Positions 1 through 64,000 of a DNA stretch of 64,000 bases are shown one piece after another. Made by a program: the position numbers and the translations under genes. Each line of letters opens with the position of its first letter. The first letter of the stretch is position 1. Source of the stretch: Arthrobacter sp. 35W. Lineage in GTDB: Bacteria; Actinomycetota; Actinomycetes; Actinomycetales; Micrococcaceae. Location of the stretch: assembly GCF_000482545.1 (NCBI RefSeq), contig NZ_KI519455.1, forward strand, positions 868,001-932,000, written 5' to 3'. A model generated the notes under the pieces. It did no database searches and was not told where the DNA came from. It saw nothing but the letters and a program-made list of their open reading frames with translations.

Positions 1-2
1 TG

Positions 3-1469
3 GCCGCGCTGAGGCTCCCCACCCTGCCACCGGCCGCCCCCGGCACCCGCGGCGAAGCACGTGACGCCCTTGGGGCGGTGCGGGCGGACTACGGCGCCTG
101 CGTTGACGCCCTCGCCGAGGTCGCAGCCCTGGAAGCCCGGGTAGCGGCCTGCAAGGCCGCCCTGATTGACAGGCTCGCCGCCGCCGGCACCGCCGAAGCA
201 GCGGCGTTGGGCTTCGACACCCGGCAGCAGGGCATCGGCGACGCCTCCACCACCGCGGAACTGGCCACCGTGTTGTGCATCCCGGAACGGAGCGCCGCGA
301 ACCTGCGGGCCCAGTGCGTGGCGCTCGTACGCGAGCACCCCCACACCCTTCAGGCCCTGGGGGCGGGCAGGTTCTCCTGGCAGCACGCCCTCGCCATCCT
401 GGACCAGGCCCTCTCCATCCAGAACGTGCCCGACATGCCCCGGGACGTGGTCGACGCCTTCGAACGCGACCTGGTCGAGGCCGCCTGCGGGGTGACGGTG
501 ACCCGGTTCACCGCCGCGGCCAACCGCCGCCGTGAACGCCTGCACCCCGAGAGCATCCAGACCCGGGCCACGGCCGCCCGGGCGGGCAGGTGCCTGGACC
601 TGCAGCCGGGCCGGGACGGCATGTCCTACCTGGGCCTGTACCTGCCCGCCGAAACGGCCCAGGCCGTGTGGAACCACGCCACCGCCGCCGCCCGCGCCCT
701 GCAGGGCCCCGCCGAGCCGCGCACCCTTACCCAGCTGCGCCTGGACGTCGCCGCGGCCCTGCTGCTGGGCCAGGAGACGGCCGACGCCAAGGCCGGGCAC
801 CCGGCACCCCGGGCCCAGATCCTTCTCACCGTGCCCATCCTGTCCCTGCTGGGCGTCTCCGACGGGCCGGCCGAGCTGGAGGGGTGCGGGCCCGTCCCGG
901 CCTCGATCGCCCGCCGGCTGGCCGCGCAGGCCCCCTCGTTCCAACGCCTGCTCACCGACCCGCACACCGGGGAGCCCGTGGCGCTCTCACCGGGCACCTA
1001 CCGGGTGAGCGAGGCCATGCGGGCCTGGCTGCGGGCCAGGGACAGGACCTGCACGTTCCCCGGCTGCAGCACCGTCACCGCCGACACCCAGCTGGACCAC
1101 CTGCTGGCCTGGGAACACGGCGGGAAAACCAGCGAGGACAACCTGGCCAGCGAATGCCCCAAACACCACCTCGTCAAACACCATAAGGACGGGAAGACCC
1201 GCACCGGCCCCACAAAGACAAACCCCACGAAAACAAAACAGCCGGGAGGTGCGCCCGCCGGGCCCGGGATTAGGGGCTGGACACCGCAGATGACCGAGAC
1301 CGGGCGCCCCGGCTGGACCTCACCCGCGGGCCGCTACCACCCGCCCGAACCGCTGGATTCCACCCCGCCCGACTACCCGGACTGGCTTCAGGACAACATC
1401 AACGGGCGGACGGGCACCGCGGACTACAGCATCCTGGAGCACGCCGTCACCGTGCGCCTCGCCGGATGA
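3..1469 (+). CDS. DUF222 / HNH endonuclease domain protein, 5'-partial
   Basis: The reading frame is open to the left edge of the window, so the true start probably lies upstream; the first in-frame start visible is GTG at 78, giving 463 residues. The N-terminal two thirds is the Ala/Arg-rich helical DUF222 region. Near residue 330 there is a compact HNH nuclease motif: CTFPGC, then QLDHLLAWEHGG, then NLASECPKHHLVKH. The tail is a Pro/Gly-rich linker without recognisable structure. This family is present in many copies in Arthrobacter and other Actinobacteria; its biological role is unknown, although a DNA endonuclease activity is expected from the HNH fold. The family identification is firm, the function is not. 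Confidence 0.85.
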   Translation, partial: AALRLPTLPPAAPGTRGEARDALGAVRADYGACVDALAEVAALEARVAACKAALIDRLAAAGTAEAAALGFDTRQQGIGDASTTAELATVLCIPERSAANLRAQCVALVREHPHTLQALGAGRFSWQHALAILDQALSIQNVPDMPRDVVDAFERDLVEAACGVTVTRFTAAANRRRERLHPESIQTRATAARAGRCLDLQPGRDGMSYLGLYLPAETAQAVWNHATAAARALQGPAEPRTLTQLRLDVAAALLLGQETADAKAGHPAPRAQILLTVPILSLLGVSDGPAELEGCGPVPASIARRLAAQAPSFQRLLTDPHTGEPVALSPGTYRVSEAMRAWLRARDRTCTFPGCSTVTADTQLDHLLAWEHGGKTSEDNLASECPKHHLVKHHKDGKTRTGPTKTNPTKTKQPGGAPAGPGIRGWTPQMTETGRPGWTSPAGRYHPPEPLDSTPPDYPDWLQDNINGRTGTADYSILEHAVTVRLAG

Positions 1470-1540
1470 CGTGCGGCGGGACAGGCAGCCCGATGGGACA
1501 GGCCGCGGCCGAAACAGACTTGCCGGCACGGTGGCACCAA

Positions 1541-1706
1541 GCCGGCACCGAAGTCGGACGACTCCACGAAGGACCAACGCCGAAGCGTCGGGACCAAAGT
1601 GCGTCGACTCATCGAGGAACCTTCCACGACGGACCAACAGGGGAACGCCGGCACCGAAGCGGGTCGGCTCCGCGAGGAACACTCCGTGAAGGACTAACGG
1701 CGGAAA
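1541..1706. repeat. Degenerate 60-bp tandem repeats downstream of the HNH gene
   Basis: The 355-base gap 1470-1824 contains no convincing gene. Its middle is built of imperfect tandem units: 1541-1586 (shortened by about 14 bases), 1587-1646 and 1647-1706 (60 bases each), with a fragment of a further unit from 1707. Each unit has the order g(c/t)cgg(c/g)accgaag, gtcg(a/g)ctc, gaggaac, ccgtgaaggac(c/t)aac. Short ORFs run through it on both strands because the period is a multiple of three, but none has a ribosome binding site. A small hairpin (CCTGT/ACAGG) lies around 1747-1763. I see nothing else in the gap. Confidence 0.7.
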
Positions 1707-1824
1707 CTCGGGGCCAGCGTCGACAAAACTCGAAAGCGGCCCGCCGCCTGTGAATTGGACAGGCAGCGGAGCGCTTTTCGCGTGCCGTCGGTGCTGCCGC
1801 CGTCGCCAGCGCAGGACCGCGGCG

Positions 1825-2871
1825 CTAGTTCGACCGGCGCTGCGCCGGCCGGCGCCAGCGCAGGGCTGCCACGCCCCAGACCGCTAGGAACACGGCCACG
1901 AGGGCCAGGCCGGCGTGGCCCAGGTCCAGCTCGGCCAGCCAGGTAGTGACGGGGTCGTTAAGGTCCAGCACGGTGTGCAGGACGCCGCCAATGGTGATGA
2001 GCGAGATGAAAAGGGCCGAGGTCGCGGACATGCCGGTGATGACCATGTTGAAGCCGATCCGGCGGACCGGGTCCACCACGGCCGAGCGGTACATCTTCAT
2101 CATCGCCATGCCGTTGGCGGTGTCGCAGAGGGTCATTGCAGCGGTGAAGCCCAGCGGCAGTGCCATCAGCGCGATGGGCGAGATGCCGGCGAGCGCTGCG
2201 GAGGCCGTCAGCAGCAGGAAGGCGATGGTGGAGGCGGTGTCGAAGCCCAGGCCAAAGAGGAAGCCGAGCACGTAGATGTCACGGGGGCGCTTGACCTTGG
2301 AGAGCGGCTTGTTCAGCAGCCGGGCGACGGCGCCCGTGGGGGCGAGCTCGTCCTCGGTGACGGTGCCGCCGCTGCGCACGCGCCGGTAGAGGACGTTGGC
2401 GCGGCCGAAGGCAGTGCCGTTGAACAGGCCGATGGCCAGCAGGAACAGGGCGGAGACTGACGCGCCGAAAACGGCCAGCACCGTGTTGGCGGCCGAGCCG
2501 TCCTCGAGCACATTGGCCATGACGCCCGCGCCCGCCACCACGAGGATGCCGGCTAGGACCACCACGGAGCTGTGCCCCATGCTGAAGGCGAAGCCCACGC
2601 TGACCGGTGCGCGGCCCTGGGCGGCGAACTTGCGGCTGGCGTTGTCGATCGCGGCGATGTGGTCCCAGTCGTAGCTGTGCTTCACCCCGGCCAGGTAGGC
2701 GGTGACGAGCAGGCCCAGCGCCAGGGGGTGCGCGTCGGACAGCAGTGAATAGGCGAGCAACCCCAGCACGGCAAGGTGCAGCAGGACGACGGCGCCAAAG
2801 GTGGCGCCGATGCGGCGGGCCGCCGGGAGCTTTTCGCGGTCCAGATAGTGGGTGCGTGCCAGTAGTGCCAT
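1825..2871 (-). CDS. NiCoT-family nickel/cobalt permease (HoxN/NixA type)
   Basis: Integral membrane permease that would import Ni2+ for the urease encoded upstream in the same operon. The family signature HX4DH is visible in HSYDWDHIAAID, with H65, D70 and H71. About eight hydrophobic segments are visible, and the 348-residue length is normal for the family. The ATG overlaps the stop of ureD by one base (TAATG), so it is the last gene of the urease operon and translationally coupled. Substrate choice between nickel and cobalt cannot be read from the sequence; nickel is inferred from the operon. Confidence 0.92.
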   Translation of the reverse strand: MALLARTHYLDREKLPAARRIGATFGAVVLLHLAVLGLLAYSLLSDAHPLALGLLVTAYLAGVKHSYDWDHIAAIDNASRKFAAQGRAPVSVGFAFSMGHSSVVVLAGILVVAGAGVMANVLEDGSAANTVLAVFGASVSALFLLAIGLFNGTAFGRANVLYRRVRSGGTVTEDELAPTGAVARLLNKPLSKVKRPRDIYVLGFLFGLGFDTASTIAFLLLTASAALAGISPIALMALPLGFTAAMTLCDTANGMAMMKMYRSAVVDPVRRIGFNMVITGMSATSALFISLITIGGVLHTVLDLNDPVTTWLAELDLGHAGLALVAVFLAVWGVAALRWRRPAQRRSN

Positions 2872-3776
2872 TAGTACTTCCTTAGGTTCAGCGGCTGCTG
2901 GCCGTGCCAGCGGGCGCGGAGCAGATCCCCCGCAGCCCCAATGAGCGCATTCAGCGGTTCCGTGGCCGTGGACAGTGCGCGCACCACCAGCCCCGGGCCC
3001 TCCAGCAGCGAAATGCCCAATTGGCCCGCGGGGTCCATCGGGGCCAGCAGGGCGTGCAGCTCCTCCACCAGGGCGGCGTCCACCCGGGCGTCGATCACCA
3101 GCAGCGAGCCCAGGTGCGTGTAGTGCTCCATGAAGGCCATGCCGTCCACCGGGGAGCCGGAGCCGGGGGTGATCTGCAGATTGTCCAGCACCACCAGCCG
3201 GCCGTCGACCCAGATGTCGGTGCGCAGGCGCACGGTGTCGTAGCGGAACAGCCGTCCGTCCGGGGACCAGCCGGGGGTCACCACCTCGGCCATGACCAGC
3301 GAGGCCGTGGAGTCCATCTCCACCACCGTGTGCTGGAGGTAGGAGGCGCCCTCATAGGCGATCAGCTGGTCCGGCATGAACTCCACGGCGCTGCCGGGGG
3401 CCAGCTTCAAGCGCATGTCCTGCCGCGCCCGGCTGCCCGGGGTGCGGTAGATCTTGGTGGCGGACTGGGTGGTCAGCAGCAGCCGGGCCTCGGGCTGGAC
3501 GTCGACGTCGATGCCGTAGCGGTCCCCGCCCAGGTAGGCGCCGCCGGGGTTCACGACGACGTAGCAGACCTGGTCGCCATCGTCGAGGTAGTGCGGACGC
3601 AGGATCCGCAGCGCACCGCGGTGGTACTGCTCCGTGGCGATGGCTCGCCCGGCCCTCAGGCCGATGCTCATCCGCAGCTCGCCCACCAGCGATTCATCGC
3701 GCGAGCCTGGCATCGGGCCTGGCGCCGGCAACATCCGCGGCACCGGTGGAGCCACCGCGGTGCGCTGGCTGGTCAC
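2871..3776 (-). CDS. ureD: Urease accessory protein UreD
   Basis: UreD is the scaffold of the UreDFG complex that delivers nickel to the urease apoenzyme. The protein carries the family blocks around [12 protein letters not shown] and [16 protein letters not shown]. An upstream ATG would extend it by 13 residues into ureG, but the GTG at 3776 forms a GTGA overlap with the ureG stop codon and gives the usual length (301 residues), so I chose it. It lies last of the accessory genes, as is common in actinobacterial urease operons (ureABCEFGD). Confidence 0.93.
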
Positions 3777-4387
3777 GGGGCCAGGTCCAGCATCAGCACA
3801 TCGTGCTTGATCCAATCGAGAACGGCGTCCAGGCCCTCGTCCGTCTTGAGGTTGGTCATGCAGAACGGCTTGTCGCCGCGGAATTCCTTGGAGTCGGACG
3901 CCATTACGGACAGGTCCGCACCAACATAGGGGGCGAGGTCCGTCTTGTTGATGATGAACAGATCGCTCTTGATCATGCCCTGGCCGGCCTTGCGCGGGAT
4001 CTTCTCGCCCTGGGCCACGTCGATGATGTAGATGGAGAAGTCCACCAGCTCCGGGCTGAAGGTGGCGGAGAGGTTGTCGCCGCCGCTTTCGATGAAGATG
4101 ATCTGCAGGTCCGGGTGGCGGTCCTTGAGCTCCTGCACGGCGGCGGAGTTCATCGAGGTGTCCTCGCGGATGGCTGTGTGCGGGCAGCCGCCGGTCTCGA
4201 TGCCGATGATGCGGTCCAGCGGCAGGATGCCGTTGGCGGCCAGGATCTTGGCGTCCTCGATGGTGTAGATGTCGTTGGTGATGGCGGCCATCGAAATGGT
4301 CTCGCTCATGTGGCGGGTGATGCGCTCCACCAGCTGCGTCTTGCCGGCGCCTACGGGGCCGCCGACGCCGATTTTGATGGGTTCCAT
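3773..4387 (-). CDS. ureG: Urease accessory GTPase UreG
   Basis: SIMIBI-class GTPase that drives nickel insertion into urease. The P-loop GPVGAGKT is at residues 10-17, the metal-binding CPH ([13 protein letters not shown]) follows, and the NKTD guanine-specificity motif is present. The start at 4387 gives 204 residues, a normal length, and has AAGGAG nine bases upstream; a longer frame reaching 4513 runs into ureF and is discarded. It overlaps ureD at the 3' end. Confidence 0.96.
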
Positions 4388-4424
4388 GGTGTTCTCCTTG
4401 CTCCGGCCCGCGGGGGCCACTTCG

Positions 4425-5123
4425 TTAGGACATGAAGATGCGGGCGCGTTGGCGCTCATGCCGCATCTGGGCGATTTCCAGCCCGGGGGCCGCCGCACCG
4501 AATTCGCTCTCATCCAGCGCCGCGATGGCAGCCACGGCCTCCCCCACCACCGAATGGGCGCCGCGCAGCACGCGCTGCCCGGCGTTCTGCCCGATCGGGA
4601 TGGCGCGGATGGCGTTCTGCGTCAGCGAGGTGACGGTGGAAAAGAGGTAGGCGGCCACGAGTTCGGGCGCCGGGATGGACAGCGCCCGCCCCACGAGGCC
4701 GACGGCGATGGCCGGGTGCCCGGCGCAGCGGCCGTCGGCCACTCGGACGGCGTACTCGTCCAGCTCGGGGCCGGGGGCCACCTGCCGGGCGATGTCCAGC
4801 ATGCGCAGCCCCATCTTGGTGCCGGCCTCGCGGATCTCCCGCGGCAATGCGGCGGCCGCCAGCATGGCATCGAGCCGGAAGACGTCCTCTACCGGGCCCG
4901 CCTCCAGCGCCAGCCGGATGGCCAGGCCGTCGTTGTGGACCAGCTGGATGGCGACAAACTCCCCCAACCAGCGGGCAAAGTCCGCCTCGTTGGTGATCAG
5001 CCCGCGCTCCAGGTACATCTCCATGCCAAAGGAATGGCTGAAGGCGCCCGTGGGCAGGGCCGAGTCGCTGAGCTGCAGCAGGGCCAGCAGGTACGACGGC
5101 GGGCCCGCGGGAGTCTGTTCCAC
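4425..5123 (-). CDS. ureF: Urease accessory protein UreF
   Basis: All-helical UreF, which acts as the GTPase-regulating partner of UreG in nickel delivery. Diagnostic blocks are [19 protein letters not shown] near the N-terminus and [14 protein letters not shown] towards the C-terminus. The GTG start at 5123 lies four bases after the ureE stop. The 232-residue length is typical. It is followed after 37 bases by ureG. Confidence 0.95.
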
Positions 5124-5127
5124 GGCT

Positions 5128-5613
5128 CTAGTGCGTGTGGCCGGCGTGCCGGAACGGCACCGGCATCACGCGGTCCTGGCGGGTGTAGGGCACACCCACG
5201 TGGATGAGGTGGTCCACCACTGTGTGGTCGTACTGCACCACCATCACCTCGGCGCCGTACTCGCTGACGGCGTCGAAGAACTGGGCTTGCAGGTGCTTGT
5301 TGCCCAGGTTGTGGGCCACCGTGCCCATCTCCAGGATGCTGCGCGGGGCGATGACCAGCACATCGGTGGATTCCACCGACACCACGATGGCACCCTTTTC
5401 ATCGCGGAAGAGAATGTCGCCGTCGCGCAGATCGCCGGCGGTGCCGGCCGTCGCGTTCAACCGCAGACCCAGCTCGCGGCCGTGGTCCGTGGTGACGCGC
5501 TGGATCCGCTTCACCAGGGCGGCGCTGGGCAGCACCACCTTTTCCAGGTGCAAGCCCTCCAGCTCGCCGGAGGGCAGCTCGTGCACATTGCCAAGAACGT
5601 TTTCAACAATCAA
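5128..5613 (-). CDS. ureE: Urease accessory protein UreE (nickel metallochaperone)
   Basis: UreE binds nickel and passes it to the UreDFG-urease complex. The two-domain layout is visible: an N-terminal peptide-binding domain, then the metal-binding domain with the block AHNLGNKHLQAQF. The C-terminal tail is short and only modestly His-rich (FRHAGHTH), unlike the long His tails of some homologues. The start codon is TTG at 5613 with only a weak ribosome binding site; no better start exists, and the 161-residue product matches the family. Confidence 0.94.
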   Translation of the reverse strand: MIVENVLGNVHELPSGELEGLHLEKVVLPSAALVKRIQRVTTDHGRELGLRLNATAGTAGDLRDGDILFRDEKGAIVVSVESTDVLVIAPRSILEMGTVAHNLGNKHLQAQFFDAVSEYGAEVMVVQYDHTVVDHLIHVGVPYTRQDRVMPVPFRHAGHTH

Positions 5614-5662
5614 GAGGTACTGCTTTCACAAGAAATCGGCCGGCCCCTGGCGGGGTCCGGTT

Positions 5663-7371
<1,709 letters not shown>

Positions 7372-7375
<4 letters not shown>

Positions 7376-7719
7376 TTGGTGTCATCCTCCAGGGAAACCA
7401 GGCCGCGGGAAGCGTTCAGGGGGCCGTTGACGGCGTCGCGGAAGCCGTAGACCTCGCGGCTGCCGCCGAGCGTGACAAGGTTGACGGTCTTGGCGTCGCC
7501 GGGCTCAAAGCGCACGGCGGTGCCGGCGGGGATGTCCAGCCGGAAGCCGTAGGCGGCGCCGCGGTCGAACTCCAGCGCGTCGTTGACTTCGGCAAAGTGG
7601 TAGTGCGAGCCCACCTGGATGGGCCTGTCACCGCGGTTGGTGACGGTCAGGGAAAGGGGAATCAGCCCCGCATTGCAGCTGATGTTCTCATCCAGCAACA
7701 GGTATTCACCGGGTTTCAT
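7372..7719 (-). CDS. ureB: Urease subunit beta
   Basis: Structural beta subunit of the (alpha-beta-gamma)3 urease. It begins [18 protein letters not shown] and contains the typical [10 protein letters not shown] and [17 protein letters not shown] blocks. The length is 115 residues. AGGAGG lies just upstream of the ATG, and the gene follows ureA after 16 bases. Beta and gamma are separate genes here, the common bacterial arrangement. Confidence 0.97.
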
Positions 7720-7735
7720 GGTCGTCCTCCTGCAC

Positions 7736-8038
7736 TCAGCGGATCGGGTTGTGGACGGTTACAAGCTTGGTGCCGTCGGGGAAGGTCGCTTCCACCTGGA
7801 CGTCGGCGATCATGTCCGCCACGCCCTCCATGACATCCTCGCGGCGCAGGATGGTGGCTCCGTAGCTCATCAGCTCGGCCACGGTGCGGCCGTCCCGGGC
7901 GCCCTCGGCCAGCTCATAGCTGAGAATGGCGATGGCCTCTGGATGGTTGAGTTTCAGGCCGCGGCCCTGGCGCCGGCGGGCAAGATCGGCTGCGACAACG
8001 ATCATGAGTTTTTCGTTCTCACGGGGCGTCAAATGCAC
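7736..8038 (-). CDS. ureA: Urease subunit gamma
   Basis: First gene of the urease operon, encoding the 100-residue gamma subunit with [22 protein letters not shown] at the N-terminus and [10 protein letters not shown] at the end. The frame is open upstream to 8197, but the GTG at 8038 gives the exact family length and has AAGGAG seven bases upstream, so I chose it. The promoter must lie in 8039-8248, where the 5' leader holds a small hairpin (CCGGCC/GGCCGG, 8092-8110). I cannot assign a nitrogen-control operator there. Confidence 0.95.
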
Positions 8039-8208
8039 TAGGAACTCCTTAGTCCACAATGAATAAATGAGCGTCCACCCGTTATCTGCGACCGGCCAAG
8101 AGAAGGCCGGGAGGTCCGTGGATACGGCTAGGTTATCAGAGATACTACGCCCGGAAACGCCGAATGCCAGCGGACCGAGGGGAACAACCCCCGGCACGCT
8201 GGCACCCG

Positions 8209-8232
8209 GTTGCCGATGGTGGTATCGGCAAC
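8209..8232. terminator. Hairpin downstream of the DUF2891 gene
   Basis: Perfect nine-base arms GTTGCCGAT and ATCGGCAAC with a six-base loop. A run of seven T follows on the plus strand (8241-8247), directly after the DUF2891 stop codon. The U-tract would serve plus-strand transcription, whereas both neighbouring genes are on the minus strand, so its working direction is uncertain. Confidence 0.5.
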
Positions 8233-8248
8233 GTGTTGTGTTTTTTTG

Positions 8249-9280
8249 CTACCTCGCGGACGCCAAGGCATCCCAGGCGAAGCTCGCCAGCCAGTGGCTG
8301 GACATGAACTCCTCCGTGATCACTGACTTCATGCCGGCGGACAGCAGCGGCTCCAGCGCGGCGTCCAGCACGGCGACAGTGCCGGCCGCGCCACCGGCGG
8401 AGGCGGCCAGCGCCTTGCGGATGCGGATGATCTGGCCCGCACGGGTCAGGTTCAGCCCGTTCAGGTGCGCCAGGTAGCCATCGGACTCATCTGTCACGGT
8501 GGCCTTGGCCACGATGCGCGACTGTGGGGACAGCTCCGGCAGGAAGGCGGCAAACCAGGCGGCGAAGGCATCGGCGTCGAGCACGCGGGCCATCAGGTCC
8601 GCCTCGCTCAGACCAGCGGACAGGAAGTCCTGGCCGCTCATTTCCCACTCGCCCGGCCAGCCGGCGTCGTTCGCGAACCAGCCAAGGGCGGCCTTTTCAC
8701 AGACGGCGGCAGCCTCGTCCCGGCCCAGCATGCGGAAGGAATCCAGCATCATGCCCAGCCCGAAGGCGGCGTTGGTGTGCAGACCGTGGCGCACCGGGAA
8801 CTCCGCCTTGGCGGTCCAGCCGGCCACCAGGGAGGCGACGATGTCCACCAGCGGCTCAAGGGCAGCGCCCCAGCGGCTGATCTGCTCGTCCGCCGAGGTG
8901 CCTGCAGCGGCGGCCAGGCGCACCAGCCAGGCCCAGCCGTACGGGCGCTCCCAGGAAGGGTTCGCCAGCAGGTAGGCGCCCTCGACGGCCAGGTTCTCGG
9001 CCGTCAGGTTCGCCTCCAGGGCGGCGCGCAGGGCGGCGTCGCGGTCGGCGTCGAGCCCGTGCTCCAACAGGCTCACACCCAGCCACGTCATGTGCACGCA
9101 GGAGTGCCAGTCAAAGGATGTGTAGAACGCCGGGTGCAGTTCCTGCGGGCTCGGCCGGTCATCCAGGGACGTCTCCACGTGGTGGGAGGCGTACGGGTAG
9201 GGCCGGGACAAGTTGTCCAGGACGATGTCCGCGTAGACACCAGCAAGCTGGTCCATCTGGGCGGCGGCGTTCTCGGTCAT
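8249..9280 (-). CDS. DUF2891 domain-containing protein
   Basis: A 343-residue soluble protein with the DUF2891 hallmark FDWHSCVHMTW near residue 55, followed by helical repeats resembling an alpha/alpha barrel. The biochemical role is unknown. It lies third in an operon with DUF969 and DUF979 membrane proteins, 27 bases downstream of DUF979, with AAAGGAG before its ATG. In other bacteria DUF969/DUF979 genes often neighbour pyrrolidone-carboxylate peptidase (Pcp); here DUF2891 takes that place and no Pcp is visible. A peptide or 5-oxoproline link is an inference, supported by the shared operator described in the findings. Confidence 0.88.
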   Translation of the reverse strand: MTENAAAQMDQLAGVYADIVLDNLSRPYPYASHHVETSLDDRPSPQELHPAFYTSFDWHSCVHMTWLGVSLLEHGLDADRDAALRAALEANLTAENLAVEGAYLLANPSWERPYGWAWLVRLAAAAGTSADEQISRWGAALEPLVDIVASLVAGWTAKAEFPVRHGLHTNAAFGLGMMLDSFRMLGRDEAAAVCEKAALGWFANDAGWPGEWEMSGQDFLSAGLSEADLMARVLDADAFAAWFAAFLPELSPQSRIVAKATVTDESDGYLAHLNGLNLTRAGQIIRIRKALAASAGGAAGTVAVLDAALEPLLSAGMKSVITEEFMSSHWLASFAWDALASAR

Positions 9281-9307
9281 GAATGCTCCTTTGAACTGGT
9301 TTGTACG

Positions 9308-10279
9308 TTAGTTGAAGGCGAGGAAGTACATCAGGACGATGTTGGCGCCCAGCAGCGGAACGGCCGTGGCCCACTGCGCCTTGATGACACCGAACTTGTT
9401 CTTCATCTCCAGCAGGGCCGCCGGCACCAGGTTGAAGTTGGCGGCCATGGGCGTGCACAGCGTGCCGCAGAAGCCGGCGAGCATGCCGATGGCGAAGATG
9501 ATGGCCGGGGTGCCGTCAAAGGTCTGCACCAGAACCGGCCAGCCAACGGCGGCGGTCATGATCGGGAAGGCGGCGAACGCGTTGCCCATCAGCACGGTGA
9601 ACAGGAACATGCCCACGGAGTAGACGATGACGGCGGCGATCAGCGAGCCCTCGGGCAGGACGCCCTTGGCGAGCGTGCCGACGGCGGTGCCGACACCGGC
9701 CTTGGTGAAGAGGATGCCCAGGGTGGAGAGCATCTGCGGCAGCAGTGCCGCCCAACCGATGGACTCCAGGATGCGGCGGCCCTCGAACACGGGGGCGAGC
9801 TTCTGCTTGGGCTTGAGGATCACGACGGCGACGACGGCTGCCGCAACGGCGCCGATGGCCAGGGCCACGAGGGTGGTGTTGGTGGGATCGATGATCGGCT
9901 GGCCGCCGACCTTCAGCACCGGGGCCAGCAGCACGATGAGCACCGTGACCACGGGCAGGACGAGTGCCGGGATGAAGAGCTTGTTGCCGAACTTGGCGGC
10001 AAGCTCGGTGCGCCGCTCAATGCTGGTGGTCTTGGTCTTGCCGTCACCGAGCACTCCGGTGCTGGCCAGGGCGACGAGGACGAGGACCGCCACACCCAGG
10101 ATCCAGGCCGGTGCCGTCTTGGCCTGGACCCAGGTTCCGTAGAAGAAGCACAGGCCCAGGATGCCCCAGAAGGCGGCGCTGCCCCAGCGCTTGGGGTGGG
10201 TGGTTTCGCGGGCGATCAGCAGCGACCACGCGACGAAGAGAATGCCAATCAGCCAGAAGACTGCCTCAACCTTGATCAT
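9308..10279 (-). CDS. DUF979 family membrane protein (ion-transporter-like)
   Basis: A 323-residue integral membrane protein with roughly nine hydrophobic helices and the family block GTLCTPMAANFNLVPAALLEM near the C-terminus. DUF979 and DUF969 always occur as a pair and resemble the two halves of an ion-transporter superfamily permease. The ATG overlaps the DUF969 stop (ATGA). Substrate unproven; 5-oxoproline or a peptide derivative is suggested by context. Confidence 0.88.
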   Translation of the reverse strand: MIKVEAVFWLIGILFVAWSLLIARETTHPKRWGSAAFWGILGLCFFYGTWVQAKTAPAWILGVAVLVLVALASTGVLGDGKTKTTSIERRTELAAKFGNKLFIPALVLPVVTVLIVLLAPVLKVGGQPIIDPTNTTLVALAIGAVAAAVVAVVILKPKQKLAPVFEGRRILESIGWAALLPQMLSTLGILFTKAGVGTAVGTLAKGVLPEGSLIAAVIVYSVGMFLFTVLMGNAFAAFPIMTAAVGWPVLVQTFDGTPAIIFAIGMLAGFCGTLCTPMAANFNLVPAALLEMKNKFGVIKAQWATAVPLLGANIVLMYFLAFN

Positions 10280-10998
10280 GCGTTGCCTCCGGCGGTGACA
10301 GTCTCATTGTTCTTCTCTTCTGCTTCGATCGCGCGGACTTCCTTGTCCAGCTGGCGGTCGAGGCGCAGCAGGCGGAAGCCGTGGATCAGGAAGGCGATGA
10401 TGGCGGTGGGGATGGCCCAGACGGCCAGCTCCAACGGCTCAAGGTGCAGTCCGTAGGTGGTGTCCACGAAGGTGGTGATCAGCAGGATGGAGCCGACGGC
10501 GACGAAGACATCTTCACCGAAGAACACGCCCACATTGTCGGCGGCGGCGGAGTGGGCCTTGATCTTCTCCTTGACCTTGTCCGGGACCTTGCCATAGCGG
10601 CGCAGCGCGGCACCCTCGGCCATCGGGAACACCAGCGGACGGACGGCCTGGGCGTGCCCGCCAATGCCGGTCAGGCCCACGGCTGCCGTGGCCTGGCGGA
10701 TCAGCAGGTAGCCGAGCAGGACGCGGCCGGCAGTGAGCTTGGCCAGCTTGGAGATCAGCGTCTTGGCCTGCTCCTGCAGACCAAAGCGCTCGATGATGCC
10801 GATCACCGGCAGGACCACCACAAAGATGGTGACCGAGCGGCTGCTGGCGAAGCCGGTGCCAAAGGCCTCAAGGATTTCCATGGGCGACAGGCCACCCAGA
10901 AGGGCCGTGACGATGCCGGAAACTGTGACAACGATCAGTGGGTTCAGGCGGATGGCAAAGCCAACAATCACCAGCAATACCCCGATGAGTACGAGCAT
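10276..10998 (-). CDS. DUF969 family membrane protein
   Basis: A 240-residue polytopic membrane protein and the partner of DUF979. It contains GLTGIGGHAQAVRPLVFPMAEG and a conserved NVGVFFGEDVFVA segment. First gene of the DUF969-DUF979-DUF2891 operon, with a GGAAGA-like ribosome binding site. Its promoter region holds the dyad TTGTTGAACAA at 11135-11145, 136 bases upstream of the start, the same element as at the pxp promoter. Confidence 0.88.
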   Translation of the reverse strand: MLVLIGVLLVIVGFAIRLNPLIVVTVSGIVTALLGGLSPMEILEAFGTGFASSRSVTIFVVVLPVIGIIERFGLQEQAKTLISKLAKLTAGRVLLGYLLIRQATAAVGLTGIGGHAQAVRPLVFPMAEGAALRRYGKVPDKVKEKIKAHSAAADNVGVFFGEDVFVAVGSILLITTFVDTTYGLHLEPLELAVWAIPTAIIAFLIHGFRLLRLDRQLDKEVRAIEAEEKNNETVTAGGNA

Positions 10999-11134
10999 GA
11001 TCTTCCATTCCCGCGTGGACCTGGAGCGGTCCGCGGTCGAGTGTAGTTATTGAGGCACGGCGGCCAACGGCCTGGTGTGGATCGAGTGTCCCCCGGATAG
11101 TGGTGCCTATCACTGTGAACCACAGCATATGCTT

Positions 11135-11145
11135 TTGTTGAACAA
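11135..11145. promoter_or_regulatory. GntR/FadR-type operator (copy 1)
   Basis: TTGTTGAACAA is a perfect dyad around one central base and fits the FadR-subfamily pattern TnGTnnnACnA. It stands between the GntR gene and the DUF969 operon. The 14-base TTGTTGAACAATCT recurs, with only the central base changed, at 21369-21382 upstream of pxpA. The natural candidate binder is the GntR regulator at 11213-11890. Binding itself is inferred. Confidence 0.6.
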
Positions 11146-11212
11146 TCTGGCAAGATTCGGCCAACAACAAATTTCGGCCACTGGGGCCGTCGCAGGGGTT
11201 GTTTAGACCGGT

Positions 11213-11890
11213 CTAGCCAGCCATGGCGCGCAACAGCTGGGCCTCCGCGCGGTCCAAATAGGTGCGCATGAACGCCGCCGCAGCGGCATTTTCTCCCGCG
11301 GAAACCAGCCGGATCAGCTCCGCATTGTCCTCAACGTAGGGCTCATGGAACTCGGGATTGGCCCCCATGGCATGGAACACGAGGCGCATTTCGGCCAGGA
11401 CCTGGGCCATCAGGGCATCAAGGCGTTCACTGCGGGCACGGGCCACCAGCGCCCGGTGGAAGCTCTGGTTTGCGCCGGCCATGCCGGGGATGTCCCCCTG
11501 CGAGGCGGCCACGCGGGCGGTGGCCACGATGGCTTCAAGATCGTCGACCGCGGCGGGCTCATGCCACATGATGGCCGCCGGCTCCAGGAAGCGGCGTACG
11601 CGGTAGATTTCCTGGACGTCTGCGGCGCTGGGCTGGGCCACGAACACTCCGCGGTTGGGGATGCGGGTGATGATGTGCTCGGCGTTCAGCGAGGTGAAGG
11701 CCTCCCGCAGCGTATTGCGCGAGACGCCGAGAGCCTCGCCCAAGGCCTCCTCTGAGAGCTTGGTTCCGGGGGGCAGTTGGCCGTCGGCAATCCGCTGGCG
11801 CAGCTGCTGGGACACCCACAGCCCGGTGTGCGCGTGCTTGGCACCCTTGGCCAGGGGCCGCAGCTCTTCCAGTACCGCCTCAAACGTCAT
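11213..11890 (-). CDS. GntR-family regulator, FadR subfamily (FCD domain)
   Basis: A 225-residue regulator: an N-terminal winged helix (LRQRIADGQLPPGTKLSEEA, GVSRNTLREAF) and a C-terminal all-helical FCD effector domain (YRVRRFLEPAAIM, FHRALVARA). The frame is open further upstream but crosses the divergent DUF2252 gene. I chose ATG 11890, which sits seven bases after TAGGCT, a probable -10 of a leaderless transcript. Its neighbour is the DUF969/DUF979/DUF2891 operon, which it probably controls together with the pxp operon. FCD domains bind carboxylate ligands, compatible with 5-oxoproline. Confidence 0.92.
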   Translation of the reverse strand: MTFEAVLEELRPLAKGAKHAHTGLWVSQQLRQRIADGQLPPGTKLSEEALGEALGVSRNTLREAFTSLNAEHIITRIPNRGVFVAQPSAADVQEIYRVRRFLEPAAIMWHEPAAVDDLEAIVATARVAASQGDIPGMAGANQSFHRALVARARSERLDALMAQVLAEMRLVFHAMGANPEFHEPYVEDNAELIRLVSAGENAAAAAFMRTYLDRAEAQLLRAMAG

Positions 11891-11981
11891 GGCACCAAGC
11901 CTAGTGTTTGTTGCGGCGCGCATGGCCAAGCCGGCCGCCACGTGCGTTGACGGGTGGCGCCTGCGGGGACAGAATCGCAGC

Positions 11982-13415
11982 ATGGCCGAGGAGAAGATCA
12001 CGCACCCCAGCGTCGAGGAACGCACCGCGGCGGGCAAACGGCTCCGGGATGCGGTGCCCGTCGCCAGCCACGCCGGCTGGGCCCCGGTGCCCGGCCGCCC
12101 GGATCCGGTGGCGCTTCTGGAGGAGCAGAACCGCACCCGCGAACAGGACCTCGTGCCGGTGCGCCATGGCCGGATGCTGGCCTCGCCGTTCGCGTTCTAC
12201 CGGGGCGCCGCCAAGATCATGGCCGCCGATCTGAAGGACACCCCGCGGGCCGGGCTGGCCGTCCAGCTGTGCGGCGACGCCCATCTGGCCAATTTCGGCT
12301 TCTTCGCCTCCCCGGAGCGGAATCTGCTCTTTGACCTGAACGACTTCGACGAGACTCTTCCGGGGCCGTTCGAGTACGACGTCAAACGCCTGGCCGCCAG
12401 CTTCACCATCGCAGCGCGGAACAACGGCTTTTGGGAAAAGGACGTGCGCAAGGCGACCCTCACCGCTGTGCGGACCTACCGCGAGGCGATGGCCAGATTC
12501 GCCCGCATGCGCACGCTGGACATCTGGTACGCCCATTTGTCCGAGGAGCAGCTGTCCGCGGCCCTGGATGCCGCCGTCGCATCCCAAAAGGGCAAGGCCC
12601 TGAAGAAGGCCCGGAACGGTGCCATTGCCGCCCGGCAGAGCGTGGCCAAGGCCCGCTCCCGGGACAGCATGCATGCACTGTCCAAGCTCGCTGAGCTGGT
12701 GGACGGGACGTACCGGATCGTCAGCCAGCCGCCGATCATCGTCCCCGTCCGTGAGCTGGGTGAACTGTATGGGCTGTCCGGCGATGACATTGGGCGCGCC
12801 ATTGCCGAGCAGCTCCGTTCCTACCGGGCCACCCTGCCGGACGACCGCCGCCACCTGCTCGAGCAGTTCCAGATCATCGATGTCGCCCGCAAGGTGGTGG
12901 GCGTCGGCAGCGTGGGCACGCAGGCGTTCATCGCCCTGCTCCAGGGGCGGGACCAGCAGGATCCGCTGTTCCTCCAGGTCAAGGAGGCAACGACGTCGGT
13001 GCTTGAGGACCACCTGCCCAGGAGCCGGTTCAGCCAGTCCGGCGAGCGCGTGGTGCGGGGGCAGCGGATGATGCAGGCCGCGAGCGACATCTTTCTGGGC
13101 TGGAGCCAGGGCTCGATCGACAACAGATGCCTGTACTGGCGCCAACTGCGGGACATGAAGGGCTCGGTCGTCGTGGAAGGGATGCGGCCGCCCGGCATGA
13201 CGTTCTACGCCGGCGTGTGCGGCTGGACGCTGGCACGCGCCCACGCCCGATCGGGCGACCCGATAGCCATCGCCGCCTACCTGGGCAAGAGCGGCAAGTT
13301 CGATGAGTCGATCAGCGATTTTGCCGAGCGGTATGCAGACCAGAATGAACGCGACTACGAGGCCTTTGCGGCAGCCGTCCGGTCAGGACGTTTGGAGGCG
13401 GCCGACGGCGTTTAG
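11982..13415 (+). CDS. DUF2252 domain-containing protein
   Basis: A 477-residue protein of the DUF2252 family, distantly kinase-like. Family blocks are MLASPFAFYRGAA, VQLCGDAHLANFG, LFDLNDFDET and PFEYDVKRLAASF, the last two resembling a phosphotransferase catalytic core. No substrate is known. The ATG at 11982 lies six bases after CAGAAT, without a Shine-Dalgarno sequence, so it may be leaderless. It is divergent from the GntR gene but functionally unrelated as far as can be seen. Confidence 0.88.
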   Translation: MAEEKITHPSVEERTAAGKRLRDAVPVASHAGWAPVPGRPDPVALLEEQNRTREQDLVPVRHGRMLASPFAFYRGAAKIMAADLKDTPRAGLAVQLCGDAHLANFGFFASPERNLLFDLNDFDETLPGPFEYDVKRLAASFTIAARNNGFWEKDVRKATLTAVRTYREAMARFARMRTLDIWYAHLSEEQLSAALDAAVASQKGKALKKARNGAIAARQSVAKARSRDSMHALSKLAELVDGTYRIVSQPPIIVPVRELGELYGLSGDDIGRAIAEQLRSYRATLPDDRRHLLEQFQIIDVARKVVGVGSVGTQAFIALLQGRDQQDPLFLQVKEATTSVLEDHLPRSRFSQSGERVVRGQRMMQAASDIFLGWSQGSIDNRCLYWRQLRDMKGSVVVEGMRPPGMTFYAGVCGWTLARAHARSGDPIAIAAYLGKSGKFDESISDFAERYADQNERDYEAFAAAVRSGRLEAADGV

Positions 13416-13475
13416 GGCGCGCACACGGTGGCCGAGCCTGTCGAGACCCCGCCAGCGTCTCTTGGCTCCGCACAA

Positions 13476-14087
13476 TCAACTGTTGGAGGGCCCCGCTCGC
13501 AGCGCCATCCACTCGCGGCGCAGCATGCCGTAGTAGCAGAGGGTGGACCAATCACCCTTGAACCAGTCCGCGTCCTTGAAGGTGGCCTCGCGCCGCATGC
13601 CCAGTCGTTCCATCAGGGCCGCGGAGCGAACGTTGCGCTCATCGCAGATGCCTTCCACGCGGTGCCAGCCAAAGTCCTCGAAGGCAATGCGGAGCGCCTC
13701 GGAAACCGCCTCCTGGGCGATGCCCTGGCCGTGGACCTCGGGGTTGAAGACAAAGCCGATCTCGCCCTGGCGCGGGTCGCCGGCGTTCCATTTCAGCAGA
13801 ACTTCGCCCACCGCCGTCGGGCTTCCCTCCACCTCAACGGCCAGGTCCAGCCACTGCCCCGGCACCTGCAGCCCGGTCTGGGCCGTCATGGAGCGCAGCG
13901 TGGCCTCGGTGTCGGCCATGGTGTGCGGCCCGTGCGGCAGGTAGCGGGTGACCTCCGGCAGCGAACGGTAGGCGTTGATGGCCTTCAGATCCCGCATGCG
14001 CACGGGGCGCAGGCGCAGGCGCGCGGTGTGGACGGGGTACTTTGGCTGCACAGGAGTGCTGGCCTTGGGCATCTCGGACGGCAGCAT
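13476..14087 (-). CDS. GNAT-family N-acetyltransferase (RimJ/RimL type)
   Basis: 203 residues with the Acetyltransf_3 layout: TARLRLRPVRMRDLKAI at the N-terminus, the acetyl-CoA loop near EVHGQGIAQEAVSEAL, and the characteristic RNVRSAALMERLGMRRE. It would acetylate an N-terminal or small-molecule amine; the substrate is not evident. The start codon follows TAAGAT by six bases (probable leaderless transcript). It converges with the DUF2252 gene. Confidence 0.9.
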   Translation of the reverse strand: MLPSEMPKASTPVQPKYPVHTARLRLRPVRMRDLKAINAYRSLPEVTRYLPHGPHTMADTEATLRSMTAQTGLQVPGQWLDLAVEVEGSPTAVGEVLLKWNAGDPRQGEIGFVFNPEVHGQGIAQEAVSEALRIAFEDFGWHRVEGICDERNVRSAALMERLGMRREATFKDADWFKGDWSTLCYYGMLRREWMALRAGPSNS

Positions 14088-14212
14088 GGACCGATCTTAG
14101 CGCGCCGGCCGTTTTTTGACTCCCGCTTCCTGTGGGCCACCCCTGCGGCCACCCCGGAAACGGTCGGAATCCTCCCGGCAGACGTCCAGCCTGCGCCGGT
14201 AGCATGGCTGGA

Positions 14213-14680
14213 ATGCGGGTCAGAACTGAGAGCCGGCACCGGATTGAGCTCATTGTGGTGCCCGTCGTGGCAGCCATTGCCATGGCGTTGATCATTGGCG
14301 CCATCATGCGCGACTCCACCCCCGGCGCCTGCCCCGCCATCGGCTGGGGCAACAGCCTCACGATCACCACCACCGGCAACAGCGCCGCCGTCGCGGCCAT
14401 TACCGTCTGCGGCATTGGCGACTGCGGCCCCGGTGCGGCCGCGGCCACCACGCCGGCCTCCCCCGTCCTCGGCGAGGACCGGGCCACCCGCGCCGGTGGC
14501 ACCGACTGGAGCTTCCAGGTGGGCATGAACACCCCCGGCACCCTGACCTTCCAGGCCCTGGACGCCGGTGGCGTCATCCTGACCCAGAAGACGGTTGACC
14601 TGAACTGGAAAAGGGTGGGCGGCACCGACCAGTGCGGCGGCCCCGCTGTCACCAACGACGTCGTCCTCGCCATCCCCTAA
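14213..14680 (+). CDS. Small membrane-anchored protein of unknown function
   Basis: A 155-residue product that I do not recognise. One hydrophobic helix (ELIVVPVVAAIAMALIIGAI) follows a short basic N-terminus, after which comes a Gly/Ala/Thr-rich extracytoplasmic part with four cysteines and a WSFQVGMNTPGTLTF beta-like segment. This suggests a membrane-anchored or exported beta-sandwich protein. ATG 14213 stands seven bases after TAGCAT, hence my choice; ATG 14204 in the same frame overlaps that hexamer and is the alternative. Confidence 0.7.
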   Translation: MRVRTESRHRIELIVVPVVAAIAMALIIGAIMRDSTPGACPAIGWGNSLTITTTGNSAAVAAITVCGIGDCGPGAAAATTPASPVLGEDRATRAGGTDWSFQVGMNTPGTLTFQALDAGGVILTQKTVDLNWKRVGGTDQCGGPAVTNDVVLAIP

Positions 14681-14698
14681 CGGCCGGCCCGCCGGGGA

Positions 14699-15082
14699 TC
14701 ACCCCGCCAGCCCCGTCAGGTCGGGGATGGCCCACGAATCGCCCGCCGGCTCCAGCGGCAGCACCGAGGCAATGACGGGCTCCTCCATGGGCAGCGCGCC
14801 CATGATCCGCGGCCGGGGATTCGCATCCGACGTCGGTTCCCAGCGCAGCTCGATGCCGGCGTCGGCGAGCGCCCCGGCGTCGACCACCACCAGCACCAGC
14901 GATTCGCGGATCCCCGCATAGACCCTTTCAAGCACCGCCGGCAGCGGCCCAGGGGTGCAGGCGTGGATGAACCCCGTCTCGTCCAGGGGCACCCCGCGGG
15001 TGGAGACCTCATATTCGCCGAAGCGCAGGCATGCCTCCCAGTCGTCGGCGAGGGCAACGTGGAGAATCCGGTTTCCTGTCAT
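14699..15082 (-). CDS. DUF952 domain-containing protein
   Basis: 127 residues of the DUF952 family, with ILHVALADDWEAC at the N-terminus, GFIHACTPGPLPAVLERVY and the terminal FxxPxL-like block. The fold resembles ADP-ribosyltransferase-like proteins, but no activity is established. It is divergent from a TetR gene, and the operator-like dyad 15099-15118 lies 16 bases upstream of its start, so it is the likely TetR target. Confidence 0.85.
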   Translation of the reverse strand: MTGNRILHVALADDWEACLRFGEYEVSTRGVPLDETGFIHACTPGPLPAVLERVYAGIRESLVLVVVDAGALADAGIELRWEPTSDANPRPRIMGALPMEEPVIASVLPLEPAGDSWAIPDLTGLAG

Positions 15083-15098
15083 GGCCGTCCCTTCTAAA

Positions 15099-15118
15099 AT
15101 GAAACGTCAGCGTATCAT
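15099..15118. promoter_or_regulatory. Dyad between DUF952 and tetR (putative TetR operator)
   Basis: ATGAAACG-TCAG-CGTATCAT: two eight-base arms with one mismatch pair and a four-base spacer. It sits in the 67-base divergent intergenic region, overlapping where the promoters of both genes must lie. This spacing and position are typical of an autoregulatory TetR operator. Binding is inferred. Confidence 0.55.
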
Positions 15119-15149
15119 TAATACTTCGGGCATCAACAAGAGGGTGGGC

Positions 15150-15728
15150 ATGGGCATGGAAACCAGCGCCAGGCGGGGCCGTCCGGCGGCCGCGGAGCAG
15201 GCTGCACGGCGCGAGGCAATCCTCAACGCCGCCACGGCGGAGTTCCTCGCGAACGGCTTTGCGGGCACCACCATCGAGGCTGTGGCGACCCGCGCCCAGG
15301 CCACCAAGCGGACCATCTATGTCCACTTCACTGACAAGACGGGGCTGTTTGCCGCCGCCATCGGGCGCCAGCATGAGTACATCCGCCAGTACGACGGCGG
15401 CGGCGGCCTTGAGGATGCCTCCCTTGCCATCGTGGCAGCCCTTCACAGCGACCAGGCCGTGGCCCTGCACCGCCTGGTGATGGCCGAGGCGCTGCGCTTC
15501 CCGGAACTCGCGGCCGCGTTCTACGAGAACGGGCCCGCCCGGTCCATCACCTTCCTGGCGGACCGCCTGGGCCCGGCGGATGCAGCGGCCGCCAAGGCCC
15601 AGTTGCTCTATACGCTGCTGCTCGGGGAGAACCACCGGCAGCGGCTCCTGGGATTGGCGGATGCGCCGAGTCCGGCCCAGGCGCGGGCTCAGGCCCGCGA
15701 GGCGCTGGCGGCACTGGGCCTGGGCTGA
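15150..15728 (+). CDS. TetR/AcrR-family transcriptional regulator
   Basis: 192 residues with the N-terminal TetR helix-turn-helix (REAILNAATAEFLANGFAGT, then ATKRTIYVHFTDKTGLFAAA) and a C-terminal AefR-like helical ligand domain. The frame extends upstream into the DUF952 gene, so I chose ATG 15150, preceded by AGAGGG; ATG 15156 is the alternative. It is divergent from DUF952, with a dyad operator between them, so local autoregulation is likely. Confidence 0.9.
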   Translation: MGMETSARRGRPAAAEQAARREAILNAATAEFLANGFAGTTIEAVATRAQATKRTIYVHFTDKTGLFAAAIGRQHEYIRQYDGGGGLEDASLAIVAALHSDQAVALHRLVMAEALRFPELAAAFYENGPARSITFLADRLGPADAAAAKAQLLYTLLLGENHRQRLLGLADAPSPAQARAQAREALAALGLG

Positions 15729-15737
15729 CGGACGCGG

Positions 15738-16595
15738 TCACGCATCGCGGCTGCGCCGCGCGTAGCGGGCCGGGCTGGTGCCCACGGCGGCGGAGAAATC
15801 CCTTGTGAAGTGGGCCTGGTCGTACCAGCCCAGGCCAAGGGCCAGCTCGGACAGATCCCGCCCGGGGTCCGCCTGGAGGTCCGCAAGGGCGTCGTGCAGC
15901 CGGTAGCGGCCGATCAACCACTTGGCCCCCACCCCCACATAGCGGCGGATAAGCCGCTGCAGGGTGCGGACGCCGATGCCGTGGCGGCGGGCCAGCTCCT
16001 CCACGGTGGTGATGGAGCGCTCGGCCAGGGCGTCGGCGATGATGGCCAGCACCTCGGGATAGCGGGGGTCGGGATCCGGCAGCCGCTCCACCAGAAACCC
16101 GTCCAGCGCACGGCAGCGGGCGCCGTCGTCGTCGCCCTCCGGCACCAACCCCAGCAGCCCGGCGGCAGCGGGCCAGAACGACTCCGCGGGCCGGACGGCG
16201 TCGGTCAGTCCATCCACCGCCAGACCGGAGAACGCGGCGAAACCGCCGGGGCGGAACTTGGCGCCGAGCACCCGGCCCTGACCACTGAGCCCGATCTCGA
16301 AGCGGCGGGTGGGCACGCCGTGCAGCAGGGCCGCCGGCATCGCCACGCCAAAACGGTCGGCGCTGCCCTCCTCAATGGTCAGGTGGACGGCCGGATGCGA
16401 GAGCACCTCCGAGGGCTGGACTGCGGCCTGCGGGAGGGACCACGCCACGGCCCAATAGTGCTCGATGTAGGGCTCCAGCGCCGGGTGGCAGGCGAAGCGC
16501 TCCAGCGCGAAGGCCCGCCCCACCAGCTCCGGCCGCAGGATTCCGACGTCCGTGGTGGTGGGCGGCGCGGTTGTCGCGTCTGTCCAAGACTCCAT
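15738..16595 (-). CDS. AraC-family transcriptional regulator
   Basis: 285 residues: an N-terminal DUF6597-like sensory domain (CHPALEPYIEHYWAVAWSL, GVPTRRFEIGLSGQGRVLGAKFRPGGF) and a C-terminal double HTH (ITTVEELARRHGIGVRTLQR, LSELALGLGWYDQAHFTRDF). The start is six bases after TAGACT, indicating a leaderless transcript. Only 27 bases separate it from the divergent VOC protein gene, so the two probably form a regulator-target pair. Confidence 0.92.
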   Translation of the reverse strand: MESWTDATTAPPTTTDVGILRPELVGRAFALERFACHPALEPYIEHYWAVAWSLPQAAVQPSEVLSHPAVHLTIEEGSADRFGVAMPAALLHGVPTRRFEIGLSGQGRVLGAKFRPGGFAAFSGLAVDGLTDAVRPAESFWPAAAGLLGLVPEGDDDGARCRALDGFLVERLPDPDPRYPEVLAIIADALAERSITTVEELARRHGIGVRTLQRLIRRYVGVGAKWLIGRYRLHDALADLQADPGRDLSELALGLGWYDQAHFTRDFSAAVGTSPARYARRSRDA

Positions 16596-16622
16596 AGGGG
16601 CAGTCTAGGCAGGATGGATTTC

Positions 16623-17105
16623 ATGACAACAGAACCCACCGCCACCGCGCCCATCCCCGCCGGCTACACCTCCATCACGCCGTATCTGGTGGTCGCGGAC
16701 GGCAATGCCGCCATAGCCTTCTACACCTCCGTCTTTGGCGCCACGCTGGTGGGCCGGACGGACGGGCCGGAAGGCACGGTGGCCCACGCCGAGCTGGATT
16801 TCGGCAATGGCCGCCTGCAGCTGAGCGACCCCGTCCCGTCGATGGGGCTGCTCCCGCCGGACGGAACCAACGCCGTCAACCACTCCTATGTGCTCTACTG
16901 CACCGACGTCGATGCCATCTGGCGTGCCGCCGTCGACGCCGGGGCCACGGCATTCGAAGAACCCTCCACCTTCGTCACGGGCGACAGGTTTGGCGCCGTG
17001 CTGGACCCCTTCGGCCACCGCTGGGCCATCATGACCCGTGTGGAGGACGTGGACCCGGCCGAGGCCCAGCGCCGCATCGACGAGTGGATGGCCACCCAGC
17101 TTTAA
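16623..17105 (+). CDS. VOC-family protein (glyoxalase/bleomycin-resistance fold)
   Basis: 160 residues built of two beta-alpha-beta-beta-beta modules: YLVVADGNAAIAFYTSVFGA in the first, and AVDAGATAFEEPSTF with DPFGHRWAIMT in the second. It resembles PhnB-like VOC proteins, which bind a divalent metal and act as dioxygenase, isomerase or resistance protein; the substrate is unknown. I chose ATG 16623, preceded by AGGATGG; ATG 16614 is an in-frame alternative. It is divergent from the AraC regulator. Confidence 0.88.
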   Translation: MTTEPTATAPIPAGYTSITPYLVVADGNAAIAFYTSVFGATLVGRTDGPEGTVAHAELDFGNGRLQLSDPVPSMGLLPPDGTNAVNHSYVLYCTDVDAIWRAAVDAGATAFEEPSTFVTGDRFGAVLDPFGHRWAIMTRVEDVDPAEAQRRIDEWMATQL

Positions 17106-17111
17106 CCACAT

Positions 17112-17145
17112 CTGTCCCGCACTTGGCGGACCAAGTGCGGGACAG
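17112..17145. terminator. Bidirectional terminator hairpin
   Basis: Perfect 15-bp arms (17112-17126 and 17131-17145) with a four-base loop CGGA, between the convergent VOC and biotin carboxylase genes. A short TTT follows on the plus strand. Confidence 0.75.
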
Positions 17146-17155
17146 TTTGGGGTGT

Positions 17156-18898
17156 TTAGCCGATGGTGGTCAGCACCGTGTTGAGCACAACGGCGCCGCC
17201 GGCTGCGATGGCCGGCTCGCCCAGGATGCCGGCGCGGTGGGCGCTGACGGTGGTTTCCATCTTCATGGCCTCCAGCACCAGCACGGCCTCGCCCTCGGCG
17301 ACCTCGGTGCCCGGGGCCACCAGCCACTTCACCACGGAGCCGGCCATGGTGGCGCGCAGCTCGGCGGGGTCCTCGGCGTCGTCGTCATCCGTGTCGGCGA
17401 AGCGCACGCCGGCAGCCATGCCGCCGTTGCGCAGGCCGTCCAGCAGTTCGGCGGGCAGGCCCAGGGCCACGCGCTTGCCATCGAGCTCGATGCTGATGGT
17501 GCGGCGCTCCCCGGCGGGGGCCTCCACGCTGAACTCCGGGTCTGCGGCCAGGCGCTCGGCAAACTCGTTCTCGATCCAAGTGGTGTAGACGCCAAACTCT
17601 TCGGTCTTGGTGAAATCGGCGTCGCGGACCACGGCGCGGTGGAAGGGCAGCACGGTGGCGAGGCCGCCGATGGTGAACTCGGCCAGTGCACGGCGGGCGC
17701 GGCGCAGGGCCTGGGTGCGGTCGGCACCTGTCACCACCAGCTTGGCCAGCAGGGAGTCGAAGCTGCCCGGCACCACGGAGCCGGCGCGCACGCCCGAGTC
17801 GACGCGGATGCCCGGGCCGGTGGGCACGGTGAACTCGCCCACGGTGCCGGGAGAGGGCAGGAAGCCGCGGGCCACGTCCTCGGCGTTGATGCGGAACTCG
17901 AAGGAGTGGCCGCGGGGCTGCGGGTCCTCGGTCCAGGGCAGCGGCTCGCCGGCGGCGATGGAGAGCTGCACGGCCACCAGGTCGATGCCGGCGGTCTCCT
18001 CGGTGATGGGGTGCTCCACCTGCAGGCGGGTGTTGACCTCCAGGAAGGAGACGGTGCCATCGGCTGCCACCAGGTACTCCACGGTGCCGGCGCCGGTGTA
18101 GCCGGCCTCGCGGCAGATGGCCTTGGCGGAGGTGTAGATGCTCTCGCGCTGGGCGTCCGTCAGGAACGGGGCCGGAGCCTCTTCCACCAGCTTCTGGTGG
18201 CGGCGCTGCAGCGAGCAGTCGCGCGTGCCGACGACGGAGACGTTGCCGTGGGTGTCGGCCAGGATCTGCGCCTCCACATGGCGGGGGCGGTGCAGGAACT
18301 TCTCCACAAAGCACTCGTCGCGGCCGAAGGCGGCCTTGGACTCGCGCACGGCGGAGGCGAAGGCCTCCTCGATGGCGTCCATCTCCCAGACGACCTTCAG
18401 GCCTCGGCCACCGCCGCCGAAGGCGGCCTTGATGGCCACCGGCATGCCATGGATTTCGGCGAACGCGCGCACCTCGGCGGCGGAGGCCACCGGGCCGTCG
18501 CTGCCGGGGGCCAGCGGGGCGCCGGCACGGACGGCGATCTCGCGGGCGCTGACCTTGTTGCCTAGGGTGCGGATGGCGTCCGGGGACGGGCCGATCCAGA
18601 TGAGGCCGGCGTCCAGCACGGCCTGGGCGAAGTCAGCGTTCTCGGCCAGGAAGCCATAGCCGGGGTGGACGGCGTCGGCGCCGGAGGTGGCGGCGATGGC
18701 CAGCACCTTCTCCACGTTCAGGTAGGTGTCGGCCGGGCTGTTGCCGCCCAGCGCGTAGGCCTCGGTGACGGCGCCCACGTGGACGGCGTCGGCGTCGACG
18801 TCGGCGTAGATGCCCACCGACTCCAGCCCGGCATCGTCGCAGGAGCGGGCGATCCGGACGGCGATTTCGCCGCGGTTGGCAATGAGGACCTTGTGCAT
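17156..18898 (-). CDS. Biotin carboxylase / BCCP fusion (AccA3-like) of the pxp operon
   Basis: 580 residues. Biotin carboxylase occupies about 1-445: [14 protein letters not shown], the ATP-grasp loop [10 protein letters not shown], and [21 protein letters not shown] linker follows, then a C-terminal biotinyl domain with the biotinylated lysine K546 in EAMKMET. The enzyme would carboxylate its own biotin with ATP and bicarbonate. It is the third gene of the operon after pxpA and the pxpB-pxpC fusion (76-base gap), with AAGGAA before the ATG. No acyl-CoA carboxyltransferase subunit is nearby, so the partner may be the fused PxpB-PxpC protein, a homologue of the urea carboxylase transferase domain. 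A general acetyl-CoA carboxylase role is the alternative. Confidence 0.93.
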
Positions 18899-18974
18899 GG
18901 GAGTTTCCTTCGTGAAAAAGCTGTTGCTAGATCGACCTCAGTCAGATCTGGCCGGATGTGCGTGGGTGCCTGGA

Positions 18975-20555
18975 TCAGGCGGTGCCGGAGACCGGGACAA
19001 ACCGGATCCGGGATCCGGGCGGCAGCTGGGCGGCCTTGTCCAGATCAGCGGTGGCGACGACGCCGATGACGGGGTAGCCGCCCGTGACGGGGTGGTCGGA
19101 GAGGAACAACACGGGCTGGCCCGACGGCGGGACCTGGATGGCGCCGCGGACGGTGCCCTCGCTGGCCAGTTCGCCCTCGCGGCTGCGTTCCAGCGCATTG
19201 CCGGACAGGCGCAGGCCGATCCGGTTGGACTGCGGTGTGACTGTCCATTCCCGCTCCCCGAAGCCGGCGACGACGGCGTCGTCGAACCAGTCCTGGCGCG
19301 GGCCGGGGACCATGTGCAGGACCGTGACCTCGTCCGCGGCGGGGCCGGGCAGTTCCGGGCTGCCCACCACCGATGACGGCGGCGCCGGCACCACGGCCAG
19401 CGGCATTCCGGCCGCCAGCGGAGCCGGGCCGATGCCGGACATCGTGTCGGTGGAGCGGCTGCCCAGCACCAGCGGGACGTCGATCCCGCCGCGGACGCCC
19501 ACATAGCTGCGCAGTCCGGCGGAGGGGGTGCCCAGTTCCAGGACCTCCCCGGCAAGCAGGGCGAACGGCGCCAGCATCGGTACGTCGCGCACCTCGCCGT
19601 CGGGGTCGGTGATGGTGAGCCCAACGGCGGCACCGGCAACGGCCAGCACCTGGTCCGCGGCGGCGGCCAGCACCAGGCCGCCGTGCAGCACCTCGATGCC
19701 GGCGTGGCCCACGGGGTTGCCCGCCAGCCGGTTGGCCTGGCGCAGTGCGCCGCGGTCCATGGCGCCGGCGGTGGTGACGCCCAGATCGGCACTGCCGGGG
19801 CGGCCGAGGTCCTGGATGGTGGACTGCAGCCCGGGGCGGACCACCAGCAGGCCGGCGGCGTGGTTCTTGTCGACAGCCGGGGCTGCGGCAGCGGGGGCGG
19901 CGCTGGGGGCTGCGACGGTGGCGCGGACGGCGTTGAAGCGGACCTTGTTGCCCGGGCGGATGAGCGCGGGGCTGCTGCGGTCCAGATCCCACATCACGGC
20001 CTCGGTGCGGCCAATCAGCTGCCAGCCGCCGGGCGTCTGGCGCGGGTAGACGGCGGAGTAGGCGCCGGCCAGGGCCACGGCACCGGCGGGGACGGCGGTG
20101 CGCGGCGTGGAGCGGCGCGGCACCTCCAGGCGGGCATCGCCGCCGGCGAGGTAGGCGAAGCCGGGGGCGAAGCCGCCGAAGGCAGCGGTCCAGATGGTGC
20201 CGGTGTGCGCGGCGATGACGCCGTCGGCGCCCAGGCCGGTGAGCTCGCCGACGGCGGCCAGGTCCGCGCCGTCGTACACGACATCAATGGACACCTCGGT
20301 GGCGTCGGTGGCGGCCTCGCCGGACAGGTCCAGGGTGCGCACGTGGGCGGCGATCTGCCGGGCTTCGGCGGCGGTCTTGGCCGTCACCAGAACGGTGGAG
20401 GCCGCTGCCACCACGTCGATCTGGCCCGGCTGCGGACGCGACTGCAGGGCAGCCTGCAGGGTCAGCACGGTGGCCAGGGAGTCCAGTTCCACCAGGATGG
20501 CGCGGTCGCCCGCGGGGAGGATGGCGAGAATGCCTGCATCGGTCACGGCAGCCAC
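18975..20555 (-). CDS. 5-oxoprolinase subunits PxpB and PxpC fused in one protein
   Basis: 526 residues. The PxpB/KipI half (about 1-210) has HTGTIWTAAFGGFAPGFAYL, EVPRRSTPRTAVPAGAVALAG and TPGGWQLIGRT. An Ala/Pro-rich linker (about 211-235) leads to the PxpC/KipA half with GRPGSADLGVTTAGAMDRGA, SNRIGLRLSG and GQPVLFLSDHPVTGGYPVIG. All hallmark motifs are intact. With PxpA it forms the ATP-dependent 5-oxoprolinase that converts 5-oxo-L-proline to glutamate. The GTG start directly abuts the pxpA stop. The two halves are separate genes in most bacteria and in the second cluster of this window. Confidence 0.93.
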   Translation of the reverse strand: MAAVTDAGILAILPAGDRAILVELDSLATVLTLQAALQSRPQPGQIDVVAAASTVLVTAKTAAEARQIAAHVRTLDLSGEAATDATEVSIDVVYDGADLAAVGELTGLGADGVIAAHTGTIWTAAFGGFAPGFAYLAGGDARLEVPRRSTPRTAVPAGAVALAGAYSAVYPRQTPGGWQLIGRTEAVMWDLDRSSPALIRPGNKVRFNAVRATVAAPSAAPAAAAPAVDKNHAAGLLVVRPGLQSTIQDLGRPGSADLGVTTAGAMDRGALRQANRLAGNPVGHAGIEVLHGGLVLAAAADQVLAVAGAAVGLTITDPDGEVRDVPMLAPFALLAGEVLELGTPSAGLRSYVGVRGGIDVPLVLGSRSTDTMSGIGPAPLAAGMPLAVVPAPPSSVVGSPELPGPAADEVTVLHMVPGPRQDWFDDAVVAGFGEREWTVTPQSNRIGLRLSGNALERSREGELASEGTVRGAIQVPPSGQPVLFLSDHPVTGGYPVIGVVATADLDKAAQLPPGSRIRFVPVSGTA

Positions 20556-21314
20556 CTACGCAAAACTTTCAATGCTGACACCGGCGGTGCGCAGGGCCGC
20601 GTTGACGGCCTCGGCCATGGCGACGGCACCGGGGGTGTCGCCGTGCAGGCAGATGCTCTCGGCAGCCACCTCGATGACGGTGCCGTCGATGGCCGTGACC
20701 GTCCCCTGGGTCACCATTTGAAGGACGTGGGCGACGACGGCGTCGGTGCTGTGCAGCACGGCGCCGGGTTCGCGGCGGGAGACAAGGGTGCCATCGGCGT
20801 TGTAGGCGCGGTCGGCAAAGGCCTCCGCGACGGTGCGCAGGCCGGCAGCCTGGGCGGCACGCTGGATTTCGGAACCGGGCAGCACCATCAGCGGCAGGGT
20901 GGGGTCAACGGCCAGAATGGCTTCGACAACCGCCTGGGCCTGGGCCTTGTGGTGGACGATGGTGTTGTAGAGGGCACCGTGGGGCTTCACGTACTTCACC
21001 GAGGTGCCGGCGGCGCGGGCCATGCCCTGCACGGCGCTGATCTGGTAGATCACGTCGTCGGTGAGTTCCTGCGGGTCCATATCGAGGAAGCGGCGGCCGA
21101 ATCCGGCCAGATCGCGGTAGCCGGGGTGGGCCCCGACGGTGGTGCCGGCTGCGGCGGCGGCGGCGCAGGTGGCGCGGATTCCAATGGGGTCCCCAGCGTG
21201 GAATCCACAGGCCACGTTGACGCTGGAGACCTGGCGGATGATGGCGGCGTCGTCGCCGAACGTCCAGTTGCCGAAGGACTCCCCGACGTCGCTGTTTAGA
21301 TCAATGGTGGGCAT
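20556..21314 (-). CDS. pxpA: 5-oxoprolinase subunit PxpA (LamB/YcsF family)
   Basis: 252 residues starting [15 protein letters not shown], with the family blocks [27 protein letters not shown], the hallmark KPHGALYN, and [11 protein letters not shown]. An upstream in-frame ATG exists, but 21314 matches family N-termini. It is the first gene of the pxpA-pxpBC-biotin carboxylase operon. A GntR-type dyad lies 54 bases upstream of the start, pointing to control by the GntR regulator 10 kb away. Confidence 0.95.
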
Positions 21315-21368
21315 TGTGATCCCAGTCTCTAGGGGTGTGGTCACTCCAGAATGCCGCATTAATCCAAA

Positions 21369-21379
21369 TTGTTCAACAA
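21369..21379. promoter_or_regulatory. GntR/FadR-type operator (copy 2)
   Basis: TTGTTCAACAA, a perfect 11-base dyad, identical apart from its central base to the copy at 11135-11145. The following TCT is also shared, and both copies have the same orientation relative to their operons. It would overlap the pxpA promoter, a position suited to repression. Confidence 0.6.
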
Positions 21380-21505
21380 TCTTGAGGTATCAGTTTGCCT
21401 CTTGTTGGTTTTCCGGACCCCGACACAAGGGTCGGGCGGCCAGAGCCGGTCAGGGTTCTGGCCCCGATCCGGCGGCGGATCCACCCCGGAACCCGCCCAA
21501 CCCCT

Positions 21506-21567
21506 CATCTGTGTGACAGTTAACGCTGTTCTGAGGCCTCAGAACAGCGTTAACTGTCACACAGATG
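21506..21567. terminator. 62-bp perfect palindrome at the 3' end of the thioesterase gene
   Basis: The arms 21506-21536 and 21537-21567 are exact reverse complements without any loop (31 bp each; centre CTGAGG/CCTCAG). It begins one base after the thioesterase stop in the direction of transcription. There is no U-tract. It probably terminates transcription before the pxp promoter region, but such a long uninterrupted palindrome is unusual (see findings). Confidence 0.7.
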
Positions 21568-21568
21568 G

Positions 21569-22114
21569 TTAGATCCAGGCGTGCGGGGCGGGGCGGCGGG
21601 AGCCGGGCAGGGCGTTGGCCTCGCGCCAGCCGTGGATCCACTCCGGCAGAATGAGGTCCGACGGCGGCTGGCCAATTTCGGCGAAGATCTCCTCGTTGCT
21701 GATGGGCCCCTTTTTACCCACCAGGCGTGCGGCGATGTAGGCGCGGGCGTAGATCTCGCCGCCGGCCACCATGCGCTGCTCGAAGTACATGGCCTTCTCA
21801 TCGAAGCCGAGGACCTTGGATTCGATGGTGTAGCGCTGGCCCAGTTTCAGTGACTTCCTGAAGGCGATGGTCTCCGCGTTCACCACGGGATTCCAGCCCT
21901 TGCGCCGGGCCACCTTCCAGGCCCCCGAACGCACCAGCAGGTCGAAGCGACCCAGGTCCATCAGCGAGAAATACATGCCGTTGTTGATATGCATATTGAT
22001 GTCGACATCCGTGAAAAGTACGCGCATCGGCATGGACGAGGCGTCCCACATGGTCAGCCGGGACTGCCGGCTGGACGTGAAGAGGTGCCAGAGGGTGCGG
22101 AGAAGGAGGTGCAT
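21569..22114 (-). CDS. Acyl-CoA thioesterase, hotdog fold (4HBT_2 / THEM6-like)
   Basis: 181 residues with a single hotdog domain; the signature DVDINMHINNGMYFSLMDLGRFD is followed by typical strands (YTIESKVLGFDEKAMYFEQRM). It would hydrolyse acyl-CoA thioesters; the chain specificity is not visible. Start ATG six bases after TAGCAT, probably leaderless. It is divergent from the S10 peptidase and monocistronic, ending at the 62-bp palindrome. Confidence 0.87.
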   Translation of the reverse strand: MHLLLRTLWHLFTSSRQSRLTMWDASSMPMRVLFTDVDINMHINNGMYFSLMDLGRFDLLVRSGAWKVARRKGWNPVVNAETIAFRKSLKLGQRYTIESKVLGFDEKAMYFEQRMVAGGEIYARAYIAARLVGKKGPISNEEIFAEIGQPPSDLILPEWIHGWREANALPGSRRPAPHAWI

Positions 22115-22190
22115 GGCCCCATGCTACCCACCAGTAACTTATGTACGGAAGTGCCGCACGGGCCCGCCCGGCAGCCGGTAGGCTCACTCC

Positions 22191-23681
22191 ATGCCCCACG
22201 ACCACAGCAAAGACGCCCCCGCCGCCGCACACCCCGCCGACACCGCCGCAGATGCGCCGGCAAGCGATGACTTCGCCACCCGCTCCCACGCCCTCCCTTC
22301 CGGACTGCGCTACACCAGCACCGCCGGACGTCTGGTGCTGCGCCAGGAGGAGACGAAGGACGGAAAGACCAAGGGTTTCAAGCCCAAGGCGGAGATCTTC
22401 GTGGTCAGCTACGTCAAGGAGGACGACGGCGCCCCGGCGGCAGATGCCACCCCCCGCCCCATCGTGTTCGCCTTCAATGGCGGCCCCGGCTCCTCCAGCG
22501 TCTGGCTGCACATGGGGCTGCTCGGCCCGCGCCGGGTGGACAGCGGCGACGTCGGCACGCTCACCCCGGCCCCGTTCGCCGTCGTCGACAATCCGCAGAC
22601 CATCCTGGAGCACGCGGATCTGGTGCTGATCGACCCGGTGAACACTGGATTCTCGCGCGTGGTGGACGGTGGCGCGGCGGATGAGTTCCACGCCTTCATC
22701 GAGGACCGGGACCTGGTGGCCGAGGTGATCCGGCTCTGGACCACCCGCAACAACCGCTGGCTCAGCCCCAAATATCTGGTGGGTGAGAGCTACGGGACGC
22801 TGCGCGCAGTGGCCGTGGCCGGGCGGCTCTTCGACGCCTACGGCATGGCCGTGAATGGCCTCGGGTTGATCTCCACGGTGCTGAACCTGTCGACGCTGGA
22901 TTTCCAGCCGGGCAGCGACACCCCCTACGCACTGCACATCCCCACCTACGCCGCGATTGCCCACTTCCACGGCCGCCACCCGGGCCGGGAACTGGAGGAT
23001 GTGCTGCGCGAGGCCGAGGAGTTTGCCGCCCGCGGCTTCGGCTACGCGCTGACCGCCGGTGCCCGGCTCAGCGCCGAGGAGTTCGACGACGTCGTCCGCC
23101 GCCTGGCCGCGATCACCACCCTGGGCGAGGACTTCATCCGGCGCGCCAATCTGCGCTGGGACTACTCGGAGTTCTCTGCGGAGCTGCTGCGCGCCGAGGG
23201 GTTGACGGTGGGCCGGATCGATGGCCGGTTCACGCAGCGGCACCTGCGCGGCCACGCCTCCGTCAACTGGGACGATCCCTCGATGGCGGCCATCACCGGC
23301 CCCTATTCCGCCGCGATCAACCACTATGTGCGCGCCGAACTCGGCTACGAAAACGACCTCCCCTATGAGATCCTCACGGCCCGTGTGCACCCGTGGAGCT
23401 ACAAGACCTTTGAGGGTGCGCCGGTGGATGTCACGGGTGATCTGGAGCGGCTGCTCAACTACAACCCGGCCCTGCGCGTGCACGTGGACTACGGCTACCA
23501 CGACGGCGCCACGCCCCACTTTGCCGCGGAGTACGTCTGGGCGCACCTGAACATTTCAGACGATGCGAGGGCCCGGTTCAGCCACCACTACCACCAGGCC
23601 GGACACATGATGTACCTGAAGGACAAGTGCCGGGCGGACCAGCTGGCCGCGCTGGCGGCGTTCGTCACTCACGGTGGTTGA
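22191..23681 (+). CDS. S10-family serine carboxypeptidase-like peptidase
   Basis: 496 residues. The oxyanion block FAFNGGPGSSSVWLHMG, the nucleophile S200 in VGESYGT, D438 in GYHDGAT and H472 in AGHMMY make up the Ser-Asp-His triad of peptidase family S10. No signal peptide is visible, so it looks cytoplasmic, unlike eukaryotic carboxypeptidases. The start lies six bases after TAGGCT (leaderless-type promoter). Confidence 0.93.
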   Translation: MPHDHSKDAPAAAHPADTAADAPASDDFATRSHALPSGLRYTSTAGRLVLRQEETKDGKTKGFKPKAEIFVVSYVKEDDGAPAADATPRPIVFAFNGGPGSSSVWLHMGLLGPRRVDSGDVGTLTPAPFAVVDNPQTILEHADLVLIDPVNTGFSRVVDGGAADEFHAFIEDRDLVAEVIRLWTTRNNRWLSPKYLVGESYGTLRAVAVAGRLFDAYGMAVNGLGLISTVLNLSTLDFQPGSDTPYALHIPTYAAIAHFHGRHPGRELEDVLREAEEFAARGFGYALTAGARLSAEEFDDVVRRLAAITTLGEDFIRRANLRWDYSEFSAELLRAEGLTVGRIDGRFTQRHLRGHASVNWDDPSMAAITGPYSAAINHYVRAELGYENDLPYEILTARVHPWSYKTFEGAPVDVTGDLERLLNYNPALRVHVDYGYHDGATPHFAAEYVWAHLNISDDARARFSHHYHQAGHMMYLKDKCRADQLAALAAFVTHGG

Positions 23682-23698
23682 GCCCGTCGAAACCACCG
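23672..23698. repeat. GGTTGAGCC(T/C)GTCGA-type intergenic hairpin
   Basis: CGGTGGTT-GAGCCCGTCGA-AACCACCG: eight-base arms overlapping the S10 peptidase stop codon and facing the convergent DUF456 gene, so it can serve as a terminator. A degenerate relative (GTGGCCGAGCCTGTCGAGACC) lies at 13428-13448 after the DUF2252 gene. Elements of this sequence are familiar as dispersed repeats in Micrococcaceae and related genomes. Confidence 0.6.
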
Positions 23699-23704
23699 GT
23701 CGGG

Positions 23705-24205
23705 TCAGCGGCCGGCGAAGTGGAACCAGACGCCGGCCGCCCAGGTCCCCGCGGCCAATGAGGCGAAGCCGAACTCCACCAGAATGCCCAACCCCGTTGC
23801 CTTCAGGGCGGCGCCGCTGGAGGCCAGGGCCGGTTTGAACTGGCGGTGCCGTTCCAGTTCACTGAGGAAGAGCCCGACGGCGAACCCCAGCAGGAGCCCC
23901 ACCACCGGGACCACGAAGAAGCCGACGATGCCCAGCACCAGGGCGGCGATGATGGAGCGGCCCGGGATCTGGCGCGCCTTCATGGTCCGCCCGGTCAGGA
24001 CGGCGCTGGAGAGCATCCCGGCGGCCACAAAGGCCGCGCCGATGCCGAACACCACCCAGCCCACCGGCTGGCCGATCACGATGGCCCAGACCAGCAGGCT
24101 GAGTCCGATCAGGATGCTGCCCGGCAGCACCGGCACGATGACGCCGGTGGCGCCGACAGCGATCGCCAGGCCGCAGACAATGGTCCAGATGAGCTGGGCG
24201 TCCAT
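23705..24205 (-). CDS. DUF456 family membrane protein
   Basis: 166 residues with about five hydrophobic helices and two Gly-rich repeats (PVLPGSILIGLSLLVWA and the later LGIVGFFVVPVVGLLLGFAVG), typical of the small membrane family DUF456. The function is unknown. Its ATG immediately follows the heme oxygenase stop (TAGATG), so the two are translationally coupled and share the upstream iron box. Confidence 0.85.
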   Translation of the reverse strand: MDAQLIWTIVCGLAIAVGATGVIVPVLPGSILIGLSLLVWAIVIGQPVGWVVFGIGAAFVAAGMLSSAVLTGRTMKARQIPGRSIIAALVLGIVGFFVVPVVGLLLGFAVGLFLSELERHRQFKPALASSGAALKATGLGILVEFGFASLAAGTWAAGVWFHFAGR

Positions 24206-24874
24206 CTAGGCCCGCACGGCGGGGGCGCCCAGCAGGGTGCCCAGGTCCACGAACACGGCGCGGTTCAGCTCGAAGGAATCCGCGGCGTAGGCCAGGATGG
24301 CGTCCTTCTGGGTGCGGGTGAAATCGGCGCCGTCCAGGCGTTCGCGGTAGGCGTCCTTGTACGGCTTTGTCTTCTCGATCGCCGCGAAGTGGTAGAAGTT
24401 CAGGCCCTCGGCGGGGATGCCGTAGTGGCGCTGCACCAGGGAGGCGATGATCTGGCCGCCGGAGAGGTCGCCCATGTAGCGGACGTAGTGGTGGGCGAGG
24501 ATGAACTCCGCGGATTCGCGGCCCAGCGTGTCCAGCAGTTCGGCGTAGGCCACCGTGGCCGGGGCGATGGCAATCCGGCCGCCGGCCAGCTGGGCCTCCC
24601 AATCGGCGCCGTAGTGGAACGCCATGTCGGCCTCGAGGGCTGCGACACGGTCCAGCTTGGCATCGATGAAGCCGCCCAGCTGGGGGTGGTCCACATGTGC
24701 CGTCTGGGCCTTTTCCAAGGCCCGGTAGATCACCAGGCTCTGGGCCAGCAGGCTGGCCAAGGCGGCGGCGTCGCGCTTTCCACCCATCAGCTCGGCCACG
24801 AAGGTGGCCTCCTCCGCGCGGGAGTGGGCGGCGGCGGTGTGGGACTTCAGTTCTTCAGACAGTGGTGCAGACAC
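24206..24874 (-). CDS. Biliverdin-producing heme oxygenase
   Basis: About 222 residues. The proximal heme ligand is in TAAAHSRAE near residue 17, and the distal-helix signature is HHYVRYMGDLSGGQ. The enzyme opens heme to biliverdin, CO and Fe2+, freeing iron from imported heme. I chose GTG 24874 because AGGAG lies at the right distance; GTG 24880 would add two residues. The promoter carries a DtxR/IdeR-like box, so expression is probably induced by iron shortage. No heme importer genes are adjacent. Confidence 0.94.
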   Translation of the reverse strand: MSAPLSEELKSHTAAAHSRAEEATFVAELMGGKRDAAALASLLAQSLVIYRALEKAQTAHVDHPQLGGFIDAKLDRVAALEADMAFHYGADWEAQLAGGRIAIAPATVAYAELLDTLGRESAEFILAHHYVRYMGDLSGGQIIASLVQRHYGIPAEGLNFYHFAAIEKTKPYKDAYRERLDGADFTRTQKDAILAYAADSFELNRAVFVDLGTLLGAPAVRA

Positions 24875-24886
24875 GGGCACTCCTAG

Positions 24887-24910
24887 TTAGGCAAGGTTTC
24901 CCTTACCTAA
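24887..24910. promoter_or_regulatory. DtxR/IdeR-like iron box upstream of heme oxygenase
   Basis: TTAGGCAAGG-TTTC-CCTTACCTAA: ten-base arms with one mismatch, closely resembling the TTAGGTTAGGCTAACCTAA iron-box class but with a slightly longer spacer. It lies 12 bases upstream of the heme oxygenase start, overlapping the promoter, as expected for repression by an iron-loaded DtxR-type regulator. Confidence 0.65.
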
Positions 24911-24972
24911 TCAGGGTTGGTGACACCGTGTCAACATATTTCCCATCTTAGCGACAATGTGTCAGCGATGTC

Positions 24973-26256
24973 TCAATCAACGCCCCGGATTTTGACGACA
25001 AACACGGCCCCCAGCAGTCCAATGACGGCCGCCACGACGTAGAGCGTCACATAGCCGCCCAGCGAATAGACCAGCGGAAACGCGATGACCGGGGCGATCA
25101 CCTGGGGCAGCGAGTTGGCCACGTTGATGACGCCCAGGTCCTTGCCCCGGCTCAGGGCCGAGGGCAGCACCTGGGTCAGCAGGGCAAAGTCCACGGCCAG
25201 GTAGGCGCCGTAGCCCACACCCAGCACGGCGGCACCCACCAGCGCACCCGCCCAGGTGGGGAAGAAGGCCAGAATGAGGGCCGCGAGTGCAATGATCACC
25301 GAGGATCCGATGACGAAGGGCTTGCGCCGCCCCACCCGGTCCGTCCAGCGCCCGCCGATCACGGAGGTGATGAGGGTCATGATGGCGTAGATGCCCGTCA
25401 GAATCAGGACTCCCAGCTCCGGACTGTCGTACCCCACGGCGTCGCGGAGGAAGAACAACAGGTACAGCGTCACCAGGTGGTTGCCCACATTCACCAGGAA
25501 GCGGGTGATCCAGGCCCAGCCGAAGTCCGGGTACTTCCGCGGCGAGACCCAGAAGCCGGTGAAGAAGGCATGCCAGCTGAAGGCCGGCCGGAGTGCCGGG
25601 TCGAGGCGCTGGTCCTCGCCGACAAAGAGGTAGTAGAGGACGCCCAGCAGCAGAACGGCCGCGCACACGGCGTAGCCAGGGACGAAGTTGGTGCCCACGG
25701 CGGCGGCAATGGCCGCTCCCACGAGGATGCCCAGCACCGTGCCCATCGAGGCCATGCCGCCGATGGTGCCGCGCTGGCGGATGGGCACCCGGTCCGGGAC
25801 GGCGGCGGTGATGGCGGCCAGCGCCCCATTGCAGCCCAGCTGCACAACGCACCACAGGGCCGCCATGGCCGCCACAGTGGGCGCCACGGCCAGGCCCAGC
25901 AGGCCGATGACGCCCAGGATGGCGCCCAAGAGGACCCAGGGAATGCGGCGGCCAAAGCGGGAGGTGGTGCGGTCGGAGAAGGTCCCGAACAGCGGGTTGG
26001 CCACCAGGGAGACGGCGGCCCCGCAGCCGGTGACCAGGGCCAGGATGCCTTCCTTGTTGGCCTCGTCCATCGCGATGGCCTGCTGGCCCAGCAGCACCTG
26101 GATGGGGCCGAAGAAGGCGGCGTTGATGCCGACGTTGACCAGCACGACGGCGGTGGTCCAGCGGGCCCGGACGTTCACCTGGGGCTCGTCCAACGCCGTG
26201 GGAACGTTGGCGTACTTTTCTGCGCCGGCTCCTGTCGGTTGCGCTTCCAATGCCAC
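24973..26256 (-). CDS. MFS transporter (GPH-like sugar/cation symporter type)
   Basis: 427 residues with 12 predicted hydrophobic helices. The loop 2-3 motif FGTFSDRTTSRFGRRIPW and its counterpart IGGRWTDRVGRRKPFVIG mark an MFS permease of the GPH/MFS_2 type. Substrate unknown; homologues import sugars or glycosides. The start codon is GTG at 26256, behind a GGGGGA stretch. Nothing nearby in the operon reveals the substrate. Confidence 0.88.
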   Translation of the reverse strand: MALEAQPTGAGAEKYANVPTALDEPQVNVRARWTTAVVLVNVGINAAFFGPIQVLLGQQAIAMDEANKEGILALVTGCGAAVSLVANPLFGTFSDRTTSRFGRRIPWVLLGAILGVIGLLGLAVAPTVAAMAALWCVVQLGCNGALAAITAAVPDRVPIRQRGTIGGMASMGTVLGILVGAAIAAAVGTNFVPGYAVCAAVLLLGVLYYLFVGEDQRLDPALRPAFSWHAFFTGFWVSPRKYPDFGWAWITRFLVNVGNHLVTLYLLFFLRDAVGYDSPELGVLILTGIYAIMTLITSVIGGRWTDRVGRRKPFVIGSSVIIALAALILAFFPTWAGALVGAAVLGVGYGAYLAVDFALLTQVLPSALSRGKDLGVINVANSLPQVIAPVIAFPLVYSLGGYVTLYVVAAVIGLLGAVFVVKIRGVD

Positions 26257-26435
26257 GTCTCCCCCTCGAATCCAGCGCCGCCACCGGGCGCCCAGAACGC
26301 CAGAATATCTGTCCGGAGCCCATTCGGCCCTGCCGGATGAAGGAATTGTGGACGGCCGAGGCGTCGCCGTCGGCCATGGAGCGTAGCCTAGGACTGAAAT
26401 TGCAGGATCCCATTGCGCCCCTTGGAGCCCCCGCC

Positions 26436-28139
26436 ATGTCCAACCGAACCAACGCCGCCAACAAGGCAGGGGCCGTCCGGCGTTCCGGCCGGCCCGCTCC
26501 CGGACCCGCCGCCGGTGCGGACGGCGCTCCGTTCACCCACCGCCAGATCATGACGGTCCTGGTGGGTCTGCTGCTGGGCATGTTCCTGGCCTCCCTGGAC
26601 CAGACCATCGTTTCCAGCTCGATCTATACGATCGCCAACGATCTCAACGGCCTGTCCCTGCAGGCCTGGGCCACCACCGCCTACCTGGTCACCTCCACCG
26701 TCAGCACTCCGCTCTACGGCAAGCTCTCGGACATCTTTGGCCGCCGCCCGCTGTATCTGACGGCCATCACCATCTTTCTGGCGGGGTCCATCTACGCCGG
26801 CAGCGTGCACAGCATGGGCGAGCTCGCCGTCGCCCGCGGCATCCAGGGCCTGGGCGCCGGCGGCCTGATGGCGCTGGGCCTGGCCATCATCGGGGACATC
26901 GTTCCGCTCAAGGACCGCGGCAAGTACCAGGGCTACTTCATGTCCGTCTTTGGCGTCAGCTCGGTGCTGGGGCCGGTGGTGGGTGGGTTCTTTGCCGGCA
27001 GCGGCGAAATCCTGGGCATCACCGGCTGGCGCTGGGTGTTCCTGGTCAACATTCCCATCGCCCTGGCCGCGCTGGCCGTGGTGTGGATCTTCCTGCACCT
27101 GCCCGCCAAGCACGTGCGGCAGAAGATCGACTACTACGGCGCCGCCGCCATCACCCTTGCCCTGGTGCCGCTGCTGATCGTGGCCGAGCAGGGCCGCATC
27201 TGGGGCTGGACGTCCTTCGAATCCTTCCTCTGCTACGGCCTGGGCGTTGCGGGCATCGTGCTGTTCCTCCTTGCGGAAAAGCGCGCGGGCGATTCGGCGC
27301 TGATTCCGCTGCGCTTCTTCAGGATCCCCGCGTTCGGCATTTCCGCGCTGCTGAACTTCATCATCGGCATCGGCATGTTCGGCGCCATCGCGATGATTCC
27401 CATGTACCTGCAGCTGGTCAAGGGGCTGACCCCCACGGAGGCCGGCCTGCTGATGATCACCTTCACCGTAGGCATCCTGATCGGCTCCATCTCCAGCGGC
27501 CAGGCCATCTCCCGCACCGGCATCTACCGGATCTTCCCCATCCTGGGAACCTTCGTCCTCGCGGTTTCCTCGCTGGCGATGGGGCTGAGCCTGGGCGTGG
27601 ACACCTCGCTGCTGGTGCCCGGCGGCGTCACTGTGGCCTTTGGCCTGGGCCTGGGGTTCTGCATGCAGCCCCTCACCCTGTCCATGCAGATGGCCGTCCC
27701 GCCCAAGGACATGGGGGTGGGGACGTCGACGGCGGCCTTCTTCCGCTCGATGGGCGGCACGGTGGGCACGGCGGTGTTCATCTCGATGCTCTTTGCCAAT
27801 GCCGCGGACAAGATCGGCTCGGCCATGACCGCGGCCGCCAAGGACCCCGCCTACCTTGCCGTGCTGAAAGATCCCGCGGTGGCCAAGGATCCCGCCAATG
27901 CCAAGCTCTTTGATTTCTTCAAGAACGGCGCCAACCAGGATTCCCTCAACGACACCAGCTGGCTCCACCACGCCAATGAGACCCTCACCCGGCCGATCCG
28001 CGAGGGATTTGCCGAGTCCATCGACATCGTCATGCTGACGGCTGCAGTCCTGGTGGCCGCGGCGTTCGCGATCAGCTTCCTGCTGCCCAAGGGCCGGCTG
28101 GTGGACTCCCGGGAGATGCCGGCAGCCCTGCCCGAATAG
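26436..28139 (+). CDS. MDR-family MFS efflux transporter (EmrB/QacA type, 14 TMS)
   Basis: 567 residues; 14 hydrophobic segments beginning TVLVGLLLGMFLASLDQTIV (motif D1) with motif A GKLSDIFGRRPLYL and motif C-like SSVLGPVVGGFFAG. A large extracytoplasmic loop (AKDPAYLAVLKDPAVAKDP) near residue 490 is typical of the family. It is a drug:H+ antiporter, substrate unknown. The start was chosen at ATG 26436; the frame is open upstream. TAGCCT at 26384-26389 may be the -10. It is followed after 11 bases by the SDR gene, a likely two-gene operon. Confidence 0.9.
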   Translation: MSNRTNAANKAGAVRRSGRPAPGPAAGADGAPFTHRQIMTVLVGLLLGMFLASLDQTIVSSSIYTIANDLNGLSLQAWATTAYLVTSTVSTPLYGKLSDIFGRRPLYLTAITIFLAGSIYAGSVHSMGELAVARGIQGLGAGGLMALGLAIIGDIVPLKDRGKYQGYFMSVFGVSSVLGPVVGGFFAGSGEILGITGWRWVFLVNIPIALAALAVVWIFLHLPAKHVRQKIDYYGAAAITLALVPLLIVAEQGRIWGWTSFESFLCYGLGVAGIVLFLLAEKRAGDSALIPLRFFRIPAFGISALLNFIIGIGMFGAIAMIPMYLQLVKGLTPTEAGLLMITFTVGILIGSISSGQAISRTGIYRIFPILGTFVLAVSSLAMGLSLGVDTSLLVPGGVTVAFGLGLGFCMQPLTLSMQMAVPPKDMGVGTSTAAFFRSMGGTVGTAVFISMLFANAADKIGSAMTAAAKDPAYLAVLKDPAVAKDPANAKLFDFFKNGANQDSLNDTSWLHHANETLTRPIREGFAESIDIVMLTAAVLVAAAFAISFLLPKGRLVDSREMPAALPE

Positions 28140-28150
28140 GAGATACACAC

Positions 28151-28990
28151 ATGACAAACATTGCACTGGTCACCGGCACCTCCTCGGGCATGGGTCTGCA
28201 TGCCGCCGTCGAGCTCGCCCGCAGGGGATTCACGGTGGTTGCGACGATGCGCGACGTCGGGCGCGCCCAGCCGCTGCGCGATGCAGCGGCTGAGGCGGGC
28301 GTCACCGTCGAGGTCCGCGCGCTCGACGTCGTCGACCACGCGGCAGCGGCACGGGTGGTCGAGGGGATCATTGCCGATTTCGGCGGCATCGACGTGCTGG
28401 TGAACAACGCCGGCCGCGGCTGCGTGGGTACGGCAGAGCAGCTGGACATGCAGCAGGTGCGCGACCAGCTCGACGTCAACTACCTCGCCCCGGTCAACCT
28501 TGCCAAGCTGGTTCTGCCCGGCATGCGTGAACGCGGCAGCGGAAGGATCCTGACGGTCACCAGCGTCGGCGGGGTGGTGGGCCAGCCGTTCGCCGATGCC
28601 TATTGCGGGGCGAAGTTCGCCGTCGAGGGGTTCATGCAGTCGCTCGCCGTCGTGGCCGAGCGCTTTGGCGTTCTGGTCAGTGTCGTCGAACCCGCGGCGG
28701 TGTCCAGCTCGTTTGTCGGCAATGTCGACCGCCCCGACGACGGCGGACCCTACTCCGAGCTGTTCGATGCCTACGTTTCCCGCACCTCGGGGGCGTTCGC
28801 GAACGCGCAGACTCCCGAGTCCGCCGGTGCGGCCATCGCCGATGCTGCGACAGCCGAGGAGTACCGGTTCCGCTGGCAGACCTCGGACGGCGCGGCTGCC
28901 TTCATCGGCACTTCGCTGGCCGATGTGGACGGCAGCCGGGTGCTCGGGTTCACCCGCCCGTGGATTGCCTCGGACCAGGCACCCGCCTAA
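28151..28990 (+). CDS. SDR-family oxidoreductase
   Basis: 279-residue classical short-chain dehydrogenase. The nucleotide-binding GTSSGMG is at residues 9-15, followed by the NNAG motif and the active-site YCGAK (Y and K) with an upstream Ser in TVTSVGG. NADP preference is possible from the following Arg (ATMRD) but uncertain. Co-transcribed with the MDR transporter. Its stop codon overlaps that of the convergent Gfo/Idh gene within CTAA. Confidence 0.9.
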   Translation: MTNIALVTGTSSGMGLHAAVELARRGFTVVATMRDVGRAQPLRDAAAEAGVTVEVRALDVVDHAAAARVVEGIIADFGGIDVLVNNAGRGCVGTAEQLDMQQVRDQLDVNYLAPVNLAKLVLPGMRERGSGRILTVTSVGGVVGQPFADAYCGAKFAVEGFMQSLAVVAERFGVLVSVVEPAAVSSSFVGNVDRPDDGGPYSELFDAYVSRTSGAFANAQTPESAGAAIADAATAEEYRFRWQTSDGAAAFIGTSLADVDGSRVLGFTRPWIASDQAPA

Positions 28991-30012
28991 CCCTGCTGCG
29001 CCCGCACCTCTTCGATGATTCGCAGAGCGGCGACGGAATCAGCCGGATCCACCGGCACCGGCCCGCCGTCCAGCAGGGACGCTGCCAGCTGCGTGTAAAA
29101 GTCGGCAAAGTTTCCGCGCTCCGTGGGCACCGGCACCAGCGCGCCGTCGCGGCCCAGCAGACCCCAGTTGGCCTCGGGGTCCACGCCGTAGTCCGCGTGT
29201 CCGGGCAGGATTCCGGCCAGGATCTGCGCCTCCTGCTGGTCCGGCACCCGCTTGGTGTAGGCCGCCTCGGAGCCCAGGACACGGAGGCGCGGGCCCAGCT
29301 GCGGCGTGGAGAGGTTCATCCACAGATGCGAGCGCACGCCGTTCTCGTGCTCGAGGGCGACAAAGACGTCGTCGTCGACCTTCTCTTGTGGGCGGCGGGC
29401 GTCCAGCTCGCCATAGACGCGGCGCACCGGCCCGAAGAGCTGCAGCGCCTGGTCGATCAGGTGCGTGCCGAGGTCGTAGAGGATTCCGCCACCCTCCGCG
29501 GGACCGGCCGCCGCCTTCCAGGCCTTGGCGATCTGCGGGCTCCAACGCTCCAGGCGCGATTCAAAGCGGCGCACCTCCCCCAGGGAACCTGCGGCCATCA
29601 GCTTCTTCAGCGTCAGGTATTCGCCGTCCCAGCGGCGGTTTTGGTAGGTGGTGATGAGCAGTCCGGCCGCCTCGGCCTTGGCAATCAGCGCCTCGCCCTC
29701 GGCGGAGGTCACCGTGAAGGGCTTGTCGACGACGACGGCGGCACCGGCGTCGAGCGCGGCCTCCGCAAGGGTCACATGGGTGGCCGGCGGGGTCGCCACC
29801 ACCACCAGATCCACCCCGCGCTCCCAGAGCTGCGCGGCCGAGTCCAGCACCACGGCGTCCGGATGGGCGGCGCGGGCCTTGGCCTGCCGGCCGGCGTCAG
29901 AGGTGACGATGTAGTCCAGCGAGAGCCGGGGATCGGCGGCGATGGCGGGGGCGTGGAAGACGCTGCCGGCCAGGCCAAAGCCCAGGACGGCGGTGCGGAT
30001 CGGCTCAGTCAT
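28987..30012 (-). CDS. Gfo/Idh/MocA-family oxidoreductase
   Basis: 341 residues. The N-terminal Rossmann fold has GFGLAGSVFHAPAI, then VDKPFTVTSAEGEALI with the family EKP-like lysine (here DKP), and a C-terminal beta-sheet domain with GGGILYDLGTHLIDQAL holding the catalytic His region. It is YdgJ/YhhX-like, so an NAD(P)-linked oxidation of a sugar or polyol is expected. Start 30012 follows TAGGGT by seven bases (leaderless type); the longer upstream frame is rejected because it crosses the divergent HTH gene. Confidence 0.92.
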   Translation of the reverse strand: MTEPIRTAVLGFGLAGSVFHAPAIAADPRLSLDYIVTSDAGRQAKARAAHPDAVVLDSAAQLWERGVDLVVVATPPATHVTLAEAALDAGAAVVVDKPFTVTSAEGEALIAKAEAAGLLITTYQNRRWDGEYLTLKKLMAAGSLGEVRRFESRLERWSPQIAKAWKAAAGPAEGGGILYDLGTHLIDQALQLFGPVRRVYGELDARRPQEKVDDDVFVALEHENGVRSHLWMNLSTPQLGPRLRVLGSEAAYTKRVPDQQEAQILAGILPGHADYGVDPEANWGLLGRDGALVPVPTERGNFADFYTQLAASLLDGGPVPVDPADSVAALRIIEEVRAQQG

Positions 30013-30144
30013 GGCCACCACCCTACCGGCGCTCCGGCGCCCGGGCCCGAGTGTGTCGGACGGGGTCCGCCGGGCCGGTACCGTGGAGCGAGCAGAACGA
30101 AATGTGCCGCAGCAAACGCGGCCCCCGATGGAAAGAGTGCTGGC

Positions 30145-30549
30145 ATGAGCCTGATCGAACCGCGCGCCACCGACGCCCTGCCCGCGGCAGAGCGCGATGC
30201 GCTGGCCAGGGCCTTGGCGGGCAGCGACGACGTCACCTTCTTTGTCGACGGCACGGCCCACCGGCTCGGCGACGGCGCACGCGGCGCCGTCGTCGACCTG
30301 CTGGCCCGGCTCGCGCGCGGCGAGGCTGTCACGGTGGCGAGCATCGAGGACATGCTGACCACCTCGCAGGCGGCCACCCTGGCGGGGATCAGCCACACCT
30401 TCCTGCGGAACATGACGGACCGCGGCGAGATTCCGGTGCAGTACCGCGGCTCGCACCGGCGCATCCGCCGGGCGGATGTGCTGGCCTGGCTGGCCGAGCA
30501 GAAGAACGCACCGGGTGCGGGAACAGACACCGGCGGCGGCACGGCCTAG
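30145..30549 (+). CDS. Excisionase-family HTH protein (antitoxin-like), no toxin partner
   Basis: 134 residues. The C-terminal half is an excisionase-type winged HTH: MLTTSQAATLAGISHTFL, then GEIPVQYRGSHRRIRRADVLAWL. The N-terminal half (about 1-65) is a small helical domain. Proteins of this layout are commonly annotated as antitoxins preceding a PIN-domain toxin in Actinobacteria. Here no PIN gene follows; instead an unrelated gene converges, with both stop codons inside one CTAG. It may be a solitary remnant of a toxin-antitoxin pair. Confidence 0.8.
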   Translation: MSLIEPRATDALPAAERDALARALAGSDDVTFFVDGTAHRLGDGARGAVVDLLARLARGEAVTVASIEDMLTTSQAATLAGISHTFLRNMTDRGEIPVQYRGSHRRIRRADVLAWLAEQKNAPGAGTDTGGGTA

Positions 30550-31199
30550 CTGTCTTGGCCGTCTTGGCCAGCGGCGCGTTCTGCCAGCCAAGTATGGAAA
30601 TTGGCAGCATAGGAGCGATCATTCTCGGCCCACGGCAGGTCGATGCCGGCCGCTGATGCGACGAGAGAGTCCATATTGTCGGTGGCTTCGTTGAAACGGC
30701 CCATCAGTGCCAACAGAACTGGTTTGGAACGGGAGCTCACGCCGGAATTAAGTACCAGATTCTGCGCCATGGCGGACAGCATCGCCTCGTTGGTGGCGTA
30801 CTTGCGGATGAATGGCAGGCCATAGTCGCGGATGGCATCAACCATGTCCTGGGCATTGAGATCAGCCCCGGGAAACGTTCCCATCTCCCATTGGAGGGGG
30901 TTCCCCCGGTGCGGGGTGAGGTACCTCAGCGGGTTGCCGATCTGTGGCACGTGATAGGGGTGGTATTCCCGTCCGGCCAGTTGCGCCGCAATTCTCGATA
31001 CTTCCTGGTGGCGGACGGCAATGTTGGGCTGGCCTGCCCACCTCGGCTCCGACATGTATTGCGCCCTGGTCGCGATGCTCACCCAACCCAAGAATCCGGG
31101 TGCCACCTCCATGGTGAAGATCAGGCCGGCACGCTTCCTGAACCCAAGGGCCAGCATCGGGGCCTTGACCAGGGGCGCGACAATCGAATGGCTGCTCAT
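30546..31199 (-). CDS. Hypothetical protein, unrecognised
   Basis: 217 residues without a motif I can name confidently. The N-terminal segment APMLALGFRKRAGLIFTME loosely resembles DUF4304-type proteins (LGFxKR...F), but the match is weak. There is no signal peptide or membrane segment. The region looks visibly less GC-rich than its surroundings, with more A/T in third positions, suggesting recent acquisition. The stop overlaps that of the convergent HTH gene. Confidence 0.65.
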   Translation of the reverse strand: MSSHSIVAPLVKAPMLALGFRKRAGLIFTMEVAPGFLGWVSIATRAQYMSEPRWAGQPNIAVRHQEVSRIAAQLAGREYHPYHVPQIGNPLRYLTPHRGNPLQWEMGTFPGADLNAQDMVDAIRDYGLPFIRKYATNEAMLSAMAQNLVLNSGVSSRSKPVLLALMGRFNEATDNMDSLVASAAGIDLPWAENDRSYAANFHTWLAERAAGQDGQDS

Positions 31200-31295
31200 G
31201 TGCCGAATCTACTATCTGGGCCGTCCCATACCGGGCGCTGCGAGCACGCTAAGGCACCCCATGCAGACCCTCCGGCCGCCCGCCGCACGGCCCCA

Positions 31296-31315
31296 GGGTC
31301 ATAAGAAACGCTTAT
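31296..31315. promoter_or_regulatory. LysR-type box upstream of the aminotransferase operon
   Basis: GGGTCATAAGAAACGCTTAT contains the dyad ATAAG-N5-CTTAT (T-N11-A type). A near-identical copy stands at 35381-35400 in front of lysR and the second pxp-like operon. A partial repeat GGTCTTATCC follows at 31332-31341 and may be the lower-affinity activation site. It lies 104 bases upstream of the ATG of the first structural gene. Confidence 0.65.
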
Positions 31316-31418
31316 CCGTCCACGCAGATTAGGTCTTATCCATTCGTTCACCGAGTCCCTACGCTCGAATGAATGAACCGTTCTTTGGTTGCACCCACTC
31401 AAGAACTTGGAAGAGACC

Positions 31419-32627
31419 ATGACTGACTTTGCGCCGGCGGAGCGAGTACTCCGCATCAAATCCTCCCCCAGCGTGGCCGCGGCCGCCCGGGTCCGCGAGC
31501 TCAAGGCGGAGGGGCGCCGGATCCTGGACCTGACCGTGGGCGAGCCGGATTTCGACACCCCCGCCCACATCAAGGACGCCGCCAGTGCGGCCATCATGGC
31601 CGGGGAGACCAAGTACACCTCCGTCAGCGGCACGCCGGCGCTGCAGCAGGCCATTCTGGGGCGGCTGGAACGGCACACCGGCATCCGGTACTCAGCGGAT
31701 GAAATCACCATCGGCGGCGGCGCGAAGCAGGTCATCTTTCTTGCGCTGATGGCCACTCTCGACGCCGGGGACGAGGTCATCATTCCCGCCCCCTACTGGG
31801 TCTCCTATCCCGACATGGTGCTGGCCAACGAGGGAACGCCAGTGATCGTGCCCTGCCCGGAGGACGCCGGTTTCAAGCTGACGCCGCAGGCCCTGCGCGA
31901 TGCCATCACGGAACGCACCACCTGGCTGATCCTCAACTCCCCCTCCAACCCGACCGGTGCCGTCTACAGCCCCGCCGAGCTGCGCGCCCTGGCGGAGGTG
32001 CTGGCTCAGTTCCCGCAGGTGTACGTGCTGACGGATGAGATCTATGACGAGGTCTACTTCGGCGAGGGCCGGATCTCCAGCCTCGTCGAGGTGGCGCCGG
32101 AACTGCGCGAACGCATCTTCCTGGTCAACGGCGTCTCCAAGGCCTACGCCATGACCGGCTGGCGGCTGGGGTACGGCGCGGGCCCCGCGGCCCTCGTTGG
32201 AGCGGTGAACAAGCTGCAGTCCCAGATGTCCTCCTGCCCCTCCTCGATCAGCCAGGCCGCGGCGGCCGCGGCGCTCTCCTCGGACCAGCAATTCGTCCGG
32301 GACAGCGTTGAGGTGTACCGCCGCCGCCGGGACGCCGCTGTGGCCGGGCTGAACACCATCGACGGACTCTCCTGCACCCCGGCGGAGGGGGCGTTCTACG
32401 CCTACGTCAACTGCTCCGGCGCCATTGGCAAGACGACGCCGGACGGCGTGCAGATCGGCACCGACGAGGACTTCACCCTCTACCTGCTGGATGCGGCCCT
32501 GGTCGCCACGATCCACGGCTCCGCCTACGGCCTCGGCCCGTACTTCCGCATCTCCTTTGCCACCAGCCTCGACGTTCTCGATGAAGCCATTGCTGCCATC
32601 GACAAGGCCGTCCGGGCCCTCAGCTAG
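31419..32627 (+). CDS. PLP-dependent aminotransferase, class I (aspartate-type)
   Basis: 402 residues, fold type I. Visible are LTVGEPDFDTPAHIK, the cofactor-contacting YWVSYPDM and NSPSNPTGAVYS, and the PLP lysine in NGVSKAYAMTGWRLGY. It would transaminate an amino acid to its 2-oxo acid. ATG 31419 has GGAAGAG upstream. It is the first gene of the operon with the aldolase and dehydrogenase behind it, under the LysR-type box at 31296. In context it probably produces a 4-hydroxy-2-oxo acid for the aldolase; this is inference. Confidence 0.92.
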   Translation: MTDFAPAERVLRIKSSPSVAAAARVRELKAEGRRILDLTVGEPDFDTPAHIKDAASAAIMAGETKYTSVSGTPALQQAILGRLERHTGIRYSADEITIGGGAKQVIFLALMATLDAGDEVIIPAPYWVSYPDMVLANEGTPVIVPCPEDAGFKLTPQALRDAITERTTWLILNSPSNPTGAVYSPAELRALAEVLAQFPQVYVLTDEIYDEVYFGEGRISSLVEVAPELRERIFLVNGVSKAYAMTGWRLGYGAGPAALVGAVNKLQSQMSSCPSSISQAAAAAALSSDQQFVRDSVEVYRRRRDAAVAGLNTIDGLSCTPAEGAFYAYVNCSGAIGKTTPDGVQIGTDEDFTLYLLDAALVATIHGSAYGLGPYFRISFATSLDVLDEAIAAIDKAVRALS

Positions 32628-32672
32628 CCCCCTCCAACCAGCCTAGCCTCCCCCAACCAGCAAGGACCCCTC

Positions 32673-33347
32673 ATGATCCACGTCAAGACCACCATCGAGC
32701 GCCCCACGGCCGACGTCGTCGGCCGCCTCGCCGCCTTCTCCTCGGCCACCATCCACGAGGCCCAGGGCCGCAAGGGTGCGCTGAACTCCAAGATCAAGCC
32801 GATCGACCGCACCATGTCCTTCTGCGGACCGGCCGTCACCGTCCGCTGCGCTCCGCAGGACAATCTGATGCTCCAGGTCGCCATCCACTATGCCCAGGCG
32901 GGCGACGTCGTGCTGGTCGCCGCTGGCGAGTACGAGGAAGCCGGCACCTTTGGCGACGTCCTAGGCAATGCGATGAAATCCAAGGGCATCGCCGCGATGG
33001 TCACCGACTCCGGCGTGCGCGACACCGCGGACCTGATCGAACTGGGCCTGCCGGTCTTCTCCGCCAATGTCTGCATCAAGGGCACCGTGAAGGAGACGCT
33101 TGGCCCGATCAACCACCCCGTGGTCTTCGGCGACGAGATCATCTACCCCGGCGACATCCTGCGCGGCGACGCCGACGGCGTGGTGGTCATCCGGCGCGAA
33201 GAGGCCGAGGAGGTCATTGCCCTGTCCCAGGCCCGCGACGACGCCGAGCGGGAGCTGATCAAGCTGTACCACGACGGCGGCACCACCATCGAGCTGTGCA
33301 AGCTCACCGACGTCTTGAAGGCCAAGGGCCTGTTGGTGGAAGACTAG
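32673..33347 (+). CDS. RraA-like aldolase (HMG/CHA aldolase, oxaloacetate decarboxylase)
   Basis: 224 residues of the RraA/LigK family. The metal and substrate loop is VTDSGVRDTADL with the catalytic Arg-Asp, followed by PGDILRGDADGVVVI and the N-terminal ATIHEAQGRKGALNSKIKP. The family cleaves 4-hydroxy-4-methyl-2-oxoglutarate or 4-carboxy-4-hydroxy-2-oxoadipate to pyruvate plus a second oxo acid and also decarboxylates oxaloacetate. It lies between an aminotransferase and a 2-hydroxyacid dehydrogenase, suggesting cleavage of a transaminated hydroxy amino acid. Confidence 0.88.
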   Translation: MIHVKTTIERPTADVVGRLAAFSSATIHEAQGRKGALNSKIKPIDRTMSFCGPAVTVRCAPQDNLMLQVAIHYAQAGDVVLVAAGEYEEAGTFGDVLGNAMKSKGIAAMVTDSGVRDTADLIELGLPVFSANVCIKGTVKETLGPINHPVVFGDEIIYPGDILRGDADGVVVIRREEAEEVIALSQARDDAERELIKLYHDGGTTIELCKLTDVLKAKGLLVED

Positions 33348-33379
33348 GCGGGACAACTCCGCACCCGGAAGGCACTTTC

Positions 33380-34360
33380 ATGGCGTCCCCCTCGTTCCTT
33401 GTCACCACAGCCCTGCCGGCCCCCGGTATGGACATCCTCGCGGCCGCGGGGTCCGTCACCCTCGTGGGCGGACCACTGCCTGCGGATGAACTGGCGGCGG
33501 CCTGTGCCTCCGGGCTGTACGACGTCCTGGTGTCCCAGCTTGGGGACGGACTGGATGCCGGTCTGCTGGAACGCGCGCAGTTGAAGGGTGTCTCCAACTA
33601 CGCCGTCGGCTACAACAACATCGACGTCGACGCCGCCACCCGCGCCGGGATCATGGTGGCCAACACCCCCGATGTGCTCACCGATGCCACGGCCGACATC
33701 GCCCTGCTGCTGATGCTGGGCACGGCACGCCGGGTGGTTGAGGCCGAGCACTACATGCGCTCCGGCCAGTACACAGGGTGGCATCCCGAGCTGCTGCTGG
33801 GCGCGGATGTTTCCGGCCGGACGTTGGGACTTGCGGGCTTCGGCCGGATTGCGCGCGCCACGGCCCGCCGGGCGCTGGGGTTTGGCATGGAGGTGCTCTT
33901 TTCACCACGGCCGCCCGGGGACCGTGTGGTCTCCGCGGAGGAGCTGGGCGAATTCGCCGGCAAGGTCCGCCAGGTCGAGTGGACCGAGCTGCTCGCCGGC
34001 AGCGATTTCCTCTCGCTCCATGTACCGCTGGCCGCTTCCACACACCATCTGATCGATGCGGCGGCCCTGCGGGCCATGAAGCCGAGCGCCATCCTGGTCA
34101 ACACCGCCCGCGGCCCGATCGTGGACGAGGACGCGCTGGTCCACGCCCTGCAGACCGGCGAGATCGCCGGAGCGGGGCTGGACGTCTACGAGAACGAGCC
34201 GGCCATGGCCGCCGGGCTGGCCGGGCTGCCCAACGCGATGCTGCTCCCCCACGTGGGCAGCGCGACGGTGTCGGTGCGTTCGAAAATGGCCAGGCTATGC
34301 GCCGAAAATGCCGTGGCGATGGCCCTCGGGCGCCGGCCGGCCCATCTGGTCAATCCCTAA
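33380..34360 (+). CDS. D-2-hydroxyacid dehydrogenase (glyoxylate/hydroxypyruvate reductase type)
   Basis: 326 residues. The NAD(P)-binding loop is GLAGFGRIARATARR, and the catalytic triad is Arg in NTARGPIVDEDAL, Glu in DVYENEP and His in LPHVGSAT. GYNNIDVDAATRAGI is the usual substrate-side block. It would reduce a 2-oxo acid such as glyoxylate or hydroxypyruvate. The third gene of the operon; GGAAGG precedes ATG 33380, which I chose over the upstream frame that overlaps the aldolase. Confidence 0.93.
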   Translation: MASPSFLVTTALPAPGMDILAAAGSVTLVGGPLPADELAAACASGLYDVLVSQLGDGLDAGLLERAQLKGVSNYAVGYNNIDVDAATRAGIMVANTPDVLTDATADIALLLMLGTARRVVEAEHYMRSGQYTGWHPELLLGADVSGRTLGLAGFGRIARATARRALGFGMEVLFSPRPPGDRVVSAEELGEFAGKVRQVEWTELLAGSDFLSLHVPLAASTHHLIDAAALRAMKPSAILVNTARGPIVDEDALVHALQTGEIAGAGLDVYENEPAMAAGLAGLPNAMLLPHVGSATVSVRSKMARLCAENAVAMALGRRPAHLVNP

Positions 34361-34388
34361 AGGCGTTTATCCACGGCCGTTAGTATTG

Positions 34389-35294
34389 CTATTCGCTGAG
34401 CATTTCCGCGAGCACTTCCTTTAATACCATCAATACGGCCGACGCCGCCTCGGAAAGCGGTTCGTGGTCCGGTGTGCACAGCGCAATTTTGGATTGCAGG
34501 GCCGGCCCCGTGATCCTCAGAACCTGGAAGTCTTCCTCATGGAACAGGGCGTCGGCTGCCGACTTGGGCAGGATGGTTGCGCCAAGATTGGCCCGCAGCA
34601 GGCGCGCCAACGATGGAACGGATTCCACCTCGCCCATGAGCTGAAGCTCCAGCCCGTTCTCGCCAAAGCCCTTCTCCACGATCTGGCGCAGCGTGTGGAT
34701 CTTCTCCGGGAGGAACAGGCGGTGGCTGGCAGCCTCCCGCAGGCTGATTTCGCCGTCGTCCGTGGCCACAGCGGCGTCGCGGTTGGCGACGAAGTACAGG
34801 TCCTCGACGATCACCGTGGTGAATTGAACGCCGTGGATCTCTCCCGGCTCATAGATCAGGGCCATGTCCAGGCGGCCGTTCTTGATGGCCTCGCTGAGCA
34901 CCCCGCCAAAGATCTCCGTCAGGTGGACCACGATGTCCGGGTACCTGGCGCTGACCTCGCTGATGATGCGCGGAGCAAGGCTGGAGGCCATGCTGTAGGG
35001 CGCAATGGCAATGGATACGCGGCCCGCGGGCGCTGCACCGGAGGTTTCGACATCCTGGCGGGCCTGCTCCACCTGGCGAAGGATCATCTGGGCGTGGCGG
35101 TACAGGGTGTGGCCGGCGGCCGTGGGTTCGACGCCCTTCTTGCTGCGGATCAGCAGTCGCTGTTTCAGCTCCGCCTCCAGCCCGGAGACCTGCTGGCTCA
35201 GGGCCGGCTGGGCAACGTGGAGGGCCGCGGCGGCCTTGGTGATGCTTCCGGAGTCAACGATCTTGACGAAGTAGGCCAGCTTCCTGGTATCCAT
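34389..35294 (-). CDS. LysR-family transcriptional regulator
   Basis: 301 residues. The N-terminal HTH spans roughly 17-48 (SITKAAAALHVAQPALSQQV), followed by the linker helix and a periplasmic-binding-like effector domain (SIAIAPYSMASSLAPRI, LEVE-type C-terminus). It resembles Nac/CynR-type regulators. ATG 35294 is preceded by GGGTGGTGG. It sits between two plus-strand operons, each with a copy of the same box, so it is the likely regulator of both, and its own promoter is divergent from pxpA2. Confidence 0.94.
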   Translation of the reverse strand: MDTRKLAYFVKIVDSGSITKAAAALHVAQPALSQQVSGLEAELKQRLLIRSKKGVEPTAAGHTLYRHAQMILRQVEQARQDVETSGAAPAGRVSIAIAPYSMASSLAPRIISEVSARYPDIVVHLTEIFGGVLSEAIKNGRLDMALIYEPGEIHGVQFTTVIVEDLYFVANRDAAVATDDGEISLREAASHRLFLPEKIHTLRQIVEKGFGENGLELQLMGEVESVPSLARLLRANLGATILPKSAADALFHEEDFQVLRITGPALQSKIALCTPDHEPLSEAASAVLMVLKEVLAEMLSE

Positions 35295-35380
35295 GTCCAC
35301 CACCCTTTCCCGGCACTGCCCTGGGGCAGGCGGCCGTAGCTCGATTCTATGCCGTGCGCCCCAGCGGAGCCGTCCGCCCC

Positions 35381-35400
35381 GGGTCATAAGGAATGCCTAT
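35381..35400. promoter_or_regulatory. LysR-type box in the lysR-pxpA2 intergenic region
   Basis: GGGTCATAAGGAATGCCTAT matches the copy at 31296-31315 at 17 of 20 positions, the three changes keeping the imperfect dyad ATAAG/C(T/C)TAT. It lies 86 bases upstream of lysR and 202 bases before pxpA2 in a 308-base gap. The rest of the gap holds the hairpin at 35502-35530; I see no gene there. Confidence 0.65.
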
Positions 35401-35501
35401 CGCATGACACAAATCGCGTCTTTGTGTGATGTGGACCGCAATGCCAGAATTTATCAATCGGAGAAAACGGAAATGGCCGGCAATGTCGACAATTTCCACC
35501 G

Positions 35502-35530
35502 GCGGGAAATCCCCCACCGGCATTTCCCGC
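35502..35530. promoter_or_regulatory. Leader hairpin upstream of pxpA2
   Basis: GCGGGAAAT and ATTTCCCGC form a nine-bp stem with an 11-base loop, 72 bases before the pxpA2 start codon. It may be an attenuator, an mRNA-stabilising leader or a second operator; the sequence does not decide. Confidence 0.4.
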
Positions 35531-35602
35531 ACCAATGAAGAATGTGCCCAAGGCATGATATTTGCCCGGCAATCGACCACCTCCGGATTAGGGGAAGCAG
35601 AC

Positions 35603-36388
35603 ATGAATCCAATGGTTGACCTCGTTGCGGATCTGGGCGAAGGATTCGGCACCTACTCCCTGGGCGATGACCATGCCCTCCTAGGCATTGTGTCGAGTGC
35701 AAACATTGCCTGCGGATTCCACGCCGGCGATCCGGACATCATGGACGCCACCGTGGCCGAATGCGTCAGCCGCGGTGTCGGCATCGGCGCGCACCCCAGC
35801 TTCCCGGACCTGCGCGGCTTTGGCCGCCGCACCATGGACCTCACCGCTGCCGAAGTCCGCACGGACATCCTCTACCAGCTGGGAGCCCTGGCCGCCTTTG
35901 CCGCTTTCCACGGCACCCGTGTGGCCCACCTGGCCCCGCACGGCCGGCTCGGCAACCTGGTCGGCACCCGCGCCGACTACGCCGCCGCCGTCGCCGATGC
36001 CGTCCTTGGCGTGGACCCCGGAATCATCATCGTGGCCCAGGACGGGGAATTGGCCCAGGCCGCCCGGCTCAGAGGCCTGCAGGTGGGCATCGTCGGCATC
36101 GCCGACAGGGCCTACCAGAGCGATGGCACCCTTGTCCCCCGCGGCCAGAGCGGCGCCGTCCTCCACGACCCCGCCGCCATCGCGGCACGGACGGTGCGGA
36201 TGGTTGTCGAGGGCCTCATCGACACCATCGACGGAACCGACATTTCCATCACCGCCGACACCATCCTCCTCCACGGCGACAACCCCGGGGCCGTTGATCT
36301 GGCCCGCCGGATCCGGACGGACCTGGAAGCCGCCGGTGTCACGATTGCCCCACTGGCCCGGGTTTTGGCCGCCAAGGCACAGGTCTAG
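35603..36388 (+). CDS. LamB/YcsF-family protein, divergent PxpA paralogue
   Basis: 261 residues with the family fold: [46 protein letters not shown] and TILLHGDNPGAV. The hallmark KPHGALYN of true PxpA, intact in the other copy of this window, reads APHGRLGN here: the Lys and the Tyr are lost. Together with equally altered PxpB and PxpC partners this suggests a different lactam or amide substrate rather than 5-oxoproline. ATG 35603 has GGGGAAG upstream. First gene of the pxpA2-pxpB2-pxpC2-MFS-SDR operon. Confidence 0.88.
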   Translation: MNPMVDLVADLGEGFGTYSLGDDHALLGIVSSANIACGFHAGDPDIMDATVAECVSRGVGIGAHPSFPDLRGFGRRTMDLTAAEVRTDILYQLGALAAFAAFHGTRVAHLAPHGRLGNLVGTRADYAAAVADAVLGVDPGIIIVAQDGELAQAARLRGLQVGIVGIADRAYQSDGTLVPRGQSGAVLHDPAAIAARTVRMVVEGLIDTIDGTDISITADTILLHGDNPGAVDLARRIRTDLEAAGVTIAPLARVLAAKAQV

Positions 36389-36392
36389 CGCG

Positions 36393-37115
36393 ATGTCACC
36401 GATGACGGCCGCAACAGTTGAGTTGCACGAGTCTGGAGACGCCGCACTGCGTGTCGTCGCCGTCTCGGACGACAGCGAGCGCAACTGGTCCACGGTCCAC
36501 CGGCTGGCCCAGTGGCTGGAGTTCGCCGGGGCCGAGGGCGTCCACGGGGCCGTCCCCACCTATGATTCGGTGCTGGTGGAATTCGATCCCTGCGCCACCT
36601 CGGCCCGGCAGGTGGGCGCCTATGTGCGCATGGGCCTTCGCCAGCTGGATTCCGATGGCATTCCGGCCCGCATTCCCAGGGAATTTGACGTCCCCGTCGT
36701 CTACGGCGGGCCGTACGGACCCGACCTGGAGTCCGTCGCGGCACAGCAGCAGCTGAGCCCCGAGGGGATCATCGCCCTGCACAGCGCCAAGACCTACGTC
36801 ATCCGCTGCCTCGGCGCTCCTGCCGGGTCGCCGATGATGGACGGGCCGGATTTTCCGTTCCCCGTGCCACGGCTGAAGGACCCCCGGCTGAGCGTGCCCG
36901 CGGGCGCCGTCGCCGTGGCGGGCCGGCAGGCAGTGATTGCCCCGGCCACCGCCCCCGGCGGCTGGTGCGTCATCGGACAGACCCCGCTGGGCCTGTTGAA
37001 CATCGCCACCGAGCCGCTGGTTCCCTACCTGCCGGGCGACGTCCTGCGCTTCCGCCCGATCCCCGCCGAGGAGTTTTCCGTCTACGCGGGCCAGGAACTG
37101 AGGGCAGTGCAGTGA
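36393..37115 (+). CDS. PxpB/KipI-family protein, divergent (allophanate hydrolase subunit 1-like)
   Basis: 240 residues. The C-terminal core is recognisable: HSAKTYVIRCLG, VPRLKDPRLSVPAGAVAVAG, APATAPGGWCVIGQTPLG. The GFxPGFxYL loop, intact in the fused paralogue of this window, is replaced by GAPAGSPMM. The start ATG 36393 is four bases after the pxpA2 stop. The product presumably pairs with the KipA-like protein encoded next. The altered loop supports a changed substrate; loss of activity cannot be excluded. Confidence 0.85.
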   Translation: MSPMTAATVELHESGDAALRVVAVSDDSERNWSTVHRLAQWLEFAGAEGVHGAVPTYDSVLVEFDPCATSARQVGAYVRMGLRQLDSDGIPARIPREFDVPVVYGGPYGPDLESVAAQQQLSPEGIIALHSAKTYVIRCLGAPAGSPMMDGPDFPFPVPRLKDPRLSVPAGAVAVAGRQAVIAPATAPGGWCVIGQTPLGLLNIATEPLVPYLPGDVLRFRPIPAEEFSVYAGQELRAVQ

Positions 37116-38125
37116 ACTCAACCCTGACCATCCTGCAGCCGGGAAACTCCGTGGTGACGGATCTGGGCCGCGTGCGCGGACCCCAGTATGGGCTCCCCGT
37201 GAACGGCGCACTGGACCAGTTCTCCGCCCGCGCCGCCAACATCCTGGCCGGCAATGACGACAATGCCGCCCTGATTGAAATCACCGCCCTCGACTTCCGC
37301 CTGCAGACCGACGCGGACCTGCTGGTGTCCGTGACGGGCGCCGCCGTGACGCTGACAGTGGGCGGGCGGGAATGCCAGCAATGGGAACCGGTGTCCGTCC
37401 GGGCCGGGGAAATCCTCGCCATCCGGGGCATGACCGGGGGCCTGCGCACCTACCTGGCCATCCGGGGCTCGGTCTCGGCACCCCTGCTGCTGGGCAGCTG
37501 CGCGCCGGACACGGTGGTCGGCTTCGGGCTCAGACTCCTCGAAGGCACACGCCTCACCGCCCTGACCAGCACCGGGCCCATCCGCCAGCCCTACTTCGAC
37601 CTGCCACTGTTCCGACTCGGCCTGGAGCGTCCCCAGTTCGGCACGGAGCTGGTGGTCGAGGTCACCGACGGACCTGACATCGAGGAGTTCGGCGGCTCGG
37701 CGGAGCTGCTCTTCAACTCCAGCTACACGATCAGCGCCAGAAGCAACCACATCGGACTGAGGCTCGGCGGCGAACTGCCGGAGCGGATGTCCAGCACTGA
37801 ACTGCTCTCCCGCGGCGTTCCCGTCGGCGCCATCGAGGTGCCATCACGGGATGAGCTGCTGGTGCTGCACCGGGGGCGCGGCGTCACGGCCGGATACCCC
37901 GTGCTCGCCGTCGTCACCAGCCAATCGCTCGACCTGCTGGCACAGGCGCGGCCCGGCCACACCGTCACCTTTCGAAAAACGTCAGTCGCCGCGGCAACCG
38001 CCGCCCACCGGGCCTCAATGCACCGGCTCGAATCCCTGCGAAGGGCCGTTGCCACGGTCTTTGGTCTGCTGGGAATCGGGGAACCGGCGCATTGGACCGA
38101 TCTCGCCCCCGCCATAGGAAGCTAA
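37112..38125 (+). CDS. PxpC/KipA-family protein, divergent (biotin-dependent carboxyltransferase-like)
   Basis: 337 residues. It keeps the family order: TILQPGNSVVTDLGRVRGPQ, VNGALDQFSARAANILAGN, SNHIGLRLGG. The usual GQPVxLxxDxxTxGGYP becomes DELLVLHRGRGVTAGYPVL, a marked change. The start is GTG 37112, overlapping the pxpB2 stop as GTGA, so subunits B and C are coupled. About 45 residues at the C-terminus are an additional basic helical tail (TAAHRASMHRLESLRRAVAT). Confidence 0.86.
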   Translation: MNSTLTILQPGNSVVTDLGRVRGPQYGLPVNGALDQFSARAANILAGNDDNAALIEITALDFRLQTDADLLVSVTGAAVTLTVGGRECQQWEPVSVRAGEILAIRGMTGGLRTYLAIRGSVSAPLLLGSCAPDTVVGFGLRLLEGTRLTALTSTGPIRQPYFDLPLFRLGLERPQFGTELVVEVTDGPDIEEFGGSAELLFNSSYTISARSNHIGLRLGGELPERMSSTELLSRGVPVGAIEVPSRDELLVLHRGRGVTAGYPVLAVVTSQSLDLLAQARPGHTVTFRKTSVAAATAAHRASMHRLESLRRAVATVFGLLGIGEPAHWTDLAPAIGS

Positions 38126-38181
38126 CAGCCCCTCGTCACCACCTGCACTCCTTTGCTACTCTGCCCCTAGTTAGGAAAATC

Positions 38182-39522
38182 ATGTCTACATCAACGCGCT
38201 CGGACACTGAGCAGCACTCGCGGCTCGACGGCCGACAGACCCGCAAGGTCGTAGCCGCTGGATGCGTCGGCATTTTCGTGGAACTCTACGACAACGGCAT
38301 CTTCGCCTTTATGGCCGGCACTCTGGCGCTGGTTTTCCTTGCGCCCGGCAACCCCGACAACGCCCTGCTGTTTGTCTTCGCCGGCTACGCCGTCTCCTTC
38401 TTCGTCCGGCCCCTAGGCGCGGTGGTCTGCGGCTATCTGGGCGACAGGATCGGCCGGCAGAAACTGCTGGTCTTTGTGATCATGCTGATCAGCATCGCGA
38501 CCGCCGGCATCGGTCTGCTGCCCACCTATGCGGCCATCGGCGTTGCGGCTCCGATCCTCATGGTGCTGATGCGCCTGCTGCAGGGCTTTTCCGTGGGCGG
38601 CGAGTCCGCTGGTGCGATGACCTTCCTGGCCGAGCACGCCCCCGAGGGCAAGCGCGGCATCATCACCTCCTATGCCCAGATTGCCTCCTTCGCCGCACTG
38701 CTGACGGGCACCATGGTTGCCTATGCCATGTCCCCCTGGCTGAACCAGGCAGCGATCGACGGCGGCGGCTTCGGCTCGTTCGCCTGGCGCATCCCGTTCC
38801 TGGTCGCCATTCCCATGGGCGTCATCGGCTGGTACATCCGCAAGGCCATCAGCGACACCCCCAACTTTGAGCGGCTCAAGGAGTCCGGCGGACTGTCCAA
38901 GAACCCGCTGAAGGAAGCCTTCTCCTCCCGCGAACACCGCCGCGCCATGCTGCTGGCCCTGTTCATCCCACTGATGAACGGCTCCGGCTACTACGTGCTG
39001 TTCTCCTACATGCCGACGTTCCTCAAGGGCAAGCAGTTGAACTTCAGCATTGGCGACGCCCTGATCGTCACCGCCTGCTCCCTCGTCGCCATCTGCATCG
39101 CGATCCCCTTCATGGGCGCCCTTTCGGACAGGATCGGCCGCAAGAAGGTCATCGCCGGATCCGCCATCGCCATGGCCATCGTCGGCATCCCGGCCTACGC
39201 CCTCATCACCACGGGCAACATGGCACTGGCCATCCTGGGTGCCTGCATCATGGCAGTCGTCTTCGCCGGCCACACCGCCGTCATCCACATCCTGATCGTG
39301 GAGCTGTTCCCCACCCGTGTGCGGTACTCCGCCTACGGCCTGGGCTACAACATCTCCTCGGCCCTCTTCGGCGGCACCGCGCCGCTGCTGATGACCTGGC
39401 TCATTTCCTCCACCGGCAACATCTACATGCCGGCGTTCTACGCCGTCGTCACGGCCCTGGGCACACTGATCGCAGTAAGCACCGTCAAGGACCGCGCCCA
39501 CGTGCCGCTCCGCGACGCCTAG
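38182..39522 (+). CDS. MFS transporter, metabolite:H+ symporter (MHS) type
   Basis: 446 residues, 12 transmembrane helices. MHS hallmarks: GDRIGRQKLLVFVI after helix 2, LLQGFSVGGESAGAMTFLAEHAPEGKRG, and the C-terminal IVELFPTRVRYSAYGLGYNIS. Relatives carry organic acids, betaine, shikimate or citrate into the cell. It sits inside the LysR-controlled operon and is therefore the probable uptake system for the pathway substrate. AGGAAA precedes ATG 38182. Confidence 0.92.
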   Translation: MSTSTRSDTEQHSRLDGRQTRKVVAAGCVGIFVELYDNGIFAFMAGTLALVFLAPGNPDNALLFVFAGYAVSFFVRPLGAVVCGYLGDRIGRQKLLVFVIMLISIATAGIGLLPTYAAIGVAAPILMVLMRLLQGFSVGGESAGAMTFLAEHAPEGKRGIITSYAQIASFAALLTGTMVAYAMSPWLNQAAIDGGGFGSFAWRIPFLVAIPMGVIGWYIRKAISDTPNFERLKESGGLSKNPLKEAFSSREHRRAMLLALFIPLMNGSGYYVLFSYMPTFLKGKQLNFSIGDALIVTACSLVAICIAIPFMGALSDRIGRKKVIAGSAIAMAIVGIPAYALITTGNMALAILGACIMAVVFAGHTAVIHILIVELFPTRVRYSAYGLGYNISSALFGGTAPLLMTWLISSTGNIYMPAFYAVVTALGTLIAVSTVKDRAHVPLRDA

Positions 39523-39586
39523 GCCGCACCTCCCTCCTTCGGCCCCACCGGCCGCCCCCTTTCCACCCTCGTTCTTGGAGACCCAC

Positions 39587-40342
39587 ATGCCTTTTTCCGA
39601 CTACACCACAGCCCTCGTCACCGGCGCCTCGACCGGAATGGGCGCGGCGATTGCCGAGCACCTCACCAAGCGCGGCCTGACCGTCCACGCACTCGCCCGC
39701 AATGAGGAGCGCCTGGCCGATCTGGCCGACCGCACCGGAGCCATTGCCCACGTCGTCGACCTCACCGACACGGCCGCCCTGACGGCGTCCCTGGCCGGCC
39801 TCAAGGTCGATGTCCTGGTCAATTGCGCCGGCGTCTCGCGCCCCGGCAACATCCTCGATTCCTCCGAGGAGGACATCGACGAGCTTGTGGACGTGAACCT
39901 GCGTGGACTGCTGCACCTGACCCGACTGGTCCTCCCCGGCATGGTGGAGCGGGACAGTGGCCACGTGGTGAACATCAGCTCGATCGCCGGCATCTACAAC
40001 TTCTACGGCCACACGGTCTACCACGCGACCAAGGCCGCTGTGCACCAGATCTCCCGGCAGCTGCGCAACGACACGGTGGGCAAGCGCATCCGCGTCACCG
40101 AGATCTGCCCGGGGCGTGTGGAGACGGAGATCTTCGGCCGGAACATGGGCGGCACCCCGGAGGCCCTCGATGAGGCGTGGAAGACCTACTACGAGGGCTA
40201 CGAGTCGCTGACCACCGACGACATCGTCAACGCCCTGGACTTTGCCATCGCGGCCCCGGCCCACGTGAACATGGGGATGATGGAAATCATGCCCACCTTC
40301 CAGGTCCCCGGCGGGCTGGTCTTCGACAGGCGCGAGGGCTGA
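39587..40342 (+). CDS. SDR-family oxidoreductase
   Basis: 251 residues. Nucleotide-binding GASTGMG near residue 13, NCAG, the Ser of NISSIAG, and YHATK as active site. It belongs to the YdfG/3-hydroxy-acid dehydrogenase-like classical SDRs (ICPGRVETEIFG). TTGGAG lies before ATG 39587. Last gene of the operon; it could oxidise a hydroxyl group of the substrate or of a cleavage product. A terminator hairpin follows. Confidence 0.92.
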   Translation: MPFSDYTTALVTGASTGMGAAIAEHLTKRGLTVHALARNEERLADLADRTGAIAHVVDLTDTAALTASLAGLKVDVLVNCAGVSRPGNILDSSEEDIDELVDVNLRGLLHLTRLVLPGMVERDSGHVVNISSIAGIYNFYGHTVYHATKAAVHQISRQLRNDTVGKRIRVTEICPGRVETEIFGRNMGGTPEALDEAWKTYYEGYESLTTDDIVNALDFAIAAPAHVNMGMMEIMPTFQVPGGLVFDRREG

Positions 40343-40388
40343 GACTCCCGCCCCGCCAGAATGCTTCCGGCCCCCCGTTGCCGGCAGG

Positions 40389-40428
40389 TGCCTTCGGCCG
40401 CGGCCTCGTGTCGTGGCCGAAGGCATTT
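40389..40428 (+). terminator. Rho-independent terminator of the pxp-like operon
   Basis: Stem TGCCTTCGGCC / GGCCGAAGGCA (40389-40399 and 40415-40425) with a 15-base loop, followed by TTT. It stands 46 bases after the SDR stop and faces the convergent Fic gene. Confidence 0.75.
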
Positions 40429-40472
40429 AAGCCCACCGGATCGTCGCTGCCGTCGGCGTTGGTGCCCAGATC

Positions 40473-41690
40473 CTAGCTGCGGACGCGGCGGCCGGCCCGC
40501 GCGGCGAAGTCATCCAGCGCGGCGATGATCTGCGGGGCGACCCAGACGCTGACGCCGCGGATCTTCCCGGCCGGGACCAGGATCCCGTCAGCCTCCAGCC
40601 GTTCGATGGCACGGTAGGCGGTCGCAGGGGCCATCCCCACCTGCTCTTGCACCATCTCCGCTGTGACGGCCGGCTCACGCGGCAGCATCTCGGCGACCGA
40701 TCTGGCAGACCGCGGGGCTGCGCTGAGGACCGCCATGTAGCCCTCCTCGGCCGCCTCGATGTCCTTTGCCAGCAGGCGCCCGTTGTCGACGGCGCTGGCA
40801 CCTGACTCTGCGAACCGTTCAACGATGGGCTGGACATTGCCGCTGCGGTAGGACCCCAGCGCGTCGAAGTACAGTCCTGTGTTGGTCAGCAGCCCAGAGG
40901 AGACCGGGATGGTGACCTTCTCGGTGACGCCTTTGGCGCGCAGCAGGGCGCTGACGATGGCGCGGCCGGTGCGTCCATTGCCATCGGTGAACGGGTGGAT
41001 GGTTTCGAATTGGGCATGGGCGATCGCGGCCTGGGTCAATGCCGGTATGTCGTCGCGGCGCATGAACGCGACCAGATCATCCATGGCCGCACTGACCCGC
41101 GATGGGTGTGGCGGGACGAATTCCGCCGTATGGGGAGCGTTGCCGCGGATCCAGACCTGGGCATCCCGGTATTCACCCGCGATCACCTGGTCGGAGGCGT
41201 TCAGCAGCGCGTGGTGCATGACGGCGATGTTCTCCACCGACAGGTCTTCGGACAGATCGATGGCCGCCTGCAGGGCACGGACGTTGGAAGCGATCAGAGC
41301 GGCATTGGAGCTGGAGGTGTCCCCCAACTGCGCCAGGGCGATCTTCCGTGCGCCGGCAGTCAGGTCTTCGATCTGGGAACTGGAGGCTGATTCGCTGCGC
41401 AGCAGCAGGGCTGCGAAGGGAGCGGAATCCTTGCCCAGCTCCGCATCGAAGCGGACCATGTCCATGGTGGCGGCTTCGACCAGCGCCTGCGTGCGGGAGT
41501 CGACCTGCGGATCCAGGTCCGCAATCTCAGGAGCAACCGCCGACTGGTAGGGACCTCGGGCCAGCAGCCGCTGGCGGCGGGAGGCGCCGTGCTCTGGTTC
41601 GGCATCCCAAGGGTGCTCCTCGTACGTGATCCCTGGCCACGCGTGGAGGCGACCTGTGGACATGCCGCGCGGCTCTCGTGTCTGGCGCAT
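40473..41690 (-). CDS. Fic-family protein with N-terminal inhibitory-like motif and C-terminal HTH
   Basis: 405 residues. The Fic core motif HPFTDGNGRTGR begins at H232. Ahead of it a class-II-like inhibitory helix is visible: S104-SQI-E108 followed by D109, where the consensus is (S/T)xxxE(G/N), so the last position deviates. A winged-helix segment (VTAEMVQEQVGMAPATAYRAI) follows near residue 350. It would transfer AMP (or another nucleotide) onto a target protein hydroxyl, held in check by Glu108. GGAGGAG precedes the ATG. The promoter region is unusually AT-rich. Confidence 0.93.
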   Translation of the reverse strand: MRQTREPRGMSTGRLHAWPGITYEEHPWDAEPEHGASRRQRLLARGPYQSAVAPEIADLDPQVDSRTQALVEAATMDMVRFDAELGKDSAPFAALLLRSESASSSQIEDLTAGARKIALAQLGDTSSSNAALIASNVRALQAAIDLSEDLSVENIAVMHHALLNASDQVIAGEYRDAQVWIRGNAPHTAEFVPPHPSRVSAAMDDLVAFMRRDDIPALTQAAIAHAQFETIHPFTDGNGRTGRAIVSALLRAKGVTEKVTIPVSSGLLTNTGLYFDALGSYRSGNVQPIVERFAESGASAVDNGRLLAKDIEAAEEGYMAVLSAAPRSARSVAEMLPREPAVTAEMVQEQVGMAPATAYRAIERLEADGILVPAGKIRGVSVWVAPQIIAALDDFAARAGRRVRS

Positions 41691-41790
41691 GGTTCTCCTC
41701 CGAGAAAGCTAGGTCACTATTTTCTCATAAACTATCAAAGAAGATAATATTAGCTACTTAAATTCTCTCCATTCAACCTTTCTGATACGG
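41691..41790. promoter_or_regulatory. AT-rich promoter region of the Fic gene
   Basis: This 100-base gap between the PucR stop and the Fic start is far richer in A/T than any neighbour. It contains the small dyad TATC-N6-GATA at 41733-41746. It presumably holds the Fic promoter; the HTH-bearing Fic protein itself may bind here, which is inference. Confidence 0.45.
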
Positions 41791-43032
41791 CTAAAGCCGC
41801 GGCCGGGTTGCCCAGCGAGCGGCCTTGAGCGCCAGATGCAACTCCAGACGCACGCGGCCGGAGAGTGGATCCGCGCCGGTAAGCGAGCGGATCCTGCCCA
41901 GCCTGTTGTAGACGGTGGAGCGGTGCAGGTGGAGCTTCTCCGCCACATCCGCCACGGCGCCGTCGTTGTCGTAAAGCAGTTCCAGCACCGGCAGCAGCAG
42001 GCCGGATTTGCCGTGCACCCTGTCGTGCTCGCGGAGAAGACGGAAGTAGACGCTGGCGGGCGGTTCCGTGCCCTGCCCGGAGAGCAGTTGGTAGACGCCG
42101 GTGGTGCGCACATCCACCAACTGGCCCAGTCCGGGGTCCACGGCGGAGGCCTGCGCGGCCACCCGGGACTGCCGGTAGGCCTCGGACAGATGCCGGAAGG
42201 CGCTGAACGGTTCGCTGATGCCCATGATGACCGACGACGGCGGCAGTCCGGTCCGCTTGGCCAGTTCGTCGTGGAAGCGCTCCAGCACCGCTTCGTGGCT
42301 TGAGCGGCCCGTGGAGGAGCGGAACAGCAGCACGGCATGGGTGCTGGCCCCGGCACTGAAGAGGGCGTCATCCACACCGATCGTGGCCTGCAGCCCGGCA
42401 CTGCGCTGGACCAGCGTGGCCGCCAGCGGATCCCTGTGCGCATCCAGGGGCGCGGCCGCGGCGGCTGCGGCGCCCGGCGCGGCAAGCACCGTCACCACCT
42501 GCCACGGCCCGCGCTGGAACACCTCCGGCCACTCGGACACCGCACCCATGGCAGCCTTGTCCGCGGCGCAGGCGGCGAGGAAGAGCTGCTCGCGGGCCCG
42601 GCGGTGCTCGGACTCGGCGGTGTTGGAGTCCAGCAGCAGGGCAGCCAGCAGATCCAGCTCATCCCGCACGCCGGGCAGCTGGGCGAGGATCGCCGTCGCA
42701 CTCGCCTCGTCCTCGTCCTGCTGGACCCACAGGTAGCCCACCCGGAAACCGCGCACCAGCAGCGGCACGCAGACGCGGCCCAGCATGCCCAGCTCCTCAT
42801 TGGCCGGAATCACCACCGGGCGCACCGCCGCCGCGATCCCGTGCGAGAGCTGCCAGGCGCTCACATCCGCCGGGACACGCTTGCTGAGCAGGAAGTTCAC
42901 CCGCACGCGGTCGGCGTGGGATTGGTTGGAGCTGTAGGCCAGCAGCACGCCGTCGAGGTCCTCCAAGGACAACCCGCGGCCCAGCCGGAGCGCCACCCGC
43001 TCCACAATCTCCTCAACCTCTTCGTTGCGCAT
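41791..43032 (-). CDS. PucR/CdaR-family transcriptional regulator
   Basis: 413 residues: an N-terminal sensory region with GVLLAYSSNQSHADRVRVNF, a GGDEF-like middle segment, and a C-terminal HTH_30 (NDGAVADVAEKLHLHRSTVYNRLGRI). Regulators of this build (AdeR, PutR, PucR) control amino-acid and purine use. It is divergent from alanine dehydrogenase with 224 bases between, so it is probably the alanine-responsive activator of ald, as AdeR is in other Gram-positives. Start ATG six bases after TAGGCT (leaderless type). Confidence 0.92.
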   Translation of the reverse strand: MRNEEVEEIVERVALRLGRGLSLEDLDGVLLAYSSNQSHADRVRVNFLLSKRVPADVSAWQLSHGIAAAVRPVVIPANEELGMLGRVCVPLLVRGFRVGYLWVQQDEDEASATAILAQLPGVRDELDLLAALLLDSNTAESEHRRAREQLFLAACAADKAAMGAVSEWPEVFQRGPWQVVTVLAAPGAAAAAAAPLDAHRDPLAATLVQRSAGLQATIGVDDALFSAGASTHAVLLFRSSTGRSSHEAVLERFHDELAKRTGLPPSSVIMGISEPFSAFRHLSEAYRQSRVAAQASAVDPGLGQLVDVRTTGVYQLLSGQGTEPPASVYFRLLREHDRVHGKSGLLLPVLELLYDNDGAVADVAEKLHLHRSTVYNRLGRIRSLTGADPLSGRVRLELHLALKAARWATRPRL

Positions 43033-43256
43033 GGTTCCAGCCTACGGTCCCGGCGCGGACAGCAGGCGACACTTGACCCGCCGTCATGCGACATTTGTCG
43101 AACCGCTCCGCCAAGAATCCCCTAGATTGCGCGGCTTCCGCCGAGCCGCCCCAGCACTTTCCTGTCTGGTGGGTCACAGCCGCCCCTAATCTGGAAAAAC
43201 CAAAAACGGATAAAGCCGGGAGGCCTCGAGCCCCCGCCACCAGCAGGAAGAATGCC

Positions 43257-44369
43257 ATGATCATCGGTGTCCCCAAGGAAATCAAGAACAACGAATTCCG
43301 CGTCGCAATGACAGCTTCCGGCGTCCATGAATTCACCACCCACGGCCACACCGTGCTGGTTGAGCGCGGCGCAGGCCTGGGCTCCTCCATCTCCGACGAC
43401 GAGTACGCCGCCGCCGGTGCCGAGCTGGTCGACACGGCCGCCGAGGCCTGGAACCGCGCCAATATGGTCGTCAAGGTCAAGGAACCCATCGCCAGCGAAT
43501 ACCAGTACTTCCGCAAGGATCTGGTGCTGTTCACCTACCTGCACCTGGCCGCCGAGCCCGAGCTCACCGCTGCGCTCATCGACTCCGGCATCACGGCCAT
43601 TGCCTACGAGACCGTCCAGGAGGGGCGCGCGCTGCCGCTGCTGGCCCCGATGTCGGAAGTAGCCGGACGCCTGTCCGTCCAGGTGGGTGCCCAGTGCCTC
43701 ACCAAGCCGGCCGGTGGCCCGGGAATCCTGTTGGGCGGCGTCCCGGGCGTCCGTCCGGCCAAGGTTGTGGTGCTGGGCGCGGGCGTGGCCGGCACCAATG
43801 CCGCAGCGATGGCTCTGGGCGCCGGCGCCGATGTGACCATCATGGACATCAACATCAACCGCCTCCGCGAGCTGGATGCGGTCTACGCGGGCCGGTTGAA
43901 GACCGTCGCCTCCAACAAGTTCGAGATCGAGCGCTCCGTCGTTGAGGCCGATCTGGTGATCGGCTCCGTGCTGATCCCCGGCGCCAAGGCCCCCAAGCTG
44001 GTCACCAACGCCCTGGTGGCGAAGATGAAGCCCGGCTCGGTGCTGGTGGACATCGCCGTGGACCAGGGCGGCTGCTTCGAGGACACGCACCCCACCACCC
44101 ACGAGAACCCCACCTTCAAGGTGCACAACTCGCTGTTCTACTGCGTGGCCAACATGCCCGGTGCGGTGCCCAACACCTCGACCTACGCACTGACCAACGT
44201 CACCCTGCGCTACGCCGTCGCCCTCGCCAACAAGGGCGTCAAGGCAGCCCTGGCAGCGGATCCGGCACTGGCCGCGGGCCTGAACGTGGCCGCCGGCCAG
44301 GTCACCCACCACTCCGTCTCCACCGCGCACAACCTGCCGCTGGCCGAAGACTGGGCCGCCCTGGTCTAA
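43257..44369 (+). CDS. ald: Alanine dehydrogenase
   Basis: 370 residues. NAD-dependent L-alanine dehydrogenase: [17 protein letters not shown] at the N-terminus, catalytic K75 (VKVKEP) and H96 (FTYLHLA), and the NAD loop GAGVAGT at 174-180. It interconverts alanine with pyruvate and ammonia. AGGAAG precedes ATG 43257. It is divergent from a PucR-family regulator, matching the ald-adeR type arrangement of other Actinobacteria. Confidence 0.97.
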
Positions 44370-44387
44370 CCCACCACACACGCCCCA

Positions 44388-44461
44388 CCCCTCCCGCGAA
44401 CAAGCAGTTGGGGACAATGTTGAAGCCCGACACTGTCCCCATGTGATTGTTCGCGGAGGGG
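44388..44461. terminator. Long hairpin between convergent ald and tetR
   Basis: The arms of about 28 bases, beginning CCCCTCC(C)GCGAACAA at 44388 and ending with the complement at 44461, pair with one bulge and three mismatches. A smaller inner stem is near the loop. It ends one base before the tetR stop and probably stops transcription from both sides. Confidence 0.7.
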
Positions 44462-44462
44462 T

Positions 44463-45098
44463 TTAAGGGGTGGTTGCGGTGGTTGACGGCATTGGCGGGA
44501 GGATGGCGTCCACAAGGAAGTTCCAGTGGGCGGTGATCCGCTCCGGGTCCAGACGCTGGTCGTTGAGGTGGTGGGCAAGGGCCGACGGCGTGAGGGTGCC
44601 CAGCAGCGTGTAGGCCAGCAGTTCAATGTCTCCGGTTGCGCCGCCGGCGCGCAGCAGCATGGCCACATGCTGGCGCAGCAGGTGGAAGGCCGGAACGGCG
44701 TAGGGGCTGTGGTCGCCGGCGGTGGCGGCCAGTTGGAGGTCCCCCACCATGCGGAAACGGTTGACGGCGGCGCGGCCAAAGGCCTTCAACCGCTCGGCCG
44801 GCTCCGCACCCGGCCCCAGCGGCGGCGGTCCGGAGAGGAAGCCGCGCTGGAATTCCGTCTCGGAATGCGTCAGCAGCTCCAGCATCAATCCAGAACGGCT
44901 GCCAAAGTGCCTAAAGACCGTCCCCTTGCCCACGCCGGCCGCCTGGGCGAGGCCGTCCATGGTCAGCGCGTCCGCCCCCTCGCGGGAGATGATGTCGACG
45001 GCGGCATTGAGCAGCAGCTCGCGATTGCGCAGGGCGTCGCCGCGGAGTCCCGTCGGCGCGGACGGACCCTGCAATGGAATGAGACGCAGATCACTCAA
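44463..45098 (-). CDS. TetR/AcrR-family transcriptional regulator
   Basis: 211 residues. N-terminal HTH: LLLNAAVDIISREGADALTM, then GVGKGTVFRHFGSRSGLMLE; the C-terminal ligand domain belongs to the SBD-like helical type. The start codon is TTG at 45098 behind GGAGGAGG. It is divergent from an FMN reductase, with a strong palindrome between them, so it is the probable repressor of that gene and of itself. Confidence 0.92.
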   Translation of the reverse strand: MSDLRLIPLQGPSAPTGLRGDALRNRELLLNAAVDIISREGADALTMDGLAQAAGVGKGTVFRHFGSRSGLMLELLTHSETEFQRGFLSGPPPLGPGAEPAERLKAFGRAAVNRFRMVGDLQLAATAGDHSPYAVPAFHLLRQHVAMLLRAGGATGDIELLAYTLLGTLTPSALAHHLNDQRLDPERITAHWNFLVDAILPPMPSTTATTP

Positions 45099-45123
45099 AA
45101 GATTTTCCTCCTCCCGGAATAGA

Positions 45124-45143
45124 AAGCGGACCGCGGTCCGTTT
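45124..45143. promoter_or_regulatory. TetR operator palindrome between tetR and FMN reductase
   Basis: AAGCGGACCGCGGTCCGTTT: the 14-base core CGGACCGCGGTCCG is a perfect palindrome, and the flanks extend it to 20 bases with one mismatch pair. It is placed 26 bases upstream of tetR and 72 bases before the reductase start, ideal for divergent repression. Confidence 0.65.
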
Positions 45144-45214
45144 AGACCTATGAGCTGTTCGATGAGCCTATCAACGTCCAGCGGATCCATTTCGGCTACT
45201 CATAAGGAATACCT

Positions 45215-45769
45215 GTGACCACCACGAATGTTTTGACCCTCGTCGGCAGCCTCCGCAGCGGCTCCACCAACGCCCAGCTCGCCCAGACCGCAGCCAGCCT
45301 GGCTCCGGCCGGCGTTGAGGTCACCATCTACGAAGGCCTCGCCGACGTTCCCTTCTACAACGAGGACATCGACGTCGAAGGCTCCGTTCCGGCCGCCGCT
45401 GCCAAGCTGCGCGAGGCCGCCAACGCCGCCGACTCCTTCCTGCTGGTCTCCCCGGAGCACAACGGCACCATGCCCTCCGTGCTGAAGAACGCCATCGACT
45501 GGCTGTCCCGCCCCTACGGTGCAGGCGCCGTTGCCGGCAAGCCCGCCGCCGTGATCGGCACCGCCTTTGGCCAGTTCGGTGGCGTGTGGGCGCACGACGA
45601 CGCCCGCAAGTCCCTGACCATCGCCGGCGCCAAGGTGGTTGAGGACGCCAAGCTGTCCGTGGCCAACTCCGTGGTCCGCTTCGCCGAGGTCCACCCCTCC
45701 GACGACGCCGAGGTTGCCGGCCAGGTTGCCGAGGTCATGACGACCCTGGCTGCCGCCAGCGCCAACTAG
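45215..45769 (+). CDS. NAD(P)H-dependent FMN reductase
   Basis: 184-residue flavodoxin-fold reductase: VGSLRSGSTNAQLAQTA forms the FMN phosphate loop, and SPEHNGTMPSVLKNAIDWLSRP is the family signature. It reduces FMN or quinone-like acceptors with NAD(P)H and often serves in oxidative or electrophile stress. GTG 45215 is preceded by AAGGAA. It is divergent from a TetR gene and probably induced when the repressor binds its ligand. Confidence 0.93.
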   Translation: MTTTNVLTLVGSLRSGSTNAQLAQTAASLAPAGVEVTIYEGLADVPFYNEDIDVEGSVPAAAAKLREAANAADSFLLVSPEHNGTMPSVLKNAIDWLSRPYGAGAVAGKPAAVIGTAFGQFGGVWAHDDARKSLTIAGAKVVEDAKLSVANSVVRFAEVHPSDDAEVAGQVAEVMTTLAAASAN

Positions 45770-45787
45770 CACCCAGCGACACCAACG

Positions 45788-45821
45788 AATGCGGGGCCCG
45801 CCATCCGGCGGGCTCCGCATT
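45788..45821 (+). terminator. Terminator of the FMN reductase gene
   Basis: Arms 45788-45802 and 45807-45821 (AATGCGGGGCCCGCC against GGCGGGCTCCGCATT) with loop ATCC, two mismatches. It starts 19 bases after the reductase stop and is followed by a short T-containing run. Confidence 0.75.
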
Positions 45822-45840
45822 TGTCATGTCCGGCGTCTTT

Positions 45841-45875
45841 TCCCGTGGCCTGCGGCCGTGCCGCAGGCTCCGGGA
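45841..45875 (-). terminator. Hairpin after the sialidase/hexosaminidase gene
   Basis: TCCCGTGGCCTGCGG and CCGCAGGCTCCGGGA pair with two mismatches around a five-base loop. It lies 15 bases downstream of the sialidase stop; an AAAAGAC/GTCTTTT flank gives a T-run in the minus-strand transcript side only weakly. Confidence 0.6.
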
Positions 45876-45889
45876 GAAGGCCGTCGGGT

Positions 45890-48800
45890 CTAGCTGTGCC
45901 GGCTGCTGCGGCGGGAGCGGACCAGCGCCAGGCATGCACCGACCATCAGCACCAGGACGCCCAGCCCTGTCAGCAGGGCCGCCGGTGCGCCGGTGGACGC
46001 CAGCCCATCGCCGGGGCCGCCGTCGGCCGAGCCACCCTGGCCGGAGCCAAGACCGTTGCCGTTGCCGTTGCCGTTGCCGCCGTTGGAACCGCCCTGAACC
46101 GGGAGGGTTCCCGGATCGTTGCCAGGGTTGGAACCCGGATCGGTGGGCGGCGTCGTCGTTCCCGGGTCCGTGGGCGGGGTCGTACCCGGGTCGGTGGGCG
46201 TCGGCGTCACACCCGGATCCGTCGGCTCAACCTCCGGTTCCGCAACCGTCACCGCGGTGACGGCCACTCCCCCGGCACCCACGGCGCGGATGTGGTGGCT
46301 GCCGGCAGGCGCCGCGGCCGGGATGGCCACGGTGGTGCTGAAGGCGCCATTTGCGTCAGTACGCACGGTTCCCAGCGCAATGGGGTCCGAGTGCAGGGTC
46401 AGCGCCACGTCCTCATTGGGCTTCAGGCCCGAGCCGGACACCGTCCACTTCCCCACACCCGCGGTTGCGGCCAGGGAACCCAGCCGGGAGTCCGCGGCCG
46501 GGGACAGCAGCGCCTGGGCACCGCTTGAATCCACACCGGAGACGGTGGCCGAGTTGCCACCGGCGACGGCGGGGGCGGAGAAGCTGAACGGTCCGGAGGC
46601 CGTGAGCGGGTGCGCCGTTCCATTGACCGTGGCCACCAGCTGGGCGCCGGAGCCTGCCACGGTGCCCGTCACGGTGAAGACCGGGTTGCCGCCGCCGTCG
46701 AACGTGATGCTGGAGGCCAGATCGGACAACGTCACGGACGCTGCGGCCGGCAGCGCCGGAGCACCCACGGCCTTCCACGGCACACCCGCCGCACGGTAGT
46801 AGCCAATGCCCTCGGCGTCCCAGCCCTGGGCGTGGTTCACCAGCCGGGCCTGGAAGTCGTCAAACTGGGCCGGATCGTTGGCCCTGTCGGCCTTGGCACT
46901 CCAGGCGATCTCCGCCACGGCGGGCAGACGCGGGAACAGCATGTGGTCCATGTACTTGGAGACCGGGTCGAACGGCTTGTCGGCAGCCCACGGCGTCAAC
47001 GTGCCGTTCTGGTTGGTGGCGTCGGCCCACAGGGCCGCCTCCACACCGAGGATCTGCTCCTCGGCCACGGCCATCTTGCCGCCGCCGCTGACGGCCGGAA
47101 CTGCCGTCGTCGGCTCCCACTGGTAGGCGCGGGCCAGGTCGATGTAGCGTCCATTGATCCAGGTCAGGCCGTAGGCGGTCGTGGCGTCGTACTTCATGTC
47201 GAGGTACGTGCGGTCGGCCGGGGACATGATCAGCTGGTTTCCATTGGCCAGCGCCGATGCAACATTGCCCACCAGCGTCGGATCGCCGGATGCCTGGGCG
47301 TAGTTCTGCAGCACGCCGCCGGCCGGCAGGCCCACGCCGTCCGTCCAGGAGTTCCAGGCCATGACCTTCTTGCCCGTGGCCGTGACGGCGTCGTTGACGA
47401 ACTGGGTGTAGTCCGTGAACTGCGGCGCCGTGATGCCGGCAGACTCGTCACCGCCCACGTGGATGTAGTTGCTCGTGGTGGTCTGGCCCGCCACATCGGC
47501 GAACACAGTGGTCAGGAAGGCCTTGACGTTGTTGCGGTGGGTGGGGTCGGACAGGCAGAAGTTCGGTCCCCGGCCAAAGGCCGTCCACGGCACCAAGGCC
47601 TGGTCGTTGCAGTTCAGATTGGGCACGGCGGCCATCGCGGCACCGGCATGGCCGGGTCCGTCGATCTCCGGAATGACCTCGATGAAGCGTGCGGCGGCGT
47701 AGTCCACCAGCTCCTTGTACTGGGCCTTGGTGTAGAACCACGGTCCGGCCGCGCCGTTGTCCACGGTGCCGGCGGGAATGCCGCTCTGCACCGAGGCACC
47801 CACCTGGGTCAGCGCCGGGTACGCGTCAATCGCCAGACGCCAGCCCTGGTCCTCGGTGAGGTGGAAGTGGAAGGCGTTGAGCTTGTACTCGGCCATGTAG
47901 TCCAGGAACTGCTTGACGTCGGCCATCGGATAGTAGCGGCGGCCCACATCGAGCATGGCACCGCGGTAGCTGAAGCGCGGCTTGTCGGCAATCTCCACCG
48001 GAGCCACGGTCCAGGCGCCGGCCTGAACGGTGCGAGCGTTGATCTGGGCCGGCAGCAGCTGGCGCAGGGTCTGGATGCCATTGAAGACACCCTCGGCTGT
48101 GTGGCCGGTGATGACGACGCCGCTGCCCTTGACGCTGAGCGTGTAGCCCTGCTCGCCGAGGTCCGCCGGGCCGGCTGCGGAGAGCGTGATGGCCGGGTAG
48201 GTGGCCGGGGCGCTGCGGACAGGGGTCAGCGTGAAACCGGTGGCGGGCTTGAACAGATCGGCCAGGTAGCGGCCCTGGGCGGCGGCTGCCTCGTCGGTGA
48301 CCAGTGGAGTGTTTGCACTCAGGCCAAAGCTAGGACCCGTACCAGCCGTGACGGAGTTCGGCTTCGGCAGCAGTGCCGGCAGCCCTGTGGGGGCCACATA
48401 GTTGGGGTCGACGGCCTTCAGGGACAGTTCAGCCACGGTGGTGGTCTCCGTCTTGGCAGCGCCAATGTCGCTGTAGGACACCAGCTTGACGTAGCGGCCC
48501 GTGGCGGGGGCGGCAAAGTGCACGCTCTGTGCAGCGTTGCCGGTGGTGAAGCGACCGCCGGCGACGGGCGTACCAAAGGAGGACGCATCGTCGGATACGT
48601 AGATGCGGTAGTCGCCGATGTTGCCGTTGGAATTGTTCTGCCGCGCCACATAGGTGAGCCCGCAGAGGGTTTTGCTGGTGCCGAGGTCCGCGGTGATCCA
48701 GTTCGGGAACTCGCCGGTTCCCACACCCCAGCCGGATGACCAGAAGGTGGCGTTGTTGCCATCGACGGCAAAGCTGGCCGGAGTGTTCTCCTTGCCGTTG

Positions 48801-51376
48801 GTGGCCGTGGATTCCTCGGTGTTGGCGACGGCGGACACCGGGCGGACCGGCGTCGGGGCGCAGCCGCCGGGGGCGGCGGCCAGGCCTGCCGGAGCGGCCG
48901 GAAGCGTGAACGGCTCCGGCAGCACCACCGTGTCGCCATTCGCGGTGGCCGTGAAGGGCGCACCGGCGGCCGTGGCCGTCACCGTGACGGTGGGGGTGTA
49001 GCCGCGGGCATCGACGTCGGCCTGGGTGAAGGTGTGCTTCACGGCCCGGCACAGCAGATTGGCGCCCGGAGCCAGCGTTCCCGTGACGCAGCTGCCCAGC
49101 TCGATGCTGGACGTGGCGGCCAGGCCGGTGAGCGGCACGTTGCCGGTGTTGGTCAGGCGCACCATGTAGGAGCCCTTGTCATTGATGCCCAGCCCCGGCG
49201 GGGAGGTGTAGTTGTAGACGTCCAGGATCGGTTCGATCTTCAACGACGGCGCGGGCGTCAGGACTGCCGGGCCGGTGGCCGGGGCGGTGATGCTGACGTT
49301 CTTGATGGTGCCGTTGAACTTCCACTGCTCCGTGGGGCCGGCGTCGGCGCTGGTCTTGAAACGCACGCCACCCATGGTCAGCGTGTCCAGATTGGGCAGC
49401 GAGGCGAAGAAGTACTCGCCGTTCTTGGTGTAGATCTGGGTTCCGTCCACGGAGAAGGTGGTCTTCCCGCCCGCGGCGGTCAGCACCATGGTGTGGTCGC
49501 TCCCGTCGGCGACATTCAGGGTCGACGCCGGGCTCTGGTTGGCCAGGTAGCCGGTGGCACGCGAGGGCCGGATCTCAAAGTACGGCCTGCCACCGTTGTT
49601 GATGGTCATCAGCAGATCGTGGTCATCCACGCTGCCCTGGGCGGCGCCGAAGAGCACCTGCGGCTTGGCATTGGCCACGGCCGTGGTGTTGAAGGTGATG
49701 GAGACGCTGCCGCTGGCCAGGGACTTCACGGCCGGCAGCTGCGCGGTGATGTCCGCCAGCGTGGTGCCGGTGAAGGTCTGGGTGGTGCCGTTCGAGTACA
49801 CGGACACCGGAGCACCCGTGCCGACAGCCGTCGTGGCGTTCTGCACCGTGGCCGAACTCTTGCCGGCGGCCGTATATGTCGCCTTCAGGGGAACGGTCTG
49901 GGCTGCCTGGTCCTTCGTCACGGCCACGGGGACTGGCACGACGGCGCTGGCGCCGGGGGCGATGACAGGGGTCGCGGCGGTGCCGGCGATGTAGGAACCG
50001 CCATCAATGGCCAGCTGGCCGGCGGGCAGCGCCGTGGTGTTCTGGTTGGTGATGGTCACCGGAACGTTGGTGGTGGCGCCGGTGTTCAGGGTGGTGGAAC
50101 CCGGAATGGACAGCGGTGCGCACTGGCCGTCCAGCTCGCTGAGCGGGAAGGAGGCGAAGGTGATGTTGGCGTAGCCCTTGCGCTCATAGAGCACTGCCAC
50201 GGTGTCCGCATTGAGCATGTCCGCCGTGGAATAGGCCGACGCACCCGTTTCAAGCACCTTGGCGATGGGCCAGGTCTGGCCGTCGTCGCAGGAGAGGCGG
50301 ATGGTGGTGTTCATGCGGATCTGGGAATCGTTGTTGTTGGTGGAGATCATCCACTTCGACTTCGGGTCCGACGCCGGCAGCTTGGGGTAGACGCGGGTGA
50401 TGGAACCGTTGTCGGCAGGGTCCACGAGGGCCGGGTCCGAGGTGATGGGGCCGTAGCTCTGGCCGCCATCGGTGGAGATGGCGCGCTTGCGCAGTCCACC
50501 GGCGCGCAGGTTCAGCAGCAGGTTTCCATCGGAGGTGGCGGCAGTCTTGTTCTCATCGGCAAAGCCAAGGGCCGTGGCATCGCCGTAGTGCCAGGTGGCG
50601 CCATTGTCGTCGGTCCAGGCGCTGGCGAGGCCGTTCTGGCCACCCACGCGGAGCACGTACTGGGCCACCATGCGGCCCTTGTAGGGGCCGGTGGAGATGA
50701 AGGTTGTCATGCCGGAGGAGACGAAGGTTCCGGCCCAGGCCGGGTTCTTGGTGCCCTCGGTGATGTTGACGTCGGTCCAGGTCTCACCGTTGTCATCGGA
50801 GTAGCTCATCAGGTTCTGCACGACGGCGGGGTCGGTGGCGCTGGTCCCCACGGCTCCGGCAAAGAAGCCGGTGGTCACGGAGCCGGAGTAGAAGCGGAAC
50901 ACACGGTTGGTCTCTGGGTTGTAGCCCATCGCCGGGTCGCCGTAGGCGCGGGGGTAGGCGCCCGCCCGGGCCACCACCTGGTCGCGCCAGGTGGCGCCGC
51001 CGTCCTTGGAGATGCGCACAATGTTGTCGATGTTCGAGGGCAGGTCCGCCACCGTCTTGCGGCCATCGTAGGTGGTGATGATGGTGCCATCGTTCGTGAC
51101 GATCATGCCGGGAATGCGGTACTGGCGGTACTGGCGGTACTCGCCGTCCTGGCTGGTGGCAATGTCCACCTTGCGCATGGTGTTGATCTCCCCGGGCCCG
51201 GGAGGCGTGGGGTCCGCCACGGCGGGCGCGGCCGGGGCGGCAACGGCCGGCGCGGCAGCAGCGGGCGCTGCTGCAGGCTGGAAGGCGCTGGAGACGGCGG
51301 CCTGTGCGGGTATTGCGGAGGTGGCAAGGGCGAGCAGTGCTGCAGCCGTTGCGGTCGTAAGGAACCAACGATTCAT
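45890..51376 (-). CDS. Secreted cell-wall-anchored sialidase (GH33) + N-acetylhexosaminidase (GH20)
   Basis: 1828 residues. Signal peptide 1-27 (cleavage after AQA). Sialidase domain about 65-415 with the RIP motif near residue 87 and several Asp-boxes (SKDGGATW, SDDNGETW, TDDNGATW). About 545-700 is a laminin-G-like lectin segment; 710-815 a CARDB-like module; 870-985 an F5/8-type C (CBM32) domain. GH20 N-terminal domain from about 1000; catalytic barrel about 1130-1530 with YRGAMLDVGRRYYP and the acid pair in HVGGDES near 1307. Ig-like modules 1545-1725, a PTDPG repeat stalk, then LASTG, a hydrophobic helix and an RSRRSSRHS tail. It would strip sialic acid and GlcNAc/GalNAc from glycans at the cell surface. 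GGGGGGA precedes the ATG. Confidence 0.93.
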   Translation of the reverse strand: MNRWFLTTATAAALLALATSAIPAQAAVSSAFQPAAAPAAAAPAVAAPAAPAVADPTPPGPGEINTMRKVDIATSQDGEYRQYRQYRIPGMIVTNDGTIITTYDGRKTVADLPSNIDNIVRISKDGGATWRDQVVARAGAYPRAYGDPAMGYNPETNRVFRFYSGSVTTGFFAGAVGTSATDPAVVQNLMSYSDDNGETWTDVNITEGTKNPAWAGTFVSSGMTTFISTGPYKGRMVAQYVLRVGGQNGLASAWTDDNGATWHYGDATALGFADENKTAATSDGNLLLNLRAGGLRKRAISTDGGQSYGPITSDPALVDPADNGSITRVYPKLPASDPKSKWMISTNNNDSQIRMNTTIRLSCDDGQTWPIAKVLETGASAYSTADMLNADTVAVLYERKGYANITFASFPLSELDGQCAPLSIPGSTTLNTGATTNVPVTITNQNTTALPAGQLAIDGGSYIAGTAATPVIAPGASAVVPVPVAVTKDQAAQTVPLKATYTAAGKSSATVQNATTAVGTGAPVSVYSNGTTQTFTGTTLADITAQLPAVKSLASGSVSITFNTTAVANAKPQVLFGAAQGSVDDHDLLMTINNGGRPYFEIRPSRATGYLANQSPASTLNVADGSDHTMVLTAAGGKTTFSVDGTQIYTKNGEYFFASLPNLDTLTMGGVRFKTSADAGPTEQWKFNGTIKNVSITAPATGPAVLTPAPSLKIEPILDVYNYTSPPGLGINDKGSYMVRLTNTGNVPLTGLAATSSIELGSCVTGTLAPGANLLCRAVKHTFTQADVDARGYTPTVTVTATAAGAPFTATANGDTVVLPEPFTLPAAPAGLAAAPGGCAPTPVRPVSAVANTEESTATNGKENTPASFAVDGNNATFWSSGWGVGTGEFPNWITADLGTSKTLCGLTYVARQNNSNGNIGDYRIYVSDDASSFGTPVAGGRFTTGNAAQSVHFAAPATGRYVKLVSYSDIGAAKTETTTVAELSLKAVDPNYVAPTGLPALLPKPNSVTAGTGPSFGLSANTPLVTDEAAAAQGRYLADLFKPATGFTLTPVRSAPATYPAITLSAAGPADLGEQGYTLSVKGSGVVITGHTAEGVFNGIQTLRQLLPAQINARTVQAGAWTVAPVEIADKPRFSYRGAMLDVGRRYYPMADVKQFLDYMAEYKLNAFHFHLTEDQGWRLAIDAYPALTQVGASVQSGIPAGTVDNGAAGPWFYTKAQYKELVDYAAARFIEVIPEIDGPGHAGAAMAAVPNLNCNDQALVPWTAFGRGPNFCLSDPTHRNNVKAFLTTVFADVAGQTTTSNYIHVGGDESAGITAPQFTDYTQFVNDAVTATGKKVMAWNSWTDGVGLPAGGVLQNYAQASGDPTLVGNVASALANGNQLIMSPADRTYLDMKYDATTAYGLTWINGRYIDLARAYQWEPTTAVPAVSGGGKMAVAEEQILGVEAALWADATNQNGTLTPWAADKPFDPVSKYMDHMLFPRLPAVAEIAWSAKADRANDPAQFDDFQARLVNHAQGWDAEGIGYYRAAGVPWKAVGAPALPAAASVTLSDLASSITFDGGGNPVFTVTGTVAGSGAQLVATVNGTAHPLTASGPFSFSAPAVAGGNSATVSGVDSSGAQALLSPAADSRLGSLAATAGVGKWTVSGSGLKPNEDVALTLHSDPIALGTVRTDANGAFSTTVAIPAAAPAGSHHIRAVGAGGVAVTAVTVAEPEVEPTDPGVTPTPTDPGTTPPTDPGTTTPPTDPGSNPGNDPGTLPVQGGSNGGNGNGNGNGLGSGQGGSADGGPGDGLASTGAPAALLTGLGVLVLMVGACLALVRSRRSSRHS

Positions 51377-51427
51377 GTATCCCCCCAGGGATGGGCGTGG
51401 AACTGGTCAGTGGACGGTGGAGCGAAA

Positions 51428-51456
51428 GTGGGTGGGACGTCGGATATCCCACCCAC
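51428..51456. promoter_or_regulatory. Dyad elements in the sialidase promoter region
   Basis: The 309-base gap 51377-51685 holds no gene. It contains the hairpin or dyad GTGGGTGGGA-N9-TCCCACCCAC (51428-51456), and farther out CACAAA-N4-TTTGTG (51481-51496). Both lie upstream of the minus-strand sialidase gene and may be operators for a sugar-responsive regulator. No function can be assigned from sequence. Confidence 0.4.
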
Positions 51457-51685
51457 GACGATATCCAGAGTGTTTCCCATCACAAAGGGATTTGTGAATC
51501 TTTCTGCGTATTACTCAGCCATATCGATCACCTTCCTGCGACGGGACGTGCCATCAAACCGTGTCGCGGTTGCAGTTCGGCGGCATTTTCCACCCACCCC
51601 TCCCCCGTGTCGGCACACCGGCCTAGGCTCGATGCACCGCAGATACCGCTGCATTCGACGGCGGCCGCGGCTTTGGAGGGATCCC

Positions 51686-52285
51686 ATGGGAAAGACCAGC
51701 ACCTTGGTCCTGGCGGCCGCCGCAGCAGCGATTGTGGCCCTGGCGGGATGCACCGGCACGCCACCCGGCCCCACGCCAAGTTCCAGCACCTCGGCCGCCA
51801 CTACTACCTCGTCGAGCCCCGGCACCGAGCCCGGCACTCCCAGCGCCACCACACCGCCGTCGTCGCCACCGGCCTCCACCACGGCGCCGCTGACCATCTA
51901 CTACATCGCCATGGCGGACAACGGCGCCTCCGGGCCGATGGTGGGCTGCGGAGACAGCGCCGTCGCCACCACCTCGGCCCCGCAGACATTCACCGACCCG
52001 GTGGCCGCCGCCATGACGGCGCTGCTGGCCAACCACGCCGCGCAATTGGGGCAGTCGGGGCTGGACAACACGCTGTGGCAGTCGAATCTGGCGGTGGATT
52101 CCGTGACCCGCTCCGGCGGCATTGTGCTGGTGGCGCTCAGCGGGGGCTTTGTGCAGGGCGGCGAATGCGACACGCCCCGGATCATCGCGCAATTGACCCT
52201 CACGGCCCAGGCCGCCGCGGGCTCCGAAACCGTGGACATCACCGTCAATGGAGTGCCGCTCCAGGAGGCCCTGAGCCTGAAGTAG
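51686..52285 (+). CDS. GerMN-domain lipoprotein
   Basis: 199 residues. Lipoprotein signal peptide with lipobox LAGC (Cys 22), a Ser/Thr/Pro-rich linker to about residue 68, then a single GerMN-like domain (LTIYYIAMADNG ... VDITVNGVPLQEALS). In Actinobacteria such lipoproteins (LpqB-like or stand-alone GerMN) sit on the outer face of the membrane; the role here is unknown. GGAGGG precedes ATG 51686. Confidence 0.85.
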   Translation: MGKTSTLVLAAAAAAIVALAGCTGTPPGPTPSSSTSAATTTSSSPGTEPGTPSATTPPSSPPASTTAPLTIYYIAMADNGASGPMVGCGDSAVATTSAPQTFTDPVAAAMTALLANHAAQLGQSGLDNTLWQSNLAVDSVTRSGGIVLVALSGGFVQGGECDTPRIIAQLTLTAQAAAGSETVDITVNGVPLQEALSLK

Positions 52286-52353
52286 CCCGTCTGCGCGGAC
52301 GGTTCCAAAAACTTTTGATGCCTATTTAGCAACAGGAGCGCTATCCTGAACCG

Positions 52354-53649
52354 GTGACTACCAGTGCATCCCGCGCCAATGACGCCGCCGAACAGCTTTC
52401 CGAAGAGACCGTTGACGCGCTGGCCCGCGCCACGGCCCGCACCCACCCGCATGAGGCTTTGTTCTCCCAACGTGCGGCCAACATCAAGCAATCCGCCGTC
52501 CGGGATGTCTTTGAGATCTCCATGCAGCCCGGACTGGTCTCGCTGGCCGGCGGCAACCCCTACCTGCAGTCCCTGCCGCTGGAACGCCTGGGGCAGACCG
52601 CCGCGGCCATCATTGCCGAGCATGGCCTCGAGGCGCTGCAGTACGGCGGCGGCCAGGGCACACTGGAACTCCGCCGGCAGATCTGCGAGGTGATGGCCGC
52701 CGAGGGCATCACCGACGCGGACCCCGAGAACGTCGTCGTCACGGCCGGCTCCCAGTCAGCCCAGGATGTTGCGGCCAAGGTCTTTTGCAACCCCGGCGAT
52801 GTGGTCCTGATCGAAGACCCCACCTATGTGGGCGCGCTGAACACCTTCGAGGCATACCAGGTGGATGTGCAGCCCGTGGCCGTCGACGGCGACGGCCTGG
52901 TCCCGGCCGTGCTGCGCCAGCGGATCGCGGAGCTGACGGCGGCCGGCAAGACCATCAAACTGCTCTACACGATCCCCAACTTCAACAACCCCTCCGGCGT
53001 CACTCTGGCGCCGTCGCGCCGCCAGGAGATCGTGGACATATGCCGTGAGGCGAATATCTTGGTCTTGGAGGACAATCCCTACGGTCTGCTGAAGTTCGAC
53101 GGCGAAATGGCCGCCCCGCTGCGCGCCGGCAATGCCGCGGACGTGCTGTACCTGGGCTCCTTCTCGAAGATCTTCGCCCCGGGCCTGCGGATCGGCTGGG
53201 CCCTTGTCCCGGCGCACCTGAAGCAGCGCTTCTACCTGGCCAGCGAGGCCGTGACCCTTTGCCCGCCGTCGTTCAACCAGATGCTGGTCAGCGCCTACCT
53301 GCGCGACTACGACTGGCAGGGCCAGATCCAGACCTACCGCGAGCTCTACCAGAGCCGCTGCACGGCCATGCTGGATGCGCTGGCGGAGTTCATGCCCGAC
53401 GGCGTCAGCTGGACCACCCCCACCGGCGGCTTCTTCGTCTGGCTCACCCTGCCCGAGGGCGTGGACACCTACCCGCTGCTCTACCAGGGCATCGACGCCG
53501 GCGTGGTGTTCGTCCCGGGCGCAGCCTTCACCTCGGCCGACGGCCCCAGCAACAAGCTCCGCCTGGCCTTCAGCGCCGCCACCGCCGAGAACATCCGCGA
53601 AGGCGTCAAGCGCCTCGCCCCCGTCCTCAAAGCAGCAATCGAGGCTTAA
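52354..53649 (+). CDS. PLP-dependent aminotransferase (2-aminoadipate/LysN type)
   Basis: 431 residues, fold type I class I/II. Visible: SLAGGNPYLQSLPLE, QYGGGQGTLELRRQI, NFNNPSGVTL, and the PLP lysine in YLGSFSKIFAPGLRIGW. It belongs to the MocR-related aminotransferases that lack the GntR DNA-binding domain, acting on 2-aminoadipate, aromatic or branched amino acids. The GTG start lies six bases after TATCCT, indicating a leaderless transcript. It converges with the branched-chain dehydrogenase operon, which could use its 2-oxo-acid products. Confidence 0.9.
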   Translation: MTTSASRANDAAEQLSEETVDALARATARTHPHEALFSQRAANIKQSAVRDVFEISMQPGLVSLAGGNPYLQSLPLERLGQTAAAIIAEHGLEALQYGGGQGTLELRRQICEVMAAEGITDADPENVVVTAGSQSAQDVAAKVFCNPGDVVLIEDPTYVGALNTFEAYQVDVQPVAVDGDGLVPAVLRQRIAELTAAGKTIKLLYTIPNFNNPSGVTLAPSRRQEIVDICREANILVLEDNPYGLLKFDGEMAAPLRAGNAADVLYLGSFSKIFAPGLRIGWALVPAHLKQRFYLASEAVTLCPPSFNQMLVSAYLRDYDWQGQIQTYRELYQSRCTAMLDALAEFMPDGVSWTTPTGGFFVWLTLPEGVDTYPLLYQGIDAGVVFVPGAAFTSADGPSNKLRLAFSAATAENIREGVKRLAPVLKAAIEA

Positions 53650-53654
53650 CCGCA

Positions 53655-53723
53655 AAAATCGCGCCTGTTCGTCATTTTCGCGCCCGGTGACCCGGCGCGA
53701 AAATGACGAACAGGCGCGATTTT
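53655..53723. terminator. Long palindrome with 30-bp perfect arms between convergent genes
   Basis: The arms 53655-53684 and 53694-53723 are exact reverse complements; a nine-base centre separates them. It starts six bases after the aminotransferase stop and ends 11 bases before the E2 stop. No U-tract of normal length; a bidirectional terminator is the simplest reading. Confidence 0.75.
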
Positions 53724-53734
53724 CGTTGGTAGGG

Positions 53735-55156
53735 CTACTCGAGCAGGAGCGCCGGCTCCTCGAGGATCGCGGCAACGTCCGCCATGAAGCGGGCCGACAG
53801 ATCCCCATCCACCACGCGGTGGTCGAACGAGCCGCCCAGGGTGGTGATCCAGCGCGGGATGACCTCCCCGTCCAGCACCCAGGGCTTCTGCTTGATGGTG
53901 CCGAAGGCGACGATCGCCACCTCGCCCGGGTTGATGATCGGCGTGCCCGTATCGATGCCCAGGGCGCCGATGTTGGTGATGGTCAGCGAGCCGCCCTGCA
54001 TCTCCGCTGGCTGCGTCTTGCCCGCGCGGGCGCGCACGGCCAGATCGTTCAGCGCGATGGCCAATTCCTTCAGGGACAGATCCTGCGCGTCCTTGATGTT
54101 CGGCACCATGAGCCCGCGCGGGGTGGCCGCGGCAATGCCGAGGTTCATGAAGTGCTTGACGATGATCTCATCGCCCGTCCACGTGGCGTTGACGGAGGGG
54201 TTGCGCGCCGCGGCCCAGATGACAGCCTTGGCCAGGATCAGCAGCGGCGAAACCTTGATGCCTTCGAAGTCGCGGCTGGTCTTCAGGCGGCGGACAAACT
54301 CCATGGTGCGGGACGCGTCGACGTCCACGAAGATCGAGACATGCGGGGCCGAGAAGGCACTGTCCACCATGGCCTTGGCCGTGGCCTTGCGGACACCCTT
54401 GACCTTGATCCGCTCGATCCGCTGCTCCTGCGAGGCGGAGCCGGCCGGGGCCGGCTGCCAGAACGTGCCCGCAGCGGCCTGCTCGTTGGCGCGCTGCTCC
54501 TGGTAGCTGAGCAGATCCTTCTTGGTCACCTCGCCGCGCTGCCCGGTGGGCGAGACGTCGGAGAGGTTGATGCCCAGATCCTTGGCGGCCTTGCGGACCG
54601 GCGGCTTGGCGAGGACGCGGGCGCGGAGCTCGTCTTCTGCCGAGGCCGGTGCCGAAGCGGGCGCCGAGGCCGGAACGGGAACGACGACGGCGGGCGCGGC
54701 GGGGGCCGCTGCTGCCACCTGGGCGGCAGCGGGCGCAACGGAACCGCGGCGCGGCCGGCGCTGGACGGCGTCGGCCTTCGGACCGGAGCCCACCAGCGGC
54801 TTGGCACCGGTTTCGGTCTCCGTCGGGCGGGTCTGGGTGCCCAGGGGCTTCGCCTCCAGCACGACGCCGTCGGGCAGTCCCTGGTGCGGCACGGCCTTGG
54901 CCAGCGCCGGCTCCTCGGACCCGATGCTGATGATGGGCGTGCCCACCGGGACGGTTTCGCCCTCTTCGACCAGCAGCTGGGCCACCATGCCGGCGTACGG
55001 CGAGGGCAGCTCCACGATGGACTTGGCGGTTTCGATCTCGACCAGGACGTCATTGATGGCAACGATGTCGCCCAGCTTGACCTTCCAGGAAACGATCTCG
55101 GCCTCGGTGAGCCCCTCGCCGACGTCGGGCAGTTTGAAGGTGTTCAGTGCTGTCAT
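53735..55156 (-). CDS. Dihydrolipoamide acyltransferase E2 of branched-chain 2-oxoacid dehydrogenase
   Basis: 473 residues. An N-terminal lipoyl domain with the lipoylated Lys in [15 protein letters not shown] (about 44), an Ala/Pro-rich linker, the peripheral subunit-binding domain ([24 protein letters not shown], about 190-225), and the catalytic acyltransferase domain ending in the active-site FDHRVVDGD. Only one lipoyl domain is present, unlike typical actinobacterial pyruvate E2 proteins with two or three, which favours the branched-chain enzyme. AGGAGG precedes the ATG; last gene of the operon. Confidence 0.93.
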
Positions 55157-55166
55157 GGCGCGCCTC

Positions 55167-56141
55167 CTAGTAGCCCAGGGCGCGGTCCAGCGCCTCGAGA
55201 ATGCGGTCGATGTCCGGCAGGTAGTGCTCCTCGACGCGGGCCACCGGGTACGGCATGTGGAACCCGCCCACGCGGATCACCGGGGCCTCCAGGGCGTAGA
55301 AGCTGCGTTCGCTGATGCGTGCCGCGATCTCGCCGCCGATGCCGCCGAAGGTCGGGGCCTCATGGGCCACCACCAGGCGGCCTGTCTTCTCCACCGACGC
55401 CGTGATGGTGTCGAAGTCGATCGGCGAGATGGAGCGCAGGTCGATGACCTCCACGCTGTGGCCGTCCTCGGCCGCGGCGTTGGCGGCGGCCAGCGCCACC
55501 GGCACCAGCGGGCCGTAGGCCACCACCGTGGCGTCGGTGCCCTCGCGGACCACCTGCGCCTTGAACGGGTCAAGCTCCGTGGACTCGGTGTCCACCTCGC
55601 CCTTGAGCCAGTAGCGGCGCTTGGGCTCGAAGACGATCACCGGGTCCGGGCATTCCACGGCCTGCTGGATCATCCAGTAGGCATCGTGGGCGTTCGACGG
55701 CGTGATGATGCGCAGCCCGGGGGTGTGGGCGAAGAGCGCCTCCGGGGATTCGGAGTGGTGCTCGATGGAGCCGATGCCGCCGCCGTACGGAATGCGGATC
55801 ACCACGGGGGCGCTGAGCATGCCGTTGCTGCGGGTGCGGATCTTGGCCAGCTGCGTGGTGATCTGGTTGAAGCCGGGGAACACGAAGCCGTCGAACTGGA
55901 TCTCGCAGATGGGCTGGTGGCCGCGCAGGGCCATGCCGATGGCCGTGCCGATGATGCCGGACTCCGCCAGCGGCGTGTCCATCACGCGGTCCGCGCCGAA
56001 CTCGGCCTTCAGACCCTCGGTGACGCGGTACACGCCGCCCAGGGATCCGATGTCCTCGCCCATCAGGAAGGACTTGGGGTGCTTGGCCAAGGCGGCGCGC
56101 AGGCCCTCGTTGATGGCCTTTGCAATGGTCATGGTCTTCAT
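55167..56141 (-). CDS. 2-oxoacid dehydrogenase E1 beta subunit (branched-chain type)
   Basis: 324 residues. Transketolase central domain with [34 protein letters not shown] and [19 protein letters not shown], and the C-terminal domain ([16 protein letters not shown]). It forms the thiamine-diphosphate-dependent E1 with the alpha subunit. The ATG overlaps the E1 alpha stop (ATGA), coupling the two subunits. Confidence 0.95.
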
Positions 56142-57370
56142 GCGGCACCGCCCTCGTTCTCGGCGTCAACGAAGGACGCCTGGTACTGCTCAAACCACGC
56201 CAACTCCTCCGCCACCAGCGGGTGGGGGGCGCCGTAGACGTCGGCAAACTTGTCCCGGATGTCCGGGTTTTCCATGGACAGAACGGCCTTGCGCACGTAG
56301 GTGGCCAGCTCATTCGCCTCGTCGGCCACCTGGGCGAAGAACGCGTCATCGGCCATGCCGGACTCGCGCAGGTAGCGCTCGTAGCGGGCCACCGGGTCCT
56401 TGGCGCGCCAGTGCTCCTCCTCGGCCGCCATGCGGTACTTGGTGGGATCGTCGGCGGTGGTGTGGGCACCCAGGCGGTAGGTGGAGGCCTCGATCAGCAC
56501 CGGGCCGTTGCCGGAGCGTGCGTGCTCCAGCGCCCAGGCGGTGACGGCGTGCACGGCCAGGACGTCGTTGCCGTCCACCCGGATGCCGGGGAAGCCGTAG
56601 CCGCTGGCGCGGTTCACCAGGGGCACGCGGGACTGCACCTCGAAGGGGACGGAGATGGCCCAGTAGTTGTTCTGGCAGAAGAAGACGACGGGCGCCTGGT
56701 AGGAGGCGGCGAAGACCATCGACTCGTGGACATCGCCCTCGGAGGAGGCGCCGTCGCCGAAGTAGACCATCGCGGCCGCAGGCTCGGTGGTGGGATCGGC
56801 CTTGATGTCGCGCTGGATGCCCATGGCATAGCCCACGGCGTGCAGCGTCTGGGCCGCGAGGACCAGGGTGTACAGGTGGAAGTTCTTATCGCGCGGGTCC
56901 CAGCCACCGTTGGAGGTTCCGCGGAAGAGGCGGAGCAGATCCGCAAGGTCCAGGCCGCGGGTGAGGGCGACGGCGTGCTCACGGTAGGTGGGGAAGATGT
57001 AGTCGTGCTCGCGGCTGGCCCGCCCGGAACCCACCTGTGCGGCCTCCTGGCCGGTCAGCGGAACCCACAGGGCCAGCTCGCCCTGGCGCTGCAGGGCGGT
57101 TCCCTCGGAATCAAAGCGGCGGGCCACGGCCATGTCGCGGTAGAAGCCCCGCAGGGTGTCGGCATCCAGGGCCTCGATGTACGGACTGAAGGCCGGATCG
57201 TGCTGCAGCACGCCCTGCTCATCAAGGAGCTGGACCATGTCGCCCTCATCAACGCCGCTGGACGCCAGCGCCGCGAACCCATTCGTGGGAAACGGTTCCG
57301 CCAGGGGTGCCGGGAGCACCGCCTCCTCGGGTTCGTCGAACTCGGTGGTGGGTAGTTCAGCAGCGCTCAT
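56138..57370 (-). CDS. 2-oxoacid dehydrogenase E1 alpha subunit (branched-chain type)
   Basis: 410 residues. The thiamine diphosphate motif GDGASSEGDVHESMVFAAS runs to FFCQNNYWAIS; phosphorylation-loop-like TYRLGAHTTADDPTKYR follows. It decarboxylates branched-chain 2-oxo acids and passes the acyl group to E2, feeding branched fatty acid synthesis or catabolism. AAGGAG precedes ATG 57370; the longer frame to 57439 is rejected. Its promoter carries the double dyad at 57416-57457. No E3 gene is in the operon, so a lipoamide dehydrogenase encoded elsewhere must serve. Confidence 0.94.
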   Translation of the reverse strand: MSAAELPTTEFDEPEEAVLPAPLAEPFPTNGFAALASSGVDEGDMVQLLDEQGVLQHDPAFSPYIEALDADTLRGFYRDMAVARRFDSEGTALQRQGELALWVPLTGQEAAQVGSGRASREHDYIFPTYREHAVALTRGLDLADLLRLFRGTSNGGWDPRDKNFHLYTLVLAAQTLHAVGYAMGIQRDIKADPTTEPAAAMVYFGDGASSEGDVHESMVFAASYQAPVVFFCQNNYWAISVPFEVQSRVPLVNRASGYGFPGIRVDGNDVLAVHAVTAWALEHARSGNGPVLIEASTYRLGAHTTADDPTKYRMAAEEEHWRAKDPVARYERYLRESGMADDAFFAQVADEANELATYVRKAVLSMENPDIRDKFADVYGAPHPLVAEELAWFEQYQASFVDAENEGGAA

Positions 57371-57415
57371 ACCGTCTCCTTGTCTGCCGCATCTGCACAA
57401 CAGCACTTCGGTGGG

Positions 57416-57457
57416 ATATATGCCGTCAAAGGAATACATTCCATTCGATGCATATAT
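57416..57457. promoter_or_regulatory. Concentric double dyad upstream of the branched-chain dehydrogenase operon
   Basis: ATATATGC-N7-GGAATACATTCC-N7-GCATATAT. The inner palindrome (57431-57442) and the outer arms (57416-57423 and 57450-57457) share exactly one centre, 57436.5. It lies 46 bases upstream of the E1 alpha start in an AT-rich stretch, so it overlaps the promoter. The symmetry suggests an Lrp/AsnC- or BkdR-like multimeric regulator; no such gene is in the window. Confidence 0.6.
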
Positions 57458-57515
57458 TTCTGATTTCGATTTCCAACTCTATCCGCCCCGGACGGCATTG
57501 GCCGCCTGTGAACCG

Positions 57516-58637
57516 CTAGGAACGCCGCGGCACTTTTGTAGAGGACGCACAGAGGGCCAGAAAGCGTGCATTGGCCTCCGGCTCGCCAATCGTGACCCGG
57601 ACACCCTCGCCAGCGAAGGCCCGCACGGAGAGTCCATGCTCCCCCGCCAGTGCCGCAAACCCGGCGCTGTCCACCCCCAGCGGCAGCCAGACAAAGTTGC
57701 CCTGGGCGTCGGGGATGTCCCAGCCCAGCCCGGCCAGACCGGCAACCACCTTCGTCCGTTCGGCCACCAGGCTTTGTACTCTTTCTACAACCTCGGCCAC
57801 GTGGGCCAGCGAGGCGGCTGCCGCGTGGGCCGCCACCGTGGACACGGCGAACGGGACGGCGGCCGCGCGCAGATGTTCGCTCACCCCCGGCCGCGACAGC
57901 GAATAGCCCACCCGCAGCCCCGCCAGCCCATGGGCCTTGGAAAAGGTTCGCAGCAGCACCACGTTCGGGTGCCGGCGGTACAGCTCCAGCCCGTCGACGG
58001 CGCTGTCGGAGCGGACGAATTCCCGGTAGGCCTCGTCGACCACCACGAGCACGCCGGAAGGCAGGGCGGCAATGAAATCCTCGGTCTGAGCGGCGTCCAA
58101 GGCCGGCCCCGTGGGGTTGTTGGGCGTGCAGAGCAGCACCACCTTGGTGCGCGGGGTCACCGCCGCCGCCATGGCTGCGAGGTCGTGGGTTCCGTCCGGC
58201 CGCAGGGGAACCTGCACGCTGCGGGCGCCGCTGAGGCCAACGCTGATCGGGTACGCCTCGAACGAGCGCCAGGCATACAGCACCTCGTCCTGGCTGCCGT
58301 CCTCGTTCTGCCCGGCGAAGGCCGCCAGGATTTGGTTCAGCGCACCCAGGCTGCCGGCACCGGCCACCACATCGGCAAAGGGCACACCCAGATGGTCCGC
58401 CACGGCCTGGCACAGCACCGCCGACTGCGGGTCCGGGTATCTGTTGACCGCTGTCTGCGCCGCGATGGCTTCAAGCACGGCCGGCAGCGGCGGCAGCGGA
58501 TTCTCATTGGAGGAGAGCTTGTAGCTTTGGAGCCCCGGCACGGGCAGCGGCGCCTTGCCGGCGGCATAGTGGGGAAGACCGGCGACCACGGGGCGGGGGC
58601 CGATGGGGGCAGTGTTCGATGAGTTCCCGGTGCTCAT
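57516..58637 (-). CDS. HisC-like aminotransferase (histidinol-phosphate / aromatic)
   Basis: 373 residues, PLP fold type I. LSSNENPLPPLPAVLEAI, VNRYPDPQSAVLCQAVADH, TPNNPTGPALD, VVDEAYREF and the PLP lysine TFSKAHGLAGLRVGY are all HisC signatures. It stands away from any his operon and directly upstream of the branched-chain dehydrogenase genes, so a second-copy role as aromatic amino acid aminotransferase is at least as likely as histidine synthesis. Start ATG six bases after TACGCT (leaderless type). Confidence 0.9.
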   Translation of the reverse strand: MSTGNSSNTAPIGPRPVVAGLPHYAAGKAPLPVPGLQSYKLSSNENPLPPLPAVLEAIAAQTAVNRYPDPQSAVLCQAVADHLGVPFADVVAGAGSLGALNQILAAFAGQNEDGSQDEVLYAWRSFEAYPISVGLSGARSVQVPLRPDGTHDLAAMAAAVTPRTKVVLLCTPNNPTGPALDAAQTEDFIAALPSGVLVVVDEAYREFVRSDSAVDGLELYRRHPNVVLLRTFSKAHGLAGLRVGYSLSRPGVSEHLRAAAVPFAVSTVAAHAAAASLAHVAEVVERVQSLVAERTKVVAGLAGLGWDIPDAQGNFVWLPLGVDSAGFAALAGEHGLSVRAFAGEGVRVTIGEPEANARFLALCASSTKVPRRS

Positions 58638-58699
58638 GCCCCCAGCGTAGACCCGCCTGCCCCGGCGTGTCCGGGCGGCCACTGTGGAAGTATGGCGGC

Positions 58700-59110
58700 A
58701 TGGGTTACTTCATTGCGCGCGTTCTGATCAATGCCGTGGCACTGTGGCTGGTCACGGTGATTCTGCCGGGTGTCGACATGATCGATTCCGGCACCAGCGG
58801 ACTGGAAATGGGAACCAGCACCCTCGGCACGGCCCTCGGCTTCGTGTTTGTTGGGCTGGTGTTCGGCATCATCAATGCACTGGTCAAGCCGATCGTGAGC
58901 CTGCTGTCGCTGCCCGTCACCATCCTCACCCTTGGCCTGTTCACGGTGGTGATCAATGCCGGCATGCTGTGGATGACGTCCTGGCTGACCAGCTACACAC
59001 CCGTCCACTTCAGCATCGACGAGTTCTGGTGGACAGCCGTGTGGGCAGCGCTGCTGATGAGCCTGTTCTCCATGATCGCCAACGCCCTGACGGGCATCAA
59101 CCGCCGCTGA
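58700..59110 (+). CDS. Phage-holin-4-family membrane protein (YvlD-like)
   Basis: 136 residues with four hydrophobic helices: FIARVLINAVALWLVTVILP, LGFVFVGLVFGIINALVKPI, LSLPVTILTLGLFTVVINAG and WAALLMSLFSMIANAL. This is the widespread chromosomal family (DUF360/YvlD) named after a phage holin but not part of a prophage; the function is unknown. Divergent from hisC. The ATG follows AAGTAT by six bases, with no clear Shine-Dalgarno. Confidence 0.9.
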   Translation: MGYFIARVLINAVALWLVTVILPGVDMIDSGTSGLEMGTSTLGTALGFVFVGLVFGIINALVKPIVSLLSLPVTILTLGLFTVVINAGMLWMTSWLTSYTPVHFSIDEFWWTAVWAALLMSLFSMIANALTGINRR

Positions 59111-59170
59111 CCCGGAATGCCTCCCTTTCCGGCATCAACAGCGACGGCGGCGAAGCTTGAGACGGACCGG

Positions 59171-60763
59171 TCAGCGGCCGGATCCCCAGTCGCGGCGGCT
59201 CGGCGGTGTCAAGGGTTTGGGCGGCGGTTTGGGCGCCGGCGGCTTGGGCACATCCGTTCCTTGGTAGATGGACTGCTTGAAGGCCACGCTGCCAGCGGCC
59301 GCTGCCCCGGCGGCGGCGGCGCCGGCTCCCAGCAGTGCGGCCAAGCGTTCCTTGGCGGCGGCATAGGCCGGGTCGGCACTGTTGTCGAAGGCCTCGGCAT
59401 CCCCCAGATAGCCATCCAGCTGGTGCGCCTGCAGGGCCAGCGCGCCCAGATTCGCGGGATCGGCCCCCGGCCGCGGTTCCGAGACGACTGTCATCCAGCT
59501 GTCCGTCTGCGCCGGCTCCGCGCCGGACAGGCCCGTCACGATGTCATGCACATTCACCAGATCCACCGCCGTGATGCCCGGCTGCAGCTGCCGTTGGGCG
59601 CCGGGCGAGCCGGCAATCACGATCATCTTGACGTTGACCTCCGCCACGAAGGCCGGGTCCGCCGCCATCATGGCCGCGTGGATGCCGCCGCCGCTGTGGC
59701 CGGTCAGGAGCACCTCGTCCCCCGCTGCCGCCCCGGCGTCGGCGAGGGCCGCCTTGACCAGTTCCTGCACCAGCACTGACTTCTGGGCGAACTCCCCGCG
59801 CTGGGCCGCCGTCATGGCTTCCAGATCACCCTCGACGTCCCACAGGTTTCCGGTGTCGAGCCCCCAGTCTTCGGTTCCGGGCAGGTTGACGATCCACACG
59901 GTGGCTCCATCGCCCCGGTCCACCTGCTTGACGATGATCGACGACGGCGGCGCCACGGTGTACGCGTCAGCGGAACTGGCGAGCACAGCGTGGACCGTCG
60001 GTGCCATGGAGCCCTCGGCCCAGCTGCCCTCGGCATCCATCCGCAGCCCGGCAGTCGAGGGTCCCGCCGGCCCGGAGGGTCCGTCCGGGTGCGCTGGCCG
60101 CCACTCGGCAGGGGGCACCCTTCGGACCCGGAGATCGCCGGGCGTCAGGAGGCCCATTCCCTCCATCAGCCTGCGCAGACCCACGGTCATGGCCCCGGTC
60201 GTATGGGCGGGCCTGGCCGCCCCCGTCCACCCGGCCACCAGGGCAGCCAGCCCCATATCCGGCCCCAGCCAGGCCGACAGGTATCCGGGCGCATGACCCA
60301 AAGCCCCCATGCCAGCCTTCCGGAGCCCTTCCCGGCGAACGCTTTTCATAAAGGCCTCCGCCTGTCCCCAGGCGACCAGCGGAGCAAGACATCCCGCCAA
60401 TCGAAGCTGCATACCCAGGCTCCACGCGCTGTGGGCCTGCTGCAGCTCCATGAGCCTGGCGTTGCCGCGTTCCGTCTGCGCGTAGTTTTCCGCGGCCGCC
60501 CTCGCGTCCTCCCCCAGGGTGCGTACCTGGCGGCTGGCAATCCTGCAGCCATCCCTGGCCTGGGCCACGGCCTCCATCTCCTGGAAGGGGTGCGGGCGGA
60601 TCCCCAGCACCGCCTGCTCCATGGAGAACCTGATGCCTTCCACCTGCGCTTCAACCTCCTCCAGCTCGCCGGCGATGACGCCGATGGACACCCCGGCGAC
60701 GGCCACCACCTCCAGCTCGGCGGAGATCGAGGCGGCGCTGGACAGCTGGTCCGGGGTGGTCAC
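59171..60763 (-). CDS. Alpha/beta-hydrolase with N-terminal helical domain, partner of WXG100-like protein
   Basis: 530 residues. Residues 1-125 are helical and coiled-coil-like (SAASISAELEVVAVAGVSIG ... NARLMELQQAHSAWSLG); the C-terminal half is a lipase-like alpha/beta hydrolase with the nucleophile in LLTGHSGGGIHAAM (Ser near 357), an Asp region VNVHDIVTGLSG and VIAGSPGA. There is no signal peptide. The tail is Pro/Lys-rich (PKPPAPKPPPKPL). GTG 60763 overlaps the stop of the small WXG100-like gene (GTGA), so both are co-translated. This layout fits a type VII-secreted or cell-associated lipase, but no secretion genes are present. Function unproven. Confidence 0.8.
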   Translation of the reverse strand: MTTPDQLSSAASISAELEVVAVAGVSIGVIAGELEEVEAQVEGIRFSMEQAVLGIRPHPFQEMEAVAQARDGCRIASRQVRTLGEDARAAAENYAQTERGNARLMELQQAHSAWSLGMQLRLAGCLAPLVAWGQAEAFMKSVRREGLRKAGMGALGHAPGYLSAWLGPDMGLAALVAGWTGAARPAHTTGAMTVGLRRLMEGMGLLTPGDLRVRRVPPAEWRPAHPDGPSGPAGPSTAGLRMDAEGSWAEGSMAPTVHAVLASSADAYTVAPPSSIIVKQVDRGDGATVWIVNLPGTEDWGLDTGNLWDVEGDLEAMTAAQRGEFAQKSVLVQELVKAALADAGAAAGDEVLLTGHSGGGIHAAMMAADPAFVAEVNVKMIVIAGSPGAQRQLQPGITAVDLVNVHDIVTGLSGAEPAQTDSWMTVVSEPRPGADPANLGALALQAHQLDGYLGDAEAFDNSADPAYAAAKERLAALLGAGAAAAGAAAAGSVAFKQSIYQGTDVPKPPAPKPPPKPLTPPSRRDWGSGR

Positions 60764-61053
60764 GGCACGGCACCCATCGACGCGGCACATTCGGCGATTT
60801 CCAGACGCTTGGCATAGGCCTGCAGCAGGTGGGCGGCATGCCCCAGGGCACCGGACGCTGTCCGCAGTTCCGCCTCCCGCTGGTCCAGCGCCGCCCGGAA
60901 TGCCGCCGATGCCCGCCCGGACCACTGCAGCTGCCCGGCGTTGTGCAGGCGGCGCAGCAGCGAATCCACCGAGTCGGCGGCCCGGACAAGCCCGGCGGCG
61001 AGCGCCGCCATGTCGGCGGAGTGGGGCGCGGGATCTGGTGCAGCATCGTTCAT
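60760..61053 (-). CDS. Small WXG100-like helical protein
   Basis: 97 residues forming two helices around the turn W44-S-G46 (QLQWSGRASAAFRAAL), the size and layout of ESX/WXG100 proteins. AAGGAGG precedes the ATG. It is coupled to the hydrolase gene that follows, as WXG100-type chaperone partners of LXG-like effectors often are. The C-terminal YxxxD/E export signal appears only weakly (YAKRLE), so secretion is uncertain. Confidence 0.75.
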   Translation of the reverse strand: MNDAAPDPAPHSADMAALAAGLVRAADSVDSLLRRLHNAGQLQWSGRASAAFRAALDQREAELRTASGALGHAAHLLQAYAKRLEIAECAASMGAVP

Positions 61054-61227
61054 GGCCGCCCTCCTTCACTGGTCCGCACAGGCGCCCGGTGCGCCGGCGT
61101 CGTACGGGTCCCTCCACGCTAGAAGCCGCCGGCCGGCGGTGGCAGCGGGCGCGGAGTTCATGTCCATGACGTGAACCCCGTAACGCGTTGTGGAGGGCTG
61201 GAGCGGGGTTCATGGAAGAATTGGGGC

Positions 61228-62670
61228 ATGTCTGATTCCGCATCTGCCACCACCCGCATCCCGTCCGGACGGCTTTCGCTGGCCGCCTCCGACGAGCGCA
61301 TTGCCCTGGGCCCGCTTGACGGCCGCTACTTTGGTGCCGTGGCACCGCTGGTCGACTACCTCTCAGAGGCCGCCCTCAACCGCGACCGCGTGGCCGTTGA
61401 GGTCGAGTGGTTCATCCACTTGACCAGCAACAACGTGCTGCCGGGCACCTCCCCGCTGACCGCCGAGCAGCAGGCCTCCCTGCGCTCCATCGTCACCGAG
61501 TTCGACGCCGCTGCCGTGGCCGAACTGGCCGAGATCGAGCGCGTCACAGTGCACGACGTCAAGGCCGTGGAGTACTACATCGGCCGCCGCCTGCCCGGCA
61601 TCGGCCTGGACGAGCTGACCGCGTTGGTGCACTTCGGCTGCACCAGCGAGGACATCAACAACCTCTCCTACGCCGTGGGCATCAAGGGCGCCGTCGAAGA
61701 CGTCTGGCTGCCCGCCGCCAAGACCCTGGTGGCCAAGATCGCCGCCATGGCCGAGGAAAACCGCAACATCCCGATGCTGTCCCGCACCCACGGCCAGCCG
61801 GCCACGCCCACCACCCTGGGCAAGGAACTGGCCGTCACCGCGCACCGTCTGGGCCGCCAGCTGGCACGCATCGAAAAGACCGAGTTCCTCGGCAAGATCA
61901 ACGGCGCCACCGGCACGTACGCCGCGCACTACGCGTCTGTGCCGTCCGCCGATTGGCAGCAGGTGGCCAAGAGCTTCGTGGAGGGCCTGGGCCTGTCCTG
62001 GAACCCGCTGACCACGCAGATCGAATCCCACGACTGGCAGGCCGAGCTCTACGCCGACATGGCCCGCTTCAACCGGATCCTGCACAACCTCTGCACCGAT
62101 GTGTGGAGCTACATCTCCATCGGCTACTTCGCGCAGATCCCGGTGGCCGGCGCCACGGGCTCCTCCACCATGCCGCACAAGGTGAACCCGATCCGCTTCG
62201 AGAACGCCGAGGCCAACCTGGAGATCTCCTCCGCCCTGCTGGACACCCTGGGCGCCACTCTGGTCACCAGCCGCTGGCAGCGCGACCTCACGGACTCCTC
62301 CAGCCAGCGCAACATCGGCGTGGCCTTCGGCCACTCCCTGCTGGCCATCAACAACGTCCTGGGCGGTCTGGGCCGCCTGGACACCGCGGAGCCCGTGTTG
62401 GCCGAGGATCTGGACCACAACTGGGAGGTGCTCGGCGAGGCCATCCAGATGGTGATGCGCGCCGAGGCCATTGCCGGCGTCCCCGGCATGGAGAACCCCT
62501 ACGAGCGCCTGAAGGACCTCACCCGCGGCCAGCGCGTGGACGCCGCCCGCATGCAGGAGTTCGTCTCCGGCCTGGGCCTGTCGGCCGAGGCCCAGGAGCG
62601 CCTGCTGGCCCTGACCCCGGGCAGCTACATCGGCATCGCCCCGGCCCTGGTGGACCACCTGGCCGGCTAG
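61228..62670 (+). CDS. purB: Adenylosuccinate lyase
   Basis: 480 residues of the fumarase/aspartase superfamily. The signature loop GSSTMPHKVNPIRFENAEAN is complete, with SRTHGQPATPTTLGKEL and TSEDINN. It catalyses two steps of purine synthesis: SAICAR to AICAR, and adenylosuccinate to AMP. ATG 61228 follows AAGAAT by six bases; the frame open to 61171 is discarded. Monocistronic, with a terminator downstream. Confidence 0.97.
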   Translation: MSDSASATTRIPSGRLSLAASDERIALGPLDGRYFGAVAPLVDYLSEAALNRDRVAVEVEWFIHLTSNNVLPGTSPLTAEQQASLRSIVTEFDAAAVAELAEIERVTVHDVKAVEYYIGRRLPGIGLDELTALVHFGCTSEDINNLSYAVGIKGAVEDVWLPAAKTLVAKIAAMAEENRNIPMLSRTHGQPATPTTLGKELAVTAHRLGRQLARIEKTEFLGKINGATGTYAAHYASVPSADWQQVAKSFVEGLGLSWNPLTTQIESHDWQAELYADMARFNRILHNLCTDVWSYISIGYFAQIPVAGATGSSTMPHKVNPIRFENAEANLEISSALLDTLGATLVTSRWQRDLTDSSSQRNIGVAFGHSLLAINNVLGGLGRLDTAEPVLAEDLDHNWEVLGEAIQMVMRAEAIAGVPGMENPYERLKDLTRGQRVDAARMQEFVSGLGLSAEAQERLLALTPGSYIGIAPALVDHLAG

Positions 62671-62701
62671 CTCCACCCCGTATGTAGAAACGCTATGCAC
62701 G

Positions 62702-62735
62702 ACGGCGGCTCCCACCAATCGGTGGGGGCCGCCGT
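62702..62735 (+). terminator. Terminator after purB
   Basis: ACGGCGGC-T-CCCACC, loop AATC, GGTGGG-G-GCCGCCGT: a 14-bp stem with one mismatched T·G pair, followed by TTCGTTGT. It lies between convergent purB and the DUF2695 gene. Confidence 0.8.
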
Positions 62736-62760
62736 TCGTTGTAGGGCGCTTGCCCGTCTA

Positions 62761-63156
62761 CTACCACCACCGCGGGTACCCATAGGGTCTGGGCAGGCCA
62801 AGCCACAGCGAACACGGTTGGGTGGAACCGACGCGGACGCCGAAGCAGGCCAGCATGGGCTGGTCAATGACCTCCCCATGGTCGTCCGTGGCAAAGAAGC
62901 GGGGGTTCGGATCGAACACATTCATCATGAGTTCGCAGTCGCAATACCCGCCGAGCAGGGCCATCCGCCGTTCCAGCGCCGTTGCCCGCGGTGCCCGTAA
63001 TTCCTGGTAGCGCAGCATCCACTGCGTCCCATGGCAGCCGAACTCCAGCATCCGATGGACGTAGCACGCCAGGCATTCGTGGCTCCGCGGGATCGTCAGC
63101 GCCACGGAAACCTCCCGCAGCTCCGCTTCCATGCCGTCAAAAGAATTCGATTCCAT
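62761..63156 (-). CDS. DUF2695 domain-containing protein
   Basis: 131 residues. The DUF2695 hallmark is complete: CLACYVHRMLEFGCHGTQW, RATALERRMALLGGYCDCE followed by MMNVF. The cysteines (CxxC, CDC) suggest metal binding; no function is known. AAGGAA precedes ATG 63156; the longer frame lacks a ribosome binding site. It ends in a PYGYPRWW tail. Confidence 0.85.
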   Translation of the reverse strand: MESNSFDGMEAELREVSVALTIPRSHECLACYVHRMLEFGCHGTQWMLRYQELRAPRATALERRMALLGGYCDCELMMNVFDPNPRFFATDDHGEVIDQPMLACFGVRVGSTQPCSLWLGLPRPYGYPRWW

Positions 63157-63451
63157 CTCAGTTCCTTCCTCCACCGCCAAGCCTTGTGCCGGCCTGCGGA
63201 GGCAGCCAGCCCCGTACCGGCGCTCGGGGACGGCGGCGGCCCAGGGTGCGGCTGTGCAGGCTTCCCAGGACTTCCAAGCACCGCTCAGAACATCGGATGT
63301 TGCGGCCACCAACTAAATTATCAACCCCACGAAATATCCCTAGTTATCGGTAACATTCTTTGCTAGCGTGGCCTTATACATCAGATGTCTATGGAACAGC
63401 GTTGTTCACTTTGAGCTAGTCTGGACTACGTGATTCCAGGTATGGAGCCAC

Positions 63452-64000
63452 ATGAATTCGCGCACTGCACGCCACCGTGTACACCAGGACCCGCCCATCC
63501 GCCGCAGGCGCCGAGCCGGCGGCCGGACTTTGAGAGGACTCGCACTGCTTTCCGCAGCCAGCCTTTTCACCAGCCTTCTGGCGCCGGCCCTCTCGGCCCA
63601 GGCAGCCCCGGCCGACTCCTTGAACGTGGGGTTCAACGGTTCCCTTGTTGGCACCACGGCCTACACCACCACCGAGGGCGAATCCATGCACGGCGTCCTC
63701 CGCCGCGTCAATGGCAACGAAACCCAGGTGCCCGGCAAGGGTGTCCAACTGGCCGGCGGCACAGCGGGCATCCGCTACGTTCCCACCGATCTGAGCACGG
63801 GCACCGACACAGCGGACCGCGGCTTCCTGGGTGAAGTGAAGTTCACGCCCCTGGGTTCGGACAGCATGTCCACGCTGTTCTCCGCCGGCGGCAACTTCTA
63901 CATCCGCGCCCAGGGCGGCAAGCTGCGCTACGGCTTCGATTCACTGGCCGGCTCCACCTGGTCCTCCCACAAGGAGGAGGTGGACTATCCCACCCTGGGC
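63452..64000 (+). CDS. Secreted protein, 3'-partial (laminin-G-like N-terminal region)
   Basis: 183 codons run without a stop to the window edge. The N-terminus is very basic (IRRRRRAGGRTLRG) followed by a hydrophobic stretch LALLSAASLFTSLLAPA and cleavage-like AQAAPA, so it is exported; the Arg-rich region makes Tat export possible, but the motif is not canonical. The mature part reads as a concanavalin/laminin-G-like beta-sandwich (LNVGFNGSLVGTTAYTTTE ... FLGEVKFTPLGSDSMSTLF). GGAG precedes ATG 63452. The catalytic part, if any, lies beyond the window. The 295-base gap before it is AT-richer than the surroundings; I cannot define a promoter in it. Confidence 0.8.
   Translation, partial: MNSRTARHRVHQDPPIRRRRRAGGRTLRGLALLSAASLFTSLLAPALSAQAAPADSLNVGFNGSLVGTTAYTTTEGESMHGVLRRVNGNETQVPGKGVQLAGGTAGIRYVPTDLSTGTDTADRGFLGEVKFTPLGSDSMSTLFSAGGNFYIRAQGGKLRYGFDSLAGSTWSSHKEEVDYPTLG

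Follow-up and report, generated by a model that had tools for sequence, protein, structure and literature searches.

A NAC-type LysR gene cluster of Arthrobacter sp. 35W that looks like an undescribed lactam-to-pyruvate and sugar-acid pathway

Our analysis of a 64-kb stretch of the Arthrobacter sp. 35W genome (the window) revealed a gene set that looks like an undescribed pathway from a lactam to pyruvate and a sugar acid. We propose that lactam opening, a short-chain dehydrogenase/reductase (SDR), an aminotransferase (AT), an aldolase and a drain from a 2-keto-hexonate to idonate are brought together under one NAC-type LysR regulator, a reading to which we assign a probability of roughly 0.4. 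The gene set, its operator and conservation, the aldolase residues and the recurrent idonate-type genes were all computed.

Locus organization and the shared operator

The NAC-type lysR gene lies between two plus-strand operons, AT-RraA-dehydrogenase and PxpA-PxpB-PxpC-MFS-SDR, each preceded by a 20-base box, an arrangement already reported in a preliminary description of this DNA and borne out here. The features are as follows:

31297..31316, + strand: operator 1, GGTCATAAGAAACGCTTATC, upstream of AT (ATA-N9-TAT core, 31301-31315)
31419..32627, + strand: AT, aspartate-transaminase type (NF004769 cut-off passed)
32673..33347, + strand: RraA/LigK-type pyruvate aldolase (NF006731 cut-off passed, 219.4 vs 179)
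33380..34360, + strand: D-2-hydroxyacid dehydrogenase, not a core gene, read from similarity as a putative 2-ketoaldonate (2-keto-L-gulonate) reductase
34389..35297, - strand: LysR-family regulator, NAC type (NF008410, 318.3 bits vs cut-off 309)
35382..35401, + strand: operator 2, GGTCATAAGGAATGCCTATC, between lysR and pxpA (ATA-N9-TAT core, 35386-35400)
35603..36388, + strand: PxpA-like lactamase subunit (NF003814 cut-off passed)
36393..37115, + strand: PxpB-like subunit (above Pfam, below NCBIfam cut-off)
37112..38125, + strand: PxpC-like subunit (above Pfam, below NCBIfam cut-offs)
38182..39522, + strand: MFS importer, metabolite/H+ symporter family
39587..40342, + strand: SDR, core gene, proposed side-chain ketone reductase

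The two boxes agree at 17 of 20 positions. Allowing up to five substitutions, box 1 found no third site on either strand of the 64-kb window, and a degenerate box with 17 fixed bases, allowed no more than two mismatches, matched only these two sites in the 4.66-Mb genome, while the reversed-pattern control returned 0. The core ATA-N9-TAT, which we take to be the NAC-type operator consensus, was located upstream of AT in 60/60 loci and of PxpA in 55/58, compared with 67 of 1260 random 300-base stretches from the 63 loci concerned, a control in which some stretches may overlap genuine sites; these loci belong to Micrococcaceae, except L096 (Propionicimonas) and L058 (titled Sporosarcina). A perfect palindrome, ATAAG-N5-CTTAT, occurs at a nearly fixed distance upstream of AT (58/61 loci; random stretches, 25/1260) and is imperfect upstream of PxpA, with two mismatches in 33, three in 24 and four in one of 58 loci. 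With up to one mismatch, this short palindrome is unspecific (7 genome sites vs 14 for the reversed control). As the box is specific within the genome and recurs upstream of AT and PxpA across related loci, it is a conserved operator and not a chance match, and its presence on both operons lends support to the co-regulation of the two halves put forward earlier. Both marks of a NAC/LysR regulon, namely the regulator match and ATA-N9-TAT at both operons, are present. Among the proteobacterial loci tested, 8/12 carry ATA-N9-TAT in the 300 bases preceding the regulator, where the site reads ATAAGCAACGGTTAT or ATAAGCAAGCCTTAT in some rhizobia; an operator of this type was absent from the 300 bases around the regulator in all seven Streptomyces loci examined and in L101, L111, L118 and L119.

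Profile matches identified homologues of PxpA, PxpB and PxpC encoded together in the window, and two further Pxp sets in the genome; the genome's third Pxp set lies beside an MFS gene whose product is 50 % identical to the window MFS. Another explanation would be use of plain 5-oxoproline, in which PxpABC would release glutamate, AT would move the nitrogen and RraA and the SDR would be side enzymes. The match of PxpA to the 5-oxoprolinase subunit model and a regulator of nitrogen-assimilation type suit this reading; however, the two further Pxp sets speak against it, as does the Corynebacterium glutamicum 5-oxoproline system, which consists, according to the accessible portion of its description, of a transporter and pxpABC under a GntR repressor (PMC13274462), and we consider it very unlikely.

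Conservation of the module and its aldolase

A gene-neighbourhood survey, a check of the kind suggested in the preliminary description, found the set conserved far outside the genus. AT was matched in 79/79 related loci, in 75 of which no more than 600 bases separate it from RraA; PxpA was found in 71, the regulator in 73, the SDR in 57 and all together in 56 (gene calls in these loci followed a simple composition rule and include false frames). By eye, the incomplete loci end at a contig or flank edge, with the exception of L113, a full-length locus without Pxp, SDR or regulator. The module ranges over Micrococcaceae, Streptomyces and alphaproteobacteria, to which plasmid loci add betaproteobacteria, and is common to soil actinobacteria, rhizobia, Burkholderia, Variovorax and marine roseobacters. 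In Proteobacteria, the Pxp part is usually accompanied by a biotin carboxylase (5/5 loci of the 79-locus set and 11/13 plasmid loci), the transporter is exchanged and the SDR is kept.

Of the genes first grouped here, Pxp, AT, aldolase and SDR hold as a conserved set and the dehydrogenase does not: it was rejected as a core enzyme, since close relatives have none in this position and encode different 2-hydroxyacid dehydrogenases at other sites. Conversely, the SDR, which had been given no role, is conserved and is the most constant gene of the 13 plasmid loci. Because AT is only 44–48 % identical in 9/13 plasmid loci, RraA is only 32–36 % identical in L119, L120, L122 and L130 and RraA was not found in L121, the AT and RraA steps are, on sequence identity, not strictly orthologous in all loci. 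In a tree built without these five loci, 22 module RraAs from both phyla (the window and 21 related loci) group in a single clade that excludes 12 non-module RraAs from the order to which the window belongs (12 of 26 fetched), with support of 100/100; the corresponding PxpA tree carries a long-branch warning.

The best solved-structure match of the window RraA is the HMG/CHA aldolase 3noj. Its residues D95, R116, D117 and E192 align with D102, R123, D124 and E199 of 3noj, which we take to be the catalytic residues of an active site that, in these aldolases, lies between subunits, and all four are invariant in 12 aligned sequences. The initial assignment as an RraA/LigK-type aldolase therefore stands, although the protein falls below the LigK equivalog TIGR02798 (194.5 bits vs cut-off 304.5). 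No relative of the aldolase was found in the viral contigs searched. Members of the HMG/CHA aldolase family cleave tertiary alcohols such as those of the 4-hydroxy-4-methyl type, and this activity, with the match to 3noj, would suit 4-hydroxy-4-methylpyroglutamate or a comparable small lactam substituted at position 4, from which the aldolase would form two non-sugar 2-oxo acids. Such a substrate leaves the idonate-type genes described below unexplained, and we regard it as highly improbable.

A lactam substrate, also part of the preliminary description, is consistent with PxpABC and with the single TRAP receptor examined (from L109), whose nearest solved relatives are 2pfz and 2pfy, presumably pyroglutamate-type TRAP receptors. 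This bears on an aspartate route, in which Pxp would free aspartate from an amide or imide, AT would form oxaloacetate and RraA would convert it to pyruvate, with the idonate genes serving the other half of the molecule. AT passes the curated aspartate transaminase model, RraA passes the curated aldolase/oxaloacetate decarboxylase model and a PEP carboxylase gene follows RraA in Burkholderia; oxaloacetate decarboxylation by RraA, as part of a plain aspartate route, is possible. Nevertheless, the receptor fits a lactam better, the SDR would have no role and PxpABC is, to our knowledge, known for the glutamate lactam and not for aspartate amides, making this route decidedly unlikely.

Idonate-type genes and the proposed pathway

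Candidate genes for an L-idonate drain are located beside the module in many relatives. At least two idonate-type genes (like 2-ketoaldonate reductase, gluconate-5-dehydrogenase, L-idonate-5-dehydrogenase or gluconokinase) were found in 26/95 module loci, a set in which some loci are short and others are near-copies (judged by length and place, L038 and L074 are one contig), compared with 0/20 control regions taken at fixed positions in four genomes; the other 69/95 have fewer than two within the stretch covered. In 11/20 examined loci, all Micrococcaceae, the first such gene shares the strand of the SDR and follows it after 46–80 bases. Other arrangements were seen in Streptomyces (L105/L139), the MAG L099, Roseibium (L101), Phaeobacter (L111), Paracoccus (L118), Pararhizobium (L124), Microvirga (L130) and Burkholderia (L119/L152). 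Of 245 evenly sampled Micrococcaceae genomes, with overlaps and distances read by eye, 18 have the module SDR. An L-idonate-dehydrogenase-like gene (L066 type) is present in 16/18 of these vs 65/227 others (Fisher 6e-7), and in 9/18 no more than 11 kb separate it from the SDR (binomial 1.5e-15); both tests are uncorrected for kinship and for multiple SDR copies. The idonate genes are named by similarity: among seven Micrococcaceae/Paracoccus idonate-type proteins, curated cut-offs were passed by the gluconokinase and one SDR only. In Streptomyces, neither IdnD nor IdnO was found in the 1.5 kb beyond the dehydrogenase in 9/10 loci.

The 64-kb window contains no idonate operon. The genome's own is on another contig (C1:1249194-1252937), encoding a reductase, a gluconate-5-dehydrogenase-type (IdnO-like) SDR and an L-idonate-dehydrogenase (IdnD)-like protein, and has no ATA-N9-TAT in the ~600 bases upstream. 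A perfect box before the L-idonate dehydrogenase gene of L054 was rejected as a second site, being the AT operator on the other strand, i.e. a shared divergent site. In L101 and L130, weaker matches precede IdnO and may have arisen by chance; no idonate-type gene has an operator before it in the remaining 17/20 loci examined.

The preliminary description had favoured glyoxylate as the product, by way of 4-hydroxypyroglutamate, 4-hydroxyglutamate and 4-hydroxy-2-oxoglutarate, cleavage of which would give pyruvate and glyoxylate for reduction by the dehydrogenase. Pxp, AT and aldolase would all fit a 4-hydroxyglutamate skeleton, and glyoxylate reductases are the nearest relatives of the window dehydrogenase among solved structures, although 2-ketoaldonate reductase is an equally possible assignment for it. 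A hydroxypyruvate-isomerase-like gene, recognized by eye in MAG locus L099, would also suit this route. On the other hand, the conserved SDR would be without use, and searches with six glyoxylate proteins of E. coli (Gcl, Hyi, GlxR, GlxK, GlcB and GlcD) gave matches in 0/95 module loci at ≥38 % identity, a threshold that distant homologues may escape, against the 26/95 with idonate-type genes. We therefore dropped glyoxylate metabolism as the outlet and judge the glyoxylate route unlikely.

For the lactam-to-idonate pathway proposed here, we infer all substrates, products and the reaction order. The regulon would be catabolic and nitrogen-yielding, under the one NAC-type LysR. A glutamate-derived gamma-lactam with a 4-hydroxyl and a polyhydroxy side chain would be imported and opened by PxpABC with ATP, after which the SDR would reduce the side-chain ketone and AT would convert the glutamate part to a 4-hydroxy-4-substituted 2-oxoglutarate. 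Retro-aldol cleavage by RraA would then give pyruvate and a 2-keto-hexonate, most likely 2-keto-L-gulonate. A D-2-hydroxyacid dehydrogenase would reduce the latter to L-idonate. By the action of L-idonate 5-dehydrogenase, 5-ketogluconate reductase and gluconokinase, L-idonate would then be converted through gluconate to 6-phosphogluconate.

Ascorbalamic acid is possibly the best-fitting plant compound. We take its structure (C9H13NO8) to be ascorbate joined through C2 to the beta-carbon of alanine, so that the corresponding lactam would be a 4-hydroxy-4-acyl-pyroglutamate. Once this ring is opened, the C3 ketone would be reduced, and transamination followed by retro-aldol cleavage would yield pyruvate and 2-keto-L-gulonate, which keeps the C4 and C5 configuration of ascorbate; this product would be the reason that L-idonate genes, and not glyoxylate genes, lie beside the module. 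That the regulon degrades ascorbalamic acid via 2-keto-L-gulonate is a tentative suggestion, with the odds against it. Opines such as agropinic acid, presumably also a pyroglutamate lactam, were discarded as substrates, since they need neither aldolase nor SDR.

Significance and comparison with known systems

The breadth of the regulon points to a common natural substrate, one without a gene link in the literature searched; that search, judged largely from listings, returned no description of this gene set or of bacterial use of ascorbalamic acid. Should ascorbalamate prove to be the substrate, the module would allow bacteria to degrade an ascorbate adduct of the C-linked type and would provide a genetic handle on the fate of ascorbate adducts in soil and rhizosphere, LigK-type aldolases would gain a new use on 2-keto sugar acids, and ATP-only and biotin-type lactamases would serve one step in different phyla, offering a natural comparison. 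Even with another substrate, the lactamase-SDR-aminotransferase-aldolase-idonate chain makes the question testable with few compounds.

As in the PxpABC systems of C. glutamicum (pxpTABC), Bacillus subtilis and E. coli, PxpA, PxpB and PxpC are encoded together here. Unlike those systems, the window locus adds AT, aldolase and SDR, has a NAC-type LysR and uses an MFS importer, and the proteobacterial module loci differ from them in carrying a biotin carboxylase (16/18). An importer is also encoded with the Pxp genes of C. glutamicum and B. subtilis, according to the accessible part of PMC13274462, and the word 'aldolase' is absent from the text of that paper.

The window RraA shares its family with the HMG/CHA aldolases (3noj; LigK), together with their presumed catalytic residues, but differs from LigK in failing the narrow LigK model, in falling within a clade apart from the 12 non-module relatives and in having Pxp, AT and SDR as partners. 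Caprolactam degradation by Pseudomonas jessenii reportedly has an aminotransferase step after ring opening and is not known to include an aldolase step. Its lactam opening is likewise ATP-dependent, as far as described in the accessible portions of PMC6061476 and PMC8453981, but CapAB belongs to another lactamase family than the module's PxpABC. Lastly, homologues of the E. coli L-idonate pathway (idnD, idnO, idnK), namely a 2-ketoaldonate reductase, L-idonate 5-dehydrogenase, 5-ketogluconate reductase and gluconokinase, occur in relatives of the module, and the fungal glucuronate route passes, in the portion of its description available, through 2-keto-L-gulonate and L-idonate. In contrast to these known L-idonate routes, fed by uptake or from glucuronate, the idonate drain proposed here seems to start from an aldol cleavage.

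Gene layout and operator boxes

The window (G000:C2:868001-932000) lies within a 4.66-Mb genome whose closest matches in the species-genome scan are Arthrobacter and its kin. Its central genes are arranged as follows.

31419-34360, plus strand: aminotransferase (AT), RraA/LigK-type pyruvate aldolase (RraA) and D-2-hydroxyacid dehydrogenase (33380-34360)
34389-35297, minus strand: lysR, between both plus-strand runs
35603-40342, plus strand: PxpA, PxpB, PxpC, MFS importer and short-chain dehydrogenase/reductase (SDR)

Family searches agree with the gene names of the preliminary description, and sharpen three of them: AT scores above the cut-off of the curated aspartate transaminase model; RraA does so for 4-carboxy-4-hydroxy-2-oxoadipate aldolase/oxaloacetate decarboxylase but falls short of the narrower LigK one; and LysR qualifies as NAC, a regulator of nitrogen assimilation. 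Genes resembling a urease operon, with a nickel-type transporter, were recognized by eye at about 1825-7375 (minus strand).

The nearly identical 20-base box previously noticed at both operons was confirmed: 17 positions are identical, and a degenerate box allowing up to two mismatches over its 17 fixed bases occurs genome-wide at these two sites alone, its reversed pattern nowhere. No third copy of box 1 occurs in the window with up to five substitutions. The box core is ATA-N9-TAT, which we take to be the form of NAC sites. Among 63 related loci, all but two from Micrococcaceae, this core lies upstream of AT in 60/60 testable cases, of PxpA in 55/58 and of lysR in 54/59 (random stretches, 67/1260). 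The AT operator keeps ATAAG and CTTAT around a variable centre in 58/61 (random, 25/1260), and the PxpA operator has imperfect arms in related loci. The core lies no more than 300 bases ahead of the regulator gene in 8 of 12 proteobacterial loci tested, several sites being near-identical to the window's, and was absent there from all seven Streptomyces loci tested and from L101, L111, L118 and L119. Only the longer box is specific, since ATAAG-N5-CTTAT with up to one mismatch occurs at seven genome sites (two of them at this locus) and at 14 in the reversed control.

Conservation of the module

A scan of 84,980 species genomes confirmed 97 of 146 stretches, the best 80 of which gave 79 distinct loci. 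Among these, an AT match is present in 79/79 (at most 600 bases from RraA in 75), Pxp genes in 71, a LysR/NAC gene in 73 and the SDR in 57. The complete set (AT, Pxp, LysR/NAC, SDR) occurs in 56/79: 40/59 in Micrococcaceae and the like, 10/12 in Streptomyces, 5/5 in Alphaproteobacteria and 1/3 in other actinobacteria. Judged by reading, the incomplete loci are short contigs or end inside the module, with the exception of L113.

We also surveyed 13 plasmid loci (twelve annotated; L122 unannotated) from Paracoccus, Burkholderia, Bradyrhizobium, Rahnella, Variovorax, Rhizobium (two), Pararhizobium, Phyllobacterium, Agrobacterium, Terrarubrum, Shinella and Microvirga. Identity to the window is 54-61% for the SDR (13/13), 58-63% in four and 44-48% in nine for AT, and 60-64% in seven, 49% in one and 32-36% in four for RraA, with no RraA match in L121. 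In a tree built without five loci having a distant, missing or unannotated RraA, 22 sampled module RraAs, drawn from the two phyla, make up a single clade apart from 12 non-module relatives of the window's order (100/100). The SDR thus appears to be the most constant part of the module, AT and RraA being probably constant in kind, with orthology not strict everywhere.

An Arthrobacter-like module (71-87% identity) also lies on L058, a contig titled Sporosarcina beigongshangi, which may reflect a mislabelled or mixed record or else transfer of the module. The module SDR is present two or three times in each of three genomes of a genus labelled g11 (G423, G475, G526), and Sinomonas L067 has a second, partial copy of the module.

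Proposed lactam opening, uptake and substrate class

A biotin carboxylase match is present in 5/5 alphaproteobacterial loci from the best 80 of the 97 stretches, in 11/13 plasmid loci and in one actinobacterial locus, L097. Module PxpA proteins separate into 17 proteobacterial and 10 actinobacterial sequences (support 99/96, with long-branch warnings). Lactam opening would thus be constant in kind while its machine varies. Most actinobacterial loci have an MFS importer; the proteobacterial ones have a TRAP or polar-amino-acid ABC system. A PotD-like ABC importer lies between lysR and pxpA in some Micrococcaceae (L036, L038 and others), its binding protein being present in 17/82 loci, which suggests that the same substrate can also be taken up by another route.

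For the TRAP receptor in the Paracoccus MAG module, the best solved matches are 2pfz and 2pfy, presumably Bordetella DctP7 and DctP6. According to PMC13274462, both DctP6 and DctP7 have structures determined with 5-oxoproline. Two ABC binding proteins gave generic amino-acid-binding matches only. Another PxpABC set of the same genome adjoins an MFS that shares 50% identity with the window's and, together with the receptor matches, this points to a pyroglutamate-like lactam as the predicted substrate. The aldolase family of RraA cleaves 4-hydroxy-4-substituted 2-oxo acids bearing a C4 carboxylate, and in the alignment D95, R116, D117 and E192 are counterparts of the 3noj catalytic residues.

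The genome holds further Pxp sets. One, on the minus strand at window 17156-21359, consists of genes for PxpA, for a PxpB/PxpC-like fusion and for a biotin-carboxylase-like protein; window 1-22000 shows no match to AT, RraA or the module SDR. A third, the one with the 50% identical MFS (L137 5028-12168; G000:C1 about 1264500-1271700), also has a protein resembling RraA (34%) and an aminotransferase whose nearest model is GntC. The idonate-type operon of this genome is about 12 kb away, and the third set is possibly a paralogous module for a related compound. In Burkholderia pyrrocinia P10, a pxpA gene is up-regulated by peanut root exudate (log2FC 1.02; PMC10061817); this gene is only a candidate for the module type of B. 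pyrrocinia BX1 (L119).

Proposed outlet and pathway

Recurrent module neighbours are a 2-hydroxyacid dehydrogenase, a gluconate-5-dehydrogenase-type SDR, an L-idonate-5-dehydrogenase-like protein and gluconokinase. These idonate-type names come from PLSDB and best NCBIfam models; of seven such proteins scanned, only gluconokinase and one SDR passed the curated cut-off. At least two idonate-type genes occur in 26/95 module loci and 0/20 control stretches, while six glyoxylate queries matched 0/95, arguing against the glyoxylate outlet proposed in the preliminary description. Among 20 loci examined, 11 from Micrococcaceae have the genes directly downstream of the SDR (gaps 46-80 bases). They are divergent from AT in Sinomonas L054, in Streptomyces L105 they sit beside the dehydrogenase and the regulator, and they are arranged differently again in Roseibium, Phaeobacter, Paracoccus, Pararhizobium, Microvirga and Burkholderia.

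Across 245 evenly sampled Micrococcaceae genomes, with lists compared by eye, the L-idonate-dehydrogenase-like gene of the L066 type occurs in 16/18 genomes with the module SDR versus 65/227 without (Fisher 6e-7), and lies within 11 kb of the SDR in 9/18, against about 0.1 by chance (23 copies, about 4.4 Mb), both figures being uncorrected for relatedness. The window genome's own idonate-type set is on contig 1 (1249194-1252937). Just ahead of the window, an MFS gene adjoins a zinc dehydrogenase gene (G000:C2:865605-866597) whose product shares 45% identity with the L-idonate 5-dehydrogenase of Paracoccus. In Burkholderia L119, a PEP carboxylase directly follows RraA (13459-16251); transhydrogenase genes adjoin L-idonate dehydrogenase there and in Microvirga (L130 20033-23045).

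The window dehydrogenase is 73% identical to the Specibacter enzyme at the equivalent place, 47% to the Burkholderia module enzyme, 43% to the enzyme beside the Streptomyces module, 38% to E. coli GhrB (an enzyme that reduces 2-ketoaldonates as well as glyoxylate), and 36%, 35% and 31% to reductases linked with idonate genes in Paracoccus, Microvirga and Arthrobacter. Two Streptomyces genomes have a 64% paralogue of the Streptomyces module dehydrogenase adjoining an L-idonate-dehydrogenase-like gene. The top matches of the window enzyme among solved structures are glyoxylate reductases, and a probable 2-ketogluconate reductase takes fifth place; sequence alone therefore does not decide its substrate.

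From gene families, we infer a chain in which the imported lactam would be ring-opened by PxpABC, its side-chain ketone reduced by the SDR, and the product transaminated and cleaved by retro-aldol reaction to pyruvate and a 2-keto-hexonate; the latter would be reduced to L-idonate, oxidized to 5-ketogluconate, reduced to gluconate and phosphorylated. This chain finds a role for every conserved gene and for the idonate neighbours. Because the hexonate would belong to the L-series, an ascorbate-derived carbon chain is suggested; in plants, according to a review (PMC11066805), ascorbate is converted to tartrate through 2-keto-L-gulonate, L-idonate and 5-keto-D-gluconate. In ascorbalamic acid, ascorbate is joined to an amino acid, and our boldest reading, to which we give little more than one chance in four, is that this is the module substrate. 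The compound is a metabolomics assignment, C9H13NO8, in PMC9229034 (putative there) and PMC3976912.

In the literature covered, with subscription journals largely outside it, we found no description of this gene set or of bacterial ascorbalamate use. The pathway as a whole was not found described; its component families are known.
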